Source of the DNA: Zobellia uliginosa
GTDB lineage: Bacteria > Bacteroidota > Bacteroidia > Flavobacteriales > Flavobacteriaceae
DNA length: 64,000 nucleotides
Reading direction: 5' to 3'
NCBI RefSeq assembly: GCF_900156625.1
Contig: NZ_FTOB01000002.1
Span: 366,275 to 430,274, forward strand
Part shown: in pieces, positions 1 to 64,000 of the stretch
Layout of the letters: each line of letters begins with the position of its first letter
How positions within the stretch are numbered: the stretch's first letter is position 1
Notes under the pieces: model-generated
What the model was told of the DNA's origin: nothing
Databases searched by the model: none
The model's input: the letters and a program-made list of their open reading frames with translations, nothing else
Position numbers and translations under genes: made by a program

Positions 1-709
1 CGCCCAGTGGAATATGTCCCATAGTATGCGGTACATATAGAAAAAAAGGTTCGTTAGCATTTCGGTTTATAAAATCTACTGCTTTTTCAGTGTAAAGCGT
101 CGTTAATTTATCTTGGTCTTTTAAGCTTTTGATATAGGATGTAGTTGTATTTCCTTCAATTAGAGGTAAGTCTGGGAAGTTGGCCCTATTCATTTTATCA
201 GAAAGGTTTTCGCCGGTAACATTGTCCTGCGGCCACATATCATTGGAGTAGGGCAGGCCAACAAATTCATCGAACCCGTGTTGTAAGGGCAAGAATTCTT
301 TTTGCCAACCCATATGCCATTTGCCGAAGCAGGCCGTTTTATAATCTTGCTCCTTGAACATTTCCGCCATGGTAAGTTCATCTTTGTTTAAACCGATCTC
401 ATGTCGTGGGAAAAGTGCTCCCGAGAACCCTATGCGATTTGGATAACAGCCGGTCATTAGTCCCGCCCTGGAAGCACTACAAACAGGTTGTGCCGAGTAA
501 TAGTTGGTAAAGCGTGTGCCTTGTGCGGCCAATTGGTCGATATGGGGCGTTTTAAACCCAGTGGCGCCATAAACGCCAACATCACCATAACCTTCATCAT
601 CAATAAATATGAGAACAACATTAGGATGCTCTTTATCTTTATTTTGGGCATTGGAAAAATGAAAAGAAAAAAAGAGAATCAGAGCGATAAAAATTGATGC
701 ATTTTTCAT
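1..709 (-). CDS. S1-family sulfatase, N-terminal part (cut by window edge)
   Basis: The frame is open from the ATG at 707-709 to base 1, so about 236 N-terminal residues are visible and the C-terminus lies outside the window. It starts with a Sec signal peptide ending near SNAQ (residue 22). A metal-binding stretch LIFIDDEGYGD follows, then the formylglycine motif C77-S-A-S-R81 followed by AGLMTG, which is the hallmark of type I (S1) sulfatases. Further on, FGKWHMG and HGFDEF are also typical of S1. It should hydrolyse sulfate esters on algal oligosaccharides in the periplasm or at the surface after Cys77 is converted to formylglycine. It is separated from the upstream GH117 gene by 173 bp holding an inverted repeat, so it may be a separate transcription unit. 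The exact sulfate position cannot be read from sequence. Confidence 0.9.
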   Translation of the reverse strand, partial: MKNASIFIALILFFSFHFSNAQNKDKEHPNVVLIFIDDEGYGDVGVYGATGFKTPHIDQLAAQGTRFTNYYSAQPVCSASRAGLMTGCYPNRIGFSGALFPRHEIGLNKDELTMAEMFKEQDYKTACFGKWHMGWQKEFLPLQHGFDEFVGLPYSNDMWPQDNVTGENLSDKMNRANFPDLPLIEGNTTTSYIKSLKDQDKLTTLYTEKAVDFINRNANEPFFLYVPHTMGHIPLG

Positions 710-882
710 GTACGTAGCGGTTTGGTAGTTGAAGTTCTTAATATGGTGTTATGGTATTGGAAAGGAAAATCAATATTTTACCAATGCCATAACACCAAGT
801 TAAATGTAAGATAATAATTAAATTCCCGCTATCGTTTAACAAGTGTATATTGTACTGTTATAATTTTGTTTTGTAGCTGGTT
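710..882. repeat. Intergenic region with a long 16-bp inverted repeat
   Basis: Bases 745-760 (GGTGTTATGGTATTGG) pair with 781-796 (CCAATGCCATAACACC) with one mismatch, separated by a 20-bp AT-rich spacer. The structure sits 35 bp upstream of the sulfatase ATG and 87 bp after the GH117 stop. No T-run follows either arm, so a classical intrinsic terminator is not obvious. A dyad binding site for a regulator or an mRNA-end stabilising hairpin is possible. The rest of the gap is AT-rich and shows no gene. Confidence 0.55.
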
Positions 883-2184
883 CTAACGTCCTTCAGGGTT
901 TCTGTTTTCATTAGGCTTCTGTGCAAAATATACCTCTGGGTCGTGGTACACCCCTGTTTTTTTATAGGATGGAATATCAACATCAAGACTCAGGTCACAA
1001 TCAAAACGTGCCATTATGGAATAGGCTTTTTTACTACTTTTCCCTGCATTGGTAAAATGAGAAAGTCCCCAAGTAACCCCTCTTCCGTTACCCGAATCGG
1101 TAAAGGCATCCGCGGCGAAAGGAGCGGCTGCCGTTGGGGCCAGAGAAACTACCGAGGCAATTTCAAAATTGACACCGTCTTTGGCGTATTGCATGGTATA
1201 TCGTTCGTTACCATCCTTTATGGCCAATGTGGCCACTCCTTCTTTAAAAGGAAAATACGTGGTTTCGTGTCCCGAGGTCATTACGGGGTTCAAGGGGTGT
1301 TTTTCAAATGGCCCTAAAGGATCATCTGCAATAACAAGACCATGGCCAACAGCATATTTATCTCGTATATCTGGCCATTTATTATAAGCAGCTTTATAGT
1401 ACAGATATATTTTTCCTTTGTAAACAATAGGTTGTGGGTCATGGGTGGCATCTTGGTCCCATTCCCCTTTTTTACCAAAGGGAATTACGGCATCCTTGCC
1501 ATGCGTCCATGGTCCGTCGGGAGAATCTGCATAGGAAACCGAAACGGGACACCAATCGCCTCTTAGTCCGCTCGGCTCGTTAAAGGCTTGGTAGTATAAA
1601 TAGTATTTTCCCTTCCAAACCAGGATATCGGGTGTGGCTACGGAGCGCCATCCGGGCTTGGGCTTTTCCGGTCTTGCAATGGCAACGCCCTCTTCTTTCC
1701 ATGTTGTTCCATCTTCACTGGTAGCGTACCAAATATCACATAGGTCCCAATCGGTAGACGGAATCTCATCGGTAGCTTCTTTGGCACGGTTCCAACCAAT
1801 GGGGGGCACTTTGGTATCTCTTTTAGTGTAGTAGATATAATATTTTCCATTTACTAAAATGGGCCTTGAGGGGTCTCGCCTAGAAATGGTTCCATCGCCA
1901 TTATTGTAGTCGAAGCCTTTAAGACGGGTATATTTGAACTGTGAAAAAAGCTCGTTATCCTGTACTCTGGGAGCGGGATAGCTGAACATGCGTTCCGCGG
2001 CGGCACTTAAGGGCATATCCGGTTTTTCGGTGGGCATTTTATGGGGAAATACTTTGTGTTCGGCAGTTGTGGAATCTTCTGTTGGGGCCGGTTTGGTTTC
2101 CGTTTTTTGTTCGGAACAAGCGATAAGCGATAGGGCCATTAGAAGACTAAAGGCCGATTGCTTGAGAAAAAGATTGACTTGCAT
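883..2184 (-). CDS. GH117 family glycosidase (3,6-anhydro-galactosidase type), lipoprotein
   Basis: This 433-residue protein belongs to the five-bladed beta-propeller family GH117, whose known members release 3,6-anhydro-L-galactose from the non-reducing end of neoagaro-oligosaccharides. The N-terminus has a lipoprotein signal with lipobox LIAC (Cys about 23). The N-terminal dimerisation motif SxAxxR is visible as SAAAER (about 60-65). Probable active-site residues are all present: the Asp in SRRDPS (D104), the Asp in THDPQP, and the His-Glu pair in SGHETTYFPF; these match the three acid positions and histidine described for the family. It is the last gene of the SusC-led operon, 45 bp after the GH43-like gene. 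It is paralogous to the GH117 at 33521-34765. Activity on agar oligomers versus another anhydro-galactan is not settled by sequence. Confidence 0.9.
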   Translation of the reverse strand: MQVNLFLKQSAFSLLMALSLIACSEQKTETKPAPTEDSTTAEHKVFPHKMPTEKPDMPLSAAAERMFSYPAPRVQDNELFSQFKYTRLKGFDYNNGDGTISRRDPSRPILVNGKYYIYYTKRDTKVPPIGWNRAKEATDEIPSTDWDLCDIWYATSEDGTTWKEEGVAIARPEKPKPGWRSVATPDILVWKGKYYLYYQAFNEPSGLRGDWCPVSVSYADSPDGPWTHGKDAVIPFGKKGEWDQDATHDPQPIVYKGKIYLYYKAAYNKWPDIRDKYAVGHGLVIADDPLGPFEKHPLNPVMTSGHETTYFPFKEGVATLAIKDGNERYTMQYAKDGVNFEIASVVSLAPTAAAPFAADAFTDSGNGRGVTWGLSHFTNAGKSSKKAYSIMARFDCDLSLDVDIPSYKKTGVYHDPEVYFAQKPNENRNPEGR

Positions 2185-2229
2185 AGGTGTTGTTTTAGAG
2201 TTTGAACAGCTTTTGTTTTGAGTCCTATT

Positions 2230-3384
2230 TTAGTTGGCTATTTTTTCTATTTTTAAAGGAATCTGAATATTGAACGACTCTCGAACTCCCTTGGCATCAA
2301 GGGTGTCGGCCGCACATAAGAGCGCTATAGGTTCGCCGTTTTCCATGTATACCTGCGGACGTTCCAGATGTTCGAACTGTTGGGTTCTTCCGTTTTCCCA
2401 TTCGACGATACGTTTGGAAATTTCAAAGTATTTGGCCTTCTCCCATTGGATACCGTCTTCCGAATCGTAGTGTACCAAAGAGAATTCACGTTTTTTACCG
2501 TTGTTTTTTATACGTTTTACAATGGCCCTGAATTTACCATCTTGATACCAAATGTATGGGTCTTCGGCAGGAAAGCGTTCGCCTTCGAAAGTAAAAACGG
2601 GATCGGGGTATTTCTTGAACGGACCGGTAGGGCTGTCCGCTATGGCTACCATGTGAACCACGGGGCCACCACTAGGTAAGGGGTCTTTTTTCCCTACGGC
2701 CTTATAGACCATTAAGATTTTTCCATCGGGCATTTGGCATACCGACGGATTTGAGGTCATTAAGGCATCAAGGGCATCGTCGTTAGGGGATATATCCAAA
2801 ACAGGTTTGTCAAACCGCTTCCAAGGGCCGTTGGGCGAATCGGCTACGGCTACCCCTATGCGTTGGTTGTTGCGGTGTACCCAGTTTATTTTTGGTTTTC
2901 CGGGCGTACTTACTATTTTTTTATCGCCCGTATTTCCCATATAATACAGGTAATATTTTCCATTGAACTTATGTACGGTCGGGTTATGGGTGGTAGAACC
3001 ATCCCAGAATTCTGCACCACGGTCCGGTAAGGCAAAGTCTTTATGCTCAAATGGACCAAAGGGTGATTCAGATACCGCATGGGCTATTACGGAGTAGTTT
3101 ACCCATTCCCAACCAATTTTTTTTGGCCATTGGGAGTAAAACATATGGTAAAGTCCGTCTTCGCCCTTGACCATAGAACCGCCCCAGATACTGAGACTGT
3201 CGTTTCTGAATATGGATTTGGGCGAGACCTTTCCGAATTCTATTTTGTAGTCGGAAATCTTACTTTTTTCCGATACTTGGTTTGCAACTGGTGTCTCGGT
3301 TGTGGAGCGGGGCTTTTTTTCGTTCTTACATGCCGTTAGGTGGCAAATACCTGCAAAAGCAATGACTAGGCTGAGTGTTTTCAT
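2230..3384 (-). CDS. GH43-like beta-propeller glycosidase, lipoprotein
   Basis: The start is taken at the Met at 3382-3384 because it begins a clean lipoprotein signal (MKTLSLVIAFAGICHLTAC). The open frame extends 15 codons further upstream without a signal-like sequence. The mature protein repeats propeller-blade patterns such as GLYHMFYSQW, GKYYLYYMG, ADSPNGPWKRF and DSPTGPFKKYP, typical of the arabinanase/levansucrase/invertase-type five-bladed fold (GH43, GH117 and relatives). Family assignment inside that fold is uncertain. The blade arrangement (WGGSMVKGEDGLYHMF, then STTHNPTVHKFNGKYYLYY) resembles the propeller of the 826-residue protein at 48205-50685. It lies between GH2 and GH117 genes of the SusCD operon, so an exo-glycosidase acting on a trimmed oligosaccharide is the best guess. 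Confidence 0.75.
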   Translation of the reverse strand: MKTLSLVIAFAGICHLTACKNEKKPRSTTETPVANQVSEKSKISDYKIEFGKVSPKSIFRNDSLSIWGGSMVKGEDGLYHMFYSQWPKKIGWEWVNYSVIAHAVSESPFGPFEHKDFALPDRGAEFWDGSTTHNPTVHKFNGKYYLYYMGNTGDKKIVSTPGKPKINWVHRNNQRIGVAVADSPNGPWKRFDKPVLDISPNDDALDALMTSNPSVCQMPDGKILMVYKAVGKKDPLPSGGPVVHMVAIADSPTGPFKKYPDPVFTFEGERFPAEDPYIWYQDGKFRAIVKRIKNNGKKREFSLVHYDSEDGIQWEKAKYFEISKRIVEWENGRTQQFEHLERPQVYMENGEPIALLCAADTLDAKGVRESFNIQIPLKIEKIAN

Positions 3385-3457
3385 ATTGTTGTTTTTAATG
3401 GAGCTGAAATGCCATGGGTGGTTTTCCATGTTGAACTTTTATGGGTTAATTTTTTAC

Positions 3458-6400
3458 TTAGTTTCTATATTCCTCCTTGTTTCTTATCGTGTAAACATGG
3501 GTCGGTTTCGACCAATCACTTTCTCCGGTCTTGGTCTTTTTCTTGATGCTCACGAAATGGGGGTCGTCGCCTTCAAAATCGATGACGGTCATACCCTTGG
3601 TCCGCGTACTGTTTTTATAGGGGAAATAACTGTCTCGTAAACCGTATTTCACGATATATTCCACATCGTCCGGTGCGCCCGAATAGCCGACGACCAGCTT
3701 TCCGTCCGATAGAAAGGCATCCCAGATCATAGGGGGAAGTACATGGGCGTTCGCTTGGGCGGTACGCGTGCCCGAGGGAACACTTTTTCCTTTCGAATTT
3801 TGGGCTATGACGCTGAAGGTATACTCTTCTTCAGGGTCGAGGTTTTTTATTTCGATATTATGGGTCGTGCTGGTGTCGGACTTCTTTTCGTTACCCTTTC
3901 CATCGGCATATGCCACGTAATAGGTGTCGGCTCCGAAAACAGGGCGGTAATGCACCCGTACGGTGCCGTGCCCCTTTTCAATGGCAAGAATGGAAGTCTT
4001 TTCAGGGAGCTCAAGGGAGACCGAGGTCTGGTGCCTGATATAGCCGTTGGGTGAAATCACTGCGGCATGTATTTGTGCCATACCGGTCATATACCGTTGC
4101 CAATCGATAGCAACTTCCATAGGCTTGCCACCAGGGACGATACGGGGAAGGGTATGGGTCTTGGAAAAAAGGATTTCCCCCTGCGTATCGTACAAGGTAA
4201 ATTCAAGCGTATAGTCCTTGAGGCTATAGACGGGGTAAGCATTTACGGGTTTGGGCGTGATACTTACCTTGGCCCCTCCGTTCTTTAAATCGACCCCATC
4301 GATTTTTAAATTGGCTAGGGGACTGTTTTCCTTTTGGATGCGATGGTACAACTTTCGCTTTTGTCGCCATGTGTTGACCAAGCCCCAAACTCGGTTTTCC
4401 TCAGGTGAAGTTGCCGCGTAACCGCTGCGATAGTCATTGAACGTCCACAATGATGCCCCGATTACATAAGTGTTCTTGCCCCTTAAATGATCGTTCCAAT
4501 CCGATAATTCGGGAATGTCGCCATCTAAGGAGGTGGTAGCCATGGGATTTATACCGTATTCCGAAATAAAAATCGGTTTGTCGGGCCACTTTGAGCGTAA
4601 GGTTTTAAACACTTTATCGGGAGTCCCTTGAAAAGGGTAGAGGTTGTGCATAATGATATCCACTAAGGTGTTAGGGTCGTTTTCGGGAGTTGCCGAATCG
4701 CGCCATCCGCTATTGCTCACACAGGTAACCAAGCGATATGGATCTAGTTCCTTCTTGACGTAGTCAATCGTTTCTTTGGCATAATCAAAGTGGTCTTTTA
4801 GTTCATTGCCAACGCTCCAACCGATAATACTGGGGTGGTTGACATCACGATCTATCATTTCTTTTAGCCATTGTTTGGCCAAGGGATAGTGTGGAGGCGT
4901 AAACTCGGGATTGGTGAGTTCTCGTACATTGACTTCCTCAAAAATCAAAATACCCTTCTCATCACAACGATCCATTAATTTTTTGTTCTGGGTGCCGTGC
5001 ATGATGCGCATAAAGTTGGCCCCGGCATTTTTCATGAGATCTACATCTTTTTCGATCAAATATTGCGGTTCGGAAGAGCCCCAATACCTATGGTCGCTAA
5101 CCCGATTAAAACCGGACAAGCGTACGGGCTCGCCGTTTAAAATCAATTGGGAGTCGGTCAATTCTATTTTTCTGATACCGAATCGGTCTTTTTGGGTGTC
5201 TAAAACCTGTCCGTTTTCCGATATTTTGGTAGTCAAATGATATAGATTAGGGGTATCAAAATGCCATAGTTTTACATCGGTGGCGGGTAGGGTTGTGGCC
5301 AGTTGTATTTCTTGGGTGCTGTTGGCCGGTACTTTAACCTTGTACTTTAAGTCGACGGGACTTGTAGCCTCTTCAATATGCGCAGACAGTAAAACGGTGC
5401 GTTGGTGTGCCGATGAATTTTTGATCCGAACCTTAAGCTTCAGGTTTGCCGATCCTTTTTTTAGGTCGGGGTCGGCATGTATGTATTGATAACTGATGCG
5501 CACATCATTGTTTTTAATAAGATGTACATCGCGAATGATGCCGCCCCAGTTCCAAGTGGCCCCTACAAGGGCATTGTTGTCGGCTTCTACGGCCAGTACG
5601 TTTTGGCCGTTATAATTCAGATTGTCGGTTATATCAAATTCAAATGGGGTAAAGCCTCCTTGATGGCGCCCAATCAATTCCCCGTTTAAAAAGACACGGG
5701 CAATGTGGTATACGGCATCGAATTTTAACCTTATCCGTTCGTCTGAAACCGATTTCCAGTTCTTGGGCAACTCAAAGGTTTTGCGGTACCAGCCTTTACC
5801 GGTATAGTTCGAATATGCGTTGAGCATGCCCCAATGTCCGGGCACCCATAGGTCTTCCCAATTGGAATCGTCGAAACCCACTTGAAAAACGGAAGTCTTT
5901 TCAATATCCGCTTCTTCCATTTTTTCCTTCGATACCGGTCTGAACATCACCGCATCGGCAACTACGGTACGGGCCGTGATGGCGGTTACTTCCACATAGC
6001 TGTCCAAAGTCTTGTCAAAACTGAATACCCCTAGGCTCAACCATTGGTCGCAGCGGTTTCGTTGGTTAAAATAGGAAGTCGTAACTCCTTGGGCGTGGTT
6101 GACATTCACTTCCGCCGTTAGATGTGAAGCGAAGGGGAAGCGGACAAATGCTTCGTAAAACCCTGATTCGGATAATTCGGGACGATAACGAACATAGTTT
6201 TGATCCGACTCGCCGGATTTAAAGTCTCGCTGCAAATAATCGGCACCGAAAAATCCGGACCCGCGTTCTCCTTCCGATCGGGTTTTCCAGTTCCCTTTTA
6301 CCGAGACTCGGTCCTTATCGGTATTGTCGATGACAATATCATCGGGGGTTTCGAAAATATCAATATAGTTCGAGCCTTCGCCATAAATAGCATGGAATTT

Positions 6401-6517
6401 CCAATTTCCGCTAAGCAACATCCGCTCCTCGCCGGGATAGTCGACTTTTTCGGTCTGGGCATGGCAAATTCCGAATACTAGGAATAGCGTATGGAATACA
6501 AAGGATTTGAGCTGCAT
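3458..6517 (-). CDS. GH2 family glycosidase (beta-galactosidase-like) with inserted golvesin/CBM-like domain and FN3
   Basis: This secreted 1019-residue GH2 has a signal peptide ending at CHAQ (about 21). The GH2 sugar-binding domain begins (LSGNWKFHA), is interrupted by roughly 170 residues, and resumes at about 213 with VGFDDSNWEDLWVPGHWG. The insert contains GFYEAFVRFPF and ADAVMFRP, a pattern typical of golvesin/xanthan-lyase-type carbohydrate-binding sandwiches. The TIM barrel keeps both catalytic carboxylates: acid/base E572 in WSVGNE and nucleophile E653 in FISEYG. A fibronectin-III-like module (about 840-930) and a further beta-domain close the protein. It lies 11 bp after the sulfatase gene in the SusCD operon. 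A beta-galactosidase role on galactan oligomers is inferred from the family and neighbours. Confidence 0.88.
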   Translation of the reverse strand: MQLKSFVFHTLFLVFGICHAQTEKVDYPGEERMLLSGNWKFHAIYGEGSNYIDIFETPDDIVIDNTDKDRVSVKGNWKTRSEGERGSGFFGADYLQRDFKSGESDQNYVRYRPELSESGFYEAFVRFPFASHLTAEVNVNHAQGVTTSYFNQRNRCDQWLSLGVFSFDKTLDSYVEVTAITARTVVADAVMFRPVSKEKMEEADIEKTSVFQVGFDDSNWEDLWVPGHWGMLNAYSNYTGKGWYRKTFELPKNWKSVSDERIRLKFDAVYHIARVFLNGELIGRHQGGFTPFEFDITDNLNYNGQNVLAVEADNNALVGATWNWGGIIRDVHLIKNNDVRISYQYIHADPDLKKGSANLKLKVRIKNSSAHQRTVLLSAHIEEATSPVDLKYKVKVPANSTQEIQLATTLPATDVKLWHFDTPNLYHLTTKISENGQVLDTQKDRFGIRKIELTDSQLILNGEPVRLSGFNRVSDHRYWGSSEPQYLIEKDVDLMKNAGANFMRIMHGTQNKKLMDRCDEKGILIFEEVNVRELTNPEFTPPHYPLAKQWLKEMIDRDVNHPSIIGWSVGNELKDHFDYAKETIDYVKKELDPYRLVTCVSNSGWRDSATPENDPNTLVDIIMHNLYPFQGTPDKVFKTLRSKWPDKPIFISEYGINPMATTSLDGDIPELSDWNDHLRGKNTYVIGASLWTFNDYRSGYAATSPEENRVWGLVNTWRQKRKLYHRIQKENSPLANLKIDGVDLKNGGAKVSITPKPVNAYPVYSLKDYTLEFTLYDTQGEILFSKTHTLPRIVPGGKPMEVAIDWQRYMTGMAQIHAAVISPNGYIRHQTSVSLELPEKTSILAIEKGHGTVRVHYRPVFGADTYYVAYADGKGNEKKSDTSTTHNIEIKNLDPEEEYTFSVIAQNSKGKSVPSGTRTAQANAHVLPPMIWDAFLSDGKLVVGYSGAPDDVEYIVKYGLRDSYFPYKNSTRTKGMTVIDFEGDDPHFVSIKKKTKTGESDWSKPTHVYTIRNKEEYRN

Positions 6518-6528
6518 AAGTCTTGTTT

Positions 6529-7974
6529 TTAATAGTCTTTCTTAACGAAAGGATGCTTCACTTTTGATTTAGGCTTGCGAAATACCCAGGGCTTCCAGGC
6601 TTCGTAGCGTTCCTTCCATTCTTCAAGTGTTCGCGTAGGGTATTTAGATGAGAGTCCGCCTTCCCTGAATTCTTGGGATACCCCTTCATCATTGATCGAT
6701 CTTCTCCAAACGTACAGTTCTTCCAAGAGTTTATCCTTGATATCCCCATAGTGCGGGTCATTGGCAAGGTTGTTCAATTCGTAAGGGTCTTTTTCTATGT
6801 CGAAAAGTTCGAACTCGGGCTTCGAAGGTGCGAAGAATTTCGCCTGGTCTTCATTAAGCTTTCCTTCCATATACATGATATTCATCTCGGCCAACATGGG
6901 GTACATATCTTCTTTGTAGCCACTGTATTGCAACCATGCACGCTCGGGCATCAAATTATGGATCAATTTGTATTTTTTTGAACGGATGGTACGCATCGCA
7001 TCGTGGGTACCGCCCATTCGCCCCCTTGCGGCAAAAATGTATTCCCTGTTCTTCGATTCCTCTTCAAAAAGGTTTTTTCCTTGTAGCTCATGTTCCGGTT
7101 TGGCCCCGGCGACATCTAGAATGGTAGCGGTAATATCAATAGTCTGTACCATGTCGGTGTTTACTTGGGCGGGAGCGACCTTACCGGGCCATTTGATGAT
7201 CATAGGCACTTGAAGTCCCGGATCATACAAGAACTGCTTTCCGCGAATATGGCAGCGGCCGTTATCGCCAATAAGAAAAATCAAGGTATTTTCGGCAAGA
7301 CCTTCTTTTTTCAATCGATCGAGAATGTCACCGATTTCACGATCGCAAATTTGCATCTGCTCAAGACCGTTGGCCCAGTCACGTCTGGCAAAAGGGGTGT
7401 CAACGTAATAGGGAGGGAGCACTACATCGGCAGGGTCTATGGGGTTTTTGGCATCGCGATTCCATTTTCGGTGTGTACCGCCCAAGGTTATTTGGGCGAA
7501 AAAGGGCTGTCCTTTTTCACGTTCCTTCCAATCCTTGCCCATAAAACCCAAATCGCCGCTAAAATTGGCGTCGGTTTTATTGTAGATCATTAAGGCCGTA
7601 AAGTATCCTGCCTCTTTTAAGAGTACGGGCATGGGCTTAATGCCATACGGCAATGGTTTTTTGTCTTTTTTGGCCGTTCTGTGCTGTTGGGCCCCTATGT
7701 AGTTTTGGTGATAGCCCGTGAGCATGGCCGAACGCGAAGTGGAACAAACCGGGGAGGTACAAAAGGCATTGGTGTAGCGTATGCCTTCGGAGGCGAGCTT
7801 GTCGGTAACGGGGGTTTCTATTCCCGGGGTGCCATAGCAGCCCAAGTCAAGCCCCCAATCCTCGAGCATGATCCAAACAATGTTCGGACGGTCGCTAGTT
7901 TCGTTTTGGGCCATTGCATGGAATGGAATAAGCAATAATGCCAAATATAAGGTTTTAATCAGTTTCATATGCAA
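6529..7974 (-). CDS. S1-family sulfatase
   Basis: This 481-residue exported arylsulfatase-type enzyme has a signal peptide ending near HAMAQ (about 23). The second Met (residue 3) is an equally good start. The catalytic motif is C77-S-T-S-R81 followed by SAMLTG. Thr replaces the usual Pro/Ala at the third position, as seen in some S1 subfamilies. Conserved MLEDWGLD, IGDNGR and IIKWPG segments support an intact fold. C-terminal FDIEKDPYELNNLA is typical of the S1 C-terminal subdomain. It lies between two GH2 genes, 31 bp downstream of one and 11 bp upstream of the other, so desulfation probably alternates with beta-glycosidase action. Sulfate regiochemistry is unknown. Confidence 0.92.
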   Translation of the reverse strand: MHMKLIKTLYLALLLIPFHAMAQNETSDRPNIVWIMLEDWGLDLGCYGTPGIETPVTDKLASEGIRYTNAFCTSPVCSTSRSAMLTGYHQNYIGAQQHRTAKKDKKPLPYGIKPMPVLLKEAGYFTALMIYNKTDANFSGDLGFMGKDWKEREKGQPFFAQITLGGTHRKWNRDAKNPIDPADVVLPPYYVDTPFARRDWANGLEQMQICDREIGDILDRLKKEGLAENTLIFLIGDNGRCHIRGKQFLYDPGLQVPMIIKWPGKVAPAQVNTDMVQTIDITATILDVAGAKPEHELQGKNLFEEESKNREYIFAARGRMGGTHDAMRTIRSKKYKLIHNLMPERAWLQYSGYKEDMYPMLAEMNIMYMEGKLNEDQAKFFAPSKPEFELFDIEKDPYELNNLANDPHYGDIKDKLLEELYVWRRSINDEGVSQEFREGGLSSKYPTRTLEEWKERYEAWKPWVFRKPKSKVKHPFVKKDY

Positions 7975-8005
7975 GGATTCTGGTTTAGATTCTAATTGTT
8001 TTATG

Positions 8006-10297
8006 TTACTCTATTAATTGCGATGTAGTAGACCAATCCGTGACATCGGATTTTAATTTCACAAAAAAAGGCTCTGATGAAGGCCATTCAATTTTGAAGG
8101 CCCCTTTTAGGTCCGTAGTTAATTCTTTGGTCAGATGTTCGGGGGCGTTTCCATATTTAAAAGTGAAAATAGAATCTTTTTCGCTTACGGTATAGCCTAT
8201 GGAAATACGCCCGTCATTCCGGCCCAAAAACTCTATTACAGGGGAATTTGAGTTTTTTACGGCGGGCTTGTGCCATACTTTTGATGAAGCTGTTTTTACC
8301 TCGATTTGCATGGGCGACCATAGACCGACATCGATTCGGGCGACGTTGTTTTCATTTTTGAAATTGAACTCTAGTGCGTCATCCCCGGGTTTTATGGTGG
8401 GAAGTTCAATACGCTCTTTGCCGATCGATTGGTCTTCGGCGTTAAAAAGCTCATATACCAGGGTATATCCTTCCATAATGTAGGCGGGAATGTCTTGCTC
8501 GTTTCTGGGGAGCAAAGTGATTGCAAGGGACTGTTTACCAACACTGGCTTTTAAACCTTGAACAGGCGCGTAGATATCTTGAATCTGTTTGTAGGCTTTT
8601 TTCTTGTTTCGCCATACATCGACCACACCCCAAGCCCTATTTTCGGAGGGAGGTGTAGCCTTGTAGTCGCTTCGGTAATCGTTGTAGGTCCATAGGGCGG
8701 AACCTACGACGTAGGGAAGCGTTCTTATTTTATCAAGTTGCTCAATGAGGGTATCACTGAACTCGGCATCGGGTGTCAGTCCTATTTGTTTGTCGCCAAT
8801 CTCTGAAATGAAGATAGGTTTTCCGGGAAACTTTGCATGGGCCCTGCCCACTTTTTCATAGGTTTCCCCATAGGAGTTCATACAGAGCAAATCAAGTTTT
8901 TCGTAAGGCTCGTTACCAGGTTTGGCCAAGGGTAGGTGTGATGTAAAGCTTACCACGGTTTTCAAGCGGGTAGAGTCTAGGGAGGCCACGTGGTCTAGCA
9001 TATCATTTACATATTCATATTGGCCGGGCGTCATGGTCATATCTTGCCATTCACCGTCAGGGTTGCCAATTTCGTTACCCATACTCCAACCGACCACACT
9101 GGCATGGTTATAATCGCGCGCAATCATTTCGTCCAACCATTTTTTTGTTCGTGGGTTATCGGGGATGGCATTGGGTGCGCCACGGCCCCAAACCGGAATT
9201 TCTTCAATAACCATATAGCCAATACTATCACAGAACTGTAAAAGGTTCTTCGATGCAGGCGCATGCATGATCCTTGAGAAGTTACCACCAAGGGCTTTGA
9301 TATCTAGGATATCGTTTTTGATAAGTTCGTCAGGTTCGGTATTGCCGTACAGGCGATGGTCGTGTACCCGGTTGAAACCGTTTAGCCGAACAGCCTCGTT
9401 GTTGAGAAACAATTGTTCGCCAATGGCCTCCATTTTTCGAATACCGAATTTATCGGATACGGCATCGACTTCTTGGTCGTTAGAAACGAGGCTACTATTT
9501 AAAACGTAAAGATGTGGTCGGTCAAAATGCCATAATTCTACTTCCTTCAACTCCTTTTTAAAGGTCAAGACCTTTTCTGTGGTCTCGTTTGCGGCTACGG
9601 TCACTTCAAGGGTTTCGGGTTGCCACGATTTATGGTCGGGCCCAAGGATTTCTGGATTGATGTTCAGGTTTTGTGGGGTATCGGAATTATTTTCAATTTT
9701 ATAGGAAATGGCAAAGTCCACTACGCCGTTGTCAAAATCGGGCACGGCGGAAATATGTTGACGAACCAAGCGAACATCGTTATGGGCCAGTAAGGATACA
9801 TCTCGGCTTATACCGCCCCAAGCCCACCAAGCACCTCTTCTAAAGGTATTGTCGGCCATGACCAAAATCGAGTTCGGTTTATCGGTGCGTACATGGTCGG
9901 TTATATTGAATTCAAAAGGGGTGTAACCACCTTCATGTTCGCCCAGTAACTCACCGTTCAACCATATTTTGGAGGTTTCATAAACGGCATCGAACTTTAA
10001 TCGTACCTGTTTCTTTTGCCAATTTTCGGGAAGGGTAAAATTACGTTGGTAATACCCTTTGCCCTTAAAATGGGCGTATTTGTTCTCAACATCCCAGTTT
10101 CCTGGTACGGTCAGGGTATCCCACTGGGTGTAATCTGCGGTCAATAATTGTTCTTCACTTTCTTCGTTAGAAGCTAAAAAGTGCCATTCCCCGTTAAGGG
10201 ATAGGGTTTCGTTTTTTAGAACCGTATCAGCTTTTTTTGGTGAACATGAACTTAGAAAAACGATTGCAAAAAGTGTTAGGGAAGCAAAAATTCTCAT
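8006..10297 (-). CDS. GH2 family glycosidase (beta-galactosidase-like), lipoprotein
   Basis: This 763-residue GH2 enzyme has a lipoprotein signal (lipobox LSSC, Cys about 19). The order is the usual one: sugar-binding jelly roll (LNGEWHF to WWAWGGISRDVSLL), immunoglobulin-like domain, TIM barrel with acid/base E409 (WSMGNE) and nucleophile E499 (FISEIG), then C-terminal sandwich domains. It is a compact relative of the GH2 at 3458-6517 and lacks the inserted domain. It begins 9 bp after the GH97 gene ends, indicating co-transcription. It probably removes terminal beta-linked galactose at the outer membrane or in the periplasm; the exact linkage is inferred only from family and context. Confidence 0.9.
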   Translation of the reverse strand: MRIFASLTLFAIVFLSSCSPKKADTVLKNETLSLNGEWHFLASNEESEEQLLTADYTQWDTLTVPGNWDVENKYAHFKGKGYYQRNFTLPENWQKKQVRLKFDAVYETSKIWLNGELLGEHEGGYTPFEFNITDHVRTDKPNSILVMADNTFRRGAWWAWGGISRDVSLLAHNDVRLVRQHISAVPDFDNGVVDFAISYKIENNSDTPQNLNINPEILGPDHKSWQPETLEVTVAANETTEKVLTFKKELKEVELWHFDRPHLYVLNSSLVSNDQEVDAVSDKFGIRKMEAIGEQLFLNNEAVRLNGFNRVHDHRLYGNTEPDELIKNDILDIKALGGNFSRIMHAPASKNLLQFCDSIGYMVIEEIPVWGRGAPNAIPDNPRTKKWLDEMIARDYNHASVVGWSMGNEIGNPDGEWQDMTMTPGQYEYVNDMLDHVASLDSTRLKTVVSFTSHLPLAKPGNEPYEKLDLLCMNSYGETYEKVGRAHAKFPGKPIFISEIGDKQIGLTPDAEFSDTLIEQLDKIRTLPYVVGSALWTYNDYRSDYKATPPSENRAWGVVDVWRNKKKAYKQIQDIYAPVQGLKASVGKQSLAITLLPRNEQDIPAYIMEGYTLVYELFNAEDQSIGKERIELPTIKPGDDALEFNFKNENNVARIDVGLWSPMQIEVKTASSKVWHKPAVKNSNSPVIEFLGRNDGRISIGYTVSEKDSIFTFKYGNAPEHLTKELTTDLKGAFKIEWPSSEPFFVKLKSDVTDWSTTSQLIE

Positions 10298-10306
10298 AGA
10301 TCCTCT

Positions 10307-12259
10307 TTATTTTTTAGTAAACTTTATGGTGGCACCACCGTGCTCGGCTAAATGAAGGGTTATCGATTTTTCCTTAGAAACCGTTTCGGTCGATTTTTTA
10401 AAGGGTACGGCCGTATTCCATTGGCGTAGGTTGGCTTCCTTGTTAAGTCCTTCCAAATTAATACGCTCGGCCTCGGTATCGTCGGTAAAGATTTCCGCGA
10501 GGTATTCGCCATCCCCTAAAAAACTACAGTCGATTTGCATTTCTTGGGCCGCTCCACTTCGCAAAATACCCAAGTACCAGTCCTTGTTTTTACGTCTGGC
10601 TATGGCCGCCAATTCCCCGATCTTACTTTGGGGCAAGACAAAGGTTTCGTCCCAGACCGAAGGTACGGTCTTAATAAAATCCAGTGCAGGTTGAACACTC
10701 TTGGTTTTCAGTAGAAACTGGGTGTTTTCCGCAATACAGTTAAAAGGTGAATAAAAAGTAACCAAAGTAGCCAATTGATGGGCCCAAGTAGTTTCTCCCG
10801 GTTCGGTAAGGCCGAGTGGGGTATAGTCGCCATGACCGGTAACGTATCTTGTAAAGGGCAATGCCGCATTGTGGGAAGCGGGTAGGGGACCTTCTTTCAT
10901 ATGGTTTACCTCTAGGCCACGTATACCTTCACGGGTAACCTCATTCGGATAGGTGCGATATTCGCCCGAACTTTGTTGGCAACCGTGAAAATTAACCATC
11001 AATTGCCGTTCTGCCGCTTTTTTTAGTAAGGCTTCATCAAAGGAGATGATCGATTTGCTCTGGCCGTTCATAAAATCGACTTTTACCCCAACCGCACCGG
11101 TCTGCTTTACGCTGTCTAAAAAATGCCCCATGACGGCATAATCGTTTTCGGGAAAATTGATTTCCTTGGAATGCTTCCAAACAAAAATGCCAACCCCTTT
11201 TTCCTTCGCATAATCACAAAGTTTGGTAACCGACTCCCATTTATTGGGCCATCTTTCCCAACCTTCGTCGACCATGGAATAGGCAAAACCAAGCGACTGG
11301 GCATCATCGACCATATCGTGCTCTTCTTTATAGTTGACGTATTTTCCGGACCACCAGTGCCAAACGGACTTTCCGGGTTTGATCCAGTCGGTATCGGCAA
11401 ATAAATTGGCATCTGGGGCAGGGTTAAGGGAAGCTACCATAGTATTGTTCGCCAAATCGTTCAGGGTATCGGCCAAAAGAACGCAGCGCCAAGGCGTGGT
11501 AAGTCCACCTTTCACATCAAATCCGGCATCGCCTTCTTCGAAATTCGCCTTGAACGAATTATTACCTATGGCTTCCAAACGCATACCGCTATAATTAAAG
11601 AGACCGGCTTCGGCCAACAATGCATATCCCCCTTGTGGAAGTTCGCAAGTGAGGGTCAAGCCTTGGATCGGACCCATTTTGGAAACCGTTGGCATTTCAG
11701 AAATATCGGCGGAAAGCCATTCACCGGCGTGCGATTTCAGCTTCCATTCGCTATCACGCTCAAAGTACCAGACCTTGGTTTCCTTCGGTAGTTTAAAACT
11801 GCTCTCTTCGCCCTGTACATGTTGGGTGCCTTCGCCTGAAACCACATAACGATAGGCCACACCTTCATCGGAAAGTTGAAATTCCAATTTCCAATCGCTT
11901 CCATCCGCTTCGGAAACCTCGTATATGTATAGATCTCCTGTGTACGAGGCCTTACTTTTTATGCCGTTAAGAGGGTATTCTAAGGCAACTTCCTTTTGTT
12001 CTAAAAGCGATAGGGTAGCATTCTTTCCTAATTGTTTGCCATCGACCTTAAGGCCTAAAAGGGAAGTATCTAGAACCACCTGCCGGTCTTTGTTGATAAG
12101 GAAGGCCAGTTGGCCGTTGGCAGCCGTCAACAAGGAAACCTCGGTATTGCCATAGTGCATGTTAAGGGCTTTATTTTTTTCCTCGGTCGCGTTTTTGCAT
12201 GAAGTAATGCTTATCAGAATGGCGATAGCGAATGCCGATGTCAAGATTGCTTTTCTCAT
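10307..12259 (-). CDS. GH97 family glycosidase, probably retaining alpha-galactosidase type, lipoprotein
   Basis: This 650-residue protein has a lipoprotein signal (SITSC, Cys21), then an N-terminal beta-supersandwich (about 30-285), a TIM barrel starting at SVWHWWSGKYVNY (about 298), and a C-terminal beta domain. GH97 has inverting glucosidases using a Glu base and retaining galactosidases using an Asp nucleophile. Here the fourth-strand motif GVKVDF provides D395 at the place of the retaining-type nucleophile. Downstream NFHGCQ, YRTYPNEVTREG and IRGLE match the family's conserved calcium/acid region. I therefore favour alpha-galactosidase chemistry. Spacing to neighbours is 9 and 16 bp, within the SusCD operon. 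Removal of alpha-galactose side groups or of terminal alpha-linked galactose is an inference. Confidence 0.9.
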   Translation of the reverse strand: MRKAILTSAFAIAILISITSCKNATEEKNKALNMHYGNTEVSLLTAANGQLAFLINKDRQVVLDTSLLGLKVDGKQLGKNATLSLLEQKEVALEYPLNGIKSKASYTGDLYIYEVSEADGSDWKLEFQLSDEGVAYRYVVSGEGTQHVQGEESSFKLPKETKVWYFERDSEWKLKSHAGEWLSADISEMPTVSKMGPIQGLTLTCELPQGGYALLAEAGLFNYSGMRLEAIGNNSFKANFEEGDAGFDVKGGLTTPWRCVLLADTLNDLANNTMVASLNPAPDANLFADTDWIKPGKSVWHWWSGKYVNYKEEHDMVDDAQSLGFAYSMVDEGWERWPNKWESVTKLCDYAKEKGVGIFVWKHSKEINFPENDYAVMGHFLDSVKQTGAVGVKVDFMNGQSKSIISFDEALLKKAAERQLMVNFHGCQQSSGEYRTYPNEVTREGIRGLEVNHMKEGPLPASHNAALPFTRYVTGHGDYTPLGLTEPGETTWAHQLATLVTFYSPFNCIAENTQFLLKTKSVQPALDFIKTVPSVWDETFVLPQSKIGELAAIARRKNKDWYLGILRSGAAQEMQIDCSFLGDGEYLAEIFTDDTEAERINLEGLNKEANLRQWNTAVPFKKSTETVSKEKSITLHLAEHGGATIKFTKK

Positions 12260-12275
12260 GTTACATTGTTGTTTT

Positions 12276-13160
12276 TTAGTTTTTATCGATTACTTCCAAT
12301 AGCCATGTCCTTATAATCTTCCGTTCTTCCAATTGGTATAGGGGCCAAGTATTGGTATGGTTTCTAATGGGAATATCCATAAAAGCAAAATTTCCTTGAA
12401 TTCCCGATTGGGCCAGGTAATTTTTACTTTTGCTCGTTCCATGACCCTCGGCACAAATAAACTGCGGCCTCCCGTTCAGCCGTTTCAGCCGTTCAAGGGC
12501 GGAAGCCTTATCGGAGTTGGGGTAGTTCCATGTCTTTAGGCCGTCGTAATGCGAATTGACGATAAAGGCCTTCCAAAGAGGGGAGATTTCATCATCGTGA
12601 AGCCCGATATAGTTTACGGCGATGGCTCCCCGTGAAAACCCGGCCAAAACGATGTTGGAGGCATCACCTCCGTATTTGCTACAGACCTCTTTGACCGCAT
12701 CCATGCAGTATTTTTTGCTTGCTTCTATATCGCCCCACCACCATTTTTGGTTTTCTTGGCCATCAACACTGATAAAGGGCATGCTCACCCAAATGAAATC
12801 TTTGCCTTCGCTTAGGCCGTAGCCTAAATTGCAACCGTCTACCTGACCTGTTGAAAGGTCACCGGAAGCACTTGTATACGGCCCATTGCCCGGATATTCT
12901 ACAATGACCGGGTATTTTTTGCCTTCTTTATAATTGCTGGGCAGGTAGAGCAAGTGGTAGACTTCGGTGTTTTGGTACGAAGCCAAGCTTTGTCGCACCC
13001 GCTTACCCGCTTCAGGTGGACCTTGGGTGATATCGGGAACAAAAAGATCTTGGGCAAAGGAGGCGATATCAGGTAATCGGACAGAGGCCTCTTTCTGGGC
13101 ATCGACTTGCGCAGTACCCAGAATTAGAATGAGACAAAGTCCAATTACGTTCTTAACCAT
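12276..13160 (-). CDS. Secreted alpha/beta-hydrolase (esterase)
   Basis: This 294-residue protein has a signal peptide ending near AQVDAQ (about 22). The nucleophile elbow GFSRG (G-x-S-x-G) appears in IVLAGFSRGAIAVNYIG. An oxyanion-side strand YPVIVEYPGNGPY and a terminal histidine in RNHTNTWPL are consistent with a Ser-Asp-His triad. The fold resembles feruloyl/acetyl-xylan-esterase-like or prolyl-oligopeptidase-like hydrolases found in PULs. The substrate is not evident; removal of an acyl substituent from the algal polysaccharide is likely. It sits tightly (16 bp on each side) between the FAD oxidoreductase and GH97 genes. Confidence 0.82.
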   Translation of the reverse strand: MVKNVIGLCLILILGTAQVDAQKEASVRLPDIASFAQDLFVPDITQGPPEAGKRVRQSLASYQNTEVYHLLYLPSNYKEGKKYPVIVEYPGNGPYTSASGDLSTGQVDGCNLGYGLSEGKDFIWVSMPFISVDGQENQKWWWGDIEASKKYCMDAVKEVCSKYGGDASNIVLAGFSRGAIAVNYIGLHDDEISPLWKAFIVNSHYDGLKTWNYPNSDKASALERLKRLNGRPQFICAEGHGTSKSKNYLAQSGIQGNFAFMDIPIRNHTNTWPLYQLEERKIIRTWLLEVIDKN

Positions 13161-13176
13161 TTTATTTTTATAGGGA

Positions 13177-15477
13177 TTAGTTATAAGCTGATATTTTAAA
13201 TAGGGAAACGGGTATATGCTTTTCTTTTTTGCTAAACTCGAAGACCAAAGTATCGGTGGAAATCGCTTCGTTCAATTCAATGGTGTTTATGGCCTGGTAA
13301 TTTCCTTTGATTTCCTTTAAGAGTTTACCGGAAGCATCCTTGATCGTATAATCGGCCACCACAAAAGGAATGACATCTTCCGGATGTCCCATAAGGGTAG
13401 TTTCCAAGGCGTGGTCATAGTCGCAGTCAAAAAAGAGTTTTATGGTTTTTATATTGACCTTATCGTCCCATTTTAAGTTCAGTGTCGGTTTTTTATCTTC
13501 TATTTCGGCAACCCAGGCATTGGTGTTTCCGTTAGCGTTGGGCCGAACTTCGCCGTTTTTGATATTATCGGGTTCAAAAATAGGTAGGGCCTTTGCCATT
13601 TGAAGGGCTATATTTTTTCCTTTAGGACGGCGTTCGGGCGTCCAAAACTCAAAACTGTCAACATTGATATCGGCAGGAGGGTCTTGTCTTCCGTAATTGG
13701 ATACCGCTTTATTTATTTTATTCTCAACCGTCATCAAACCTGTGATACGCTCATCTGAAAGACGGACTTTTACCTTTTCGTTTTTCATTAGGCAGAAGAA
13801 TGAATAATGGTTTTGCTCCTGTGTATTAGTAGTGGTAAAAGTAATCTTTTGTTTTCCCTTTTGTAAGTAAAATTCTTTTTTGTCGATAACCACATCTGGG
13901 GTAAAATGGGTAGAGGCCGAACTACTTTTAAGCTGAAGTTCTAGGCTGGTTGCTTCCGAGGCATCTACTTCAATCTCAAAACTATAGGTTTCGTTCGCCT
14001 TAAGCGGTAGCATTTGGGCGAGTCCGAACTTTAGGGGCTGCCAGTCGTCAGCTTCCGAAAAACCTTTGAATTTTAAGGTGGAGCTCGCTTCAACATTCGC
14101 CTTTACCACTAAGTCGTCGGTGTCGTTTAGGGCGATGCGAGGAATACTTTGTCCGTTTCTGTTCAAGGCCAGTTGTAGCTTTCCAATATGTTCTTTGGAA
14201 GCCACGTCGCGGGGAAGCAGGCCTTCTTGCTTACATAAGACCGCTGCCTCCCCAACCGCTTGCGCCCCGTGTGCACAGGTAAGCATAACCCTTGAAGAAC
14301 CAAAGGCCACATGACTGGCACTGATGATCCGGCCGGCGAGGAACAGGTTCTTGATGTTTTTGGAATAATAGCAACGGTAGGGAATGGAATATACGCCTTT
14401 ACCATGCCATTGGGTACAAGAATTGTGTTCGCTATAGATACCGTCGGCGGGATGTAAATCCATGGCCCAACCCCCAAAGGAGACCGCATCGTAATAATCG
14501 CGCTGTTCAACAATATCTTTTTGGGTCAGCATAAAGTCACCTTCAAAACGACGGCTTTCCCGTTTACCTGGTATGGTGCCCACCCATTCTAAAGTCAGGT
14601 TTGCCGCTTCGGGAAATTTGCCACTGTTCTTTACATAGTCCCAAATCCCATAAACCACCTTCCACAGTTCAAATTTGATGTCTTCCGATTGGTGAACGGT
14701 ATCGAGGCGTCCACCGTGCTCTACCCACCACAGTTTACACCCATGGTCGCCTAATTGAAAGTTTTTGATACGTGGAAGTTCTTCTGCATTCTTTATGGCA
14801 AAGGAGGGAGGCGTATAGCTAATAGGCTTGCCCACATCTTTGGTGTAAAAGTATAGCGAGTGCCCTAAAAGGTTGCCATAATCTTCGATATTCGGCGCAA
14901 ATCCTTCATCAAACTCCTCTTTGGTCTCCGCGCCCATGCGGAACGAGGCTCCGGCCATAAAGGCAACAATACCATCGCCGGAAGCATCACAGAAAAGGGG
15001 GGCGCTGGCGATATAGGTCGTTGAGTTCTGGCTACAAAAGGCGGTTACGTTCTTTACCTGGTCGTCTTTGCCTTTTTCAACCGCATAGGCCGCTGTATTC
15101 AGTAGAAGGGTAATATTGGGCTCTTCGTATACTTTTTCAAGCAGTACGGTGTCGAACAACAAAGGGTTACCTTCTTTATTTCGTTTTAGGTTCTCTAAAA
15201 GGATTTCATTGATCAATCCACCTTCACGGCTCCATCGGTTGTTGTTGCCCATGTGGGAGGTGGCACCCAAGCTCCAGAGCCGAACTTCTGAGGAAGCATT
15301 TCCCCCAAGTACGGGACGGTCTTGTATAAGAACGACTTTTAGGCCGGATCGCGCGGCGGTTATGGAGGCACAGACACCTGAAAGACCTCCACCCACGACA
15401 ACAAGGTCGGCCTGTAGTTTTACGGTCTTTGTATTTCTAGTTTGTGGACTATATGCTTCTGAAATCATAAAATGCAA
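13177..15477 (-). CDS. FAD-dependent oxidoreductase (FAD_oxidored type), apparently cytoplasmic
   Basis: The 766-residue protein lacks a recognisable signal peptide (MHFMISEAYSPQTRN) and goes directly into a Rossmann dinucleotide fold, VVVGGGLSGVCAS, followed by DRPVLGGNASSEVRL. A second FAD-contact block, GRIISASHVAFGSSRVMLT with GEAAVLC and LLPRD, lies near 380-430. The C-terminal 300 residues form beta-rich domains that include a late sandwich region. The enzyme is paralogous in its FAD part to the secreted protein at 26228-28021, but order and localisation differ. It follows the symporter gene (56-bp gap), so it may oxidise a sugar or sugar lactone imported by that symporter. No substrate can be named. 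Confidence 0.82.
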   Translation of the reverse strand: MHFMISEAYSPQTRNTKTVKLQADLVVVGGGLSGVCASITAARSGLKVVLIQDRPVLGGNASSEVRLWSLGATSHMGNNNRWSREGGLINEILLENLKRNKEGNPLLFDTVLLEKVYEEPNITLLLNTAAYAVEKGKDDQVKNVTAFCSQNSTTYIASAPLFCDASGDGIVAFMAGASFRMGAETKEEFDEGFAPNIEDYGNLLGHSLYFYTKDVGKPISYTPPSFAIKNAEELPRIKNFQLGDHGCKLWWVEHGGRLDTVHQSEDIKFELWKVVYGIWDYVKNSGKFPEAANLTLEWVGTIPGKRESRRFEGDFMLTQKDIVEQRDYYDAVSFGGWAMDLHPADGIYSEHNSCTQWHGKGVYSIPYRCYYSKNIKNLFLAGRIISASHVAFGSSRVMLTCAHGAQAVGEAAVLCKQEGLLPRDVASKEHIGKLQLALNRNGQSIPRIALNDTDDLVVKANVEASSTLKFKGFSEADDWQPLKFGLAQMLPLKANETYSFEIEVDASEATSLELQLKSSSASTHFTPDVVIDKKEFYLQKGKQKITFTTTNTQEQNHYSFFCLMKNEKVKVRLSDERITGLMTVENKINKAVSNYGRQDPPADINVDSFEFWTPERRPKGKNIALQMAKALPIFEPDNIKNGEVRPNANGNTNAWVAEIEDKKPTLNLKWDDKVNIKTIKLFFDCDYDHALETTLMGHPEDVIPFVVADYTIKDASGKLLKEIKGNYQAINTIELNEAISTDTLVFEFSKKEKHIPVSLFKISAYN

Positions 15478-15533
15478 TTTGAACTTTAATAATTCGATTT
15501 GGTGTGTTAAGGAAAAAATGTAGGTAGAGCCGC

Positions 15534-17192
15534 TTAGCCCGAAATCTTTTGGCTCGATTTATAGATGATAAAGCTGCCTAACAGCAAGACAAAAAGGCCC
15601 ATTCCGCCTACGAGTACCGCTCCGGTTTCGGCCATAAGCGATAGTATTACGATCAGTAGGCCGGTTAGGGCTACGCCTATACCTATGACCCGTGTGCCTT
15701 TTTGGTTTCCGGAAGCGGATTCTTCTTCCGCCTCCAAATTTTTATCGGCAACTTTAAGTTGATAGTTGTCGTAGGCTACGGTCGGTTTTTTCCGCGTGCG
15801 GGCATATATTTCAAATGCCGCCAAAAGTAGTACGGGAATACCCATGCCGAATCCCATTTCTTGGGCCCTGTCAAACGAAAAATCGAGAAGGCTAGGGGCC
15901 AAGAATTTAAAAAATGCATTGATGGCCAAAGTGACTATGGTAACGATCAAGACACTTTTTCCGGTTTGGTATTTACTGAACAAGGCCCACATAGGTGGCA
16001 AGAACATGGCGCCGCCGGTTATGGCCGCCAAACTCATCACCACTTCTACTATGCCGCCCATATATGGGACCAAGAGGGCGATTATTATCGTTAGTATACC
16101 CAAACCTATGGTTGCCATTCTACCGACTTTGACCAATTGATCGTTGTCGGCATTGGGCCTAAAGTGTTTGTAAAGGTCATTCGACAGCACACCTGCCGAG
16201 ATGTTTAAAGTCGTATTGACCGAACTCGATGTGGCAAAGATCATTCCGCCTAACATTAAACCTAACATTCCTACGGGCAGTACTTCCTTACACATTAAGA
16301 GATAGGCCCCTTCGTCGGCCAAGCCCCCCAAATCTGGGTTCAGTACCCTATAGATCATAGGGGGCAACATCCAAACTAACGGACTAACGAGATAGAGTCC
16401 GCCAAAAAGCCATCCTACTTTTTTGGCATCTTTTGGGGTGGCCACACTGGTATAGCGTTGTACATAGGCCCAATTGCCCGCAATGAAGAAAAGGTTGTAC
16501 AATCCGAAGGCAATCATAAAGCCCCAGGTGTACTCCTCATTTACCAAATTGAAAAAATTCTCGGGAGCTTGGGAAACAAAGTTCCCTATACCTCCAATTT
16601 TATCGAGTGAAAGCGGTACCACGATTAAAACGGCCGCAGTAAGTACCACAAACTGAAGTACATCGGTAACGATTACGGCCCAAAGGCCACCAACTGCCGT
16701 GTAAATTAATATTAAGATTCCCAGTACGATAATACTGGTACTTATGGGGAAACCTGTTGACACCTCTACAATCTTGGCCACGGGATATAAAAATGCGCCA
16801 GTAGTAAAAATGGAAATTAACAGGAATAGATATGTATAAATTTTTTGAGTGCTGTAACCTAAGCGGTCCGTAATGAACTCGGCGGCGGTCAGCGCTTTTG
16901 TTTTTTGCCATTTCGGGGCGATGAAAAAACCGATAAGTACACCGGCTATGCACATGGTCGTTTGAATGGTGATAGCTACCCAGCCGCTGGAATAGGCTAT
17001 AGAGCCCCATACCACAAAAGTACCCGCGGAAAAGAAACTCATAAAGAGCGAAAGTCCGCTCATCCACCAAGGCAGTGCCCCGCCTGCGGCAAAAAATGAC
17101 TTCATGTTTTTACCGGACTTTGAAAAACTTAGTCCGCATACAAACACGAGTAAAGTAAAAATCAGTATTACCGTAATATCTATGGTGCCCAT
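15534..17192 (-). CDS. Sodium/solute symporter (SSS family, SLC5-like)
   Basis: This 552-residue inner-membrane protein has about 13-14 hydrophobic segments. The first begins at IDITVILIFTLLVFVCGLSF and is followed by WWMSGLSLFMSFFSAGTFV, the conserved sodium-site region of the SSS/LeuT-fold family. The last part (about 455-552) carries a charged loop and extra helices. It is expected to import a monosaccharide or small product with sodium, which suits a marine host. It is the first gene after the hairpin that follows susD, and precedes the cytoplasmic FAD oxidoreductase. Substrate specificity cannot be read. Confidence 0.9.
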   Translation of the reverse strand: MGTIDITVILIFTLLVFVCGLSFSKSGKNMKSFFAAGGALPWWMSGLSLFMSFFSAGTFVVWGSIAYSSGWVAITIQTTMCIAGVLIGFFIAPKWQKTKALTAAEFITDRLGYSTQKIYTYLFLLISIFTTGAFLYPVAKIVEVSTGFPISTSIIVLGILILIYTAVGGLWAVIVTDVLQFVVLTAAVLIVVPLSLDKIGGIGNFVSQAPENFFNLVNEEYTWGFMIAFGLYNLFFIAGNWAYVQRYTSVATPKDAKKVGWLFGGLYLVSPLVWMLPPMIYRVLNPDLGGLADEGAYLLMCKEVLPVGMLGLMLGGMIFATSSSVNTTLNISAGVLSNDLYKHFRPNADNDQLVKVGRMATIGLGILTIIIALLVPYMGGIVEVVMSLAAITGGAMFLPPMWALFSKYQTGKSVLIVTIVTLAINAFFKFLAPSLLDFSFDRAQEMGFGMGIPVLLLAAFEIYARTRKKPTVAYDNYQLKVADKNLEAEEESASGNQKGTRVIGIGVALTGLLIVILSLMAETGAVLVGGMGLFVLLLGSFIIYKSSQKISG

Positions 17193-17303
17193 TCTTGTTT
17201 GTGAATATACTTTATTATGCTTGTTTATGTAGTGAAAAAATAGGGGATAGACCTAATATCCCCTATTTTCAAAACAAACTAACAAAAACAAATTAAATGA
17301 ATT
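17193..17303 (-). terminator. Perfect hairpin with U-run between susD and the symporter gene
   Basis: Arms at 17237-17249 (AAAATAGGGGATA) and 17257-17269 (TATCCCCTATTTT) are perfectly complementary over 13 bp with a 7-nt loop. On the minus strand the stem ends in six T residues, as in an intrinsic terminator. Because genes continue in the same direction, it probably acts as an attenuator that lets SusC and SusD be made in larger amounts than downstream enzymes. Confidence 0.65.
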
Positions 17304-19109
17304 TTAATAACCGGGATTTTGGGTTACGACATTCTCGGTAGCATCTATCTCGGCCTGCGGTATGGGCCATAGGTAATGCTTTCCGGGATCGAATGTTCTT
17401 TCTTCCAATTCCCTATAATCAAGGTTCCCTAGTTCAACCCTTGGTTGTGAGGGAGCCCCAGTGTAATCGATATAACCGTCATCGTCAATATTGGGAACAA
17501 AGTCTAGATCCCCAATTTTACTGAAGCCGTTTGCAGGTCCGCCCAAAACGGTGGTGTTCAATACTTTTTCGGCAATTCTCCATCGTTTAATATCAAACAA
17601 TCTCAAGCCCTCATCGGCAAACTCTACTTTACGTTCCCTTCTGATTATTTTTCGGAGTTCGGCCTGATCGGTAGTAGATATGGCTGGAAAAGGCACCCCA
17701 CTATTGGTATAGGCTCTTTCGCGTACCGCATTAATGGCGTTCAAAACACTACCGTCTATGGATCCGCCTTCAATTTTGGCTTCTGCATAATTAAGAAGAA
17801 CTTCGGCATATCTCAATAGATAAATGGTCTGCTCGGATTGTAAGGGACTAGGTCCACCGGACAAAGAACCTAATAGTCTTGGGGCATCTGAGAATTTTTT
17901 CCAAAAATATCCACTAAAGGCGGTAAAACGGTTAGCACCTCCGGTAACGTATTCCGTACCATCATAGGGGTCTACTATGGCTCGCCCTGCTGGGTTGGCA
18001 GAGTTAGGGTTGAACACACGCTCTACTTTAACACCGTCCTCTATTCGCCATGTGGCAATACTATCGCTATGCTGTTGAATGATGTGGCCCGTCCAAACGC
18101 TGTTCGGAAGTGCAATGGTAGCGGCAAGTCTTGGATCGCGATTTTCAAACGGATTGGCAGGATCGTATTCTGGGTCTTCATCAATCGGTAGTCCGTTTAT
18201 GGTCTCATAACTGTCTACCGTTTGTTGTGCAGGTACCAGTTGGCACCATCCGCCAAACCTACTGCCTTGTCTTTGTGATAGACCGTGGGTTTTTGTTCCG
18301 TTTATATAGGAAAGGTCGAATAAAACCTCGGAAGAACCTACACCGGCATCTGTAAATAATGCCTCGTAATCTGGGTACAATGAAGGGGTTTCAGCCGAGT
18401 TCATTACTTTGAGTGCGGCACTCTCCGCTAATTCATAATCTTCATTATAAAGGGCAATACGTGAGATAAGCGCGTTTGCGGCATTTGCCGATGCCCGACC
18501 TCTCTCCGTAGCCGGTTGCGTAGGAGGGAGTATGGCTGCAGCTTCCTGCAAATCAGATATGATACTAGCTACAATTTCAGATTTTGGTGTTCTAGCCACT
18601 ATTTCGAGTTCTTCCAAAGAGGTTACCTCAGTTCTAAAGGGAACGTCTCCATAAAGCTCCGTTAGGTAACTATAGAAAAATGAACGTAGAAAAAGAGCTT
18701 CCGCCTTAATTTGCTCAAAACGACTAGGGTCTGATGCATCTGCCGCCTTGTCCATATTGGTCAATAGGTTGTTGGCGCGTTGCACTCCCGTATAGAAATT
18801 ATTCCAAAAACCATTTACAAGGCCTTCAGTAGAGGTAAGCCCTCCTGTAGTTGCCGCAATGGTTCCCCCTACATTCCCTCTATTAAAAGCGTAATCTGTG
18901 GTATGATCCAATAATTGCGGAAAAGGAACCGCATTTACATAATTTAATTGCTCGTAAATTCCGGTAAGGGCAACCTCTAGTTGCGCTTCCGTTCTAAAGA
19001 AGGTTGCATCGGTAGGGCTTCCCGGGTCTTCCAGATTAAGGACATTGTCTTCACAGGACCCAAAAATCAGTAGGCCCACGCTTAGGATGATATATTTTAT
19101 ATTTTTCAT
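17304..19109 (-). CDS. SusD/RagB-like glycan-binding lipoprotein
   Basis: This 601-residue outer-membrane lipoprotein has lipobox FGSC (Cys about 19). It shows typical SusD features: an N-terminal helical part with TPR-like pairs (ATFFRTEAQLEVALTGIYEQ), YLLRYAEVLLNYAEA, LNAINAVRERAY and the C-terminal region KVEFADEGLRLFDIKRW with a closing YLWPIPQAEIDATENVVTQNPGY. SusD proteins cap the SusC transporter and help select oligosaccharides. It starts 18 bp after the susC stop, in the usual order susC-susD. It is the only SusD in the window. Confidence 0.97.
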   Translation of the reverse strand: MKNIKYIILSVGLLIFGSCEDNVLNLEDPGSPTDATFFRTEAQLEVALTGIYEQLNYVNAVPFPQLLDHTTDYAFNRGNVGGTIAATTGGLTSTEGLVNGFWNNFYTGVQRANNLLTNMDKAADASDPSRFEQIKAEALFLRSFFYSYLTELYGDVPFRTEVTSLEELEIVARTPKSEIVASIISDLQEAAAILPPTQPATERGRASANAANALISRIALYNEDYELAESAALKVMNSAETPSLYPDYEALFTDAGVGSSEVLFDLSYINGTKTHGLSQRQGSRFGGWCQLVPAQQTVDSYETINGLPIDEDPEYDPANPFENRDPRLAATIALPNSVWTGHIIQQHSDSIATWRIEDGVKVERVFNPNSANPAGRAIVDPYDGTEYVTGGANRFTAFSGYFWKKFSDAPRLLGSLSGGPSPLQSEQTIYLLRYAEVLLNYAEAKIEGGSIDGSVLNAINAVRERAYTNSGVPFPAISTTDQAELRKIIRRERKVEFADEGLRLFDIKRWRIAEKVLNTTVLGGPANGFSKIGDLDFVPNIDDDGYIDYTGAPSQPRVELGNLDYRELEERTFDPGKHYLWPIPQAEIDATENVVTQNPGY

Positions 19110-19127
19110 TGTATAGAAATTATGCGA

Positions 19128-22100
19128 TTAGAATGTTACGTTAAGGCCCATTGTAAAAACCTTGGTTACAGGGTAAAAACTACCTTGTGAAAATTGTGGG
19201 GTCAATGGGTCTATACCTTCTGGCATATTGTCCCAAGTGGCTAGGTTTTGACCGGACACATAGATTCGAGCGGCGGAAATACTGAACTTGTCGATCAGGT
19301 CATAGGGTAATTTATACCCGAGGGTTACGTTTCTTAACCTTACATAGGAGGCATCGTGCATCCAGGTTTCGTTCACTCGCCAGTTCGGGTGTGAACTTCC
19401 TGGGGTTAACCTTGGATATTCTGCACTTGTATTATTTGGAGTCCAATAATCACCTTGCCATTCTTGGATTTTACCGGCATTGTAGAAAGCCCAACCAGCA
19501 TCTCCTTCCAAGACCACATCTCTTCCTCCGGCACCTAACAAGGAAACCGAAAGATCAAGACCTTTGTAAGCGGAAAATAGCTCAAGTCCCCAGTTTTCAG
19601 TAGTAATATTGCTACCTATAATGGTTCGGTCATCATTGGTAATCAAGCCATCGGGAACGCCTTCCGGACCCGAAATATCGGAATATTTGATGTCACCCGC
19701 TTGAATGGCCCCAAAACCTGGTGTAGGCAAGGAAGCGTTGAGGTTTCCATCTACGTCAAAATCACTTTCTTGATATAGTCCATCTACTTTAAGTCCGTAT
19801 ATAGCACCTATTTCTTCGCCAACCCTATTTATTGTATTTCCTGGAGGCAATTGGTCCAATCCTCCCAAATCTTTGATTTCATTATCAAAACCGGAATAGT
19901 TAAGATTGATGCCATATCTGAAATCCTCACCGATCATATCGTTCCATCCAATAGAAATGTCATAACCTGTGTTCCATACTTCACCGGCATTTTGAACCGG
20001 AGCGTCAAGACCAACCGAAGTAGGAATGGTAACCCCTAACAAAATATCCTTGGTTTTACGTACGTAGTACTCACCGGTTACTGAAAGTTTACTGTTTAAA
20101 AGTTTAGCGTCAAAACCTATGTTCTGGGTTTCTCCGGTTTCCCAACGCAATTGTGAGTTGGCCAGTACAGTTTGGGCGCCACCTACAACAGGTGTACCAC
20201 CGATAACGGCATTGGCGTTACCCAACCCGAACAATGAGGTATATGGAAAGTTTACTTCTTGTGCCACGGCAGAACCATCGGAACCTTGAATTACATCCCC
20301 ATTATTGTCCGTTTGATTATTGGAGTAGATGAACTGGTTGCCTAATTGCCCCCATGAAGCCCTAAATTTTAGAAAATTAAGAGTTTCGTTGTCCTGTAAA
20401 AATTTCTCTTCGGAAACTACCCATCCCACGGAAAACGAAGGAAATGTAGCTGAACGGAAACCCTCGGCAAATCGTGAGGAAGCATCCCTTCTCACATTGG
20501 CCTCAAGAAGATATTTGTCTTTATAAGAGTAGTTGATTCTTCCAAAAACGGATTCTAAACCATTAAGTGTAGAACTACCACTGTTTAATTGTGTATCCGG
20601 TAAACCGTTATCCAATCCGCGGAATTCATCCAAAACAAACCCTCTTCTGCTGGCCGTCCATACTTCTGAATTGAATTTTAAAAATTCATAGCCACCTAAG
20701 ACAGAGATGTCGTGATCACCGAATTTCTTGCCCCAGTTGGCTACGGCATTAAAGTTATCTTGAAACGTGGTAAAGGTCTCTTTGAACAAAGAGCTTTCGC
20801 CAACACCACCGCCAACTGTTGTAATGGCAGGTCCGCCAGAACCTTCGTAATAGGTATATCCTGCTCTAAAATCATCTCTGTCCCTGTCAAAAAATTGAGG
20901 GGCATAGGTAGCCGAAACGGAGAAATTATTGAAAGGACGGTAAGTTACCTTTGCCAAGGCCCTAAAGTAATTTGATATGGTTTCGTCCTTAGCGCTGGAA
21001 TTTGCAAGGGCAATTGGGTTACTTCCCCCAAAACCTGAACCATAGGTTCCGTCATCATTAAACGCTATAAATAAAGGTTGCAAACGATAAGCCGAACGGG
21101 TAAGGTTGTTTAGTCTTGCTGGCTGACTTTTTATCTCTCTTCTGAAGTTAAGGTCAAAAGCAAGGTCTAACTTTTTACTTAAAGCATAATCCAGATTAAA
21201 CCTGCCGTTATATCTTTTGAAATTGAAGTTGGCCACGTTACCCTCTTGATCGGTATAGGATATAGAACTTGATACTTTTAATTTTTCCGAACCACCACGA
21301 ACGGAAAGACTGTGGTATTGCTGTAAAGCGGCAGAGTTAAAAAGAAGATCGACCCAATCCGTATCCGGTAAGGCTTCCGTACCTACACCGTTACCCGAAC
21401 GGTATTGGTTTAAGGTTTCTTCTGAAAATGCGCCTGGCTCTGCACTGTTAAAGGCCTCCATATAGCCTAAGGCATCCATGAACTTTAAGTTTTGTGCTAC
21501 GCTTTGTATTCCAACATAAGTATTATAGGAAGTGCTTATTTTCCCCTCTTTACCTCTTTTGGTAGTAATAAGGATTACCCCATTTGCAGCACGTGAACCG
21601 TATATGGCCGCTGCCGAGGCATCTTTTAGAACGGAAATGGATTCAATGTCACTGGGATCTAATCCGTTGATGTCGTCAGGAATACCATCGACCAAAATCA
21701 AGGGGTTGTTTTTGGCGCCATTGCCTAAAGTTCCCACCCCGCGAATACGAATGGCAGCACCGTCTGAGCCTGGTTGGCCACTAGATTGGGTGGCTGTAAG
21801 ACCGGGAACAAGACCAGCTAATGCCTGCGAGGCCTGGGCAACGGGTTGCTTAGTTATTTCCTCGGCCTTTACGGTTTCTACCGATCCGGTAAGGTTGACC
21901 GCCTTTTGTGTTCCATAACCTACTACGACGACCTCATCGAGTTGTGAGGCTTCTTCGGCCATGGTTATGTTGAGGGATGTTTCACCGTTAACGGTTTGTT
22001 CAACGGTTCCATAACCGATTGAACTAAAAACAAGGGTTGCCCCTTCTTGGGTTTCAATGCTGAAGTTTCCATCGAAGTCGGCCACAACTCCGTTGGTCGT

Positions 22101-22235
22101 TCCCTTTTCAACAATGTTGGCAGCGGGTATAGGGATACCCTGTTCATCGCTTACGGTACCTGAGACCGTAATTTGTGCCGATATCTCGCAAAGCGCGAAT
22201 ATCGATAGGAGAAAAAATAAGACCGCTTTTTTCAT
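19128..22235 (-). CDS. SusC-like TonB-dependent outer-membrane transporter
   Basis: This 1035-residue protein has a signal peptide ending at EISAQ (about 21), then a carboxypeptidase-regulatory-like domain (VSGTVSDEQGIPIPAANI), a TonB-box-like DEVVVVGYG, the plug domain (RIRGVGTLGNG, NPLILVDGIPDDINGL, AIYGSRAANGVILITTK), and a 22-strand barrel ending in an aromatic terminal strand (FTMGLNVTF). It imports large oligosaccharides across the outer membrane, together with SusD. As first gene of the operon it is preceded by a strong regulatory region with tandem decamers and lies divergent to the GntR-type regulator. Confidence 0.97.
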   Translation of the reverse strand: MKKAVLFFLLSIFALCEISAQITVSGTVSDEQGIPIPAANIVEKGTTNGVVADFDGNFSIETQEGATLVFSSIGYGTVEQTVNGETSLNITMAEEASQLDEVVVVGYGTQKAVNLTGSVETVKAEEITKQPVAQASQALAGLVPGLTATQSSGQPGSDGAAIRIRGVGTLGNGAKNNPLILVDGIPDDINGLDPSDIESISVLKDASAAAIYGSRAANGVILITTKRGKEGKISTSYNTYVGIQSVAQNLKFMDALGYMEAFNSAEPGAFSEETLNQYRSGNGVGTEALPDTDWVDLLFNSAALQQYHSLSVRGGSEKLKVSSSISYTDQEGNVANFNFKRYNGRFNLDYALSKKLDLAFDLNFRREIKSQPARLNNLTRSAYRLQPLFIAFNDDGTYGSGFGGSNPIALANSSAKDETISNYFRALAKVTYRPFNNFSVSATYAPQFFDRDRDDFRAGYTYYEGSGGPAITTVGGGVGESSLFKETFTTFQDNFNAVANWGKKFGDHDISVLGGYEFLKFNSEVWTASRRGFVLDEFRGLDNGLPDTQLNSGSSTLNGLESVFGRINYSYKDKYLLEANVRRDASSRFAEGFRSATFPSFSVGWVVSEEKFLQDNETLNFLKFRASWGQLGNQFIYSNNQTDNNGDVIQGSDGSAVAQEVNFPYTSLFGLGNANAVIGGTPVVGGAQTVLANSQLRWETGETQNIGFDAKLLNSKLSVTGEYYVRKTKDILLGVTIPTSVGLDAPVQNAGEVWNTGYDISIGWNDMIGEDFRYGINLNYSGFDNEIKDLGGLDQLPPGNTINRVGEEIGAIYGLKVDGLYQESDFDVDGNLNASLPTPGFGAIQAGDIKYSDISGPEGVPDGLITNDDRTIIGSNITTENWGLELFSAYKGLDLSVSLLGAGGRDVVLEGDAGWAFYNAGKIQEWQGDYWTPNNTSAEYPRLTPGSSHPNWRVNETWMHDASYVRLRNVTLGYKLPYDLIDKFSISAARIYVSGQNLATWDNMPEGIDPLTPQFSQGSFYPVTKVFTMGLNVTF

Positions 22236-22283
22236 AAGCTTTAGTTTTAGTTGAGAGGTGAATAGTGAGTTATTTAGGGTCGA

Positions 22284-22320
22284 CCATACTAGATTACAAG
22301 TCTAGTCTGGTCTAGTCCGT
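22284..22320 (-). promoter_or_regulatory. Probable operator of the GntR-type regulator (susC side)
   Basis: On the plus strand, two tandem decamers TCTAGTCTGG (22301-22310) and TCTAGTCCGT (22311-22320) follow an inverted copy CCATACTAGA (22284-22293). ACTAGA and TCTAGT (22288-22293/22301-22306) form a perfect dyad with a 7-bp centre. The array lies immediately downstream of the putative susC -7 element. The same tandem decamer occurs upstream of the gene starting at 28021. Binding by the adjacent GntR-type protein is inferred, not shown. Confidence 0.65.
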
Positions 22321-22323
22321 TAA

Positions 22324-22355
22324 CAAATAAATAACATTAATCTAAGTTTGCCAAA
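22324..22355 (-). promoter_or_regulatory. Putative susC promoter (Bacteroidota type)
   Basis: On the minus strand, TTTG (plus 22352-22355) is followed after 20 bp by TTTATTTG (plus 22324-22331), close to the Bacteroidota -33/-7 consensus TTTG and TAnnTTTG (one mismatch in the -7 box). Transcription would start inside or next to the decamer operator, so a bound repressor could block it. Confidence 0.5.
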
Positions 22356-22621
22356 TCTTTTTTTGTGAAATGTGGATTTTAAGGGTCTTACAATTGTAAA
22401 ACTCTCATATTTAATAGATTTAATAAGAGTTTTCCTTATCACTTTGTCTTAAGTGGAAGATGTGTGAAGGGGGCGATTTGAGTTAGGATGTGCAGTTTTA
22501 ACCTTGATTTTTTGAAAATAGATTGTATTTTTCAGGAAAATTCAAAGACATACCAATACGGACTAGGGCATTTTTAGTTTTAGTATTTTTGTCGTCATTC
22601 CGTTCCACCAAGAAACAATAA

Positions 22622-23638
22622 ATGGTAAAACTTAGTATCGAAAAGAACTCGAAGAAGCCTAAATACCTTTTGCTTGCCGATAGTATTACGTCACAGATCG
22701 AACAGAAGCAGTTGGTACTGGACGAAAGGTTGCCATCGGTGAACAAGCTCTCCGCACATTTTAATTTCAGTCGGGAAACGGTTTTTAAGGCATTGAACCA
22801 TTTGAGTGAAAAGGGAATCGTTCGGGCGGTCGACAAAATCGGTTATTTTGTGAACGATCTTTCGGTAGAGACCGAGTACAAGGTGTTTTTTATGCTCGAT
22901 AAGTTTACACCTTTTAAAGAGGACCTATACAATTCGCTTATTTCAAACTTGGGCGAGAACGTAAAGGTCAGACTTTATTTCCATCACCAAAACATTGAGA
23001 TTTTTGCGCCTTTGATTTTAGATAACCTGAAGAATTACACGCATTTTGTGATAACCACCTATATCAAGGATTCTAAATCGGTTCAAAAGGTATTGAACAA
23101 GATACCGCCGGAAAAGTTAATCATTCTTGATAAATACGAACCTAATGTCAACAATGGATGCGGTATGGTCTTTCAAGATTTTGAAAACGATATTTTCAAT
23201 CTATTGAAAGAACATATTGAATTGGTCAAAAAATATCAAAGATTGGTGCTTTTCAACCGTAAGAATGCACCCCATGGTGATTTTGTCCAAAAAGGTTTTG
23301 AGCGGTTCTGTTCGGATTACAATTTTAAGGGCAATGTATACGACAATTTTTCTCCCGATTATTTTGAAAAGGGAAGTCTGTATATAACCATTGATGCCTA
23401 TGACCGTGATATGGTAGAGATCATAAAACTCGCGCGTAAATCAAAGTGGAAGCTCGGTAAGGAAATCGGACTCATAAGCTATAACGATACCAGTACCAAG
23501 GAGATTTTAGATGGGGGTATTTCGGTAATCAGCACCGATTTTAAGAAAATGGGAGAGGAGGCCGCCAAAATGATATTGGAGGGCCGAAGGGAACGAAAGG
23601 GCAATGAAACCAAATTGATTTTAAGAAGCTCGTTCTAA
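22622..23638 (+). CDS. GntR-type transcriptional regulator with LacI-like sugar-binding domain
   Basis: The only confident plus-strand gene encodes 338 residues. An N-terminal winged helix (about 10-75) shows LADSITSQIEQKQLVLDERLPSVNKL and FNFSRETVFKALNHL, typical of GntR DNA-binding domains. The rest is a periplasmic-binding-protein-like domain with alternating hydrophobic strands (VRLYFHHQ, THFVITTYI, KLIILDKY, IGLISYNDTS), as in regulators that sense sugars. It is divergent to susC and convergent with the cstA-like gene (8-bp gap). Its own promoter and both flanking operons carry related 10-bp sequences, making it the likely local repressor responding to an imported mono- or oligosaccharide. 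Confidence 0.9.
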   Translation: MVKLSIEKNSKKPKYLLLADSITSQIEQKQLVLDERLPSVNKLSAHFNFSRETVFKALNHLSEKGIVRAVDKIGYFVNDLSVETEYKVFFMLDKFTPFKEDLYNSLISNLGENVKVRLYFHHQNIEIFAPLILDNLKNYTHFVITTYIKDSKSVQKVLNKIPPEKLIILDKYEPNVNNGCGMVFQDFENDIFNLLKEHIELVKKYQRLVLFNRKNAPHGDFVQKGFERFCSDYNFKGNVYDNFSPDYFEKGSLYITIDAYDRDMVEIIKLARKSKWKLGKEIGLISYNDTSTKEILDGGISVISTDFKKMGEEAAKMILEGRRERKGNETKLILRSSF

Positions 23639-23646
23639 CACTCCGA

Positions 23647-25089
23647 TTACATCAGCTGCGCAAATACTTTCTTGCGCTGGACGGCATAATACCAAAAAAG
23701 CAGCGAGATTATTAAGGTAAGGATGCCGCCGCCCATATAGGCCAAGTCATTGTTCAACTGAAAGCCTTCCGGGGCGATAAGAATGTAGGTGGTACATACC
23801 ATTGTCATAAAAAGGGCCGGTATGAGGGTAATCCAAAACATCTTTCGTTCGTAGATCAAATAAGCGGTAATCGTCCATAGGACAACTGTGGCCAAGGTCT
23901 GGTTACTCCAGGCAAAATACCTCCATATTATCCCGAAATCGATTTGGGTAAGGGCAAAAGCGATGATGAAAAGGGGGACACTGATATAGAGCCTGTTCTT
24001 GATTTTCTTTTGGTCGTTCTTGAAAATGTCCGATAAAATCAGCCTTGCCGAGCGAAAAGCGGTATCACCAGATGTAATAGGGGCCGCTACAATGCCCAAT
24101 AAGGCCAAAATGCCGCCTATCTGCCCCAACATATTCAGTGATATTTCATTGGCCGCCCAAGCTGCGTTATTTCCGTTGGCCAACATGGCTTCATTGAGTC
24201 CGCCTACATTTCCGAAAAAGGTCATGGCCGCTGCTGCCCATATAAGGGCCACCACGCCTTCGGTAATCATTGTACCGAAAAAGATTTTTCGGCCCAATCT
24301 CTCGTTTTGCATGCAACGTGCCATGAGTGGCGATTGGGTCGCGTGAAAGCCCGATATGGCCCCACAGGCTATGGTTACAAAAAGTATGGGAAAAAGCGGG
24401 GTTGCTTCGGGGTCGGTGGTCATGTTCCTTAAGTTGGCAGGCGTCAGTTCTGGAATCTGGTAATCACCGAAAAATAGGGCAATGAGCAAACCTAGGGCCA
24501 TTAAAAGCATGGCAATACCGAAAACGGGATAAAGTTTGCCTATCATTTTATCGATGGGCAGGAGGGTGGATAAAATGTAATAGACGAGAATTATACCTAC
24601 CCAAACCCAAAGGTTCCACATATTACCGGTCATGCCGTCTATGATCTTTGCCGGCCCCATTAGAAAAACGGTACCTACAAAAATCAAAAGTATCACCGTG
24701 AAAAAGCGCATGATATGTTTCATTTTAGGTCCCAAGTAAATTCCAACGATTTCACTTATGCTTAATCCGTTATGGCGAACGGAGAGCATGCCCGAAAAAT
24801 AATCGTGGACGGCTCCTGCAAAAATACTTCCCAGTACGATCCACAGAAAGGCGGCAGGACCGAACATGGCTCCTGCAATGGCCCCGAAAATGGGACCTAG
24901 GCCAGCGATATTCAAAAATTGGATAAGAAAGATGCGCCAAGCGGGCAGGGGCATAAAATCAATATCGTCACGTAAGCGTATTGCCGGGGTTTCCCTTTTT
25001 GTATCGATACCAAAGATGTTTTCCACCAATTTTCCATAGGTGTAATATCCGATAACCAACACAGCAATAGCAATAACGAACGATATCAT
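23647..25089 (-). CDS. cstA: CstA-family membrane transporter (carbon starvation protein)
   Basis: This 480-residue protein has about 12-13 membrane segments. The CstA signature is present: RDDIDFMPLP followed by FLIQFLNIAGLGPIFGAIAGAMFGP, and VHDYFSGMLSVRHNG. CstA and its relatives move peptides or pyruvate. At 480 residues it is shorter than E. coli CstA (about 700) but similar to other short family members. It is the last gene of a three-gene operon with the secreted flavoprotein and the putative flavinylated protein (23-bp gap). In this PUL it could handle a small oxidised product or an organic acid; that is a guess. Confidence 0.87.
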   Translation of the reverse strand: MISFVIAIAVLVIGYYTYGKLVENIFGIDTKRETPAIRLRDDIDFMPLPAWRIFLIQFLNIAGLGPIFGAIAGAMFGPAAFLWIVLGSIFAGAVHDYFSGMLSVRHNGLSISEIVGIYLGPKMKHIMRFFTVILLIFVGTVFLMGPAKIIDGMTGNMWNLWVWVGIILVYYILSTLLPIDKMIGKLYPVFGIAMLLMALGLLIALFFGDYQIPELTPANLRNMTTDPEATPLFPILFVTIACGAISGFHATQSPLMARCMQNERLGRKIFFGTMITEGVVALIWAAAAMTFFGNVGGLNEAMLANGNNAAWAANEISLNMLGQIGGILALLGIVAAPITSGDTAFRSARLILSDIFKNDQKKIKNRLYISVPLFIIAFALTQIDFGIIWRYFAWSNQTLATVVLWTITAYLIYERKMFWITLIPALFMTMVCTTYILIAPEGFQLNNDLAYMGGGILTLIISLLFWYYAVQRKKVFAQLM

Positions 25090-25112
25090 AAAGTAAGGGT
25101 TTAAGGGGGCGA

Positions 25113-26231
25113 CTAGCTGTAATCTTCTAAAAATTGAACAACAATATAGGCATTCTTCTCTTTAGATGAAGCGGCAAAGCGCCGTAGGTTTTCCAATATT
25201 TTCGCAGATAATGACTTTTTATTTTCCAAATGTGACAAAAACTTGAGAAGCTGGTTTTTGGTCAATACACCCAATTGTGTCGAAATCGCGGTTACCGTAG
25301 CTTCCGAAGCGGTATCGATATGTTGCAAGAGGAGACTTCGGGTGTTGATGTCAATATGCGGTAGGGCATCCCAAAAGGGCTGCATGGTCGAAGGCGATTG
25401 GACGAACATATCGGCCATGTTTTTAATGATGAAGGACCGAACCAAGGGAATTCCCGATTTAAAAAGCTCGGAAATTCTAGGGAAATTGGCCTTATATTGG
25501 CCTTGGTCAAGGTTTTCCAAGGCGTACATCTGGTAATTGGTATGGGCACTGTTGAGCATACGAAGCAACATATCTTCATTTTGTTGCCCGAGCGTATATG
25601 CTTTTAGTTCTTCCTTAATTTTGCCGTGGACCAAATGCCAGGCCACATAACAGGAGTAGAGTGCGCCCGACACAACCGATTCTTTTACCTCTTTCACCGT
25701 TGCGCCCGACAAGGCATCGACACCTTCTATCGTAGAGGGCTTCGGTTTGGTAACCAGTTCATCGATGGCCCTTCTCTTTAAAATGGAATTATGGTCTTGA
25801 AGCAATTCGTGCAGCTTCCAGTAATCGGTGAATAAAAACTCGTCATGGTCGTGCTTGGTCAGTGGTTCTTCAACAGAGCGGTCAAATCCGGCATAATCGC
25901 CCAAGAGCGTCCAGTATAAGGTAATATGCATCAGTTTACAGTCGCCATCGGCACAGACGGGAGTAACAATGTTGGAGGAATACAGTACCGGGGCGCGGTC
26001 TTTGTTACGGAGTATGTTTATTTTTTGGGCCCCGACCGAATCTACCATTATGCTCATAGGCGTTTGCGAAATATCGAGTACGGTGCCTTCTTCCCAGTTT
26101 AAGACGAAAAACTCCGGACTGGTATCCAGAGTTGTTCTTTTGGAATTATTGGGAAATGCGATAGCCGATCCGAATTGCGCTTCACACAGATAGGATACAA
26201 GCAAGAGGAAGACTAAGGCAATCGGTCTCAT
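25113..26231 (-). CDS. Secreted protein with flavinylation-like motif and helical-repeat C-terminus
   Basis: This 372-residue protein has a clear signal peptide (cut near CEAQ, residue 19). The sequence D172-A-L-S-G-A-T178 followed by a hydrophobic helix (SVVSGALYS) fits the motif Dxx(s/t)gAT at which ApbE attaches FMN to FMN-binding domains. A cysteine pair, PVCADGDCK (C93, C98), precedes it. Residues about 210-372 look like HEAT-type alpha-helical repeats (MYALENL, VRSFIIKNMADMF, RSLLLQHI). Its ATG overlaps the stop of the secreted FAD oxidoreductase gene (ATGA), indicating translational coupling. I infer a covalent-FMN electron carrier partner; no close family can be named from sequence. 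Confidence 0.7.
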   Translation of the reverse strand: MRPIALVFLLLVSYLCEAQFGSAIAFPNNSKRTTLDTSPEFFVLNWEEGTVLDISQTPMSIMVDSVGAQKINILRNKDRAPVLYSSNIVTPVCADGDCKLMHITLYWTLLGDYAGFDRSVEEPLTKHDHDEFLFTDYWKLHELLQDHNSILKRRAIDELVTKPKPSTIEGVDALSGATVKEVKESVVSGALYSCYVAWHLVHGKIKEELKAYTLGQQNEDMLLRMLNSAHTNYQMYALENLDQGQYKANFPRISELFKSGIPLVRSFIIKNMADMFVQSPSTMQPFWDALPHIDINTRSLLLQHIDTASEATVTAISTQLGVLTKNQLLKFLSHLENKKSLSAKILENLRRFAASSKEKNAYIVVQFLEDYS

Positions 26232-28021
26232 TTTTTAGAGGTAGGGATTTTTTCATATTTCTGCTCCTCGATCAAATTCAGGTATTCGTCTAAATAACCG
26301 GTGTATATATCACGGGGCATAACCTCGTATTTTTTACATAGGGAGGCCGCATAGCCTACGGCCGCACCCATCTGTCCCGTGGTAAGCATAACCCTCGGTC
26401 CACCGAGTCCCGCATGCGAGCAACTGAAATTACGTCCGGCCATAAACAGGTTCTTGATGTTTTTTGAATACAGGCTTCGGTAAGGAATGTAGTATTGTGG
26501 TCCTCTATAGAAAAGGGCTTCGGAAATGAAATCTGGATTTTTTTCGTCTTCCAAGACCGTTTGGTAATGCACGTCTACCGCTCGTTTTTCGATAACCACA
26601 CCATCGGGAAATTTGCGTCCTTCCTTGGCATCGTTAAACGTAAAGATATGGTCGCCCACCAATCGTCTTGATTCGCGCTTCCCGACCAGGTAAGAAACCC
26701 ATTCCAGCCTTCGGTTTTTGTTGACCTCGTCTTTTTTGGCGTTGGAAAACGAACCATATATGGCACGAAGCATATGGTCACGAATTTCTTCGGCATCGTC
26801 AATTTGGCTTAGGTCGTTTCGGCTAAACTCCCACTGCCATTCGCCATTGACCTCGGCATAGTCTTTTGCTACCGGCATGGCCCAAGGTACTTCCGGAAAG
26901 CTCTGGGGCGTATCGGTATCGGTAGACCCCCAAAGTACGGAAGAGCCCATGACGGCGTTATCGGCTTCCTTTGGACTCCATAGTTCGCCATGTTCTTCCC
27001 AGTGTTCTCCGTAAGTATCGACACTTTCCCGACCGTACGAGAATTCGGCACCTGCCCAGAAACCGATCCAACCATCACCGGTAGAATCGACAAAATAGGG
27101 GGCCGTAAACCGTTTTCTTTCCCCTGTAAAGGTTTGTCTGGCGTCTACGTATTTTATACTGTTGTCTTCGGATATGGCATCATAGGCCCGCCAGTTCAGA
27201 AATAAGTCGATGTTCTCGTAACTCTTAACGTTCTGATCTCTTTTTTGTTGGTCGAACTTGGCCTCTGCCGATCCATTGGGATAATGTTTGGTATCAATTT
27301 TTGTTAGGATCCGCTCAAAATTACCGTAAATGCCCTCGGTGTGTACCCGAATTTCTTCACTGGCATTTCCGCCTAAGACAGGACGGTCATGAATTAAGGC
27401 AACTTTCAGTCCTTGTTCGGCTCCTGCTATGGCCGCCGCACAACCTGCCAGTCCGCCTCCCACAACGACTAGATCATAGGTTTTTAAGTCTTCGGGCGCA
27501 TTGGGTTCGGCGGTAATTTCTTGACGCCAAGCGGTCAATTTTTTTAAGGAAGAGGGGGGCGTGTTTTTTTTGGTCGAAAAATAGATGGCATCGCAACGTC
27601 CGTTAAATCCCGTAAGATCTTGAAGTTCAATGTGAGTGGCCTGTTTTTTATTGATTTTGGCCTGTCCGGCGTACTGCCATCCCCAACCGGAGCGGGTTCC
27701 TAAAACCGTATCGAGCACGGTTTGGTTTACCTTTAATTGAAATCTTCCGGGGGCTTCCCATTCGCCGGGGACCCAATTCATGGTACGTACCCATATATGA
27801 TAGGTGCCCGATTTTTTGAAATTAACCTTTGTAGATGCATTTTCTACAGGTTTGCCCATGCCGTGCGCATTGAGATAGGGAGAGCCCATTTGCTCCACGA
27901 ATTGCGGATCTACGACCCAACCGCCAGGGTTGTCAAAACTTTCTGCTTCAACAAGCATATCTTGTGATAGGGCGTAAAATGAGCTGAAGATTACACATAA
28001 AAAGGTCAATACATTTTTCAT
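26228..28021 (-). CDS. Secreted FAD-dependent oxidoreductase with N-terminal carbohydrate-binding-like domain
   Basis: This 597-residue exported protein has a signal peptide ending near YALSQ (about 20). Residues 21-155 form a golvesin/xanthan-lyase-type beta-sandwich (MLVEAESFDNPGGW, GTYHIWVRTMNW, CDAIYFSTK). The FAD domain begins at YDLVVVGGGLAGCAAAIAG (about 183), followed by DRPVLGGNASEEIR. Late motif GRNFSCSHAGLGGPRVMLT contacts FAD in the family. It resembles the 766-residue protein at 13177-15477 but is secreted and has a sugar-binding front. Its start lies downstream of the second decamer operator. It probably oxidises a sugar moiety outside the cytoplasm. How FAD loads into an exported protein is unclear; no twin-arginine motif is evident. 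Confidence 0.85.
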   Translation of the reverse strand: MKNVLTFLCVIFSSFYALSQDMLVEAESFDNPGGWVVDPQFVEQMGSPYLNAHGMGKPVENASTKVNFKKSGTYHIWVRTMNWVPGEWEAPGRFQLKVNQTVLDTVLGTRSGWGWQYAGQAKINKKQATHIELQDLTGFNGRCDAIYFSTKKNTPPSSLKKLTAWRQEITAEPNAPEDLKTYDLVVVGGGLAGCAAAIAGAEQGLKVALIHDRPVLGGNASEEIRVHTEGIYGNFERILTKIDTKHYPNGSAEAKFDQQKRDQNVKSYENIDLFLNWRAYDAISEDNSIKYVDARQTFTGERKRFTAPYFVDSTGDGWIGFWAGAEFSYGRESVDTYGEHWEEHGELWSPKEADNAVMGSSVLWGSTDTDTPQSFPEVPWAMPVAKDYAEVNGEWQWEFSRNDLSQIDDAEEIRDHMLRAIYGSFSNAKKDEVNKNRRLEWVSYLVGKRESRRLVGDHIFTFNDAKEGRKFPDGVVIEKRAVDVHYQTVLEDEKNPDFISEALFYRGPQYYIPYRSLYSKNIKNLFMAGRNFSCSHAGLGGPRVMLTTGQMGAAVGYAASLCKKYEVMPRDIYTGYLDEYLNLIEEQKYEKIPTSKK

Positions 28022-28064
28022 AGCGTGAATATTAAATCAGGTACGGCACTATCCTTTTTAAAAA

Positions 28065-28084
28065 TCTAGTACGGTCTGGTATGG
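28065..28084 (-). promoter_or_regulatory. Second tandem-decamer operator (flavoprotein operon)
   Basis: On the plus strand TCTAGTACGG is directly followed by TCTGGTATGG. This has the same 10-bp period and consensus (TCTRGTNYGG) as the operator in front of susC, and the same place just after a putative -7 element. The two operons therefore probably share one regulator, most likely the GntR-type protein encoded between them. Confidence 0.65.
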
Positions 28085-28207
28085 TTTCGGTAAATATATA
28101 AAATTATTTTTAATATAAATATCGGGGGGATAATAAGTGATGTTAATAGGTTTTATGGGAGGAATTTAAGGATTTGATAGTTTAGGCAAAAAGGAGGCTA
28201 TATTCAT

Positions 28208-28242
28208 AAAAAAATCCCCTCGGCATAACCGAAGGGATTTTT
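28208..28242 (-). terminator. Intrinsic terminator after the GH2 gene
   Basis: On the minus strand ATCCCTTCGG, loop TTATG, CCGAGGGGAT is followed by seven T residues. One wobble pair interrupts the 10-bp stem. It begins about 20 bp after the stop of the GH2 gene at 28264 and marks the end of the long minus-strand cluster. Confidence 0.8.
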
Positions 28243-28263
28243 GGAAAGTTTAAGTCTTATTTT

Positions 28264-31179
28264 TTAATGCCATTCGCTCAAAATAAAACTATTGAGCCAA
28301 ACCGCTTTTTGGTCCGTGCCTTTAAAAACGAGGCGTACCTTGTTTTTTCCATCCGATTCAAAATAGATTTCAGTAGGTTGAAACGGCGTGGTCTGCATGG
28401 TTTCTCCTTCCGTAACCGTAATGTTCGATAAGGTAGAGGTACCGTTCGCATCACTCACTGTAATCCCGATTTCTTTGGCATAAGGAATCTTATATATTTT
28501 ATAAGTGGCCATTTTTTCTTGATTGGGGTCCATACTATCGGTATTGGTCCTTGGGGCATGATGCACCGTATTCAATTTGTACCTTCCTTTTCTTAGACCC
28601 GAAAATTCTAGGGTGAGACCTTCCTTAGATACGCCCAAGACACCTTCGCCATGTGCAAAACCGTACTTTCCGATAACATTTATTTCGCCCAACCAACGGG
28701 TCGAATTTGCATTGCCGTTACTTTGAACCGTAGCGGAAAAACCTCCGAATTCTTTGAACTCTTTGGTTGATGGGGCATTATCCTTCCCGTTCCAGGGCGT
28801 CCAATCGAACTGAACCAACTGTTCTTCGCCCCCTAGATCTACACGAAGCGTTTCAAAATCATATATCGGCTGTGCATTTGCGGCAATGACATCAAAATCG
28901 GCTTTTTGGGTTGTTACCCTTGCACTAGCTGATTTTAAGCCTTTTGCCTTGGCCGTTATGGTAATGTTACCGGGCGTGTTACCGGCCCGTATCAATACGG
29001 GTGCCACACCGTACTCCGTAGGCATGGGGTTGGAACCGATACCTTCCTTATCGCCAATGATTTCGGCATCGCCCTTTATCGAGAACTCAACGGCTAGGTC
29101 GGCGTCGACAAGCAGGGTACCATTTTTATCTACAACTTTGGCGTAGGCTACAAGGATATCGGAACCATCGGCAACAAATTTACGTCCTTCAGTATCCGGC
29201 TCAAGTACAATTTTATAAGCGGATTCGGGGGTCTGGGTAGTTTCCGAAACCACTACTTTTCCTTCAATCAGGCCATTTGCGGTCAGTTTGCCTTTTTCGT
29301 ATTTGGGAATGGAAAATACGAACGGGGCATGTTTGAGGTATTTGTACTTATCGGCTTGGGAAGGATGTTGTGTTGCTATGGTCTTACCGTTCACTTTTAA
29401 TTCCACTTTTTCAGAATTGCTGAAGACTACGACTTCCTTGGTACCTTCTTTCCAGTCGGTGGCGATATGTAGATAAGGGTAGTCGGTCAGTTCGGCAGGG
29501 TACCAAGCCAAGTTCTCCTCGGGCCTTGGATAACGAAAGGCCGTCATAAACCCACCGCGGCTCCTGTTTTTTGGGGTTTTGGTAGGATGGAAGGTATAAT
29601 AGGCGTGGGCCGTCCACGAAATGAGTCCCAGTTTCATAGGGTCGTTCATATAGGCATTGACGGCTTCGGGGCCACGACGACCTTCCATGGCCAGAACGGG
29701 TTCATCACCACTCCAATAATAGGGACCATAGACCATTTGGCCATAAATATCGGTCAGGCCCGAAGTTTGCCAACCTGTCCATCGGCTACTTTGCGAAGCG
29801 GTATATCTGAACGGATCTTCTTGTTTAATGACGTTATGGGCCCTAGGCACATAGCCCCTATGGTTGATACCGGCTCCCCAAATAAATACAGAGGTGTGGT
29901 TTCTATGGTTCCTGACCATGGTTCTGGCCGCTTTTTCATAATTGTCGAACCACGCTTCGTTACCGATTGACATCCACGTCGGGGCTTCCTCATATACCAA
30001 CATACCGAGTTCGTCACAGGCTTCGAGCAAAGAATTGTCATGCGGGTAATGGGCGGTACGGATCACGTTCATACCTAACTTCTTCAATTGAAGAATGTCT
30101 TTATAATGTAAAGAATTGGGCATGGCATCACCTATAAATCCATAGTGTTGGTGCAAATTGGTACCAATGAGTTTTATGGGCTTTCCATTGAGGACGACAC
30201 CGTCATGGTTGTTCATTTCAATTTTACGGAAGCCCGTTTTAACTTCGGCTTGGTCTACGGCCTGATCATCGTCAAAAACCAAAGTGTTTACACGGTACAA
30301 ATTGGGTTCGTCGGTAGACCATAGTTTTAAATTGTCTTCTATACTTCCTATAAGATTAAACTGAACGTCAGCTCCGCTAGGAATCGTTTTGGTCTGCTTC
30401 AACTTTAATACAACCAGTCCCTTGTCATCTATAAGCCTGTTGACTACCGTGGTCTTTTTAGATTGGCCACTTTCATTACGGACCGTTGTTTTGATATTGA
30501 TCGTAGCATTAAGGTTTACCGGATCTACGGTCGGGGTGGTAATATACTGGCCCGCATTTTCGGCTTCCCAGTTAAAGGTAATGTGGAGCGGATTGGTCTC
30601 GACCAAATACACATCACGGTATAGGCCGGCAAACTTGATATAGTCCATAGGCCCTGGATCTGGCGGAACGTCTTCGCGTCTACGGTTATCGGCCAAAACC
30701 GTAACAAGGTTCTTTTCCCCTCGATTTACAAAATCGGTAATATCAAAGTGGAAAGGGGTGTAGCCTCCAACGGCATGCTGACCGATGTGTTTGCCATTGA
30801 CCCAAACATCGGTTACTTGATGGACGCCTTCAAATTCAAGAAAAACTTTGGCGTTCGCGTTTTTGGAAACTTGAACCTCCTTCCGGTACCATCCTACTTT
30901 TCGCATAAAGGTTTTCTGGTACTTATCATCTTGGGCACCGTTCAGGTCCATCGTAGTGAGTTCCAATCCGTGGGGCACGTTAACCGTTTCCCACTTCGAA
31001 TCGTCCGTGTCCAATGTATAGAAATCGGCATCGGGATCGCCCAAATGGAATTTCCACCCTTGGTTGATATTCAATTTAGAACGGTCCGTTTTTATAAAAC
31101 CTTCCGGCAAGTTTGCATTTTGCCCCCAAGCCGCTACGGATAAAAATAGCGCACAGAGCATTACTTTAAATGTTTTCAT
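28264..31179 (-). CDS. GH2 family protein with altered acid/base site
   Basis: This 971-residue exported protein has a signal peptide ending near AAWGQ (about 20). It has the GH2 order: sugar-binding sandwich (LNINQGWKFHLGD), Ig-like domain, barrel (KLIGTNLHQHYGFIGDAMP, RTAHYPHD), then C-terminal Ig-like domains (about 620-760) and a final galactose-binding-like sandwich. At the normal acid/base site the sequence is FIWGAGINH (N439), not the usual WSxGNE, so the catalytic Glu is replaced by Asn. The nucleophile site is retained as LAMEGRRG (E499). A different GNE occurs at E408 in an earlier loop. Either an altered mechanism, an unusual substrate or loss of hydrolysis is possible. It is the last gene before a terminator. 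Confidence 0.87.
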   Translation of the reverse strand: MKTFKVMLCALFLSVAAWGQNANLPEGFIKTDRSKLNINQGWKFHLGDPDADFYTLDTDDSKWETVNVPHGLELTTMDLNGAQDDKYQKTFMRKVGWYRKEVQVSKNANAKVFLEFEGVHQVTDVWVNGKHIGQHAVGGYTPFHFDITDFVNRGEKNLVTVLADNRRREDVPPDPGPMDYIKFAGLYRDVYLVETNPLHITFNWEAENAGQYITTPTVDPVNLNATINIKTTVRNESGQSKKTTVVNRLIDDKGLVVLKLKQTKTIPSGADVQFNLIGSIEDNLKLWSTDEPNLYRVNTLVFDDDQAVDQAEVKTGFRKIEMNNHDGVVLNGKPIKLIGTNLHQHYGFIGDAMPNSLHYKDILQLKKLGMNVIRTAHYPHDNSLLEACDELGMLVYEEAPTWMSIGNEAWFDNYEKAARTMVRNHRNHTSVFIWGAGINHRGYVPRAHNVIKQEDPFRYTASQSSRWTGWQTSGLTDIYGQMVYGPYYWSGDEPVLAMEGRRGPEAVNAYMNDPMKLGLISWTAHAYYTFHPTKTPKNRSRGGFMTAFRYPRPEENLAWYPAELTDYPYLHIATDWKEGTKEVVVFSNSEKVELKVNGKTIATQHPSQADKYKYLKHAPFVFSIPKYEKGKLTANGLIEGKVVVSETTQTPESAYKIVLEPDTEGRKFVADGSDILVAYAKVVDKNGTLLVDADLAVEFSIKGDAEIIGDKEGIGSNPMPTEYGVAPVLIRAGNTPGNITITAKAKGLKSASARVTTQKADFDVIAANAQPIYDFETLRVDLGGEEQLVQFDWTPWNGKDNAPSTKEFKEFGGFSATVQSNGNANSTRWLGEINVIGKYGFAHGEGVLGVSKEGLTLEFSGLRKGRYKLNTVHHAPRTNTDSMDPNQEKMATYKIYKIPYAKEIGITVSDANGTSTLSNITVTEGETMQTTPFQPTEIYFESDGKNKVRLVFKGTDQKAVWLNSFILSEWH

Positions 31180-31215
31180 ACTATAAATGATCTAAGTGTT
31201 TTGAATTAAAAGATT

Positions 31216-33477
31216 TTACTTCTCTTTTTCCAGTTCTTCGATGGTCCAATAATCCTCACGATTTTTTTGGCTGTTCCGAACATTTCTAACCTGCCAGGCG
31301 CCAATACCCTTGGAATCGTTCAAGTGCATTCTGATATAGGTCAATACACTGGCAATGTAGTCGTCGTTTTGTTGTTTCATGCCGACCATGACCCCCGAGT
31401 ACTCCTTACCGTCAATAGGACCTGTAAGTCCGTTCAGAAGAATTTTTACCGGAATATCCCATTTTTTTGCGGTCACCCTTGGGGAGCCGATCAATGAAGG
31501 GGCCATACCTTCAATTCCTTCCCCGTTTTTGCCATGACAAGAGGCACATAGGTTTTTGAAATGGGTATATCCGTTAACTATCCTATTTCGGGTATTGCTA
31601 CTCTCTAGAACATATTGTTTTTTGATCTGTTCGATTTCCAGGGGAAGTTCTTTTAAGCTTTCCTTACCGATAACCGCTATGGCCTCATTGCTTGGGTGGG
31701 CGGCCATAATTTCGGAAATGGTTTCTTTGCCCGCCTTGTCCTTGGCCGACCTCAGGGAGAGTACTACTTGCTGTAGTACCTGGGGTTCATTGTCGTTTTT
31801 CAAGGCTTTTACGGCCTCAAGAACGTCTGGGTCTCCAGCAGCCAATAAGGGCTCTCCTACACGTAAGGCCGCCATGCGTACGCGGGCGTCTTTATCTTGT
31901 AGGGCTTTGAGTACAAGGACCTTGTCAATGGCATCGAGGCCCTCTAATGTCCAAATGGCGTGGAGCCTTCCTAGGGCATAGTCGGCATTCCCGAACATCG
32001 AACCGATAAAGGGGTCGCCTCCGGTAATTATATCCTTTAAATCGGAAACGATAGCCTTGTCTTGTTTGAGTACCAATAGTTTTTGGGCGGTTAGCCGGTA
32101 CCAGCCGTTCGGATGGTGTAAATAGTCTAATAGTGCATCACTGGATTTGTGTAATAGGTCTTCTTGTTTTGAAGGGGCGATTTGGTCGTGGACCACTCTG
32201 TAGATCCGTCCTTTTCCTATGTTCTTGTCAAAGCCTTTTCGTTCTACCACGGGACGTAGAAAGCTACCTTTTCTGACCCAGTTGCCTTCTTGTATGATAC
32301 CTCGGTACATATCTACCACATACAGGCAACCATCAGGGCCGGTCTGGGTATCCACAGGTCTAAAGTTGGTATCGGTAGAAGCCAGGAATTCGGTTTCACC
32401 ATAAGGGTTTGACAATACTTTTTTACCGTTTACGATATTCACTTTGGCCCTGCGGATCAAGCGTCCGACAGGTTCCGGAATGAAGAGGTCGCCATACATG
32501 GGGAGTTTGTCGCCCAAGAAAATCGATTGTCCGCAGCTAGCCGTAAAATGGTTTAACGTTCCATCTTCGCGCAAGCGGCCAAAACCACCTTGAACGTCGG
32601 GTGTTCCGATAATGGGCCATACTTTTTCAAAACCTTCTTCCCATTTTCCTTCCATTTCCAGGGTGCCGTAATAGGGGTGTTGTTGATAGCCTAGGGCGGG
32701 AGTCTCGCCACCGGCACTGGAATAATAGATTTGGCCGATTTCATCTTGTGTCATACCCCATTGTCCGGAGGGGGCATCCATGAGGGTGTCGATTTCCATT
32801 TCACCTTTGGCAAAACGGTATCGTAGGGAACCATTGGATAGATAAAGATAGTTGTCTAAGCCCCAGATCATGGTAGCGGATTGGTGTTCTAAGTTGGCGT
32901 TGTCGCGTTTGTCGTTTTTCAGGATGAGCTTCTTTTCATCGGCCACGTTATCGCCATCGGTATCACGGTAGGTATATAGGCTACGATTGTAGGTTTCCCC
33001 TATAATGACTCGGTCATCGAGTGGAAGCAGTATTCGAGGTAGGATCAGGCTATCTACGAATACGGTGCTCTTGTCCATTTTTCCATCGCCATCGAGGTCT
33101 TCTAAAACCGAGACCCGGCTCCATGGCTCGTTTTCATCGGTACCGTCTATATCTTGCATATAGGTCAACATTTCGGCCACATAGAGTTTGCCATCGGGGC
33201 CCCAAGCAATAGTAACCGGTTCGTTGATCATGGGTTCACTGGCCACGAGTTCCATATGATAGCCTTCGGGCAGGTACATGTTTTTCATGCTTTCTTCGGG
33301 AGACATAAAAGTCGATGGGGGATCTTTTACCAATTCGGGTTTGGTATAGATAAGGTCTGCATAGACCGGTTTTTCTTTTTTGCAACTGCTAATCGTCATC
33401 ATGATGACGATTAGCAGTAAAAAAAGATTACCTCTTTTTATGAGACTTCTTTTAAGGTGGTAGATGGTTTGATACAT
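31216..33477 (-). CDS. PVC-type membrane-bound dehydrogenase / cytochrome c lipoprotein
   Basis: This 753-residue protein has a lipoprotein signal (TISSC). An N-terminal six-bladed-propeller-like dehydrogenase domain starts at YLPEGYHMELVASEP (about 70) and carries calcium-binding loops DLDGDGKMDKS and DTDGDNVADEKK. A HEAT-repeat part follows (about 450-610: ALRVGEPLLAAGDPDVLEAV). The C-terminus is a c-type cytochrome with heme motif C-A-S-C-H in NLCASCHGKNGEG. Such proteins are widespread in planctomycetes and flavobacteria and are thought to oxidise sugars or alcohols, but substrates are mostly unknown. The 36-bp gap to GH2 and 43 bp from GH117 imply co-transcription. It could pass electrons from a sugar oxidation to the respiratory chain. 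Confidence 0.85.
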   Translation of the reverse strand: MYQTIYHLKRSLIKRGNLFLLLIVIMMTISSCKKEKPVYADLIYTKPELVKDPPSTFMSPEESMKNMYLPEGYHMELVASEPMINEPVTIAWGPDGKLYVAEMLTYMQDIDGTDENEPWSRVSVLEDLDGDGKMDKSTVFVDSLILPRILLPLDDRVIIGETYNRSLYTYRDTDGDNVADEKKLILKNDKRDNANLEHQSATMIWGLDNYLYLSNGSLRYRFAKGEMEIDTLMDAPSGQWGMTQDEIGQIYYSSAGGETPALGYQQHPYYGTLEMEGKWEEGFEKVWPIIGTPDVQGGFGRLREDGTLNHFTASCGQSIFLGDKLPMYGDLFIPEPVGRLIRRAKVNIVNGKKVLSNPYGETEFLASTDTNFRPVDTQTGPDGCLYVVDMYRGIIQEGNWVRKGSFLRPVVERKGFDKNIGKGRIYRVVHDQIAPSKQEDLLHKSSDALLDYLHHPNGWYRLTAQKLLVLKQDKAIVSDLKDIITGGDPFIGSMFGNADYALGRLHAIWTLEGLDAIDKVLVLKALQDKDARVRMAALRVGEPLLAAGDPDVLEAVKALKNDNEPQVLQQVVLSLRSAKDKAGKETISEIMAAHPSNEAIAVIGKESLKELPLEIEQIKKQYVLESSNTRNRIVNGYTHFKNLCASCHGKNGEGIEGMAPSLIGSPRVTAKKWDIPVKILLNGLTGPIDGKEYSGVMVGMKQQNDDYIASVLTYIRMHLNDSKGIGAWQVRNVRNSQKNREDYWTIEELEKEK

Positions 33478-33520
33478 GTTCTGTTGTTTATTAGTGTAAT
33501 TAATTCGTATAAAGGTTAGA

Positions 33521-34765
33521 TTATTTAGGTTGTTTTTCGATACGTTCGCGCTGTTTTTTTGAAAGCCCCATTTGGTAGTAGAATTCGGGCTTGAAATAAG
33601 TGCCCAAGCGCTTCATTTGCGGGTCGTCTACATCTAGGCTCAGATCACAATCAAAGCGGGCCAGTACGGCATGGTTTTGCTCCCAGGTCGTGGCATTGGT
33701 AAAATGCGAGATGCCCCAGGAAATTCCCCGTCCGTATTTGGTATTGGTAAAGGCGTCGGCCACATATGGCCCGGCGGCGTTGGGCATAAACTCGACTATG
33801 GAGGCGATGTTAAAGTTCACCCCGTCTTCAGCGTATTGCACGGTGTTGTGTTCGGTACCATCACGTATGACCAAGGCGGCCATACCTTCTTTAAAGGGAA
33901 ACAAAGTAGTCTCATGGCCCGAGTTGATTACCGGGTTCAAGGGACTCTTTTTAAAAGGCCCCAAGGGGTTATCGGCTATGGCCAAACCTTGCATACGCAC
34001 CAAATTGGGGTCGCCGTCAAAATCGGACTTGTAGTACAGGTAGATTTTGTCTTTATAGACAATGGGGTAAGGGTCGTGGATGGAATATTGGTCCCATTCC
34101 CCTTTTTTTCCATTGGGAATGACCACCTCGGTATGGGGTGTCCAGGGACCATCAGGGGAATCGGCATAGGATACGGCAACGGGACAATCATCACCCCTTG
34201 TTCCACTGGCTTCCATAAAACCTTGATAGTACAGGTAGAATTTTCCTTTCCATTTTAAAATGTCGGTGGTGGTGACCGAGCGCCAGCCTACGTTCGGTTT
34301 GGGAGGTCTGGGTACGGCCACGCCCTGTTCTTCCCAAGTAAAACCATCCTTACTGGTAGCATACCAAATTTCTGCCAGGTCCCAGTCTGCCGAGGGAATG
34401 GTATCATTGCTGTTTTTTGCCCCTTGCGGTGGGGTCGGGGTGTTGCGGTAGGTGTACCATACGTAATATTTGCCGTTTTCGTAGATGACTTTTGAAGGGT
34501 CTCTTCGCGAAATGGTACCATCATGGCCGTTGTAATCAAAGCCCTTTAGCTCGGTATACTTGAATTGCGTATACAGTTCGTTGTGTTCGGGTCTCGGGGC
34601 CATGTAACTGTCGTAGTTGCGTTGCATGGCCGCACTCAATGGTCGATTGGGTTTTTCTTTGGGAAGGATGAAGGGAAAGCCTTCGGTCGCTTTGTTTTTT
34701 TCTTGGGCAAAACCACCAAGGGTGAGTAAAATCATAAGAAAGCAAAGTGTATTTTTCATGTTCAT
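33521..34765 (-). CDS. GH117 family glycosidase (3,6-anhydro-galactosidase type)
   Basis: This 414-residue GH117 has a plain signal peptide (ending GGFAQ, about 21) rather than the lipobox of its paralogue at 883-2184. The second Met (residue 3) is another possible start. The dimerisation motif is SAAMQR (about 44-49). Active-site elements are intact: D89 in SRRDPS, Asp in SIHDPYP, and His-Glu in SGHETTLFPF. Similarity to the paralogue runs throughout the propeller (TELKGFDYNGHDGTISRRDPS). It follows the GH29 gene by 64 bp. The family role is release of 3,6-anhydro-L-galactose from the non-reducing end. A difference in cell location or substrate between the two paralogues is likely. Confidence 0.92.
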   Translation of the reverse strand: MNMKNTLCFLMILLTLGGFAQEKNKATEGFPFILPKEKPNRPLSAAMQRNYDSYMAPRPEHNELYTQFKYTELKGFDYNGHDGTISRRDPSKVIYENGKYYVWYTYRNTPTPPQGAKNSNDTIPSADWDLAEIWYATSKDGFTWEEQGVAVPRPPKPNVGWRSVTTTDILKWKGKFYLYYQGFMEASGTRGDDCPVAVSYADSPDGPWTPHTEVVIPNGKKGEWDQYSIHDPYPIVYKDKIYLYYKSDFDGDPNLVRMQGLAIADNPLGPFKKSPLNPVINSGHETTLFPFKEGMAALVIRDGTEHNTVQYAEDGVNFNIASIVEFMPNAAGPYVADAFTNTKYGRGISWGISHFTNATTWEQNHAVLARFDCDLSLDVDDPQMKRLGTYFKPEFYYQMGLSKKQRERIEKQPK

Positions 34766-34829
34766 TAAAGTTTTTTGTGATTTTTTTAATTTATAATGCG
34801 GGAGTAGCGAACGATTTTCATTGATATTT

Positions 34830-36209
34830 TTATTGAAGTGTTATTTTGAAAACATTGGCCGATTCGTCAAGCGTCACGCCCTTCAATTTTAAATGAAGTC
34901 CGTTTTCATTATGGTCAAATTGAATCGTTTTACCGGTGCCTAAATGCACGATTTTTAGAATATCGCCTTTGCGGAGTTTAAAAGTGGAATTTAGGGATTT
35001 TATGAGGAGGTCATCATCGGGCTTGCCCAAAGCGGTAGCGTAGAGGTTGTTGTCTTTTACGGTAAACCGGATGTCTTCTTTGGAGTATTGGATCTGTGCA
35101 AAATGGTTGTTATGGTGATAGGTGTAATTGCCCTCGTCGATATCGGTAGGTCCTTCACCGTAGATAAACCAAGGGGCGGTGTTATAGACCGCTTCTCCGT
35201 TTTTGTTCAACCAATCGCCCATTTGGCTTAGGTTATCGACGACTTCCTTGGGAAAGGTACCATCTGCTTTGGGAGGGATATTTAACAAAAAGATTCCATT
35301 TTTACTGATAACATCCATTAACATATCTATCAATTCATTGGAAGAACGTAAAGGAATTCCTTCCCTATAAAACCAACCATGGGTGGGGAAATCGGGAGGT
35401 ACGTTCATATCCATATCGGTCATCCAAACATCATAGGCCGTTTCGGTCAGAATACCGTTTTCTAGATCGCGCATACCGACGGAAGGTGGAATGTCATTGG
35501 ACTTATATACAAATTCTACTTGTTTGTGGCGCTCTATAGCCTTGTTGTAAAAGTAGGATATAAACTCCCTTTGGTATTTGTCTTCAAATACAGGCGATGC
35601 TAGGCTTCCTTCACCGATAAACTTGCTTTTACGCGTCACTTTTTTGTTGTGTGCGCCTTTGGTACCGCCAAAACTGGCATCGACCCAAAAAATATCCGGA
35701 TCATATTTGTCTACTCCTTCCTTGGCAAAATCGACCCATTCAGCACCTGAAATGGAATGATAGGAAACCAAGGTTTTCATATTTCGTTTCCTGATGGCCT
35801 TAAAAACTTCGCCTACGATATCTATTTTAGGTCCAACTTTAGCCGTATTGTAATCCGATATGTCGCTGTCCCAGTGTTTTAAATCACTACCGTGCCAGCC
35901 GATTACCCCACCGAATTTGGCTCCTGCGGTTTCGAATAGTTTGGCCCACTCGTCAGCATTGAAATTTTCGCCTTTAAATTGTTTGAGCAGTTCTTCGTTC
36001 GACCAGTTTTCTTTTCCCTTTTCATAACTGATGGTCTGAATACCCCAGTGGCAATAGATTCCGAACTTGGCATTGACCAACCATTCAGGTGTGTGATGGT
36101 TTTGCAATGAATTCCAGGCGGGTTTGTATTTCTTTTCTTGGGCGGATAAAAGGGTAGGGAGCCATAATAAAATGGCTATCGGTTTAAGAATGCTTTTTTT
36201 CATGATCAT
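34830..36209 (-). CDS. GH29 family glycosidase (alpha-L-fucosidase-like, possibly alpha-L-galactosidase)
   Basis: This 459-residue exported GH29 has a signal peptide ending near LLSAQ; Met3 is also a good start. The barrel shows AKFGIYCHWGIQ, the nucleophile D177 in IFWVDASFGG, and MLMDVISKNGIFLLNIPPKADGTFP. The segment where fucosidases have a KHHDGF motif reads GWHGSDLKHWDSD instead, which would change the sugar-binding pocket. In red-algal galactan pathways known from gut bacteria, GH29 enzymes act as alpha-L-galactosidases on L-galactose; that fits here better than fucose removal. It follows the sulfatase gene by 43 bp. A paralogue occurs at 50733-52265. Confidence 0.88.
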   Translation of the reverse strand: MIMKKSILKPIAILLWLPTLLSAQEKKYKPAWNSLQNHHTPEWLVNAKFGIYCHWGIQTISYEKGKENWSNEELLKQFKGENFNADEWAKLFETAGAKFGGVIGWHGSDLKHWDSDISDYNTAKVGPKIDIVGEVFKAIRKRNMKTLVSYHSISGAEWVDFAKEGVDKYDPDIFWVDASFGGTKGAHNKKVTRKSKFIGEGSLASPVFEDKYQREFISYFYNKAIERHKQVEFVYKSNDIPPSVGMRDLENGILTETAYDVWMTDMDMNVPPDFPTHGWFYREGIPLRSSNELIDMLMDVISKNGIFLLNIPPKADGTFPKEVVDNLSQMGDWLNKNGEAVYNTAPWFIYGEGPTDIDEGNYTYHHNNHFAQIQYSKEDIRFTVKDNNLYATALGKPDDDLLIKSLNSTFKLRKGDILKIVHLGTGKTIQFDHNENGLHLKLKGVTLDESANVFKITLQ

Positions 36210-36252
36210 TGTTTCTCTTAGGTATATGGTTTTGGTATGTATTTACATGTTT

Positions 36253-37740
36253 TTAAAAAAGCGTACTTGTATCGTTGTTTCTCAGTTCGAGGTATTTCTT
36301 GTGCATTCGGGCCACACGTTTGGCCTGTTCGGGGCGGTCTATAAGGTTTGTTTCCTTTTTCTCCTGTATGTTATCCTTTAGGTTGTATAACTCTATGGGC
36401 TTTAAGTCCTTGAAGTTTTTTTTGTTTTTACCACGTAGGATCAATTTGTAGTGGCCATCACGTATGGCGTAAAAGGGGCCGTTAGCGGCTTGCGACATGT
36501 GCATGAGGTATTTATGGACGGGCTGATCGGAATTTTGTGTAAAAATCGGCAAGAGGTTGGCGGAGTCTAATACCTTACCGTCCAAGGGTAGGTTGACAAT
36601 TTCTGCAAGTGTAGCGACCATGTCGTGGCCCACAACGGCAATATCGGACACTGAGTTTTTAGCGATTTTTCCGGGCCATACGGCTATAAAGGGAACGCGA
36701 TGCCCACCTTCGTAGATCGAAGCTTTTTTACCCGTTAGGCCATTGCTCGAATCGTGACCTGCTTGGGTCAAGGCCTTGTCGTGATTGAGACCGCCGTTAT
36801 CGGAAGTAAATACAAAAAGTGTGTTTTTGTATTTACCTGATTTTTTTAGGGCCTTTATCATCATGCCGACCTGTGCATCGAGTTCGGCGATCATATCACC
36901 GTGTTTGCCCAAAGTGCTCCCTTTGATTTTTACACCGTTTAAGGTTTCGGCAGGGGTGTGCGGAACGTGTACCGCCTGACTGCAGTAGTAGATGAAGAAG
37001 GGTTTTTGTTTTTGGCTCTTAATATAGCCTACGACCTTGTTGGCCAATATGGGGCCGGCTAAGGAAGGGTTCCAGTGGGAATCACCGATACCGTCGCGAT
37101 TCCGTATTCTATTATCTTCTTCGTATTCGGTCTGTTCAAAAGGAATGTGTACCAATTGGGAATCGGCTTGTAGTTTCATCCATTCCCCATTTTCATAATA
37201 GATATAGGGTTTGTTCTGTATGCCTTGGGGCAATTCTATAGAGTAATCGAAACCGAAGCGCTGGGCGCCTCCCTCGGTCTTTGAATAATCATCGGGGGCG
37301 CCGTTCCAAACGCCGCCCAATCCCCATTTTCCGAAGAATGCGGTGTTATAGCCCGCCTTTTTAGCGATACGGGATAGGGTCGTGGCATTATCGCCAATAC
37401 CGTCGTTGGTCAACGGGGACCATACGCCCCAAGGGCTATTTGTGTTTCTGTACGGGTAATTGCCGGTCATCATTGAATATCGGGTAGGGGCACATAGGGA
37501 AGCGGGGGAGTGGGCATCGGAAAACCGCATGCCTTGCCGAATGAGCTTGTCGATATTGGGGGTTGGAACCACGGGGTCTTTGCCCGTTCTTTCTTTGTGG
37601 TAAAAACCAATATCGCCAAGACCGATATCATCGGCCATTACGATTACAATATTAGGGTGGTCTTGAGCGTTCAGGAAACCGTTAATTCCCGTAAGGAAAA
37701 CGAGAAAGCATATGCTTCGTATTAATGTAAATCGATTCAT
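36253..37740 (-). CDS. S1-family sulfatase
   Basis: This 495-residue sulfatase has a signal peptide ending near FLNAQ (about 26), metal site MADDIGLGDIG, catalytic C83-A-P-T-R87 with SMMTGNYPYR, and later VFTSDNGGLNHDK. It is the intact parent copy of the N-terminal 201 residues of the chimera at 44135-46129. The two align without gaps at about 75% identity, and the similarity continues about 30 bp upstream of the start. It lies 37 bp after the alpha/beta-hydrolase gene and 43 bp before GH29, so removal of a sulfate that blocks GH29 is plausible. Confidence 0.93.
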   Translation of the reverse strand: MNRFTLIRSICFLVFLTGINGFLNAQDHPNIVIVMADDIGLGDIGFYHKERTGKDPVVPTPNIDKLIRQGMRFSDAHSPASLCAPTRYSMMTGNYPYRNTNSPWGVWSPLTNDGIGDNATTLSRIAKKAGYNTAFFGKWGLGGVWNGAPDDYSKTEGGAQRFGFDYSIELPQGIQNKPYIYYENGEWMKLQADSQLVHIPFEQTEYEEDNRIRNRDGIGDSHWNPSLAGPILANKVVGYIKSQKQKPFFIYYCSQAVHVPHTPAETLNGVKIKGSTLGKHGDMIAELDAQVGMMIKALKKSGKYKNTLFVFTSDNGGLNHDKALTQAGHDSSNGLTGKKASIYEGGHRVPFIAVWPGKIAKNSVSDIAVVGHDMVATLAEIVNLPLDGKVLDSANLLPIFTQNSDQPVHKYLMHMSQAANGPFYAIRDGHYKLILRGKNKKNFKDLKPIELYNLKDNIQEKKETNLIDRPEQAKRVARMHKKYLELRNNDTSTLF

Positions 37741-37777
37741 AGTGTTTTATATTTTGAAACAGTGTTTTGGTTTGGTC

Positions 37778-39289
37778 TTATTTATTTTGACCTAAGTAAT
37801 CTTGAACGGTAGGTGTCCAAATACGGTTATAAGCCTTTACTTCTCTTTGATTATAGAAGCGGGCCTCACTATCGGAAACTAGGGAATGGGCCAATTTTCT
37901 TAGGCTTTCTGGGTCGGTTCTAGGCCAATGGCCAGTTTCTATGCGTTGTACCATAGTTTCAATAGCCGCTAGCCATTCGGACAAACTAAAACTGCAATGT
38001 CCCCACCTATTTACATAAACCAAGCGGAAAAAATCAGAGTAACCATTAGCCCTTACTAATTCCTTATAACCTTGGGCCATAGTTGGGTATACTAGTGCAT
38101 CTCCGCTGGTATTTATTCTCAAAAGGGGCACTTTAGGCTTTCCTAAATGTGTACGACCAGGCGAGCTCCACCATTTTACAGCTTTAGGGTCGGCTTTTAT
38201 TCGGTCGAATGAATTGATTTTTTTTAAATCTTTCTTTAGGTCTATTTTTGCTTCGTCGTATAATTTATGGACAGCAACTTTGTATAAGGTGTCCCCATTT
38301 GCAAATGATTCTTGATAATCTACTCCGGTATTCCATCGTAGTTGACCGGGAGCCGCTTGCTCTAACATGCTGGTACCAAAAGTTTGTTTGGAAGGAAGTA
38401 GTTTTAAGAGACTTTGATACATGCTTTCTTGTAAGTCCCTTACATTGTTGGGATCCGGTTCCGGAATAGGTGCTTTTCCCGGACCACCCCAGGCAGGCCA
38501 CTGTCCAATAGTTATTGCAAGTGCAATGCGCGCCCGTCCTTTGGGTGTTTTTTGGGCCTCTTTAATGGCTTTCTGCCATTGCTTGCCAATATTGGATATT
38601 TCAGGTTCTGTGAGCGGAAGGTTCACAATGGGAAGGTCAGGAGCAATAAGGGCTTTCAATACGAATAACCCATCTAAGTGTGTATTGGCCATCCACGGAC
38701 TGGTAGATGCACACCCCGCAATAGCTCCATCTATGCGGTCTGGATGCATTTCGGCCATGGCCAATGTAACAGTCCCCCCTCCGGAACATCCTAACTGTAT
38801 GGTCTTCTTTGGTTTACCAAAAACGGATTCAAAAATATCCAAAACGGATATGAGATCATGAATCTCATGGGCGGGGTCATAATTCTTTAATCTTTCGGGT
38901 CTTCGTGCGGTTCCTGATAAAGCATATCCTTTTTTTAGCAACAAGAGATTTCTTTGTGAATCTGCCGATCTTCTATAATCCAAATCGTTAAGAAGTATGC
39001 CGTTCCAGTTATTGGGAACACGGATTAAAAATTCTGTTCCTCTGATAGGAATACTATCCTTAATCTCTGTATAATCGCCACTAGAAGCATTTTGTAATGG
39101 AATATTGGATAGGTCTGGCATATGCCAATTTTGAGCCGGTTGAATCTGAGCATTCATGGTCTGTGACATGGTGATTAATTGTAGAATAACAATGGCCCAA
39201 GTGATGATAAGCTTGATATTGGGTAAGGTTTTTATTTGTACAACGTACAAAAGTTTCCTCTCATGTTTTAAGTTATATTGGTTTCTCAT
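37778..39289 (-). CDS. Exported alpha/beta-hydrolase (tannase/feruloyl-esterase-like)
   Basis: This 503-residue protein has a long N-region, then a hydrophobic segment (IIITWAIVILQLI-like) ending near MNAQ (about 48). A downstream start cannot be excluded. The nucleophile elbow is G-C-S-G-G in IQLGCSGGGTVTLAMAEMHP. A cap region follows (about 200-380), then a probable acid (TSGDALVYP) and catalytic His in NRWGHCSFS. This order is typical of large serine esterases such as tannase-like enzymes. It is flanked by sulfatase genes (37 and 21 bp), suggesting removal of an ester substituent from the polysaccharide. The true substrate is unknown. Confidence 0.75.
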   Translation of the reverse strand: MRNQYNLKHERKLLYVVQIKTLPNIKLIITWAIVILQLITMSQTMNAQIQPAQNWHMPDLSNIPLQNASSGDYTEIKDSIPIRGTEFLIRVPNNWNGILLNDLDYRRSADSQRNLLLLKKGYALSGTARRPERLKNYDPAHEIHDLISVLDIFESVFGKPKKTIQLGCSGGGTVTLAMAEMHPDRIDGAIAGCASTSPWMANTHLDGLFVLKALIAPDLPIVNLPLTEPEISNIGKQWQKAIKEAQKTPKGRARIALAITIGQWPAWGGPGKAPIPEPDPNNVRDLQESMYQSLLKLLPSKQTFGTSMLEQAAPGQLRWNTGVDYQESFANGDTLYKVAVHKLYDEAKIDLKKDLKKINSFDRIKADPKAVKWWSSPGRTHLGKPKVPLLRINTSGDALVYPTMAQGYKELVRANGYSDFFRLVYVNRWGHCSFSLSEWLAAIETMVQRIETGHWPRTDPESLRKLAHSLVSDSEARFYNQREVKAYNRIWTPTVQDYLGQNK

Positions 39290-39310
39290 AATTCTATTTT
39301 TTAAGTTGTT

Positions 39311-40852
39311 TTATTGTCTCTCTTCAATAGGTTTTAAATGCTCTGTTTCATATCCATTAAAGTAATAAGGGTAGTTGTCCCAAGGTGATTTTCCATGTAT
39401 TCTAGGGTCGTTTGTCTTTTTTAAATAGGTGAATAAATCCGCTTTCAGCTCAATGCATAGATTTGTGTAAGCTTCGTCTTTGGCTAGGTTATGTAATTGA
39501 TAGGGGTCTTCCCTTACATTGTAAAGCTCTATTTCAGGGCGTTTTTCAAGGGATAGCCCTGCGTAATATTTTACAGAGTCTTGGTCTTTGTTTGCAATTA
39601 AATATTCGCGGGATGGGCTGGCATCGATATCTCCGTAAAAACCTTGGTGGGGAGAGTCAAAATCAGGATTACCGGCGGGCCATCTATCGGGTTCAAAATT
39701 TACGATATATAACCAATCTCCTTTTCGTATAGTACGTATAGGGTAGGGCATACCACCAGGGCGGCAGTAAGTGTGGCGTTCCAAAGCTGTAAAGACACGG
39801 TCTCTTTTGGGGTCTACTTGCCCGCTTTTATTGGATAGTAAAACATCTAGAAAACTATTTCCCGTAATATCCGTGGGAATGGCAATACCTGCCGCTTCCA
39901 ATATAGTGGGGGCAAAATCCGTGAAGCTTATAAAATCATCAATGCGGTTGCCTCCTTTAATTTTATTGCCCCAACATATGGCTAAAGGCATATGTGTGCC
40001 GTAATCATAACATGTACTTTTAGCTCGGGGGAAAGGCATTCCATTATCCGCTGTAACAATTATAATAGTGTTGTCCAATTCTCCTGCTTTTTCCAAAGCT
40101 TTGATCATACGCCCCAAGTGTGAATCAAACCATTCTATTTCGTTGTAATAATCGGCAATATCATTGCGTACTAAATCATTATTGGGTAAAAAACCGGGAA
40201 CCTCTATTTTAGAAATATCCTTGCCCGCTCTGGCACCGCTTCCCGGATGATATGCACGATGGGCTTCGTGTGAACCATACCAAAAAAAGAACGGTTTATC
40301 ATCATCTTTTTCAGAGAGAAAAGCCTTGAAGTTTTCGGCGTAGTCTTTATTCGACATGTTTTTCGGAGCATCCATTTTGATGTCGTTAAACTCAGGGGCT
40401 AATGGAAGTGTTTGGTAGGGTTCTTTTTTGTTGGCAGGCATATATCCTTTGCCTGAGTGTCCTGTGCTATACCCATTTTGCGATAATAGCGTCGAAAAAG
40501 TGGTATATTTTTTTGGTAATCCTCCAAACAATAATCCGCCTTCTTCTAGTTCCCAAATATTACGTCCCGTTAAAATAGCGGCACGTGATGGAGCACAAGA
40601 AGACACGTTGGTATAGGCATTGTTGAATACAACACCATTTTTGGCTACTCGGTCAATATTAGGGGTGTAAAGTTCCGCAGTTCCTTGATAAGACGTATGT
40701 TTAAACGATTGATCATCAGCAATACAAAAAAGAATGTTCGGTTTTTTATCTGTTTCTTGTTGAAAGCCAAAAACGGGATTCATCGAGGTAATGAAAAACA
40801 AAATTAAACTCGAAAGCGATGCAGTGGTTGTTTTTTTATGTGAAGAGATCAT
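39311..40852 (-). CDS. S1-family sulfatase
   Basis: This 513-residue protein has a signal peptide ending near VFGFQQ, then metal motif FCIADDQSFKH, catalytic C86-A-P-S-R90 with AAILTGRN, and VTADNGMPFPRAKSTCYDYG. The last of these is common in sulfatases resembling heparan N-sulfatase and related S1_8-type enzymes. The C-terminal part (NVREDPYQLHNLAKDEA) is complete. It starts 49 bp after the sulfatase at 40902 ends. Its C-terminal LKPIEERQ tail resembles a decayed fragment at 46166-46230. Subfamily and substrate are not certain. Confidence 0.92.
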   Translation of the reverse strand: MISSHKKTTTASLSSLILFFITSMNPVFGFQQETDKKPNILFCIADDQSFKHTSYQGTAELYTPNIDRVAKNGVVFNNAYTNVSSCAPSRAAILTGRNIWELEEGGLLFGGLPKKYTTFSTLLSQNGYSTGHSGKGYMPANKKEPYQTLPLAPEFNDIKMDAPKNMSNKDYAENFKAFLSEKDDDKPFFFWYGSHEAHRAYHPGSGARAGKDISKIEVPGFLPNNDLVRNDIADYYNEIEWFDSHLGRMIKALEKAGELDNTIIIVTADNGMPFPRAKSTCYDYGTHMPLAICWGNKIKGGNRIDDFISFTDFAPTILEAAGIAIPTDITGNSFLDVLLSNKSGQVDPKRDRVFTALERHTYCRPGGMPYPIRTIRKGDWLYIVNFEPDRWPAGNPDFDSPHQGFYGDIDASPSREYLIANKDQDSVKYYAGLSLEKRPEIELYNVREDPYQLHNLAKDEAYTNLCIELKADLFTYLKKTNDPRIHGKSPWDNYPYYFNGYETEHLKPIEERQ

Positions 40853-40901
40853 AGTATTTTTTTAAAATTGGTTCTTGCAATTCTACATTTAATGGATCAT
40901 G

Positions 40902-42512
40902 CTACTTTCTCCTCGTTACTTTTACCCGTCTTGCCCATTCATTCCATCTATTTATCATGGTGTTGAGTCTATTGTGATATTTGCTAGCTAAATCATTCAA
41001 TTCTGTAGGGTCATTTTTTAAATTATAAAGTTCCCATTTTTTTGCATTTTTATCTTTTGACCATGCTATTTTCCAATTCCCTTTTCTATAAGCTTTATTG
41101 GTGCCATGTTCTACGAACCATTCATCTCTATTTAATCTCTTATTATACAACACGGGCATTAAGCTTAGACCTTCCATGGGTTTAATGTTATTTCCTTTAT
41201 ACCTTAAGGGGTACTCGGATCCGGTGACATCTAATATTGTTGGCATTATATCTATAATACTGGCAACATCTTTTTTTATCGGGTTTGTATTTCTCAAACC
41301 TTCCGGCCAATGCATAATAAAAGGGGTGGCAACACCACCTTGATGACCTGACTTCTTATACTTTCGATAGGGAGTGTTACTTAGGTTCGCCCAGCCAGGG
41401 CCGTAACTCATATATGATGTTGCAGGACCGGGCATACTGTTCTGATTATTTCCAGGGCTTACCTTTTTGCCCTCTAGTGTTACTGAAATTTCTCGCTCGG
41501 TCACCCAATTCTCAACACCATCTAAGGTCTCGGCACAACCACCATTGTCAGATAAAAAAAGAATTAGGGTATTGTTCAATATTTCTTCTTTTTCAAGCTT
41601 ATTTATAATTCTTCCAATGCCTTGGTCCATATTATCAATTTGGGCGGCATAGGTTTTCATCCGCTGCAATTCCCATTCTTTGTTTTTAATGTTTTCCCAA
41701 GCGGAAGCACGTGGATCTCGAGGACTCAACTTTGTATTTTCGGGTACAATACCGTTCTTTTTCATTCGCTCCAATCGTTCTTTTCTTAGTACATCCCATC
41801 CTTGATCAAAAACGCCATCGTATTTTTTAATGTCTTTTGGTAAAGCATGTAAAGGCCAATGTGGTGCTGTGTAGGCCACATAAAAGAAGAAGGGTACATG
41901 CGGTTTTTCTTGAAGATGCCTATCTATGAAAGTAACGGTAGAATCAGAAATAGCATCCGTGTAATAAAAACCGTCCTCTGGTTTGAGTTTTATAGGGTCG
42001 TTATTATAACTAAGGGTGTATGGGTCAAAATAACTGCCCACTCCCTTAATGGTACCAAAAAAGGTGTCAAACCCCCTCTGTTTTGGCCAGTTATGAGTAT
42101 CATCGTTAGTGTTGTTGTCTGCCACATGCCACTTTCCCGTCATATAGGTTGCGTAGCCTTTGGATTGCAATACTTCGCCAATGGTTACGGCATGTTCACT
42201 TAAATCTCCATGTCCGTGACCTACCATTCCACCAACTCCGGCCTGATGTGGATAAAGCCCGGTAAGTAGCGCCGCCCTTGTAGGACAGCATCGGGCATTG
42301 TTATAAAATTGGGTAAAGCGCACCCCGTTTTGGGCCAATCGGTCTAAATGAGGTGTCTTAATTTCTCCTCCGTAGCAACCAATATCGGAAAATCCCATAT
42401 CGTCTGCCATAATTAGTATGACGTTTGGTTTGTTCTTTTTAGTTTGCTGGGCAGATAAACGTAAGCTGATACTACATATGAAAGCAGCGACTAAGAGTAG
42501 AATTTTTTTCAT
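40902..42512 (-). CDS. S1-family sulfatase (arylsulfatase A-like)
   Basis: This 536-residue protein has a signal peptide ending near LRLSAQ (about 22), metal motif IMADDMGFSDIGCYGGE, catalytic C75-C-P-T-R79 with AALLTGLYPHQAG, TGKWH, and FLSDNGGCAE. This arrangement is like arylsulfatases with the CCPTR motif. It starts immediately (0 bp gap) after the SGNH-esterase gene at 42513, so the two are tightly coupled. Desulfation of a deacylated sugar is possible. The fold appears complete with a regular C-terminal NLKNDPTELNDLA. Confidence 0.93.
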   Translation of the reverse strand: MKKILLLVAAFICSISLRLSAQQTKKNKPNVILIMADDMGFSDIGCYGGEIKTPHLDRLAQNGVRFTQFYNNARCCPTRAALLTGLYPHQAGVGGMVGHGHGDLSEHAVTIGEVLQSKGYATYMTGKWHVADNNTNDDTHNWPKQRGFDTFFGTIKGVGSYFDPYTLSYNNDPIKLKPEDGFYYTDAISDSTVTFIDRHLQEKPHVPFFFYVAYTAPHWPLHALPKDIKKYDGVFDQGWDVLRKERLERMKKNGIVPENTKLSPRDPRASAWENIKNKEWELQRMKTYAAQIDNMDQGIGRIINKLEKEEILNNTLILFLSDNGGCAETLDGVENWVTEREISVTLEGKKVSPGNNQNSMPGPATSYMSYGPGWANLSNTPYRKYKKSGHQGGVATPFIMHWPEGLRNTNPIKKDVASIIDIMPTILDVTGSEYPLRYKGNNIKPMEGLSLMPVLYNKRLNRDEWFVEHGTNKAYRKGNWKIAWSKDKNAKKWELYNLKNDPTELNDLASKYHNRLNTMINRWNEWARRVKVTRRK

Positions 42513-44075
42513 TTATTTCTTGAATTGATCGTAGTTATATCGTTTTGGTGCCAAATAATTGTCTTCCGAAGAAACGGGCCATGTATCTGTACGGAAACAA
42601 GCTACCGGTAAATCATTCTTGTCATAGAGATTGGCAACGGGCATATCTGCCCACGCATAACGAACCGCTACAGGTTTTTCAATTTTATCCGAATACACTT
42701 CAACTTTATCTTTTCCTATTATTGTTGCTTCCGCCCAAACAAATTTTTGGTCCACTCCGGCAATTGAAAACCCTTTTACCGTGTTGGAATTGAAAGTATA
42801 CAGACCTTTGTCAATATGACTAAATGAGATAACTATTTTGTTGTCCTTAATTTTCATCGTTCTGTAACGAGGGGTCTGTCCTTCTATATCGTAACCATAT
42901 GCTTGGTCCAAAGCCAACCTTGCCAATCTGTTTCCTATTGTTTGTTTATTACGGTAGTGAATGTTGTTTCTTTCGCCTAAATCCATTGAAACCACTTCAC
43001 CGGTATTAGGAAGTGAAAGCGTTTTGGATTGCCCTTCGCGCAATTGGGCCCAAGAACTTGTTGTTGGTTTTGTATCCTTCTCTTTCATACTGGCTATTTG
43101 GATCCAATAGAAAGGAAAATCCCCTTGTTTCCAACGCTTTCTCCATGAGTTGATGAGGATAGGAAATAGTTTGCTATACTGATGCCCTCGGCCTAAATTC
43201 CCCTCACCCTGACACCAAATAACACCTTTAATTCCATAACCGATCACTGGGTTAATAACGCCGTTAAAACCATTTCCAGGTCTATTTTGGGCTGTTCTGA
43301 TGTCTCTGGGAGGCCGCATTTTTTGACCAGGTTTTCCTGCGGCTTCCCATGCTTTGTATTCCTTGGTGTAGTCGTTAAGCATTTGATCTGTAAAGACACT
43401 TACTCTCCAGTCCCAATCTTTTAAAAACTCTGGGTGTTCGTAGTTTTCTTCTATGGCTTCTCGAGGAATCCAAGTTTCTAATGATGAAGCGCCCCATGAT
43501 GCATTGATCAAACCAATAGGTACATTTAATGCTTTGTGCAACTTGCGACCAAAAAAGTATCCTGCAGCTGAAAACTTGGGGATGGTTTTAGGGGAACAGG
43601 CCACCCATGTAGAATCTTTTATTTCCGATTGTTTCTCAGGTGAACCTACTAAAGGAATACTAAACAGTCTTATTTCTGGATAATCTGCCGATAGTACTTC
43701 TATTTCGGCATCGTTAGAGTTTTCTACGCTCCATTGCATATTAGATTGACCGGTACAGATCCAAACCTCACCAATTAAAATATCTTCAAAAGTAATTTTG
43801 TTTTTACCTTGGACGGTCAAGGAATACGGTCCTCCAGCCTTTAGGGCATCTAGTTTTACACGCCAATCTCCATTTTTATCGGCCACCGTTTGATATGAAC
43901 TACCTGCAAAGGATATGGTAATTTTTTCTCCAACGGATGCAGTACCCCAAATAGGGTTGTTTTGGTTGCGCTGGAGCACCATATGGCTACCAAAAATATG
44001 AGCTACTTTAATTTGGCCCTGCATTAAACAGGTACTTGAAAGAAAAATATAGATTAAAATCAAATTTCTGTTCAT
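42513..44075 (-). CDS. SGNH-type carbohydrate esterase (sialate O-acetylesterase-like)
   Basis: This 520-residue exported protein shows the SGNH/GDSL esterase blocks of the SASA family: GQSNMQWSVENS (catalytic Ser), IWCQGEGN (Asn/Gly block), and DLGERNNIHYRNKQTIGNRLA (catalytic His). A front beta-domain begins at VAHIFGSHMVLQRNQNNPIWG. Known members remove O-acetyl groups from sugars. In this context an acetyl or other ester on the algal polysaccharide or its oligomers is likely. The gene abuts the sulfatase at 40902 and follows the chimera by 59 bp. Confidence 0.9.
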   Translation of the reverse strand: MNRNLILIYIFLSSTCLMQGQIKVAHIFGSHMVLQRNQNNPIWGTASVGEKITISFAGSSYQTVADKNGDWRVKLDALKAGGPYSLTVQGKNKITFEDILIGEVWICTGQSNMQWSVENSNDAEIEVLSADYPEIRLFSIPLVGSPEKQSEIKDSTWVACSPKTIPKFSAAGYFFGRKLHKALNVPIGLINASWGASSLETWIPREAIEENYEHPEFLKDWDWRVSVFTDQMLNDYTKEYKAWEAAGKPGQKMRPPRDIRTAQNRPGNGFNGVINPVIGYGIKGVIWCQGEGNLGRGHQYSKLFPILINSWRKRWKQGDFPFYWIQIASMKEKDTKPTTSSWAQLREGQSKTLSLPNTGEVVSMDLGERNNIHYRNKQTIGNRLARLALDQAYGYDIEGQTPRYRTMKIKDNKIVISFSHIDKGLYTFNSNTVKGFSIAGVDQKFVWAEATIIGKDKVEVYSDKIEKPVAVRYAWADMPVANLYDKNDLPVACFRTDTWPVSSEDNYLAPKRYNYDQFKK

Positions 44076-44134
44076 GGCTTAATTTTGTGAGTTTTGTAAA
44101 AATCCTTGACCCTCCAATTTGTTAATCTTGGCGA

Positions 44135-46129
44135 TTACGGCTTTGGGTTCTTTGATTTCTCCAGTTTAGCATCGTAAGCTTTCATTTTGATAATTAATTC
44201 CTTTGCTTTTTTCGGGTTTGTGGCTATAAGGTTGTTCTGTTCGGAAGCGTCTTGTTTTATATCGTATAATTTATCTACTAAATCATCACCTTTTAAATTT
44301 GCGGCATTCTTTATTCTATGGCCTTTGTATAAAAATTTATAATCACCATAGCGTATACCGTCAATTGTGCTAGTATTGGCGGAGTAGAAGTACATTTCTT
44401 TTCTAGGTGATTTGTTGGTCTTTCCACTGAAAAAATGTGACATGTCGTAACCATCAAACACTTTATTTTTAGGTAAGGAAATACCTGCGTAATTCGCTAT
44501 GGTGGGGAATAGATCCAATGAGGAGACTATCTCGTCACTAGTTGAATTGGCCTCTATTTCTCCCGGAGCCCAGATAATGGCGGGCACACGTTGGCCACCT
44601 TCATAGGTAGTAAATTTTCTGCCTTTAAGAGGTCTCGCAGACCCATGTCTGTTTGGGCCGTTGTCTGAGGTGAAAATAACCACCGTATTCTTATCTAAAC
44701 CGTTCTTTTTTAGGGTGTTTAGAATTTCGCCTACACTCCAGTCAATTTCTTGTAGCGCATCGTAATATGGGGTAGTCCCGCTACTTCCTTTAAATTTGTC
44801 ACCAACAAAGACGGGCACATGGGGAAATGAATGTGCCAAGTATAGGAAAAATGGTTTTTCTTTATTTTTTTCAATAAATGATATGGCTTCTTTGGTATAT
44901 CTTTCGGTAAGTGTTGTTTGATTGGTGGGGTATTCAATAATCTCATTGCCTCGCATTAGTGGAGGTTTGTTTTTAAGGTCTTCTTCAGGCACATTTGTTA
45001 GGTTTTTTTCTACCCTTCTGATATCTGAAAGCATCTGTTCTTGCGTGTAGTTATCGTTGAATAGTATATCTTTTGAAATATCAATACCTGGGGCAATAGA
45101 CATATTGTTACTATAGGGTATTCCATAATAACTGTCAAACCCTTGATTTAGGGGCAAATATTCTTTATCATGCCCTAAGTGCCATTTTCCCACTAATGCT
45201 GTTTGATACTCCTTTTCTTTTAGTAACTCTGCAATGGTTACCTCATCAGGGGGTAGTCCTCCTTCATTGGGTTTTGGAAATAATACTCGGGGAACACCAA
45301 CACGTTTAGGCATCCTACCCGTTAATAAAGCGGCTCTTGATGGAGAGCAGACGGATGAGGCCACATAGAAGCTAGTAAGTTTTAGACCTTCTTTGGCCAT
45401 ACGGTCAATATTTGGGGTCTGTAGGTTTCTAGAACCAAAACAGCTTAAATCTTCATACCCTTGATCATCGGTAAAGATGATAATAATGTTTTTTGACTGT
45501 GTTTCCATCTGTGTTGAGGAAAATGGGAAAGGAATGTGTGCCAATTTGGAATCGGCTTGTAGTTTCATGCATTCCCGATTTACACAATTGATATGGGGTT
45601 TGTTCTTTATGCCCTGGGGCAATTCTATGGAATAATCGAAGCCGAAGCGCTGGGTGACTTCTTCGGTCTTTGAGTAAGCATCGGGGGCACCGTTCCAAAC
45701 GCCGCCGAACCCCCATTTTCTGAAGGATGTGGTATTATAGTCCGCCTTTTTAGTATTACGGGATAGGGGTGTGGCATTAATGACGATACCGTCGTTGATC
45801 AACGGAGACCATACGCCCCAAGGGCTATTTGTGTTTCTGTAGGAGTAATTACCGGGCGTTATTGAATCTCGGGTAGGGGCACATAGGGAAGCGGGGGAGT
45901 GGGCATCGGAAAACCACATGCCTTGCCGAATGAGCTTGTTGCTATTGAGGGGTGGATCCAAGGAGGCTTTGCCCCTTCTTTCTTTGCGGTATAGACCAAT
46001 ATCGCCAAGACCGATATCATCGGCCATTGCGATTACAATATCAGGGTGGTCTTCGGCTTTCAGGAAACCGCTAATTCCCGCAAGGAAAACTAGAAAACAT
46101 AATTTTCGTATTAATGTAAATCGATTCAT
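44135..46129 (-). CDS. Chimeric double sulfatase: decayed N-terminal duplicate fused to an intact S1 sulfatase
   Basis: This 664-residue frame has two sulfatase heads. Residues 1-201 align without a gap to the sulfatase at 36253-37740 (about 49 differences), but with damaged active-site context: CAPTRDSITPGNYSYR instead of CAPTRYSMMTGNYPYR, so the conserved TG is lost. The similarity stops after HIPF (residue 201). At residue 202 a new sequence starts with what looks like the end of another signal peptide (FSSTQMETQ), followed by a complete sulfatase: FTDDQGYEDLSCFGS, C261-S-P-S-R265 with AALLTGRMPKR, KWHLGH, FTSDNGPNRHG. The first head still gives a signal peptide. The second (about 463 residues) is the probable active enzyme. 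Upstream bases to about 46168 also match the parent. Confidence 0.88.
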   Translation of the reverse strand: MNRFTLIRKLCFLVFLAGISGFLKAEDHPDIVIAMADDIGLGDIGLYRKERRGKASLDPPLNSNKLIRQGMWFSDAHSPASLCAPTRDSITPGNYSYRNTNSPWGVWSPLINDGIVINATPLSRNTKKADYNTTSFRKWGFGGVWNGAPDAYSKTEEVTQRFGFDYSIELPQGIKNKPHINCVNRECMKLQADSKLAHIPFPFSSTQMETQSKNIIIIFTDDQGYEDLSCFGSRNLQTPNIDRMAKEGLKLTSFYVASSVCSPSRAALLTGRMPKRVGVPRVLFPKPNEGGLPPDEVTIAELLKEKEYQTALVGKWHLGHDKEYLPLNQGFDSYYGIPYSNNMSIAPGIDISKDILFNDNYTQEQMLSDIRRVEKNLTNVPEEDLKNKPPLMRGNEIIEYPTNQTTLTERYTKEAISFIEKNKEKPFFLYLAHSFPHVPVFVGDKFKGSSGTTPYYDALQEIDWSVGEILNTLKKNGLDKNTVVIFTSDNGPNRHGSARPLKGRKFTTYEGGQRVPAIIWAPGEIEANSTSDEIVSSLDLFPTIANYAGISLPKNKVFDGYDMSHFFSGKTNKSPRKEMYFYSANTSTIDGIRYGDYKFLYKGHRIKNAANLKGDDLVDKLYDIKQDASEQNNLIATNPKKAKELIIKMKAYDAKLEKSKNPKP

Positions 46130-46350
46130 AGTGTTCTATATTTTGAAACAGTGCTTTGGTCCTTACTATTTTTTGTGTTTCCCCTTCTTAGTAGGTTTTA
46201 AATAGTCCTTTTTCAAAACCTTCAATAAAACGTGTAATAGCCCCAAGATTTTTTTTCTTGTATCTTGGGGCATTTGTTTTCCAACACCTTTATTCGCCTA
46301 GGCATCTTCTACAATGTCATTGTAATTCGATGTTGTCAACCAACTCTGGA
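46130..46350. other. Intergenic region with duplicated leader, decayed sulfatase tail and hairpin
   Basis: The first about 35 bp after the chimera start match the leader of the 36253 sulfatase gene. Bases 46166-46230 read on the minus strand as a C-terminal tail ending LKPTKKGKHKK and a stop, resembling LKPIEERQ at the end of the 39311 sulfatase, without an intact gene upstream. A perfect 10-bp inverted repeat GCCCCAAGAT (46240-46249) and ATCTTGGGGC (46262-46271) lies beyond; it may end transcription from the beta-helix gene. The rest shows nothing clear. Confidence 0.45.
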
Positions 46351-48024
46351 TTAGATTTTATTAGAGCGGTCTATGATCAATTTTTGCGATTTTTTATTTC
46401 CATGCTTTGTTTTGACTATCAACACGTATATACCTGGGGTAAACTCCCTTACGTCAATGGTTTTATTCGGTATTTTTTCAGATTTTATAACTTTTAGTAC
46501 TTGTCCTGATACGGTCAGGATTACAACGGAGTAATCGGTAAGTTCCGTAGTAAGGGTTATGGTGTTTTTTGCCGGGTTTGGATAAAACAGTGTTTCTTCG
46601 TTAACAACCTCGTTTTTAGAAGCCTTGTTTTCTTCTTCGATAACGATTGGCTTTTGCAACCGAATAGGGGCTTTGTCAAAATTGACATCCAAAATATCAA
46701 CATTGGTCTTTACAATGTTCTGGCCTGCTTTGATTAGCACATTTCCCGTTCCTTCATCATTTCCACCAAAGGATATTTTTTTAGTGTTTGCATTGCCACC
46801 AATAAAATTGTTCAACTTGATTGCACCTCCCTTTTTGACTCCGATTTTTATATTTTCTCCCTCATTGATCGTGATGTACTTTGCAATTTTTGTAGAAGAA
46901 TTGAAGGTGTTTCCGGCAATGTAGATGTTTCTAGGGCCATATGCATGTACATCTCGTTTACAATCTTTGTTAATGTGCCCTGTTTTCGCACATTTGGTAT
47001 TCGCCCTCCTTTCATTACTTCCGTATACATTATATGTCCATGTTTTGTACGTATCGGAGGGCCGTGACTGGGTTACCCTTTTATGTCCCTCGGTACCGTT
47101 TATATGGATGTAGGTATATGGTCGGGATACCGTATTGGACATGGAGAAGGTATTGTTGTAAATTTCGATGTTCTTGGTAAACTGTTCCATATGAATAGGT
47201 TGGCAGCCTCCTCCTGCATCATCCGTCATACCCGCGAATGTATTCCTTCGTATAATCACATCTTTTGTTTGAACCATTGCGATATGAAATTGTTTGCTCT
47301 TTTCAAACGTACAATTTTCAATGATCGAGCCGTTTAAGCTTGTGCTTTCGGTATACCTTCTTCCCGTGCCATCACCACTGTCTTCCCTATCGTTTCCATT
47401 ATCCGATGAAATGGCGGTCTCATAACCTTTCTTAAAGATACAGCCATCAATCAGTACTTTATCAACACTTAAAACGACTTCTCCTCCTCGTTTGTTCGTG
47501 TTCCGATTAAAAATTTGGACAGGCATAAATTCTATGTTCGAAAAAATACAGTTTTTTAAAACCAAGCCATCGGTAGCGTAAGCGGTAATCGCAGTAATGG
47601 CATTCCAGAGGGAATTGGTGAATTCTACATTTTTAAATTGATGTCCCTTGCTCTTATTAAAGCGAAATATAGTATTGCCCCAACTTTTTTGGTTTTTTCC
47701 TCCATCTAGGGTCAGGTCTGATATTTTATAATTATTGCCCTTAGCATCGATTAAGGCCCCTTTTTTAGAGGTGAGTTGAAGTATGGTTTTGTTTTTGCCG
47801 CTTCCCTTTAAGATTAATCCATCATTTTCCAAAGTCATGGTTTTGGAAAATTTATACACTCCTTCGGGAAAGATTATTTTTTTTGTTACACCATCATTTC
47901 CCCATGCAATAATCTGGTCTATATCGTTAACATCGGCGGTTTCGGTTTGGGCCCAGCCATGATATATATTTCCTAGGAATAATAGTACTGCCGTAGCCAA
48001 TCTAATTTGTTTTAAATTATGCAT
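46351..48024 (-). CDS. Secreted right-handed beta-helix protein with type IX secretion tail
   Basis: This 557-residue protein has a signal peptide ending near YHGWAQ (about 26). A pectate-lyase-type parallel beta-helix follows (IIFPEGVYKFSKTMTLENDGLILKG, ISDLTLDGG, FKNVEFTNSLWNAITAI, LKNCIFSNIEFMPVQI, IENCTFEKS, NNTFSMSN). The last about 80 residues start LFYPNPAKNTITL and end GIYVLIVKTKHGNKKSQKLII, a typical Por/type IX sorting domain for export to the cell surface. It is the only gene in the window with such a tail. The beta-helix fold is used by polysaccharide lyases and carrageenases (GH82, GH28, PL6); I cannot assign a family. It may be a backbone-cutting surface enzyme. Confidence 0.82.
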   Translation of the reverse strand: MHNLKQIRLATAVLLFLGNIYHGWAQTETADVNDIDQIIAWGNDGVTKKIIFPEGVYKFSKTMTLENDGLILKGSGKNKTILQLTSKKGALIDAKGNNYKISDLTLDGGKNQKSWGNTIFRFNKSKGHQFKNVEFTNSLWNAITAITAYATDGLVLKNCIFSNIEFMPVQIFNRNTNKRGGEVVLSVDKVLIDGCIFKKGYETAISSDNGNDREDSGDGTGRRYTESTSLNGSIIENCTFEKSKQFHIAMVQTKDVIIRRNTFAGMTDDAGGGCQPIHMEQFTKNIEIYNNTFSMSNTVSRPYTYIHINGTEGHKRVTQSRPSDTYKTWTYNVYGSNERRANTKCAKTGHINKDCKRDVHAYGPRNIYIAGNTFNSSTKIAKYITINEGENIKIGVKKGGAIKLNNFIGGNANTKKISFGGNDEGTGNVLIKAGQNIVKTNVDILDVNFDKAPIRLQKPIVIEEENKASKNEVVNEETLFYPNPAKNTITLTTELTDYSVVILTVSGQVLKVIKSEKIPNKTIDVREFTPGIYVLIVKTKHGNKKSQKLIIDRSNKI

Positions 48025-48204
48025 AATCTAATTTGTTTTTGAGTTTTGTTAATTACTGTTAGCGATCAAGCACTGTTCCTTGATCATAAATTGTTGAGAT
48101 TTTTACAGATTCATTTAATTTGGGTTTATAGGTTCATAGATTTGTTTACATGATTCTATCGTAAGTTTTGGGGACTATACTATTATTTGAAATGTTTGTA
48201 GAGT
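48025..48204. promoter_or_regulatory. Intergenic region upstream of the beta-helix gene with small dyad
   Basis: An inverted repeat GATCAAG (48064-48070) and CTTGATC (48079-48085) with an 8-bp spacer lies 40 bp upstream of the beta-helix start. It has no T-run, so a regulator site is as likely as a terminator of the upstream gene. The rest is AT-rich and could hold a promoter; no clear -33/-7 pair and no gene were found. Confidence 0.4.
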
Positions 48205-50685
48205 TTAACCTTTGTTCGCTGCAAGCTTAGAGAAAGCAATAATCAGTTTCCCTTCCTTTGTTTTTCCAAGGAGTTTTCCTGCAAAATTCATATCCGTAAT
48301 TCCATTTCCAGAGCCGTCAAATTCCACGATGAGGTCCTTTCCTTTTTTTTTGGTTTTTATAACTTTTGAGCCCTTTCCAAAATCGACTTCCTCTGAAGCG
48401 CCGAATCGTAAAGAGGTAAGGTCGATATCGTTTTGGGCGTCAAAATCCGCTTCTGAATGTATCAGGACCCTTATTTTTTTTGTTGATGGGCCTATCTTCT
48501 GTTTGTTCAAGAGTTGAATGCGTTTGTGTACGGTAAGGGGAACAATGATGTTTTTTGAACTGTGTTTATCCCTGGCCAAATCATCTGCTTTTGGGACGTC
48601 TATTACGGCAAGGGAAAGATGGGGGGCCCTCCCGTATTCATCTTGTAATATATGCGGGCGCTCTAGTTTGTACCAATGGGTTCGCGTACCGTCTTCATAG
48701 GAAGTATTGTCAGGCGTATAGGCCGTACCGGGGTTGAATTTCCAATGGATGCCGTCGGGTGAGCGCAGGTAAATGGCGCGATAGTCCCAAAATGCATTGA
48801 TGATCATATGGTACTGTACTTCATCTTTCCAAAGTACCGGGTCTTCGTAATTGGAGTTTCTATATTTTTCGGGAATAATGGGGTTGTATCGAATCTGGTC
48901 GGTCAGTACGGTATAGGGGCCGAGTGGGTCGTCTGTGACACTGCGCATCATTTCCCCGGCCTTGGTTACAAATAGAAAGCGGCCATCTTTTAACTGAACG
49001 CCTGACAAGTTGCGGTAATACCGGTATGAAAGTTTTTCGTCTTCATTGCTGCTTTTCCAATCGACGGTCATGGTTCCCAAACGCTTCCATGGGCCGTTCA
49101 TGGTCTTGGAGGTGAACAGGGTCGCTTCCCAATCTATCAAGGAATACAGCATATATGTGCCGTCGTTCAATAGAATTATATCGGGATTATGGCCTAGTCC
49201 ATTATGAAAACCATAGGCGGTATCTTCTTTTACTTTGTAGGGTCCGGTCGGTGTTTCGGAGATCACATGGGCCACCGTTGAGTTGGGCCATTCCCAATGG
49301 CCTTTGGTTGCGTTTGCGGGCCATCGGGTAACCAGCATATGGTATTTGTTGTCTTGGTCTTTTACCGGTCTGCCGCCCCAATAGCTCCACTCGGGATCTT
49401 CTATACCGTTATCAGGGTCACGGGGCAAAACGCCTTCTGCCCCCCAAAGATCGCTTCGTAGGTCTTTATGTATGGGTATAGGTAGAATAAGGTCGCTAAA
49501 CGAAGTGCCGGATACCGCTTTTACTTTGGCCCTTAGCAGTTGTGAGGCTTTACTCTTATTTCCTGAATGATCGTGGGCGAAGACCACATACGAGTTATAG
49601 TCCTCTTTTTTCGGAGTAAAATCAACATATTGGGTACTCGTAAGATCATGGGCAATCTGGCGAAGCTGATTGCCTTCGGAATCTCCTCTGTAAACCGAAT
49701 AATAGGCCACATCAACATCGATACTTTTGTTCCACTCCAGTTTAATTTCAGTGTCAAGGGCCTTAATTTTTAGGGCAGTTGGAGGTGCGGGTGCGTCACT
49801 GTCTATTTTTTTAAGGAGCACTTTGTTAGAACCCGCAGATTCTGAAGTGTCGAGGCGGGTTACGACATAGCTATATGACATACCGTTGATAAGGTCTGTA
49901 TCGGTAAAACTAAGATCAGCGGTCGTGGTCAGTTTGTTGTACGCTTCGCTTTTTCCTCTGCTTCGGTAAACCGAAAACTTGCTGTCTGAATGCGCTTTTT
50001 TATCCGTCCAATCCAAACGGATGCCGTCGGCCACTATTTTTCCCGAAAGGCTAGGACCTTCTTTTTCGGGAGCTTTTACGCTAAGGTTGACATAATCTAG
50101 AAAAACTTTAACGTCTTCACTGGAATAAAATACGACCCGAACACGGGGAGGTCCCGCCATTACGTCTTTTTGGGTTATGGTATAGGTGCCTGAAAAATGT
50201 TCAACGGTTTTGTCCGACCCTATGAGTTTTACTTTCTCGGCTAAGATGCGCTCTTGTTCACCGAAGAATAGGAGTAAGGAAAGGGAACCCTTGCTGATGT
50301 ATTCCAAATCGGCCCCAAGGCTCCAGTTCAATTCATCGCCCACCTTTAGGTCTTGATAACCAGGGGTGGTGTTCAAGGGCTTGGAATCGATATAGGCATA
50401 ATCGAAAGAGCTAAAATAGCGACCGGCGAAAAGACCCATAGAATGTCCTTCTTTTTGAGGTTCCATAGAGGGGGTCCAGAATGGGGATTGCAATCCGAGG
50501 CGCCAAGAACCGGACTGTATCAAATTAAAATCACCATCGTTTACATTGGGGTAGGGGGCGTTGTCCCCAAGGAGAACAATTTGTGCCGATAAGCCCAAAT
50601 GGCAAAAAAGAAGCAAAACAATTGACAGAAAAGTATATGCAGGGGTACTTTTTTCTTTTTTCCGATGGTGATTTAGATGTCTCAT
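48205..50685 (-). CDS. Multidomain GH43-like beta-propeller protein with N-terminal binding domain and two FN3 modules
   Basis: This 826-residue exported protein has a signal peptide ending near LGLSAQ (about 35). Residues about 36-205 form a galactose-binding-like sandwich (FNLIQSGSWRLGLQSPFW to VFLDYVNLSVKA). Two fibronectin-III modules follow (about 208-295 and 298-390), then a five-bladed propeller (about 400-700) with GGRPVKDQDNKYHMLVTRWP, GLGHNPDIILLNDGTYMLYS and NYEDPVLWKDEVQYHMIINAFWD. A short beta domain closes it. Blade patterns resemble the 384-residue protein at 2230-3384. This suggests a related GH43/GH117-clan hydrolase family that I cannot name. It lies 47 bp after the GH29 gene. 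Confidence 0.78.
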   Translation of the reverse strand: MRHLNHHRKKEKSTPAYTFLSIVLLLFCHLGLSAQIVLLGDNAPYPNVNDGDFNLIQSGSWRLGLQSPFWTPSMEPQKEGHSMGLFAGRYFSSFDYAYIDSKPLNTTPGYQDLKVGDELNWSLGADLEYISKGSLSLLLFFGEQERILAEKVKLIGSDKTVEHFSGTYTITQKDVMAGPPRVRVVFYSSEDVKVFLDYVNLSVKAPEKEGPSLSGKIVADGIRLDWTDKKAHSDSKFSVYRSRGKSEAYNKLTTTADLSFTDTDLINGMSYSYVVTRLDTSESAGSNKVLLKKIDSDAPAPPTALKIKALDTEIKLEWNKSIDVDVAYYSVYRGDSEGNQLRQIAHDLTSTQYVDFTPKKEDYNSYVVFAHDHSGNKSKASQLLRAKVKAVSGTSFSDLILPIPIHKDLRSDLWGAEGVLPRDPDNGIEDPEWSYWGGRPVKDQDNKYHMLVTRWPANATKGHWEWPNSTVAHVISETPTGPYKVKEDTAYGFHNGLGHNPDIILLNDGTYMLYSLIDWEATLFTSKTMNGPWKRLGTMTVDWKSSNEDEKLSYRYYRNLSGVQLKDGRFLFVTKAGEMMRSVTDDPLGPYTVLTDQIRYNPIIPEKYRNSNYEDPVLWKDEVQYHMIINAFWDYRAIYLRSPDGIHWKFNPGTAYTPDNTSYEDGTRTHWYKLERPHILQDEYGRAPHLSLAVIDVPKADDLARDKHSSKNIIVPLTVHKRIQLLNKQKIGPSTKKIRVLIHSEADFDAQNDIDLTSLRFGASEEVDFGKGSKVIKTKKKGKDLIVEFDGSGNGITDMNFAGKLLGKTKEGKLIIAFSKLAANKG

Positions 50686-50732
50686 TTTCTGTGTTACTAT
50701 ATTAGTGTTCTATTACTTTTGAGCGAGAAAAT

Positions 50733-52265
50733 TTAACGGCGCTCAATTTTTAGCACATAGGCAAAATTGCAGGGTTTTTGTTTCGGAAATTGAACGACAA
50801 GCCCTTCCACTTTCTGTTCCCATTTGATGCTTTCATTGCATCCCAACATTGAAATATTTTTGATGTCTCCGGGATAGAGTTTCCCCTTGCTGCCTAATGT
50901 TCTAATGGTAATTTGTTTCCCTGGCCATTCCATACAGATAGCGTACAAATTTTTTCCGTTTTGGGTAAACCGAATATCTTCTGAAGTGTATTTAGGAATC
51001 AATTCCCCCCGGTTTTTTCCTTGTCCGTGATGGCCGGGATTGGTTACTTCCGTAGGTCCTTCGCCATAAAATATCCAGGGCATGGTGTTGTAGATGGCTT
51101 CCCCGTTTATTTTCAACCAATCACCCATGGCATATAGTTCCTTTTTGGTTTCCTCTGGAAAACTACCATCTGCTTTTGGGGGCACGTTTAGAAGCATTCT
51201 GCCATTCTTACTGGTCATATCAATTAACATATCAATCAATGTTCCAGCCTCTTTAACCTTGTTTGCCGGATTATAAAACCAAGGACTAGGCCATTCAAAG
51301 TGGCGTTGCATATTAATATCCGCCATCCATGGGTCGTATTGCATTCCCAGCAGGTTCCCATCTTCGATATCGCGAATTCCTATTCCCGGTGGAATATCAT
51401 GGGTCTTATAAAATACTTCTACTTCTTTGCCTAATTCTAGTCCCTTATTGAAATAATCACGGATCAATTTTTGCTGATAACTTTCCGGTACACTGATCAG
51501 TTCATTATCACCTTCCGGTAACAGGCGGCCACGGTCTGTGTACTTTTTTAATTCGCCTTTCACGGTTCCCCCAAAGCCGGTATCAAACCAAATCATGTCC
51601 GGTTCGTATTTGTTGATAGCTTCTGAAATACGGTCAAACCAAGCCTGGAAAATGACTTCTGCTGTTCGGCCTTTATTTGCAGTGGCGTATTTTGAATTGT
51701 CTTCGTAGGGGTCGAGATAAGTTGAGTTTTCCTTGGATAATCGGCCCCACATACGGCTCCAAAAATCACCCGTATGGAAAGAGGATATTATAGGCATATT
51801 ACGTTTACGGAGTTCTTTTGCCAGGCTTCCGTATATGTCTACTTTAGGTCCTTTATTTAGGGAATTCCAATCGGTAATATCGCTATCCCAATTTACGACC
51901 CCGCTACCGTGCCATGCTACGGGCCCGCCGAACTGGGCGCCTGCATCCTGTATCAAATCGACCCATTTTTTAGCATCGAAATTTTCGCCTTTCCAAGCAT
52001 CAACAGCTTCAAGGACGGTCATTTCGGGGTTTTTTGAAGCTACTTGTACCGTCTGTGGCCCCCAGTGGAAATAGATTCCGAATTTCATTCCATAAAGCCA
52101 ATCGGGCGTAGTGTGCTTTTGCAAAGACGACCAATCCGCTTGATAGGGTGTAGCGGATTTTTCGTTTTTTTTAGGTGCGTTTTGGGAAAAGCCAATTACC
52201 GATGTTACGAAAAAAAGAAGGCAGGTGCATAATTTAAAAGGGAAAGAGGGGGCTAAAGGTTTCAT
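50733..52265 (-). CDS. GH29 family glycosidase (alpha-L-fucosidase-like, possibly alpha-L-galactosidase)
   Basis: The start is chosen at the ATG 52263-52265 because it gives a clean signal peptide (MKPLAPSFPFKLCTCLLFFVTS, then IGFSQ) and overlaps the upstream stop as ATGA (52262-52265). The open frame continues 24 codons further without signal features. The 510-residue protein has MKFGIYFHWGPQ, nucleophile D228 in MIWFDTGFGG, and MLIDMTSKNGRMLLNVPPKADGSFP. As in its paralogue at 34830-36209, the fucosidase KHHDGF region is replaced (AWHGSGVVNWDSD). It probably acts on alpha-linked L-galactose or a related sugar. It is coupled to the DUF4038 enzyme gene. Confidence 0.87.
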   Translation of the reverse strand: MKPLAPSFPFKLCTCLLFFVTSVIGFSQNAPKKNEKSATPYQADWSSLQKHTTPDWLYGMKFGIYFHWGPQTVQVASKNPEMTVLEAVDAWKGENFDAKKWVDLIQDAGAQFGGPVAWHGSGVVNWDSDITDWNSLNKGPKVDIYGSLAKELRKRNMPIISSFHTGDFWSRMWGRLSKENSTYLDPYEDNSKYATANKGRTAEVIFQAWFDRISEAINKYEPDMIWFDTGFGGTVKGELKKYTDRGRLLPEGDNELISVPESYQQKLIRDYFNKGLELGKEVEVFYKTHDIPPGIGIRDIEDGNLLGMQYDPWMADINMQRHFEWPSPWFYNPANKVKEAGTLIDMLIDMTSKNGRMLLNVPPKADGSFPEETKKELYAMGDWLKINGEAIYNTMPWIFYGEGPTEVTNPGHHGQGKNRGELIPKYTSEDIRFTQNGKNLYAICMEWPGKQITIRTLGSKGKLYPGDIKNISMLGCNESIKWEQKVEGLVVQFPKQKPCNFAYVLKIERR

Positions 52266-53920
52266 TTGTTTTTCGGTTTTAAGTTGCGAATGATAAGAAT
52301 GGCATCGGCCTCGTACCGCCAGGGGCGGTAATCCCAAAAACCAAGTTCCTTCATATTGTATTTTTCTTCGGGAGTCAATTCACCCGTAAGGGTATTGAAC
52401 CATTGTTGGGTGGCGTTTTCGTAGTCGAACTCTTTTGAAATTTGAACCTTGGCCGAGGTGTAGTGATTTTCCTTTGGGGTATATATTAAAATGATGCCAT
52501 CCTTTTCATTGGTCAAATTGTATCCGCTACCATTGTATCTGGCATTAGGTTCAAAATTCTCGAAAGGTGCGGAATCAAATAGTTTTCGCATGTGGGTGAA
52601 ATATTCGAAATGGGGTTTTTTAAAATCATCAGGTTGTTCAAAAGGGTTGTGTATTAGTGCGTTCCATGAGGACCCTTGCCAATAATAGGTGGTGTATCCG
52701 CCTGCGAACAGACACATATAGTTTCTTCGTAAACATACTTCGGCATTTACGTAAGCTCCCGGAAAGACCACGTAGGGCGATTCTTCATATCCCCCGTGTT
52801 CGATATTGAAAATAGGTTTATTGGGGAAGTCGTTTCGGGCATTCAACATATTCTGGTACAGGGTGTGTTGCCAGTTTTGCATCGAAATAAAATCGACTTC
52901 ATCGGCATGGTTTCTACAGAAGCCATAATCATGGACGGATACCAGCCTATCGTAAGAATCAAGGTTTCTAGTTCGTTCAATACGTTCTGAAATATAGGCG
53001 GCAGTGGCCCTTGTTTTGTGCAGGGCTTCCTTTGAAACGTCCCAGATGATATTCGGAAAAGCCTGGTAGCGTTTTATGATATAGTCATAATACCTATTGT
53101 CGGCCTCAGATTCCATTTCCGGCCACGATACCAGTTTGTTCCAGACGTAGATCATAAGGTGACTAACGATTTCTTGATCGTGCATTTCCGAGATGACTTT
53201 GTCAAAATGTTTAAAAAAGTCAATGTTTAGCGAACTGTAGTCCGGATTGGAATTAGACCCCAGAAAAGGAAAAATATCTTCACGCCCCCCATATTCGTGC
53301 TCGGGATGCTCGGCCAGACGTTCGTCTTTTGGCCAAGATACGTCGTATGAATACACGTTCATGACCACCTGATTGAAACGGTATTCGTTTAATAAGGACA
53401 AGAGGTGCTTGGTCTTGGCCATGTCTTCTTTCCCGTAATCGAGAGCAAAGAGCCAATCGCATTCAAAAGCCAGGTTAAAGTAATGTGAACCGTCTTCATA
53501 GAACAAATGCCGTGGGTTGTCTTTGTTCAGTACAATGCCCCCATGACGCTCGGTTTTTTGATTTTTGACCACGGTAATCTTTCCTTTTTTTCCGTTCAAA
53601 GCCTTTAGTTCGGAAGTTATTATATAGGATTTATCGCCCATGATGCCACTGGAGTATCGTAACACCCATGTGCCCTTGCCATTGTAAAATAGGGGAATCT
53701 GCTGTGTTTGTTTTCCATCTGTCACTTGGGCGGTGGCCACAAGCTCAAAAGGGGCCTTTGTTTTTTTGTTTACAGGGAAGACCACATCGATAACCTCCCA
53801 CTGCTGGCATTGTATACCGGTACTTGGTTTTGGGTCGGTATAGGTTTTAGACTGCGATATGCCCGTGATAGGAAGCAGTAACACATAGCAGAAAGCAAAA
53901 AGGTTTCTAAATAGCTTCAT
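52262..53920 (-). CDS. Exported DUF5060/DUF4038-type glycosidase
   Basis: The start is taken at 53918-53920, giving signal peptide MKLFRNLFAFCYVLLLPITG ending at ISQ; the frame upstream (31 codons) has no such signal. The 552-residue protein has a front beta domain (QCQQWEVIDVVFPVNKKTKAPF, GTWVLRYSSG) typical of DUF5060. A TIM barrel of the DUF4038 type follows (ERHGGIVLNKDNPRHLFYEDG, VVMNVYSYDVSWP). Candidate catalytic Glu residues occur in IIWDVSKEALHK and PIFNIEHGGYEESP. Relatives include apiosidase-type GH140 enzymes, but the substrate here is not known. It begins 20 bp after the BNR protein gene and overlaps the GH29 gene by 4 bp. Confidence 0.83.
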   Translation of the reverse strand: MKLFRNLFAFCYVLLLPITGISQSKTYTDPKPSTGIQCQQWEVIDVVFPVNKKTKAPFELVATAQVTDGKQTQQIPLFYNGKGTWVLRYSSGIMGDKSYIITSELKALNGKKGKITVVKNQKTERHGGIVLNKDNPRHLFYEDGSHYFNLAFECDWLFALDYGKEDMAKTKHLLSLLNEYRFNQVVMNVYSYDVSWPKDERLAEHPEHEYGGREDIFPFLGSNSNPDYSSLNIDFFKHFDKVISEMHDQEIVSHLMIYVWNKLVSWPEMESEADNRYYDYIIKRYQAFPNIIWDVSKEALHKTRATAAYISERIERTRNLDSYDRLVSVHDYGFCRNHADEVDFISMQNWQHTLYQNMLNARNDFPNKPIFNIEHGGYEESPYVVFPGAYVNAEVCLRRNYMCLFAGGYTTYYWQGSSWNALIHNPFEQPDDFKKPHFEYFTHMRKLFDSAPFENFEPNARYNGSGYNLTNEKDGIILIYTPKENHYTSAKVQISKEFDYENATQQWFNTLTGELTPEEKYNMKELGFWDYRPWRYEADAILIIRNLKPKNK

Positions 53921-53940
53921 TTCGATTCTTGTTTTTGTTG

Positions 53941-56595
53941 TTATTGGGCCCATCCGTCTGTGCTGCCGTTCAAGTAGCTTATGAACCAACCGCTGCCCCA
54001 TCCGGCACACCAAAGCACATCTTTGTTATAGGGGTCGGGTTTAACATCAACCATCTTGTCAGGTTGGCCCAGACCTTTATTGATTTTTTTCCAGCTTTTA
54101 CCGTCATCTGTGCTGAGGTAAATACCCGGATTCATGAATTTACCGGACATGCTTACCTGTTGTCCCGCAACACTGAGAACGATAAGTTTCGGATCAAGGG
54201 GAGAGGTTTCGGCCTGCCAGACAAAAGGAGCCTTAAATATTTGTTGCCAGGTTTTACCGTTGTCCGTGCTGCGCCAAACTCCGCCTTCTTCATAAGTGCC
54301 ACTACGTTGTCCGGTAGAAATGAGTATATCTTTGGTATTGCGATCTATGAAAACATTGTTCACCGAATTTATAACGGATGGAATGGTCATCTTTACCCAA
54401 TTGCTCCCTTTGTCCTTGGAAATATAGAGCCCCCCGTTTTTATCGTTCAGGGCGGCATAAAGGGTTTCCGGTTGATCAGGATGCATAATGATACGCCTAA
54501 CACTTGCATTTTTATGAAAACCGGTATTGCTCAATTCCCAAGTATGGCCTCCGTCAAAGGATCGATAGAAACCATAGCCGCCTTTGGTGAGTTTTTCAGG
54601 TTTTCCTCCGCCTATTTCCGAAATTTTTCGCGAAGTCGAGCAGAAATACATGGTATCGGGGCTATTCGGGTCGATCAATAGGGAGTTCTGCGGGGCCAGA
54701 CCTTGCCATGAGTTATTGTCGGCTTCAAAAATCGTAGCGATATTCGTCCAAGTTTTTCCGCCATCGGTAGTCTTGCGCAATTTACCGCGGTGTTCTTGGC
54801 GCCATGACAAAATGAAAATAGTATTTGGATCATTTGGATGCACGGCTACGGTAGATATGGAGTGGGCCCCATGATTACCGCTATGGTCATGCACCTGTCC
54901 TTCAATTTGCTCTACGGCTACGGCTTGCTTATCGGGCCACCCTTCTAAATCCGTAGTTTGCCATAATCCGTGCTCGCCGCTACAGAGCAATCTTCTGTTT
55001 TTAATACCTGTTTCTAAAAGCATAAACCTTCCCGGAAGATTACTGCCCCCTCGGCCGATCCATTTGTTACTGCCCGGTGAGGTCTCATAATCATCTATTT
55101 GCTGCCAGGTCATGCCCTTGTCCGTTGACCGTAGGGTTTGTTGGTCTATACCGATATAAAGGTTTCCATTAGGGGCTATTGACATCATTCGGTTGCCTGA
55201 GGAACCCGCAATCCCGTCCATATAGGTCTGTAGGTGGGCAAACTCGATATTGGTTCCGGTGGGGTTGTTCCTGCTTTTCCAATAGTCCAGATCCTTGTTT
55301 CCTTTCCAATACGCACCGTATCTGGCACAGGTAATCCAGGTTTTTCCGCCATCTAAGCTTCGCCATACGTCACCTGGGCCGAAGGTAAAGTCGTGTTTGC
55401 GATTGTAGCTTACATAGATTTCGTCTTTGTTCAAGGGGTTGACCACCAATCGATTGAAAACCGGAAGTGTTTTTGAGGGCAAGGTGGTGAACTTTTTCTT
55501 CGATTCCGACTTTGAGGTTCCGAACCAGTATCCCATGGTTTTATGGAAACGGTCTACTTCTGCATTGGAGTGGAGGGCGGTCATATCAAAATAGAGATTA
55601 CCGGTAATATTTTTCCAGCTTTTACCGCCATCGGTACTTTTAAACACGCCTCCTTTTGCGCTTACCGTATTTCCTTTGTCTTCATAAACCGTTTGGTCTA
55701 CCAAATACAGAACAAATTCATTGGTTCTTGGGTCGTAGTAGGAGGTCAGGTCACGGGGAAGGTTGTTGGGGAGTCCCTTACCACCTTTTTTCCAAGAAAG
55801 TCCGCCATCGGTACTGCGCATCAATCCGAAGTTGGTAGCCATAACGATGTGTCGATTGTTCTTCGGGTTTACAATAATTTTTCCCACATCGGTCTTTTCG
55901 TGAAGGCCCTTAGTTATTTTTTTCCATGTTCGGCCTTTGTCGGTAGACTTATAGATACAGCCATAGGCTGCGTATTTGAAGAAAATGCCGTTGGGGTTGG
56001 CGGCCGATCTGTGGTTGCTCTTTACGTTCCAAAAATCACCTGCGCCCGCATACCAGATATTGTCGTCGGTCGGGTCTACGGCCAGTTCGCTCAAGCGTGT
56101 GCCCTCTTGTTCGTAATACCAACCTTTTTCAAATGATTTGGGGTCGTTGGGATCTATGTTCACGTCTTTATGGCTTCCGCCCAATTCCGTAGTCTTTTTC
56201 CATGTTCGGCCCCGGTCAAGGGTTTCAAAGACCCAACCGTTCCAATCGATGGCCATACCGTAGTCGGGGTTTTGTAGTGAAAATTCAATGTCGAGGACCC
56301 GTTTCATATCGTGGCCCAATCCATCGTGATCTTTTAGCGAATGCCAAGATTTTCCATTGTCCCATGTTCCGTAACTCACATGCATATCGGGGCCCATGAA
56401 CATCACATTGGCATCGGTGGGGTGGTTCCAGAATTCTTCGCAATAGCCCGACATTCCCGGACCGAAATTCTTCCATTCAACGGAAGGGTCCGATGCTACT
56501 TTCTCCGTTTTGATCTGTTGAAAAAAGTCTTTTGTCTGGGCTTGAAGTGCTGTAGTAAGACATGCCAATACTAGAAATAAAGTCGTTTTTTTCAT
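53941..56595 (-). CDS. Large BNR/Asp-box double beta-propeller protein (GH74/sortilin-like)
   Basis: This 884-residue exported protein has a signal peptide ending near ALQAQ (about 20). It holds about 11 Asp-box motifs S/T-x-D-x-G-x-T/S-W spread over its length, for example STDKGRTW, STDGGKSW, TTDGGKTW, STDNGKTW and STDDGKSW. This pattern is typical of the two seven-bladed propellers of GH74 or sortilin/Vps10-like proteins. Residues near the N-terminus (DPSVEWKNFGPGMSG) are shared with the 874-residue paralogue at 57639-60263. A glycoside hydrolase or a glycan-binding surface protein is possible; I cannot identify catalytic residues. It sits between the DUF4038 and GH43-like genes (20 and 37 bp). 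Confidence 0.85.
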   Translation of the reverse strand: MKKTTLFLVLACLTTALQAQTKDFFQQIKTEKVASDPSVEWKNFGPGMSGYCEEFWNHPTDANVMFMGPDMHVSYGTWDNGKSWHSLKDHDGLGHDMKRVLDIEFSLQNPDYGMAIDWNGWVFETLDRGRTWKKTTELGGSHKDVNIDPNDPKSFEKGWYYEQEGTRLSELAVDPTDDNIWYAGAGDFWNVKSNHRSAANPNGIFFKYAAYGCIYKSTDKGRTWKKITKGLHEKTDVGKIIVNPKNNRHIVMATNFGLMRSTDGGLSWKKGGKGLPNNLPRDLTSYYDPRTNEFVLYLVDQTVYEDKGNTVSAKGGVFKSTDGGKSWKNITGNLYFDMTALHSNAEVDRFHKTMGYWFGTSKSESKKKFTTLPSKTLPVFNRLVVNPLNKDEIYVSYNRKHDFTFGPGDVWRSLDGGKTWITCARYGAYWKGNKDLDYWKSRNNPTGTNIEFAHLQTYMDGIAGSSGNRMMSIAPNGNLYIGIDQQTLRSTDKGMTWQQIDDYETSPGSNKWIGRGGSNLPGRFMLLETGIKNRRLLCSGEHGLWQTTDLEGWPDKQAVAVEQIEGQVHDHSGNHGAHSISTVAVHPNDPNTIFILSWRQEHRGKLRKTTDGGKTWTNIATIFEADNNSWQGLAPQNSLLIDPNSPDTMYFCSTSRKISEIGGGKPEKLTKGGYGFYRSFDGGHTWELSNTGFHKNASVRRIIMHPDQPETLYAALNDKNGGLYISKDKGSNWVKMTIPSVINSVNNVFIDRNTKDILISTGQRSGTYEEGGVWRSTDNGKTWQQIFKAPFVWQAETSPLDPKLIVLSVAGQQVSMSGKFMNPGIYLSTDDGKSWKKINKGLGQPDKMVDVKPDPYNKDVLWCAGWGSGWFISYLNGSTDGWAQ

Positions 56596-56632
56596 AGTTC
56601 AATGCTCTAATTTGCAACTATTTATAGTTCTG

Positions 56633-57616
56633 TTATTTTTTGATCCATTTCAATTTATCGATACTCACCCCTCTGTAAGGCCATTCAACACTTGATATAT
56701 ACCATTGCCCATCTTCGTCCTGAAAAATCTCGGGGGCATGTGCCTTTAATACGGTGATTTCATTTTCTTGGTCAACCCCAAAATCGGTCAGGTCATTTGA
56801 CTGGTAGACATAGGCTTTGTGGGTATAGGCGCCTTGAATATCCTTACCGTCCCATCCGCCTTCCCAAGCACAGACAAAGAGGTAAAAGGAATTGTCATGA
56901 AATAATAGACTGGGAGACTCAGGGTCGAATTGATTTGTCTTTAGGATGGTTTTGGGCTTACTCCAGTGTATCAAATCCTTAGAAGTCACCATACGGACAC
57001 TTTTGATGGAACAGTAGGTCAGGTAATAGGTGCCATTGTATAAAAGTATATTTGGGTCACGGGCTCCATCTGGGTCTGAAAAGAGTTCTCCTTTTGGTTC
57101 CCAATCATAGAGATTATCGGAAACAGCCAAACGTATGGGGCTATGGCCGTATACCATTTGAAAGCGTCCGTCTTTCTTAACGATATATGGGGCGTGGTTT
57201 GCGGGTATTTCACCGGGGCGATCTTTAGGGGTGAGTATCTTGGGAAGGTCGTTATAATGGTTTTCATTTAGGGTTTCCTTGAAATTTGTAGCCCGTGACA
57301 CGGCGTGAAAGGAAGCATATTCACCTTCATGTATACCCTTGTTGAGCGGTTTGGTTTCCACGAGGGGGTGGGTAATGCCGAATATGTGCCATAAGCCGTC
57401 ATCGCCCTTTACAAAGGTGTGGTCGTTGGGCACCCATTCGTCGTACCATTTTCCCTCTTTCAGGTTCGGGGTATCGGGACCGAAAAAATAGTCTCCGTCC
57501 GCTTTGTACACGCGTACGTATTGATCGGCCTGTTCGGGAACCAAAAGCTCTGTTTGGGCGTTTAGGGTGTACGTTATACCGCATAGGGCCGAGAGTAAAA
57601 AGGAAAGGTTTTTCAT
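56633..57616 (-). CDS. GH43-like five-bladed beta-propeller glycosidase
   Basis: This 327-residue exported protein has a signal peptide ending near YTLNAQ (about 21). A single propeller follows: GDDGLWHIFGITHP, NHAPYIVKKDGRFQMVYGHSP, GARDPNILLYNGTYYLTYC, PESPSLLFHDNSFYLFVCAWEGG and APEIFQDEDGQWYISS. Asp/Glu residues in these blades (DGARDPN, FDPESP, APEIF) suit GH43-type active sites. The protein is close in size to minimal GH43 enzymes. It lies between the two BNR-propeller genes (37 and 22 bp), so the three genes may form a functional set. Substrate not evident. Confidence 0.82.
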   Translation of the reverse strand: MKNLSFLLSALCGITYTLNAQTELLVPEQADQYVRVYKADGDYFFGPDTPNLKEGKWYDEWVPNDHTFVKGDDGLWHIFGITHPLVETKPLNKGIHEGEYASFHAVSRATNFKETLNENHYNDLPKILTPKDRPGEIPANHAPYIVKKDGRFQMVYGHSPIRLAVSDNLYDWEPKGELFSDPDGARDPNILLYNGTYYLTYCSIKSVRMVTSKDLIHWSKPKTILKTNQFDPESPSLLFHDNSFYLFVCAWEGGWDGKDIQGAYTHKAYVYQSNDLTDFGVDQENEITVLKAHAPEIFQDEDGQWYISSVEWPYRGVSIDKLKWIKK

Positions 57617-57638
57617 GCTTCTTGGGTATTTTGCTTAG

Positions 57639-60263
57639 TTATTGATATATGGTCTTGTTCGGTTTGGGGTGCTGCGCTACGTACCATCCACTACCTCGTG
57701 TTGAAGCGTAAAACTTGCCCGGGGTATAGTTGTCTATGGCAATATCGTTGATGCGATCGCTCTGGCCGTTGCCCTTATTTATTTTTGACCATGACTTTCC
57801 TCCATCTTGTGAAAGGTAGGTGCCTGCATTTTTTGTGCCGATAGAGACATTGCCCAAGGTAGAGACCAAAATGGTGTTCGGGTTGTAGTAGGCCGTTTCA
57901 ATTCGGTTGGTCCAAGGGTGGTCAAAAATCCGTTTCCAGTTACGAAGCCCGTCGTTACTGACCCAAAGCCCTCCGGCATTTGGTTTTCCTCTTTTGCTAC
58001 CTGCGGTAATGTAAGCTTTTCCGTTTCTAGAGAAATGGATGTCGTTAATGCCTTGATCGCCCGATATTTTTTCGGTGGAGGAGACCTTACTCCAATACTT
58101 ACCCTTGTCAATCGATTTAAAGAGTCCCCCTCCCTTGTTCTGTATGGCTACGTAAAGCGTGTTGGGGTCCTCGGGGTCGAAGGCGATTTTGCTGGCGTCG
58201 CGTGAATCGGGCAGGCCTCTATTGGCTTCTTGCCATGTTTTTCCACCGTCGTAAGTTGCGTGTACCCCAAAACCGGTTACCGAGTTCCCCACCCATTCGA
58301 GGTCCGTAGAACGCCTAGGTACCACAAAATACATGTTATTGGGATTGTTGGGGTCTATGATAAGATGGTTTTGATGAACGCTTTGATCCCCACTATGGGG
58401 TTGTGTTTCCCATTTGGGGATCGCTATGCCATGCTCTTTCCACGTTTTTCCATTGTCAATAGACTTTAGAAATTTACCTTTTGCCGCCTGTCTAAAGAAC
58501 AAAGCGTAATGGATCATGGTATCTTTAGGGTGTATGGCATACCAGCTTAACGAGGTTTCATTGTCGAGAAAATTATGTGACTCCGCAGCTTGTGCCCCTG
58601 GGCGTACCTTAGCTCCTTCGTTGTTGGTAATCCATAGACTGTTTTCGCCGGCCATACAGAATACCTTGTGCTTTATTTCGGGATGTTGGTAAAAACCATG
58701 GCCTGGAAGGTTACTGTTTCCCGCACCGACATAACTTTCCGTACCGGGAGTGGTATACTCGTCATCGATATCTACCCAAGTTTCGCCTTTGTCGTAGCTC
58801 ATAAGCGATATTTTGGCCATTTGGGTGTGAAGTACGGTTCCGTCTGCATTCCACCGTACAAAATTAGAACCTTTACGTTCGTAAAAATCCCGGTCTACCC
58901 AATCCTTCAAATAGCGGAGGGAAATATTGGTTTCCATAGGGTTGCCCCGGTCGGTCCAATAGGTGTAGTCTTTAGAACCTTTTTTCCATGCTTTTCCGTT
59001 TCGCAGGGCAACATGCCATGTCTTCCCCCCATCTTTGCTGCGCCATAGCTGCCCGGGTTTAAAATTGTTTCGCGAGGCATTGGAATATTCGTTGTTCAGG
59101 TAAATGTTGTTGGCATCGTTGGGGTCTACCGCAATGGTGTTGAAGCGAATGGTAATGGCCGAGGGCATCTCAGGATATTTCTTTTTGAATTCGCCGTCTT
59201 TCATACCAAAAACATAGGCGGCACAGTGTACATAGCTCTTTTTAATATCGGCACTGTTTTGAAATTGACGCATGTCTAGGGCTAGGTTGCCTTGCAGTTT
59301 TTGCCAAGTTTCCCCGCGGTCTACACTCTTGAAGATTCCCCCTTTGTCATCGGTCAATGTCTTCCCGTCGGGTTTCCACATAGGGTTGGAGATAACGTAG
59401 AGCGTAAGGGTGTTGGTACTAGGGTCGTAATGGTGTGCCATGGCCCGCATTACGTCATAATCGAAGCCCTTGGTCTTCTGTGTCCAGCTTTTTGCCCCAT
59501 CGGTACTTTTGTAAAAACCGTAGTTGGTACTGGCGTAGACCATATTCGAATTTTTTGGGTCTACCAATAGGGTTTCGAATTGGGTGTTGGGATGAAACCC
59601 CTTGTTCATGAGCTTCCATGTTTTTCCCTTGTCGGTACTTTTCCATAGTTTGTTGAGGCTGGGCTTATGTTCTCTTGAACCGTGGGGTTGGCTGTTCGGA
59701 AAGAGCATTCTTCCCAAATGTCGCATTTCGCCACCTCCTGCATACCAAATGGCATCATTTTTCGGGTCTACCGCTACACAGGACACATATTTGCCCTCGA
59801 ATACCGGATGGTTCAGGTTCTGCCATGATCGCCCGCGGTCATGGGTAACAAAGATGCCCTTGTTCTTATCATCGCTACAAAAACCGAAATCGGGATTTTG
59901 ACGTGAAAAATCGATACTGAACAACTGCATGGGGCCTCGCTGGCCTTCCCTGTAACCCGTAGCATCTTCATCGAGCATGGTACTGTAGGTTTTTCCTTGG
60001 TCGAAAGAAACGTAGGAATTTCCCATATTCGGACTGATATAAAGGGAGTTGGGGTCGGTCGGGTGCCAAAAGGCACATTTGTTGTTACCGCTCATTCCCG
60101 GGCCGAATTGCTGCCACACCACCGAAGGGTCGGAGGCTAGGTCTTGGGTCTTTAGGCGTTTAAAAAAGTCCTTGTTTCCATCCGTATTTTGCCCGTAGGT
60201 CGATATACCGTATAGAACCGTGAATAACAATGCTATCTTGGGGGCTATCATCTTTTTATTCAT
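57639..60263 (-). CDS. Large BNR/Asp-box double beta-propeller protein (paralogue)
   Basis: This 874-residue exported protein has a signal peptide ending near STYGQ (about 25) and about a dozen Asp boxes (THDRGRSW, STDKGKTW, SVDRGETW, SKDGGKTW, SIDNGKTW, TYDGGKTW, SQDGGKSW). It shares length, N-terminal DPSVVWQQFGPGMSG and overall order with the BNR protein at 53941-56595, so the pair arose by duplication. Some blades differ (STDGAKSW, SNDGLRNW). It may be a GH74-like hydrolase or a carbohydrate-binding protein. It follows the GH16 gene by 33 bp, so it is probably co-expressed with a backbone-cutting enzyme. Confidence 0.85.
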   Translation of the reverse strand: MNKKMIAPKIALLFTVLYGISTYGQNTDGNKDFFKRLKTQDLASDPSVVWQQFGPGMSGNNKCAFWHPTDPNSLYISPNMGNSYVSFDQGKTYSTMLDEDATGYREGQRGPMQLFSIDFSRQNPDFGFCSDDKNKGIFVTHDRGRSWQNLNHPVFEGKYVSCVAVDPKNDAIWYAGGGEMRHLGRMLFPNSQPHGSREHKPSLNKLWKSTDKGKTWKLMNKGFHPNTQFETLLVDPKNSNMVYASTNYGFYKSTDGAKSWTQKTKGFDYDVMRAMAHHYDPSTNTLTLYVISNPMWKPDGKTLTDDKGGIFKSVDRGETWQKLQGNLALDMRQFQNSADIKKSYVHCAAYVFGMKDGEFKKKYPEMPSAITIRFNTIAVDPNDANNIYLNNEYSNASRNNFKPGQLWRSKDGGKTWHVALRNGKAWKKGSKDYTYWTDRGNPMETNISLRYLKDWVDRDFYERKGSNFVRWNADGTVLHTQMAKISLMSYDKGETWVDIDDEYTTPGTESYVGAGNSNLPGHGFYQHPEIKHKVFCMAGENSLWITNNEGAKVRPGAQAAESHNFLDNETSLSWYAIHPKDTMIHYALFFRQAAKGKFLKSIDNGKTWKEHGIAIPKWETQPHSGDQSVHQNHLIIDPNNPNNMYFVVPRRSTDLEWVGNSVTGFGVHATYDGGKTWQEANRGLPDSRDASKIAFDPEDPNTLYVAIQNKGGGLFKSIDKGKYWSKVSSTEKISGDQGINDIHFSRNGKAYITAGSKRGKPNAGGLWVSNDGLRNWKRIFDHPWTNRIETAYYNPNTILVSTLGNVSIGTKNAGTYLSQDGGKSWSKINKGNGQSDRINDIAIDNYTPGKFYASTRGSGWYVAQHPKPNKTIYQ

Positions 60264-60296
60264 GTCATTTGTATTTAAGTGAACAAGCTAGGGGCT

Positions 60297-61568
60297 TTAT
60301 TTGGTCAAATGGATATAGACCGTACTTTCGTCAAGGCTACTTTTTTTATTCCCTTTTAGCGGGCGTATATGGGCCGAGAGCCTATAAGGGGAGCCGATCG
60401 GTAATTTTTGATCCAATAGCAAGGTGTACTCGAGGTTGGCATACCCGGCATAGGCCGTGAGAACCGCTTCCTCTATTTTTTTTCCTTCGTTGTCAAAGAG
60501 TATAAGTGCTATTTCGCGGTCTTCGTTCGCTTGATATGATAGGGGGATTTCTAGGGATTTTGACCGTTTGTGTTCTATGGTCGCACTAGGAAACGTTACG
60601 TTTTCATGATATAGTTTTAGGGTCGGGTCTTTTTCTACTTCGGAATTAGGGTCGTTTACATCGACCAATCGGTAGGCCCTGACCCAATCGTAATAAACTA
60701 TGTTTTTGGTCGGGTCCGCTAGCTCTTCGGCATTAGGAAGTTCGATCCAGGGAAAAGGATAGGTTTCGTTTACCAGACGCATGTACATAGGCTGGTCAAA
60801 AGGTTTCTTCTTTACCTTGTCATAGAATTTTTGGTGTTTCGGTGGCCTGTTGTTATAGTAATAGCTAGCGGTGCTTTCATCGCGCCACCATCCTCCATAA
60901 ACATTAAAGTCTTCTGAGGTAAGCTTGGCGTCTTCGAACTTTACTTGCGGTGCCCTGTGGTCATGTTTTTTTCCGTTACAATCGGTATACCAAAAATGGG
61001 CATTGGAATGCATGCCACTGGCAAAATAACTTCCACTGAAATCGCCTTCGCGTCCGATAGATTCATGAATGTCCCATTCCAAACCATAGCGGTCACAATC
61101 GTTAGGCCCTTTGAAATTATTGGAGCTGGAAAACCAAAAGGTAGTAGACATCGTTGTGGCCGCGGCTTTGACGCGACATTCGTAATACCCGAATTTCGTT
61201 GCTTTTTTTGATACTACTGCGGCACCGGCTATGTTAAAGGTAATGTCTTTGCCGTAGGCATGTACAACAGTATCTTTTTCTAATTTTTTTCCTTCCATTT
61301 TTAAAAATCCGTCTCCTACCGAAACCTGTGATGACATAAAAAGACCAGGGGCCCTGCCGATCCAGGTCGGGTGGTGGTCAAGCCATTTGGTAGTGTCGAG
61401 TTCGGTACCGTTGAACTCATCGGAAAAGTCGGGGTTTAACACCCATCGCTTGCCCATAGGTGGTTGGGGGGGACCCAGGCGTGTTTCTTGGTTATCGTAG
61501 TTGGGGGGCTCTTGCGGGAATACTATGCTGTGTGATAGTAATGCGATTAGAAAAAAACGTCTGATCAT
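60297..61568 (-). CDS. GH16 family endo-galactanase (porphyranase/agarase type)
   Basis: This 423-residue exported protein has a signal peptide ending near SIVFPQ (about 19). The GH16 jelly roll begins at WVLNPDFSDEFNGTELDTTKW (about 42). The catalytic motif E-x-D-x-x-E is E164-W-D166-I-H-E169 in YGLEWDIHESIG, with E164 as nucleophile and E169 as acid/base. Aromatic residues of the glycan cleft are plentiful (GYYECRV, FWFSSSN, YGGWWRDES). The domain ends near DWVRAYRLVDV (about 300); a C-terminal beta domain of about 110 residues follows. In a marine flavobacterial PUL with GH117, GH29 and GH2, activity on agar or porphyran is the best inference. It would release the oligosaccharides used by the other enzymes. 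Confidence 0.88.
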   Translation of the reverse strand: MIRRFFLIALLSHSIVFPQEPPNYDNQETRLGPPQPPMGKRWVLNPDFSDEFNGTELDTTKWLDHHPTWIGRAPGLFMSSQVSVGDGFLKMEGKKLEKDTVVHAYGKDITFNIAGAAVVSKKATKFGYYECRVKAAATTMSTTFWFSSSNNFKGPNDCDRYGLEWDIHESIGREGDFSGSYFASGMHSNAHFWYTDCNGKKHDHRAPQVKFEDAKLTSEDFNVYGGWWRDESTASYYYNNRPPKHQKFYDKVKKKPFDQPMYMRLVNETYPFPWIELPNAEELADPTKNIVYYDWVRAYRLVDVNDPNSEVEKDPTLKLYHENVTFPSATIEHKRSKSLEIPLSYQANEDREIALILFDNEGKKIEEAVLTAYAGYANLEYTLLLDQKLPIGSPYRLSAHIRPLKGNKKSSLDESTVYIHLTK

Positions 61569-61628
61569 TATTAAAGCTTTGTTATTTGGAAAATGTTTTA
61601 TTCGATTGTAAGTGTTACTATGATCATT

Positions 61629-63437
61629 CTATAGGGTAACCTTTACTTCTTTTTTATTTTTCTTTTTGGCTTCGATATCGAAAAGGCGTTTCATCTTTTC
61701 GCCTTCACCAATTTCGATGGTGTAGCGACCAGGATACATGACCGTTGGTTTATAGGTCGTTCCTTTTATTCTTAAGGAGGAAATCACTTCACTTGTATAA
61801 TAGTCCTTGACCGTGATTACCTGGTCTGGTATCGATATTTTTAGGGTGGGGAGATAGTAACCGTCCTTAATCAAAAAATTATCGGTCTGGTCGAAGGTTA
61901 TCGGCCAATCATTATAGGGTTTGCTATCTTTTGCAAACATGTCTACGTTTCTGGGCCAACATTCGTAGGTGATTTTCCGTGTGGTTTTGTTAAATCGGAT
62001 AATACCGTAGCCTGAGGCCCTGCCATTAAGCAGGTTTTCCGTAGGGGTGTTGTCTTTGTGTGTCGGGTTGGCTATCGCATGTACCGTAATTTTGTTGTGG
62101 AAGCCGTCTAGGTATTCGCCTGTATAATCAGAGGCGCCAGGTTTCTGGTTTTTTCCAGGGTGGTCGGGTTTCCACCAGCGTAACCAGAAGTTTGATGAGG
62201 CGGGTACGGCAAAAGAGTATCCGGCGTTGTTCCAGTCTTCTATGCCATGCTGAACTACGGAACCCAAATGTTGGTCGCCGGCAATCATACAGGAAAAACT
62301 TTTTCGAATGACGCTTAAGGCCCTATTTCTTCCTGCTTGAGGCCAACCATTTGAGTCTACACTATAGCGCTGTTTTTTTTCAAGGGTAGGGGTGTGCGTA
62401 GTGACATTGGCAAATATAGTCTGAGAGAGTACAGCCTTCATTTCGGCATCTTTCCAGTCCGTGGTCCAGTCTTCTAAAAAGTCAAGTTGTCTTTGTCCTA
62501 AAAGGGTCGCTCCGGGCACATTCATTTCCCGAGTATCTTTAAACCCTCTTCTCTTGAGTATACGATCTGGACCGGATTTAAATTTTCGATCTTCAATAAT
62601 GGCAAAACTGATGCCGCCCCATTTTAAATCGGTATAGTACACCCCAATGCCTTGCTCTATTGGCGTTGGGTCATAAGGGTCGGGTAAGTGTGCTGTCTGA
62701 GCTCTTTCTACTTCTTTTATATAAGCAACGGGCATATAATAGCCCCCTTCGGTACCATCCCTACTATTAATTTTTTTGCCGCCATTGCCCCAAAAATTTC
62801 CTTGTCCGATATCGTGGTCATCGGGTATGGTAATCGTAGGGGTATTTCTAATGATATCGCCGAAAACTTCCCCGAATTTCAGCCAATAGCTGTAATGTTG
62901 ACTGTGGTCGTATACTTGATCTCCGGCAAAGAAAAGTAAATCGGGTTTTAACCTTTCCAAATTTGAAATAATATCATCAGCAGGGCCTTGTCCTCCGTGT
63001 CTTTCGTAAATCGACCAACATGAAAATGCGGCCATGATGACTTCATCTTTGTTAATCGGGTTCTGTTGAATGATACCCTTGTAGAAGGATTTGTTGTTAT
63101 AGGCGATCCTGTATTCCTTTTCTTGGGTATCGTCCCAATTTTCTATACGAAATAGGGCGGTATACCCAGGATATTCAATCCATGATTTTTGAACAGTTTT
63201 CCACCCATCGGCTTCACGAATCTGAAGTTCGGCGGAAAAGGGCTCATAATCTTTTATAGGATAAAATTGGGCCGTAAGCTTTAAGGTATTTTCATGAACG
63301 GTATAGAGTGCAAAACAAATTTTGCCTTTTTTCGAGCGAATGTTTTTTGACGAGGTCTCGGGCGTCTTTTGTGCCTGTATACCAATCGATAGAAACACAA
63401 ATTGGCTAAAAATAAATAGATGTAATAGGTTTTTCAT
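61629..63437 (-). CDS. PhoD-like metallophosphatase
   Basis: This 602-residue exported protein has a signal peptide ending near IGIQAQ (about 23). The PhoD core is visible: AAFSCWSIYERHGG, PDLLFFAGDQVYDH, TITIPDDHDIGQGNFWG, LSQTIFANVTTHTP and FSCMIAGDQHLGSVVQHGIEDW, giving the Asp/His ligands of the metal centre. PhoD enzymes hydrolyse phosphate mono- and diesters. Here it lies between a sulfatase (25-bp gap) and the GH16 gene (60 bp), an unusual place for a phosphate enzyme. It may remove phosphate esters or diesters from the algal wall or have drifted to another ester. The C-terminus forms a beta domain (about 510-602). Confidence 0.87.
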   Translation of the reverse strand: MKNLLHLFIFSQFVFLSIGIQAQKTPETSSKNIRSKKGKICFALYTVHENTLKLTAQFYPIKDYEPFSAELQIREADGWKTVQKSWIEYPGYTALFRIENWDDTQEKEYRIAYNNKSFYKGIIQQNPINKDEVIMAAFSCWSIYERHGGQGPADDIISNLERLKPDLLFFAGDQVYDHSQHYSYWLKFGEVFGDIIRNTPTITIPDDHDIGQGNFWGNGGKKINSRDGTEGGYYMPVAYIKEVERAQTAHLPDPYDPTPIEQGIGVYYTDLKWGGISFAIIEDRKFKSGPDRILKRRGFKDTREMNVPGATLLGQRQLDFLEDWTTDWKDAEMKAVLSQTIFANVTTHTPTLEKKQRYSVDSNGWPQAGRNRALSVIRKSFSCMIAGDQHLGSVVQHGIEDWNNAGYSFAVPASSNFWLRWWKPDHPGKNQKPGASDYTGEYLDGFHNKITVHAIANPTHKDNTPTENLLNGRASGYGIIRFNKTTRKITYECWPRNVDMFAKDSKPYNDWPITFDQTDNFLIKDGYYLPTLKISIPDQVITVKDYYTSEVISSLRIKGTTYKPTVMYPGRYTIEIGEGEKMKRLFDIEAKKKNKKEVKVTL

Positions 63438-63462
63438 TATCAGTGGCCTGTTTTCAATGAGG

Positions 63463-64000
63463 TTAACGGTTCAATTGGGCTTTGAGCGGGGCTACGGTCC
63501 CAATTCCATTTCGTGGGGCATCGTGCTCCGTTTCATGAAGGTCGTATTGGGGAATGATCTGCAATAGTTCATCGCGTTCTTCCCTATGGGCTTGAGATAC
63601 TTTGCCCCAATCGGTGATTTTTGGAAAACTGATGAGATCTTCGGGCGTTTGGCTCACATCGTACCAAATATCGTTTCCGTCCTTTAGAACAAGATTACCT
63701 CTTACGATCTGGGTTTCTTTATGGTATCCGTAAATCCAATTTCTATGCGTTTTTTTATCGGTAGTTAAAAACGGAAGCAAGCTTTCTCCGTTAATTTCGT
63801 AGCTGTCGGGTATTTCAACCTCGGCAATGTCGGCAATGGTAGGAAGCATATCTGAGATATTTACCAACACATCTTGCAAGCCTTTCTTGGTCATATTCAT
63901 ACCGGGGGCATAGATGATCAAGGGTATATGCGTTCCTTTTTGTGAAATAGGGGTCGATTTTCCATAACCGCTCGTACCGTTGTCGGCGCAGAAAATGAAA
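63463..64000 (-). CDS. S1-family sulfatase, C-terminal part (cut by window edge)
   Basis: The minus-strand frame is open from base 64000 to the stop at 63463. About 178 residues are visible, beginning FIFCADNGTSGYGKSTPISQ, the sulfatase DNG motif with its following loop. Next come IIYAPGMNM, LVNISDMLPTIADIA and a long C-terminal tail. The N-terminus and catalytic Cys lie outside the window. A TTG at 63919-63921 inside the frame is not a real start because the frame continues with sulfatase sequence upstream. It precedes the PhoD-like gene by 25 bp, so it belongs to the same operon. Confidence 0.85.
   Translation of the reverse strand, partial: FIFCADNGTSGYGKSTPISQKGTHIPLIIYAPGMNMTKKGLQDVLVNISDMLPTIADIAEVEIPDSYEINGESLLPFLTTDKKTHRNWIYGYHKETQIVRGNLVLKDGNDIWYDVSQTPEDLISFPKITDWGKVSQAHREERDELLQIIPQYDLHETEHDAPRNGIGTVAPLKAQLNR

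Follow-up and report, generated by a model that had tools for sequence, protein, structure and literature searches.

Described Asp-box propellers and the Zobellia locus

The GH74 xyloglucanases (PDB 6p2m, 2cn3, 1sqj and 6mgj) are built from a tandem of Asp-box propellers with seven blades each; in the second propeller the Asp-boxes occupy blades 2-6 (PMC2716378). The catalytic pair of PoXEG74 is D70 and Asp477 (PMC10317168), the first of which is numbered D60 in a PDB title. Asp-box repeats are also present in the Sortilin/VPS10 domain (PF15902), a single 10-bladed propeller, and in GH33 sialidases and similar BNR proteins, of which GH33 is a six-bladed single propeller (PMC2716378 for both). 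The GH150 lambda-carrageenases are, like the proteins considered here, large and associated with sulfated red-algal galactan; they are set apart by their description alone, as a fused three-domain protein (PMC12549532).

The locus under study lies in a 64,000-nucleotide stretch (the window) of the 5.3 Mb genome of Zobellia uliginosa; among its relatives in the genus are Z. barbeyronii, Z. uliginosa and Z. amurskyensis. Two open reading frames of 884 and 874 residues, here called P1 and P2, enclose a 327-residue gene, from which they are separated by 37 and 22 bp, on the minus strand (Table 1), exactly as the earlier note had described them. The two large proteins are paralogues with 36% identity over the full length (E 4e-171), and the motif DPSV.W..FGPGMSG that they were said to share is real. 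Each contains 12 Asp-boxes by a relaxed pattern, in agreement with the 11-12 counted previously, and 9 (P1) and 7 (P2) by a strict one; shuffled sequences averaged 0.2 matches and never exceeded 3, so that the numbers observed are far above chance. The 327-residue protein exceeds the Pfam GH43 cut-off, which bears out its earlier description as GH43-like.

These genes belong to a closely spaced run on one strand, in the order PhoD-like, GH16, P2, GH43-like, P1 and Apiosidase-like, the last having its likely start at 53920, 20 bp from P1. The wider window encodes S1 sulfatases, two GH29, three GH2, GH97 and GH43/GH117-like enzymes, SusC and SusD. The PhoD-like gene (61629-63437, minus strand) lies between GH16 and the next sulfatase, as it does in several Zobellia genomes, and is absent from that position in one relative (G006). 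In Algibacter and Ochrovirga, too, it is found close to relatives of P1.

Table 1. Features of the P1/P2 locus, in positions of the window
Feature	Positions	Strand	Description
DUF5060/Apiosidase-like gene	52262..53920	-	directly downstream of P1; recurs beside P1/P2 relatives
P1	53941..56595	-	884 aa, clade A; candidate inverting glycoside hydrolase with a predicted GH74-like pair of seven-bladed propellers
P1 codon E541	54973..54975	-	putative equivalent of second GH74 catalytic Asp, from blade order
P1 codon D70	56386..56388	-	aligned with first GH74 catalytic Asp
P1 shared motif DPSVEWKNFGPGMSG	56446..56490	-	residues 36-50
GH43-like gene	56633..57616	-	327 aa; presumed clan-F residues kept in Zobellia orthologues
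P2	57639..60263	-	874-aa paralogue of P1; clade B; Asn replaces first GH74 acid
P2 codon E540	58644..58646	-	counterpart of P1 E541
P2 codon N79	60027..60029	-	stands where P1 has D70
P2 shared motif DPSVVWQQFGPGMSG	60087..60131	-	residues 45-59
GH16	60297..61568	-	PorD (ZGAL_3628) orthologue by gene order

We put at about 55% the joint reading that P1 is a GH74-like galactan hydrolase and that P2 is its altered sister, acting either as a non-hydrolytic binder or through a different chemistry.

Predicted fold and candidate catalytic residues

The AlphaFold2 model of P1 (pLDDT 92.3, 63 aligned relatives) has 14 blades by DSSP arranged as two propellers, as in GH74, and its best 25 matches in the PDB are all GH74 structures, the first being 6p2m (E 1e-29, 17% identity, TM 0.73 when normalised to the target). 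The model of P2 is less certain (pLDDT 78.8, 13 sequences only), and its first 25 matches are likewise GH74 only. A profile of the family matched one of GH74, made from GH74 proteins taken from plasmid records, with P 100 and E 1e-46. Sequence search found no solved structure closer than GH74, and NCBIfam offered a sub-threshold model only. A scan of viral contigs for relatives returned two weak matches, and a viral fold library search gave nothing informative. The predicted 14 blades in two propellers differ from the single 10-bladed propeller of sortilin, in spite of a Pfam match to that domain above cut-off, and from the six-bladed GH33, to which profile matches are weak; the sortilin and sialidase readings suggested by Pfam were dropped after the fold search.

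The earlier note saw no obvious catalytic site in either protein and proposed a comparison with the catalytic aspartates of GH74, which yields a candidate acid pair in P1 and the loss of the first acid in P2. The first GH74 catalytic Asp lies within ARTDIGGAY (residue 35 of OXG-RCBH, counted along the aligned chain), and it is in this fragment only that 6mgl, titled a D60A mutant, scores below 6mgj, and 2cn3 below 2cn2. In the N-terminal profile alignment, D70 of P1 aligns with this Asp without gaps. The second Asp lies within GD[IL]GGF, the fragment in which the D465N chain 2ebs scores below 1sqj. The alignment of the middle segment of P1 to GH74 (hhalign) is ambiguous, and the register of the second Asp is not fixed by sequence. 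In the P1 model, blade 8 has no Asp-box and is followed by five blades with one; it carries CSGEHGLW, with E541 in the B-C loop, which is where GH74 has its second Asp. Blade order and Asp-box pattern in the model, rather than superposition, thus point to E541 as the probable equivalent of the second Asp. D484 (GIDQQ), at first matched to it by eye, was rejected because clade A does not conserve it and clade B has Ala there; blade order and Asp-box pattern likewise favour E541. The other invariant acids D91 and D501 could be the catalytic residues instead of D70 and E541.

P1 and P2 nevertheless should not be filed under GH74: they share only about 16% identity with it (13-17% to all GH74 structures), their second acid is a different one, and the first is missing from P2. 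While the first Asp is retained in P1 and throughout clade A, it is replaced by Asn in P2 and clade B; the second position is acidic in both proteins and is occupied by Glu instead of Asp in all members, with the register set by blade order. The family also has long insertions, the alignment occupying about 900 columns against GH74 chains of about 700 residues, and its context is that of red-algal galactan as compared to xyloglucan for GH74.

The acids D70 and E541, together with the predicted GH74-like fold, make it probable that P1 cleaves glycosides with inversion and belongs to a GH74-related family of its own. P1 is most likely such a candidate enzyme acting on a sulfated red-algal galactan, and the family appears to be undescribed; a search of openly accessible papers found no description of these proteins. 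The new hydrolase family on sulfated galactans that the earlier note had envisaged thus holds for P1 as a reasoned proposal, built on predicted fold, retained acids, conservation and context, and on a search that turned up no characterised family closer to it. The lyase function offered beside it is unsupported, since the invariant carboxylates suit a glycosidase and uronic acids are generally absent from galactans of the agar type.

In the mechanism proposed, P1 would be exported, probably to the periplasm, and its two seven-bladed Asp-box propellers would surround a cleft in which D70 and E541 serve as the two catalytic Asp of GH74 and cut a glycosidic bond with inversion. The adjoining GH16, GH43-like, GH29, GH2 and GH117-like enzymes and sulfatases would act as its partners. 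The N-termini of both P1 and P2 resemble export signals, judged by eye and a simple pattern only. A simple pattern detected no type IX tail in either protein, as compared to 22 of 76 relatives in clade A and 7 of 26 in clade B; a few relatives have lipoprotein-like signals. A periplasmic location of both proteins is the simplest reading. If P1 is a hydrolase, it would found a GH74-related family for red-algal galactan spanning several bacterial phyla, and would supply a missing activity alongside the porphyranases PorD/PorE, in a locus for which the substrate is still debated.

The Asp/Asn split between clades and the role of P2

Relatives are found in marine Bacteroidota, Kiritimatiellota, Planctomycetota, an Alteromonadaceae genome and Shewanella. 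Residues were surveyed over 106 aligned rows, one of them a duplicate (about 105 relatives). At the D70 position, Asp is present in each of the 74 rows of clade A covering the site and in 3/3 rows of clade C, a small and divergent third clade, and Asn in all 27 rows of clade B, whereas the E541 position is Glu in every row of all clades. H58, D91, R425, W430, N449, D501, R599 and Q600 are invariant or nearly so in A and B. Jointly with D70, clade B has switched Y51 to N, E53 to K, R469 to N, Q485 to K and H542 to N. Clade B has a single origin with full support, and the Asn is most simply derived because clade C also has Asp, a reading limited by the midpoint root, at which long branches meet. 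The rewriting of the other presumed cleft residues, which are yet strictly conserved in clade B, indicates a site kept in a different state and not one in decay. The invariant Asp/Asn split of sister clades offers a natural experiment on the loss or replacement of a single catalytic acid in an enzyme of two propellers.

As one GH74 catalytic acid is replaced in P2, its sequence suggests that the chemistry has been lost or changed. P2 might have lost hydrolysis and bind the same class of glycan, or might cut another linkage through an altered chemistry. The first of these, in which P1 is the enzyme and P2 a non-catalytic pseudo-enzyme for capturing or holding chains of sulfated galactan, falls somewhat short of even odds. 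The missing acid in 27/27 clade B members agrees with it, as does the frequent position of clade B genes just downstream of SusC/SusD (Flammeovirga, Flavobacterium algicola), the usual spot for surface glycan-binding proteins. Against these stand the retention of E540 and of strictly conserved, rewritten presumed cleft residues, the independent loss of P1 and P2 in Zobellia, and, in P2 itself, the absence of a type IX tail and of a clear lipoprotein signal (by eye and pattern). The surface glycan-binding role once suggested for both proteins may apply to P2; the invariant acid pair of P1 speaks against it there. It is rather unlikely, though conceivable, that clade B is a second enzyme type on the same scaffold, in which Asn79, in place of the GH74 Asp, and E540 would cut sulfated galactan by a hydrolysis that the amide or a sulfate assists, or by some other reaction. 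In that case P1 and P2 would represent two new CAZy-type families, each handling its own linkage or sulfation state of a single red-algal galactan.

P1 and P2 are not an obligate pair, because one or the other is absent in other Zobellia: Z. barbeyronii has P1 without P2, and two Zobellia genomes have P2 without P1. A heteromeric P1/P2 pair was rejected for the same reason. In a relative Z. uliginosa genome, a DUF6786 gene and a GH117-like gene stand between the GH43-like gene and P2.

Gene neighbourhood and probable substrate

By raw counts, the neighbours within 10 kb of 69 relatives include S1 sulfatases in 50 cases, GH2 in 27 and GH29 in 18; GH86, PorD/PorE-like GH16 or GH117 are found at 24 of the 69, as compared to 0/69 for carrageenan GH127 or GH129-like genes. 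Among 301 Flavobacteriaceae genomes the family is present in 11, accompanied by GH86 in 7 and by the carrageenan GH127 DagA in 10 (Fisher p 1e-12 for DagA), and its genome co-occurrence with carrageenan GH127 is at least as strong as that with GH86. The neighbouring and co-occurring genes indicate a red-algal-galactan family; the neighbourhood favours agar-type substrates, while co-occurrence at the genome level does not separate agar from carrageenan.

In the Zobellia relative G006 the order is GH29, Apiosidase-like, P1, GH43-like, P2, GH16, two sulfatases and two GH28-sized genes. This fits the order in the main text of a published study, ZGAL_3628 (PorD), sulfatases ZGAL_3629 and 3630, and GH28 genes ZGAL_3631 and 3632 (PMC5698469), from which P1, the GH43-like gene and P2 would correspond to ZGAL_3625, 3626 and 3627. 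According to the same text, ZGAL_3629-3638 are strongly induced by kappa- and iota-carrageenan; ZGAL_3625-3628 are not among the main-text table entries consulted. ZGAL_3638 is described there as having no carrageenan specificity, and the authors of the study suggested that a different sulfated galactan is the target, for example sulfated agars (PMC5698469).

The most likely substrate is accordingly an agar/porphyran-type oligosaccharide of sulfated red-algal galactan. A carrageenan-type or hybrid galactan as the substrate of P1 and P2 instead is doubtful: DagA in 10/11 family-positive genomes and the carrageenan induction of the adjoining genes speak for it, but DagA may merely mark red-algal specialists, no carrageenan GH127/GH129-like gene lies within 10 kb of the 69 relatives while agar-type markers are near 24, and the specificity described for ZGAL_3638 points the other way. 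It is improbable that both proteins are non-catalytic glycan-binding or scaffold propellers like the VPS10/sortilin binding proteins, as the best Pfam match (Sortilin-Vps10), the existence of non-enzymatic Asp-box propellers (PMC2716378) and the unrelated Asp-box proteins encoded in many Bacteroidota genomes might suggest, since fold and profile matches put GH74 far above sortilin and clade A conserves both acid positions.

Other genes of the window deserve mention. An 826-aa protein (48205-50685, minus strand) has no Pfam match even at E 1 and is kept in Zobellia and in Labilibacter/Lutibacter loci beside P1/P2 relatives. The open reading frame at 44135-46129 (minus strand) is a chimeric sulfatase, in which about 210 residues that duplicate, in diverged form and with 71% identity, the N-terminal part of another sulfatase (36253-37740) are fused ahead of a complete S1 sulfatase; its orthologues in other Zobellia have 474 aa and no such extension. 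A CstA-type transporter and a DUF7133/cytochrome c protein (23647-25089 and 31216-33477, minus strand) lie inside the sugar-degradation cluster, and two FAD oxidoreductases of the same Pfam family are encoded at 13177-15477 and 26228-28021.
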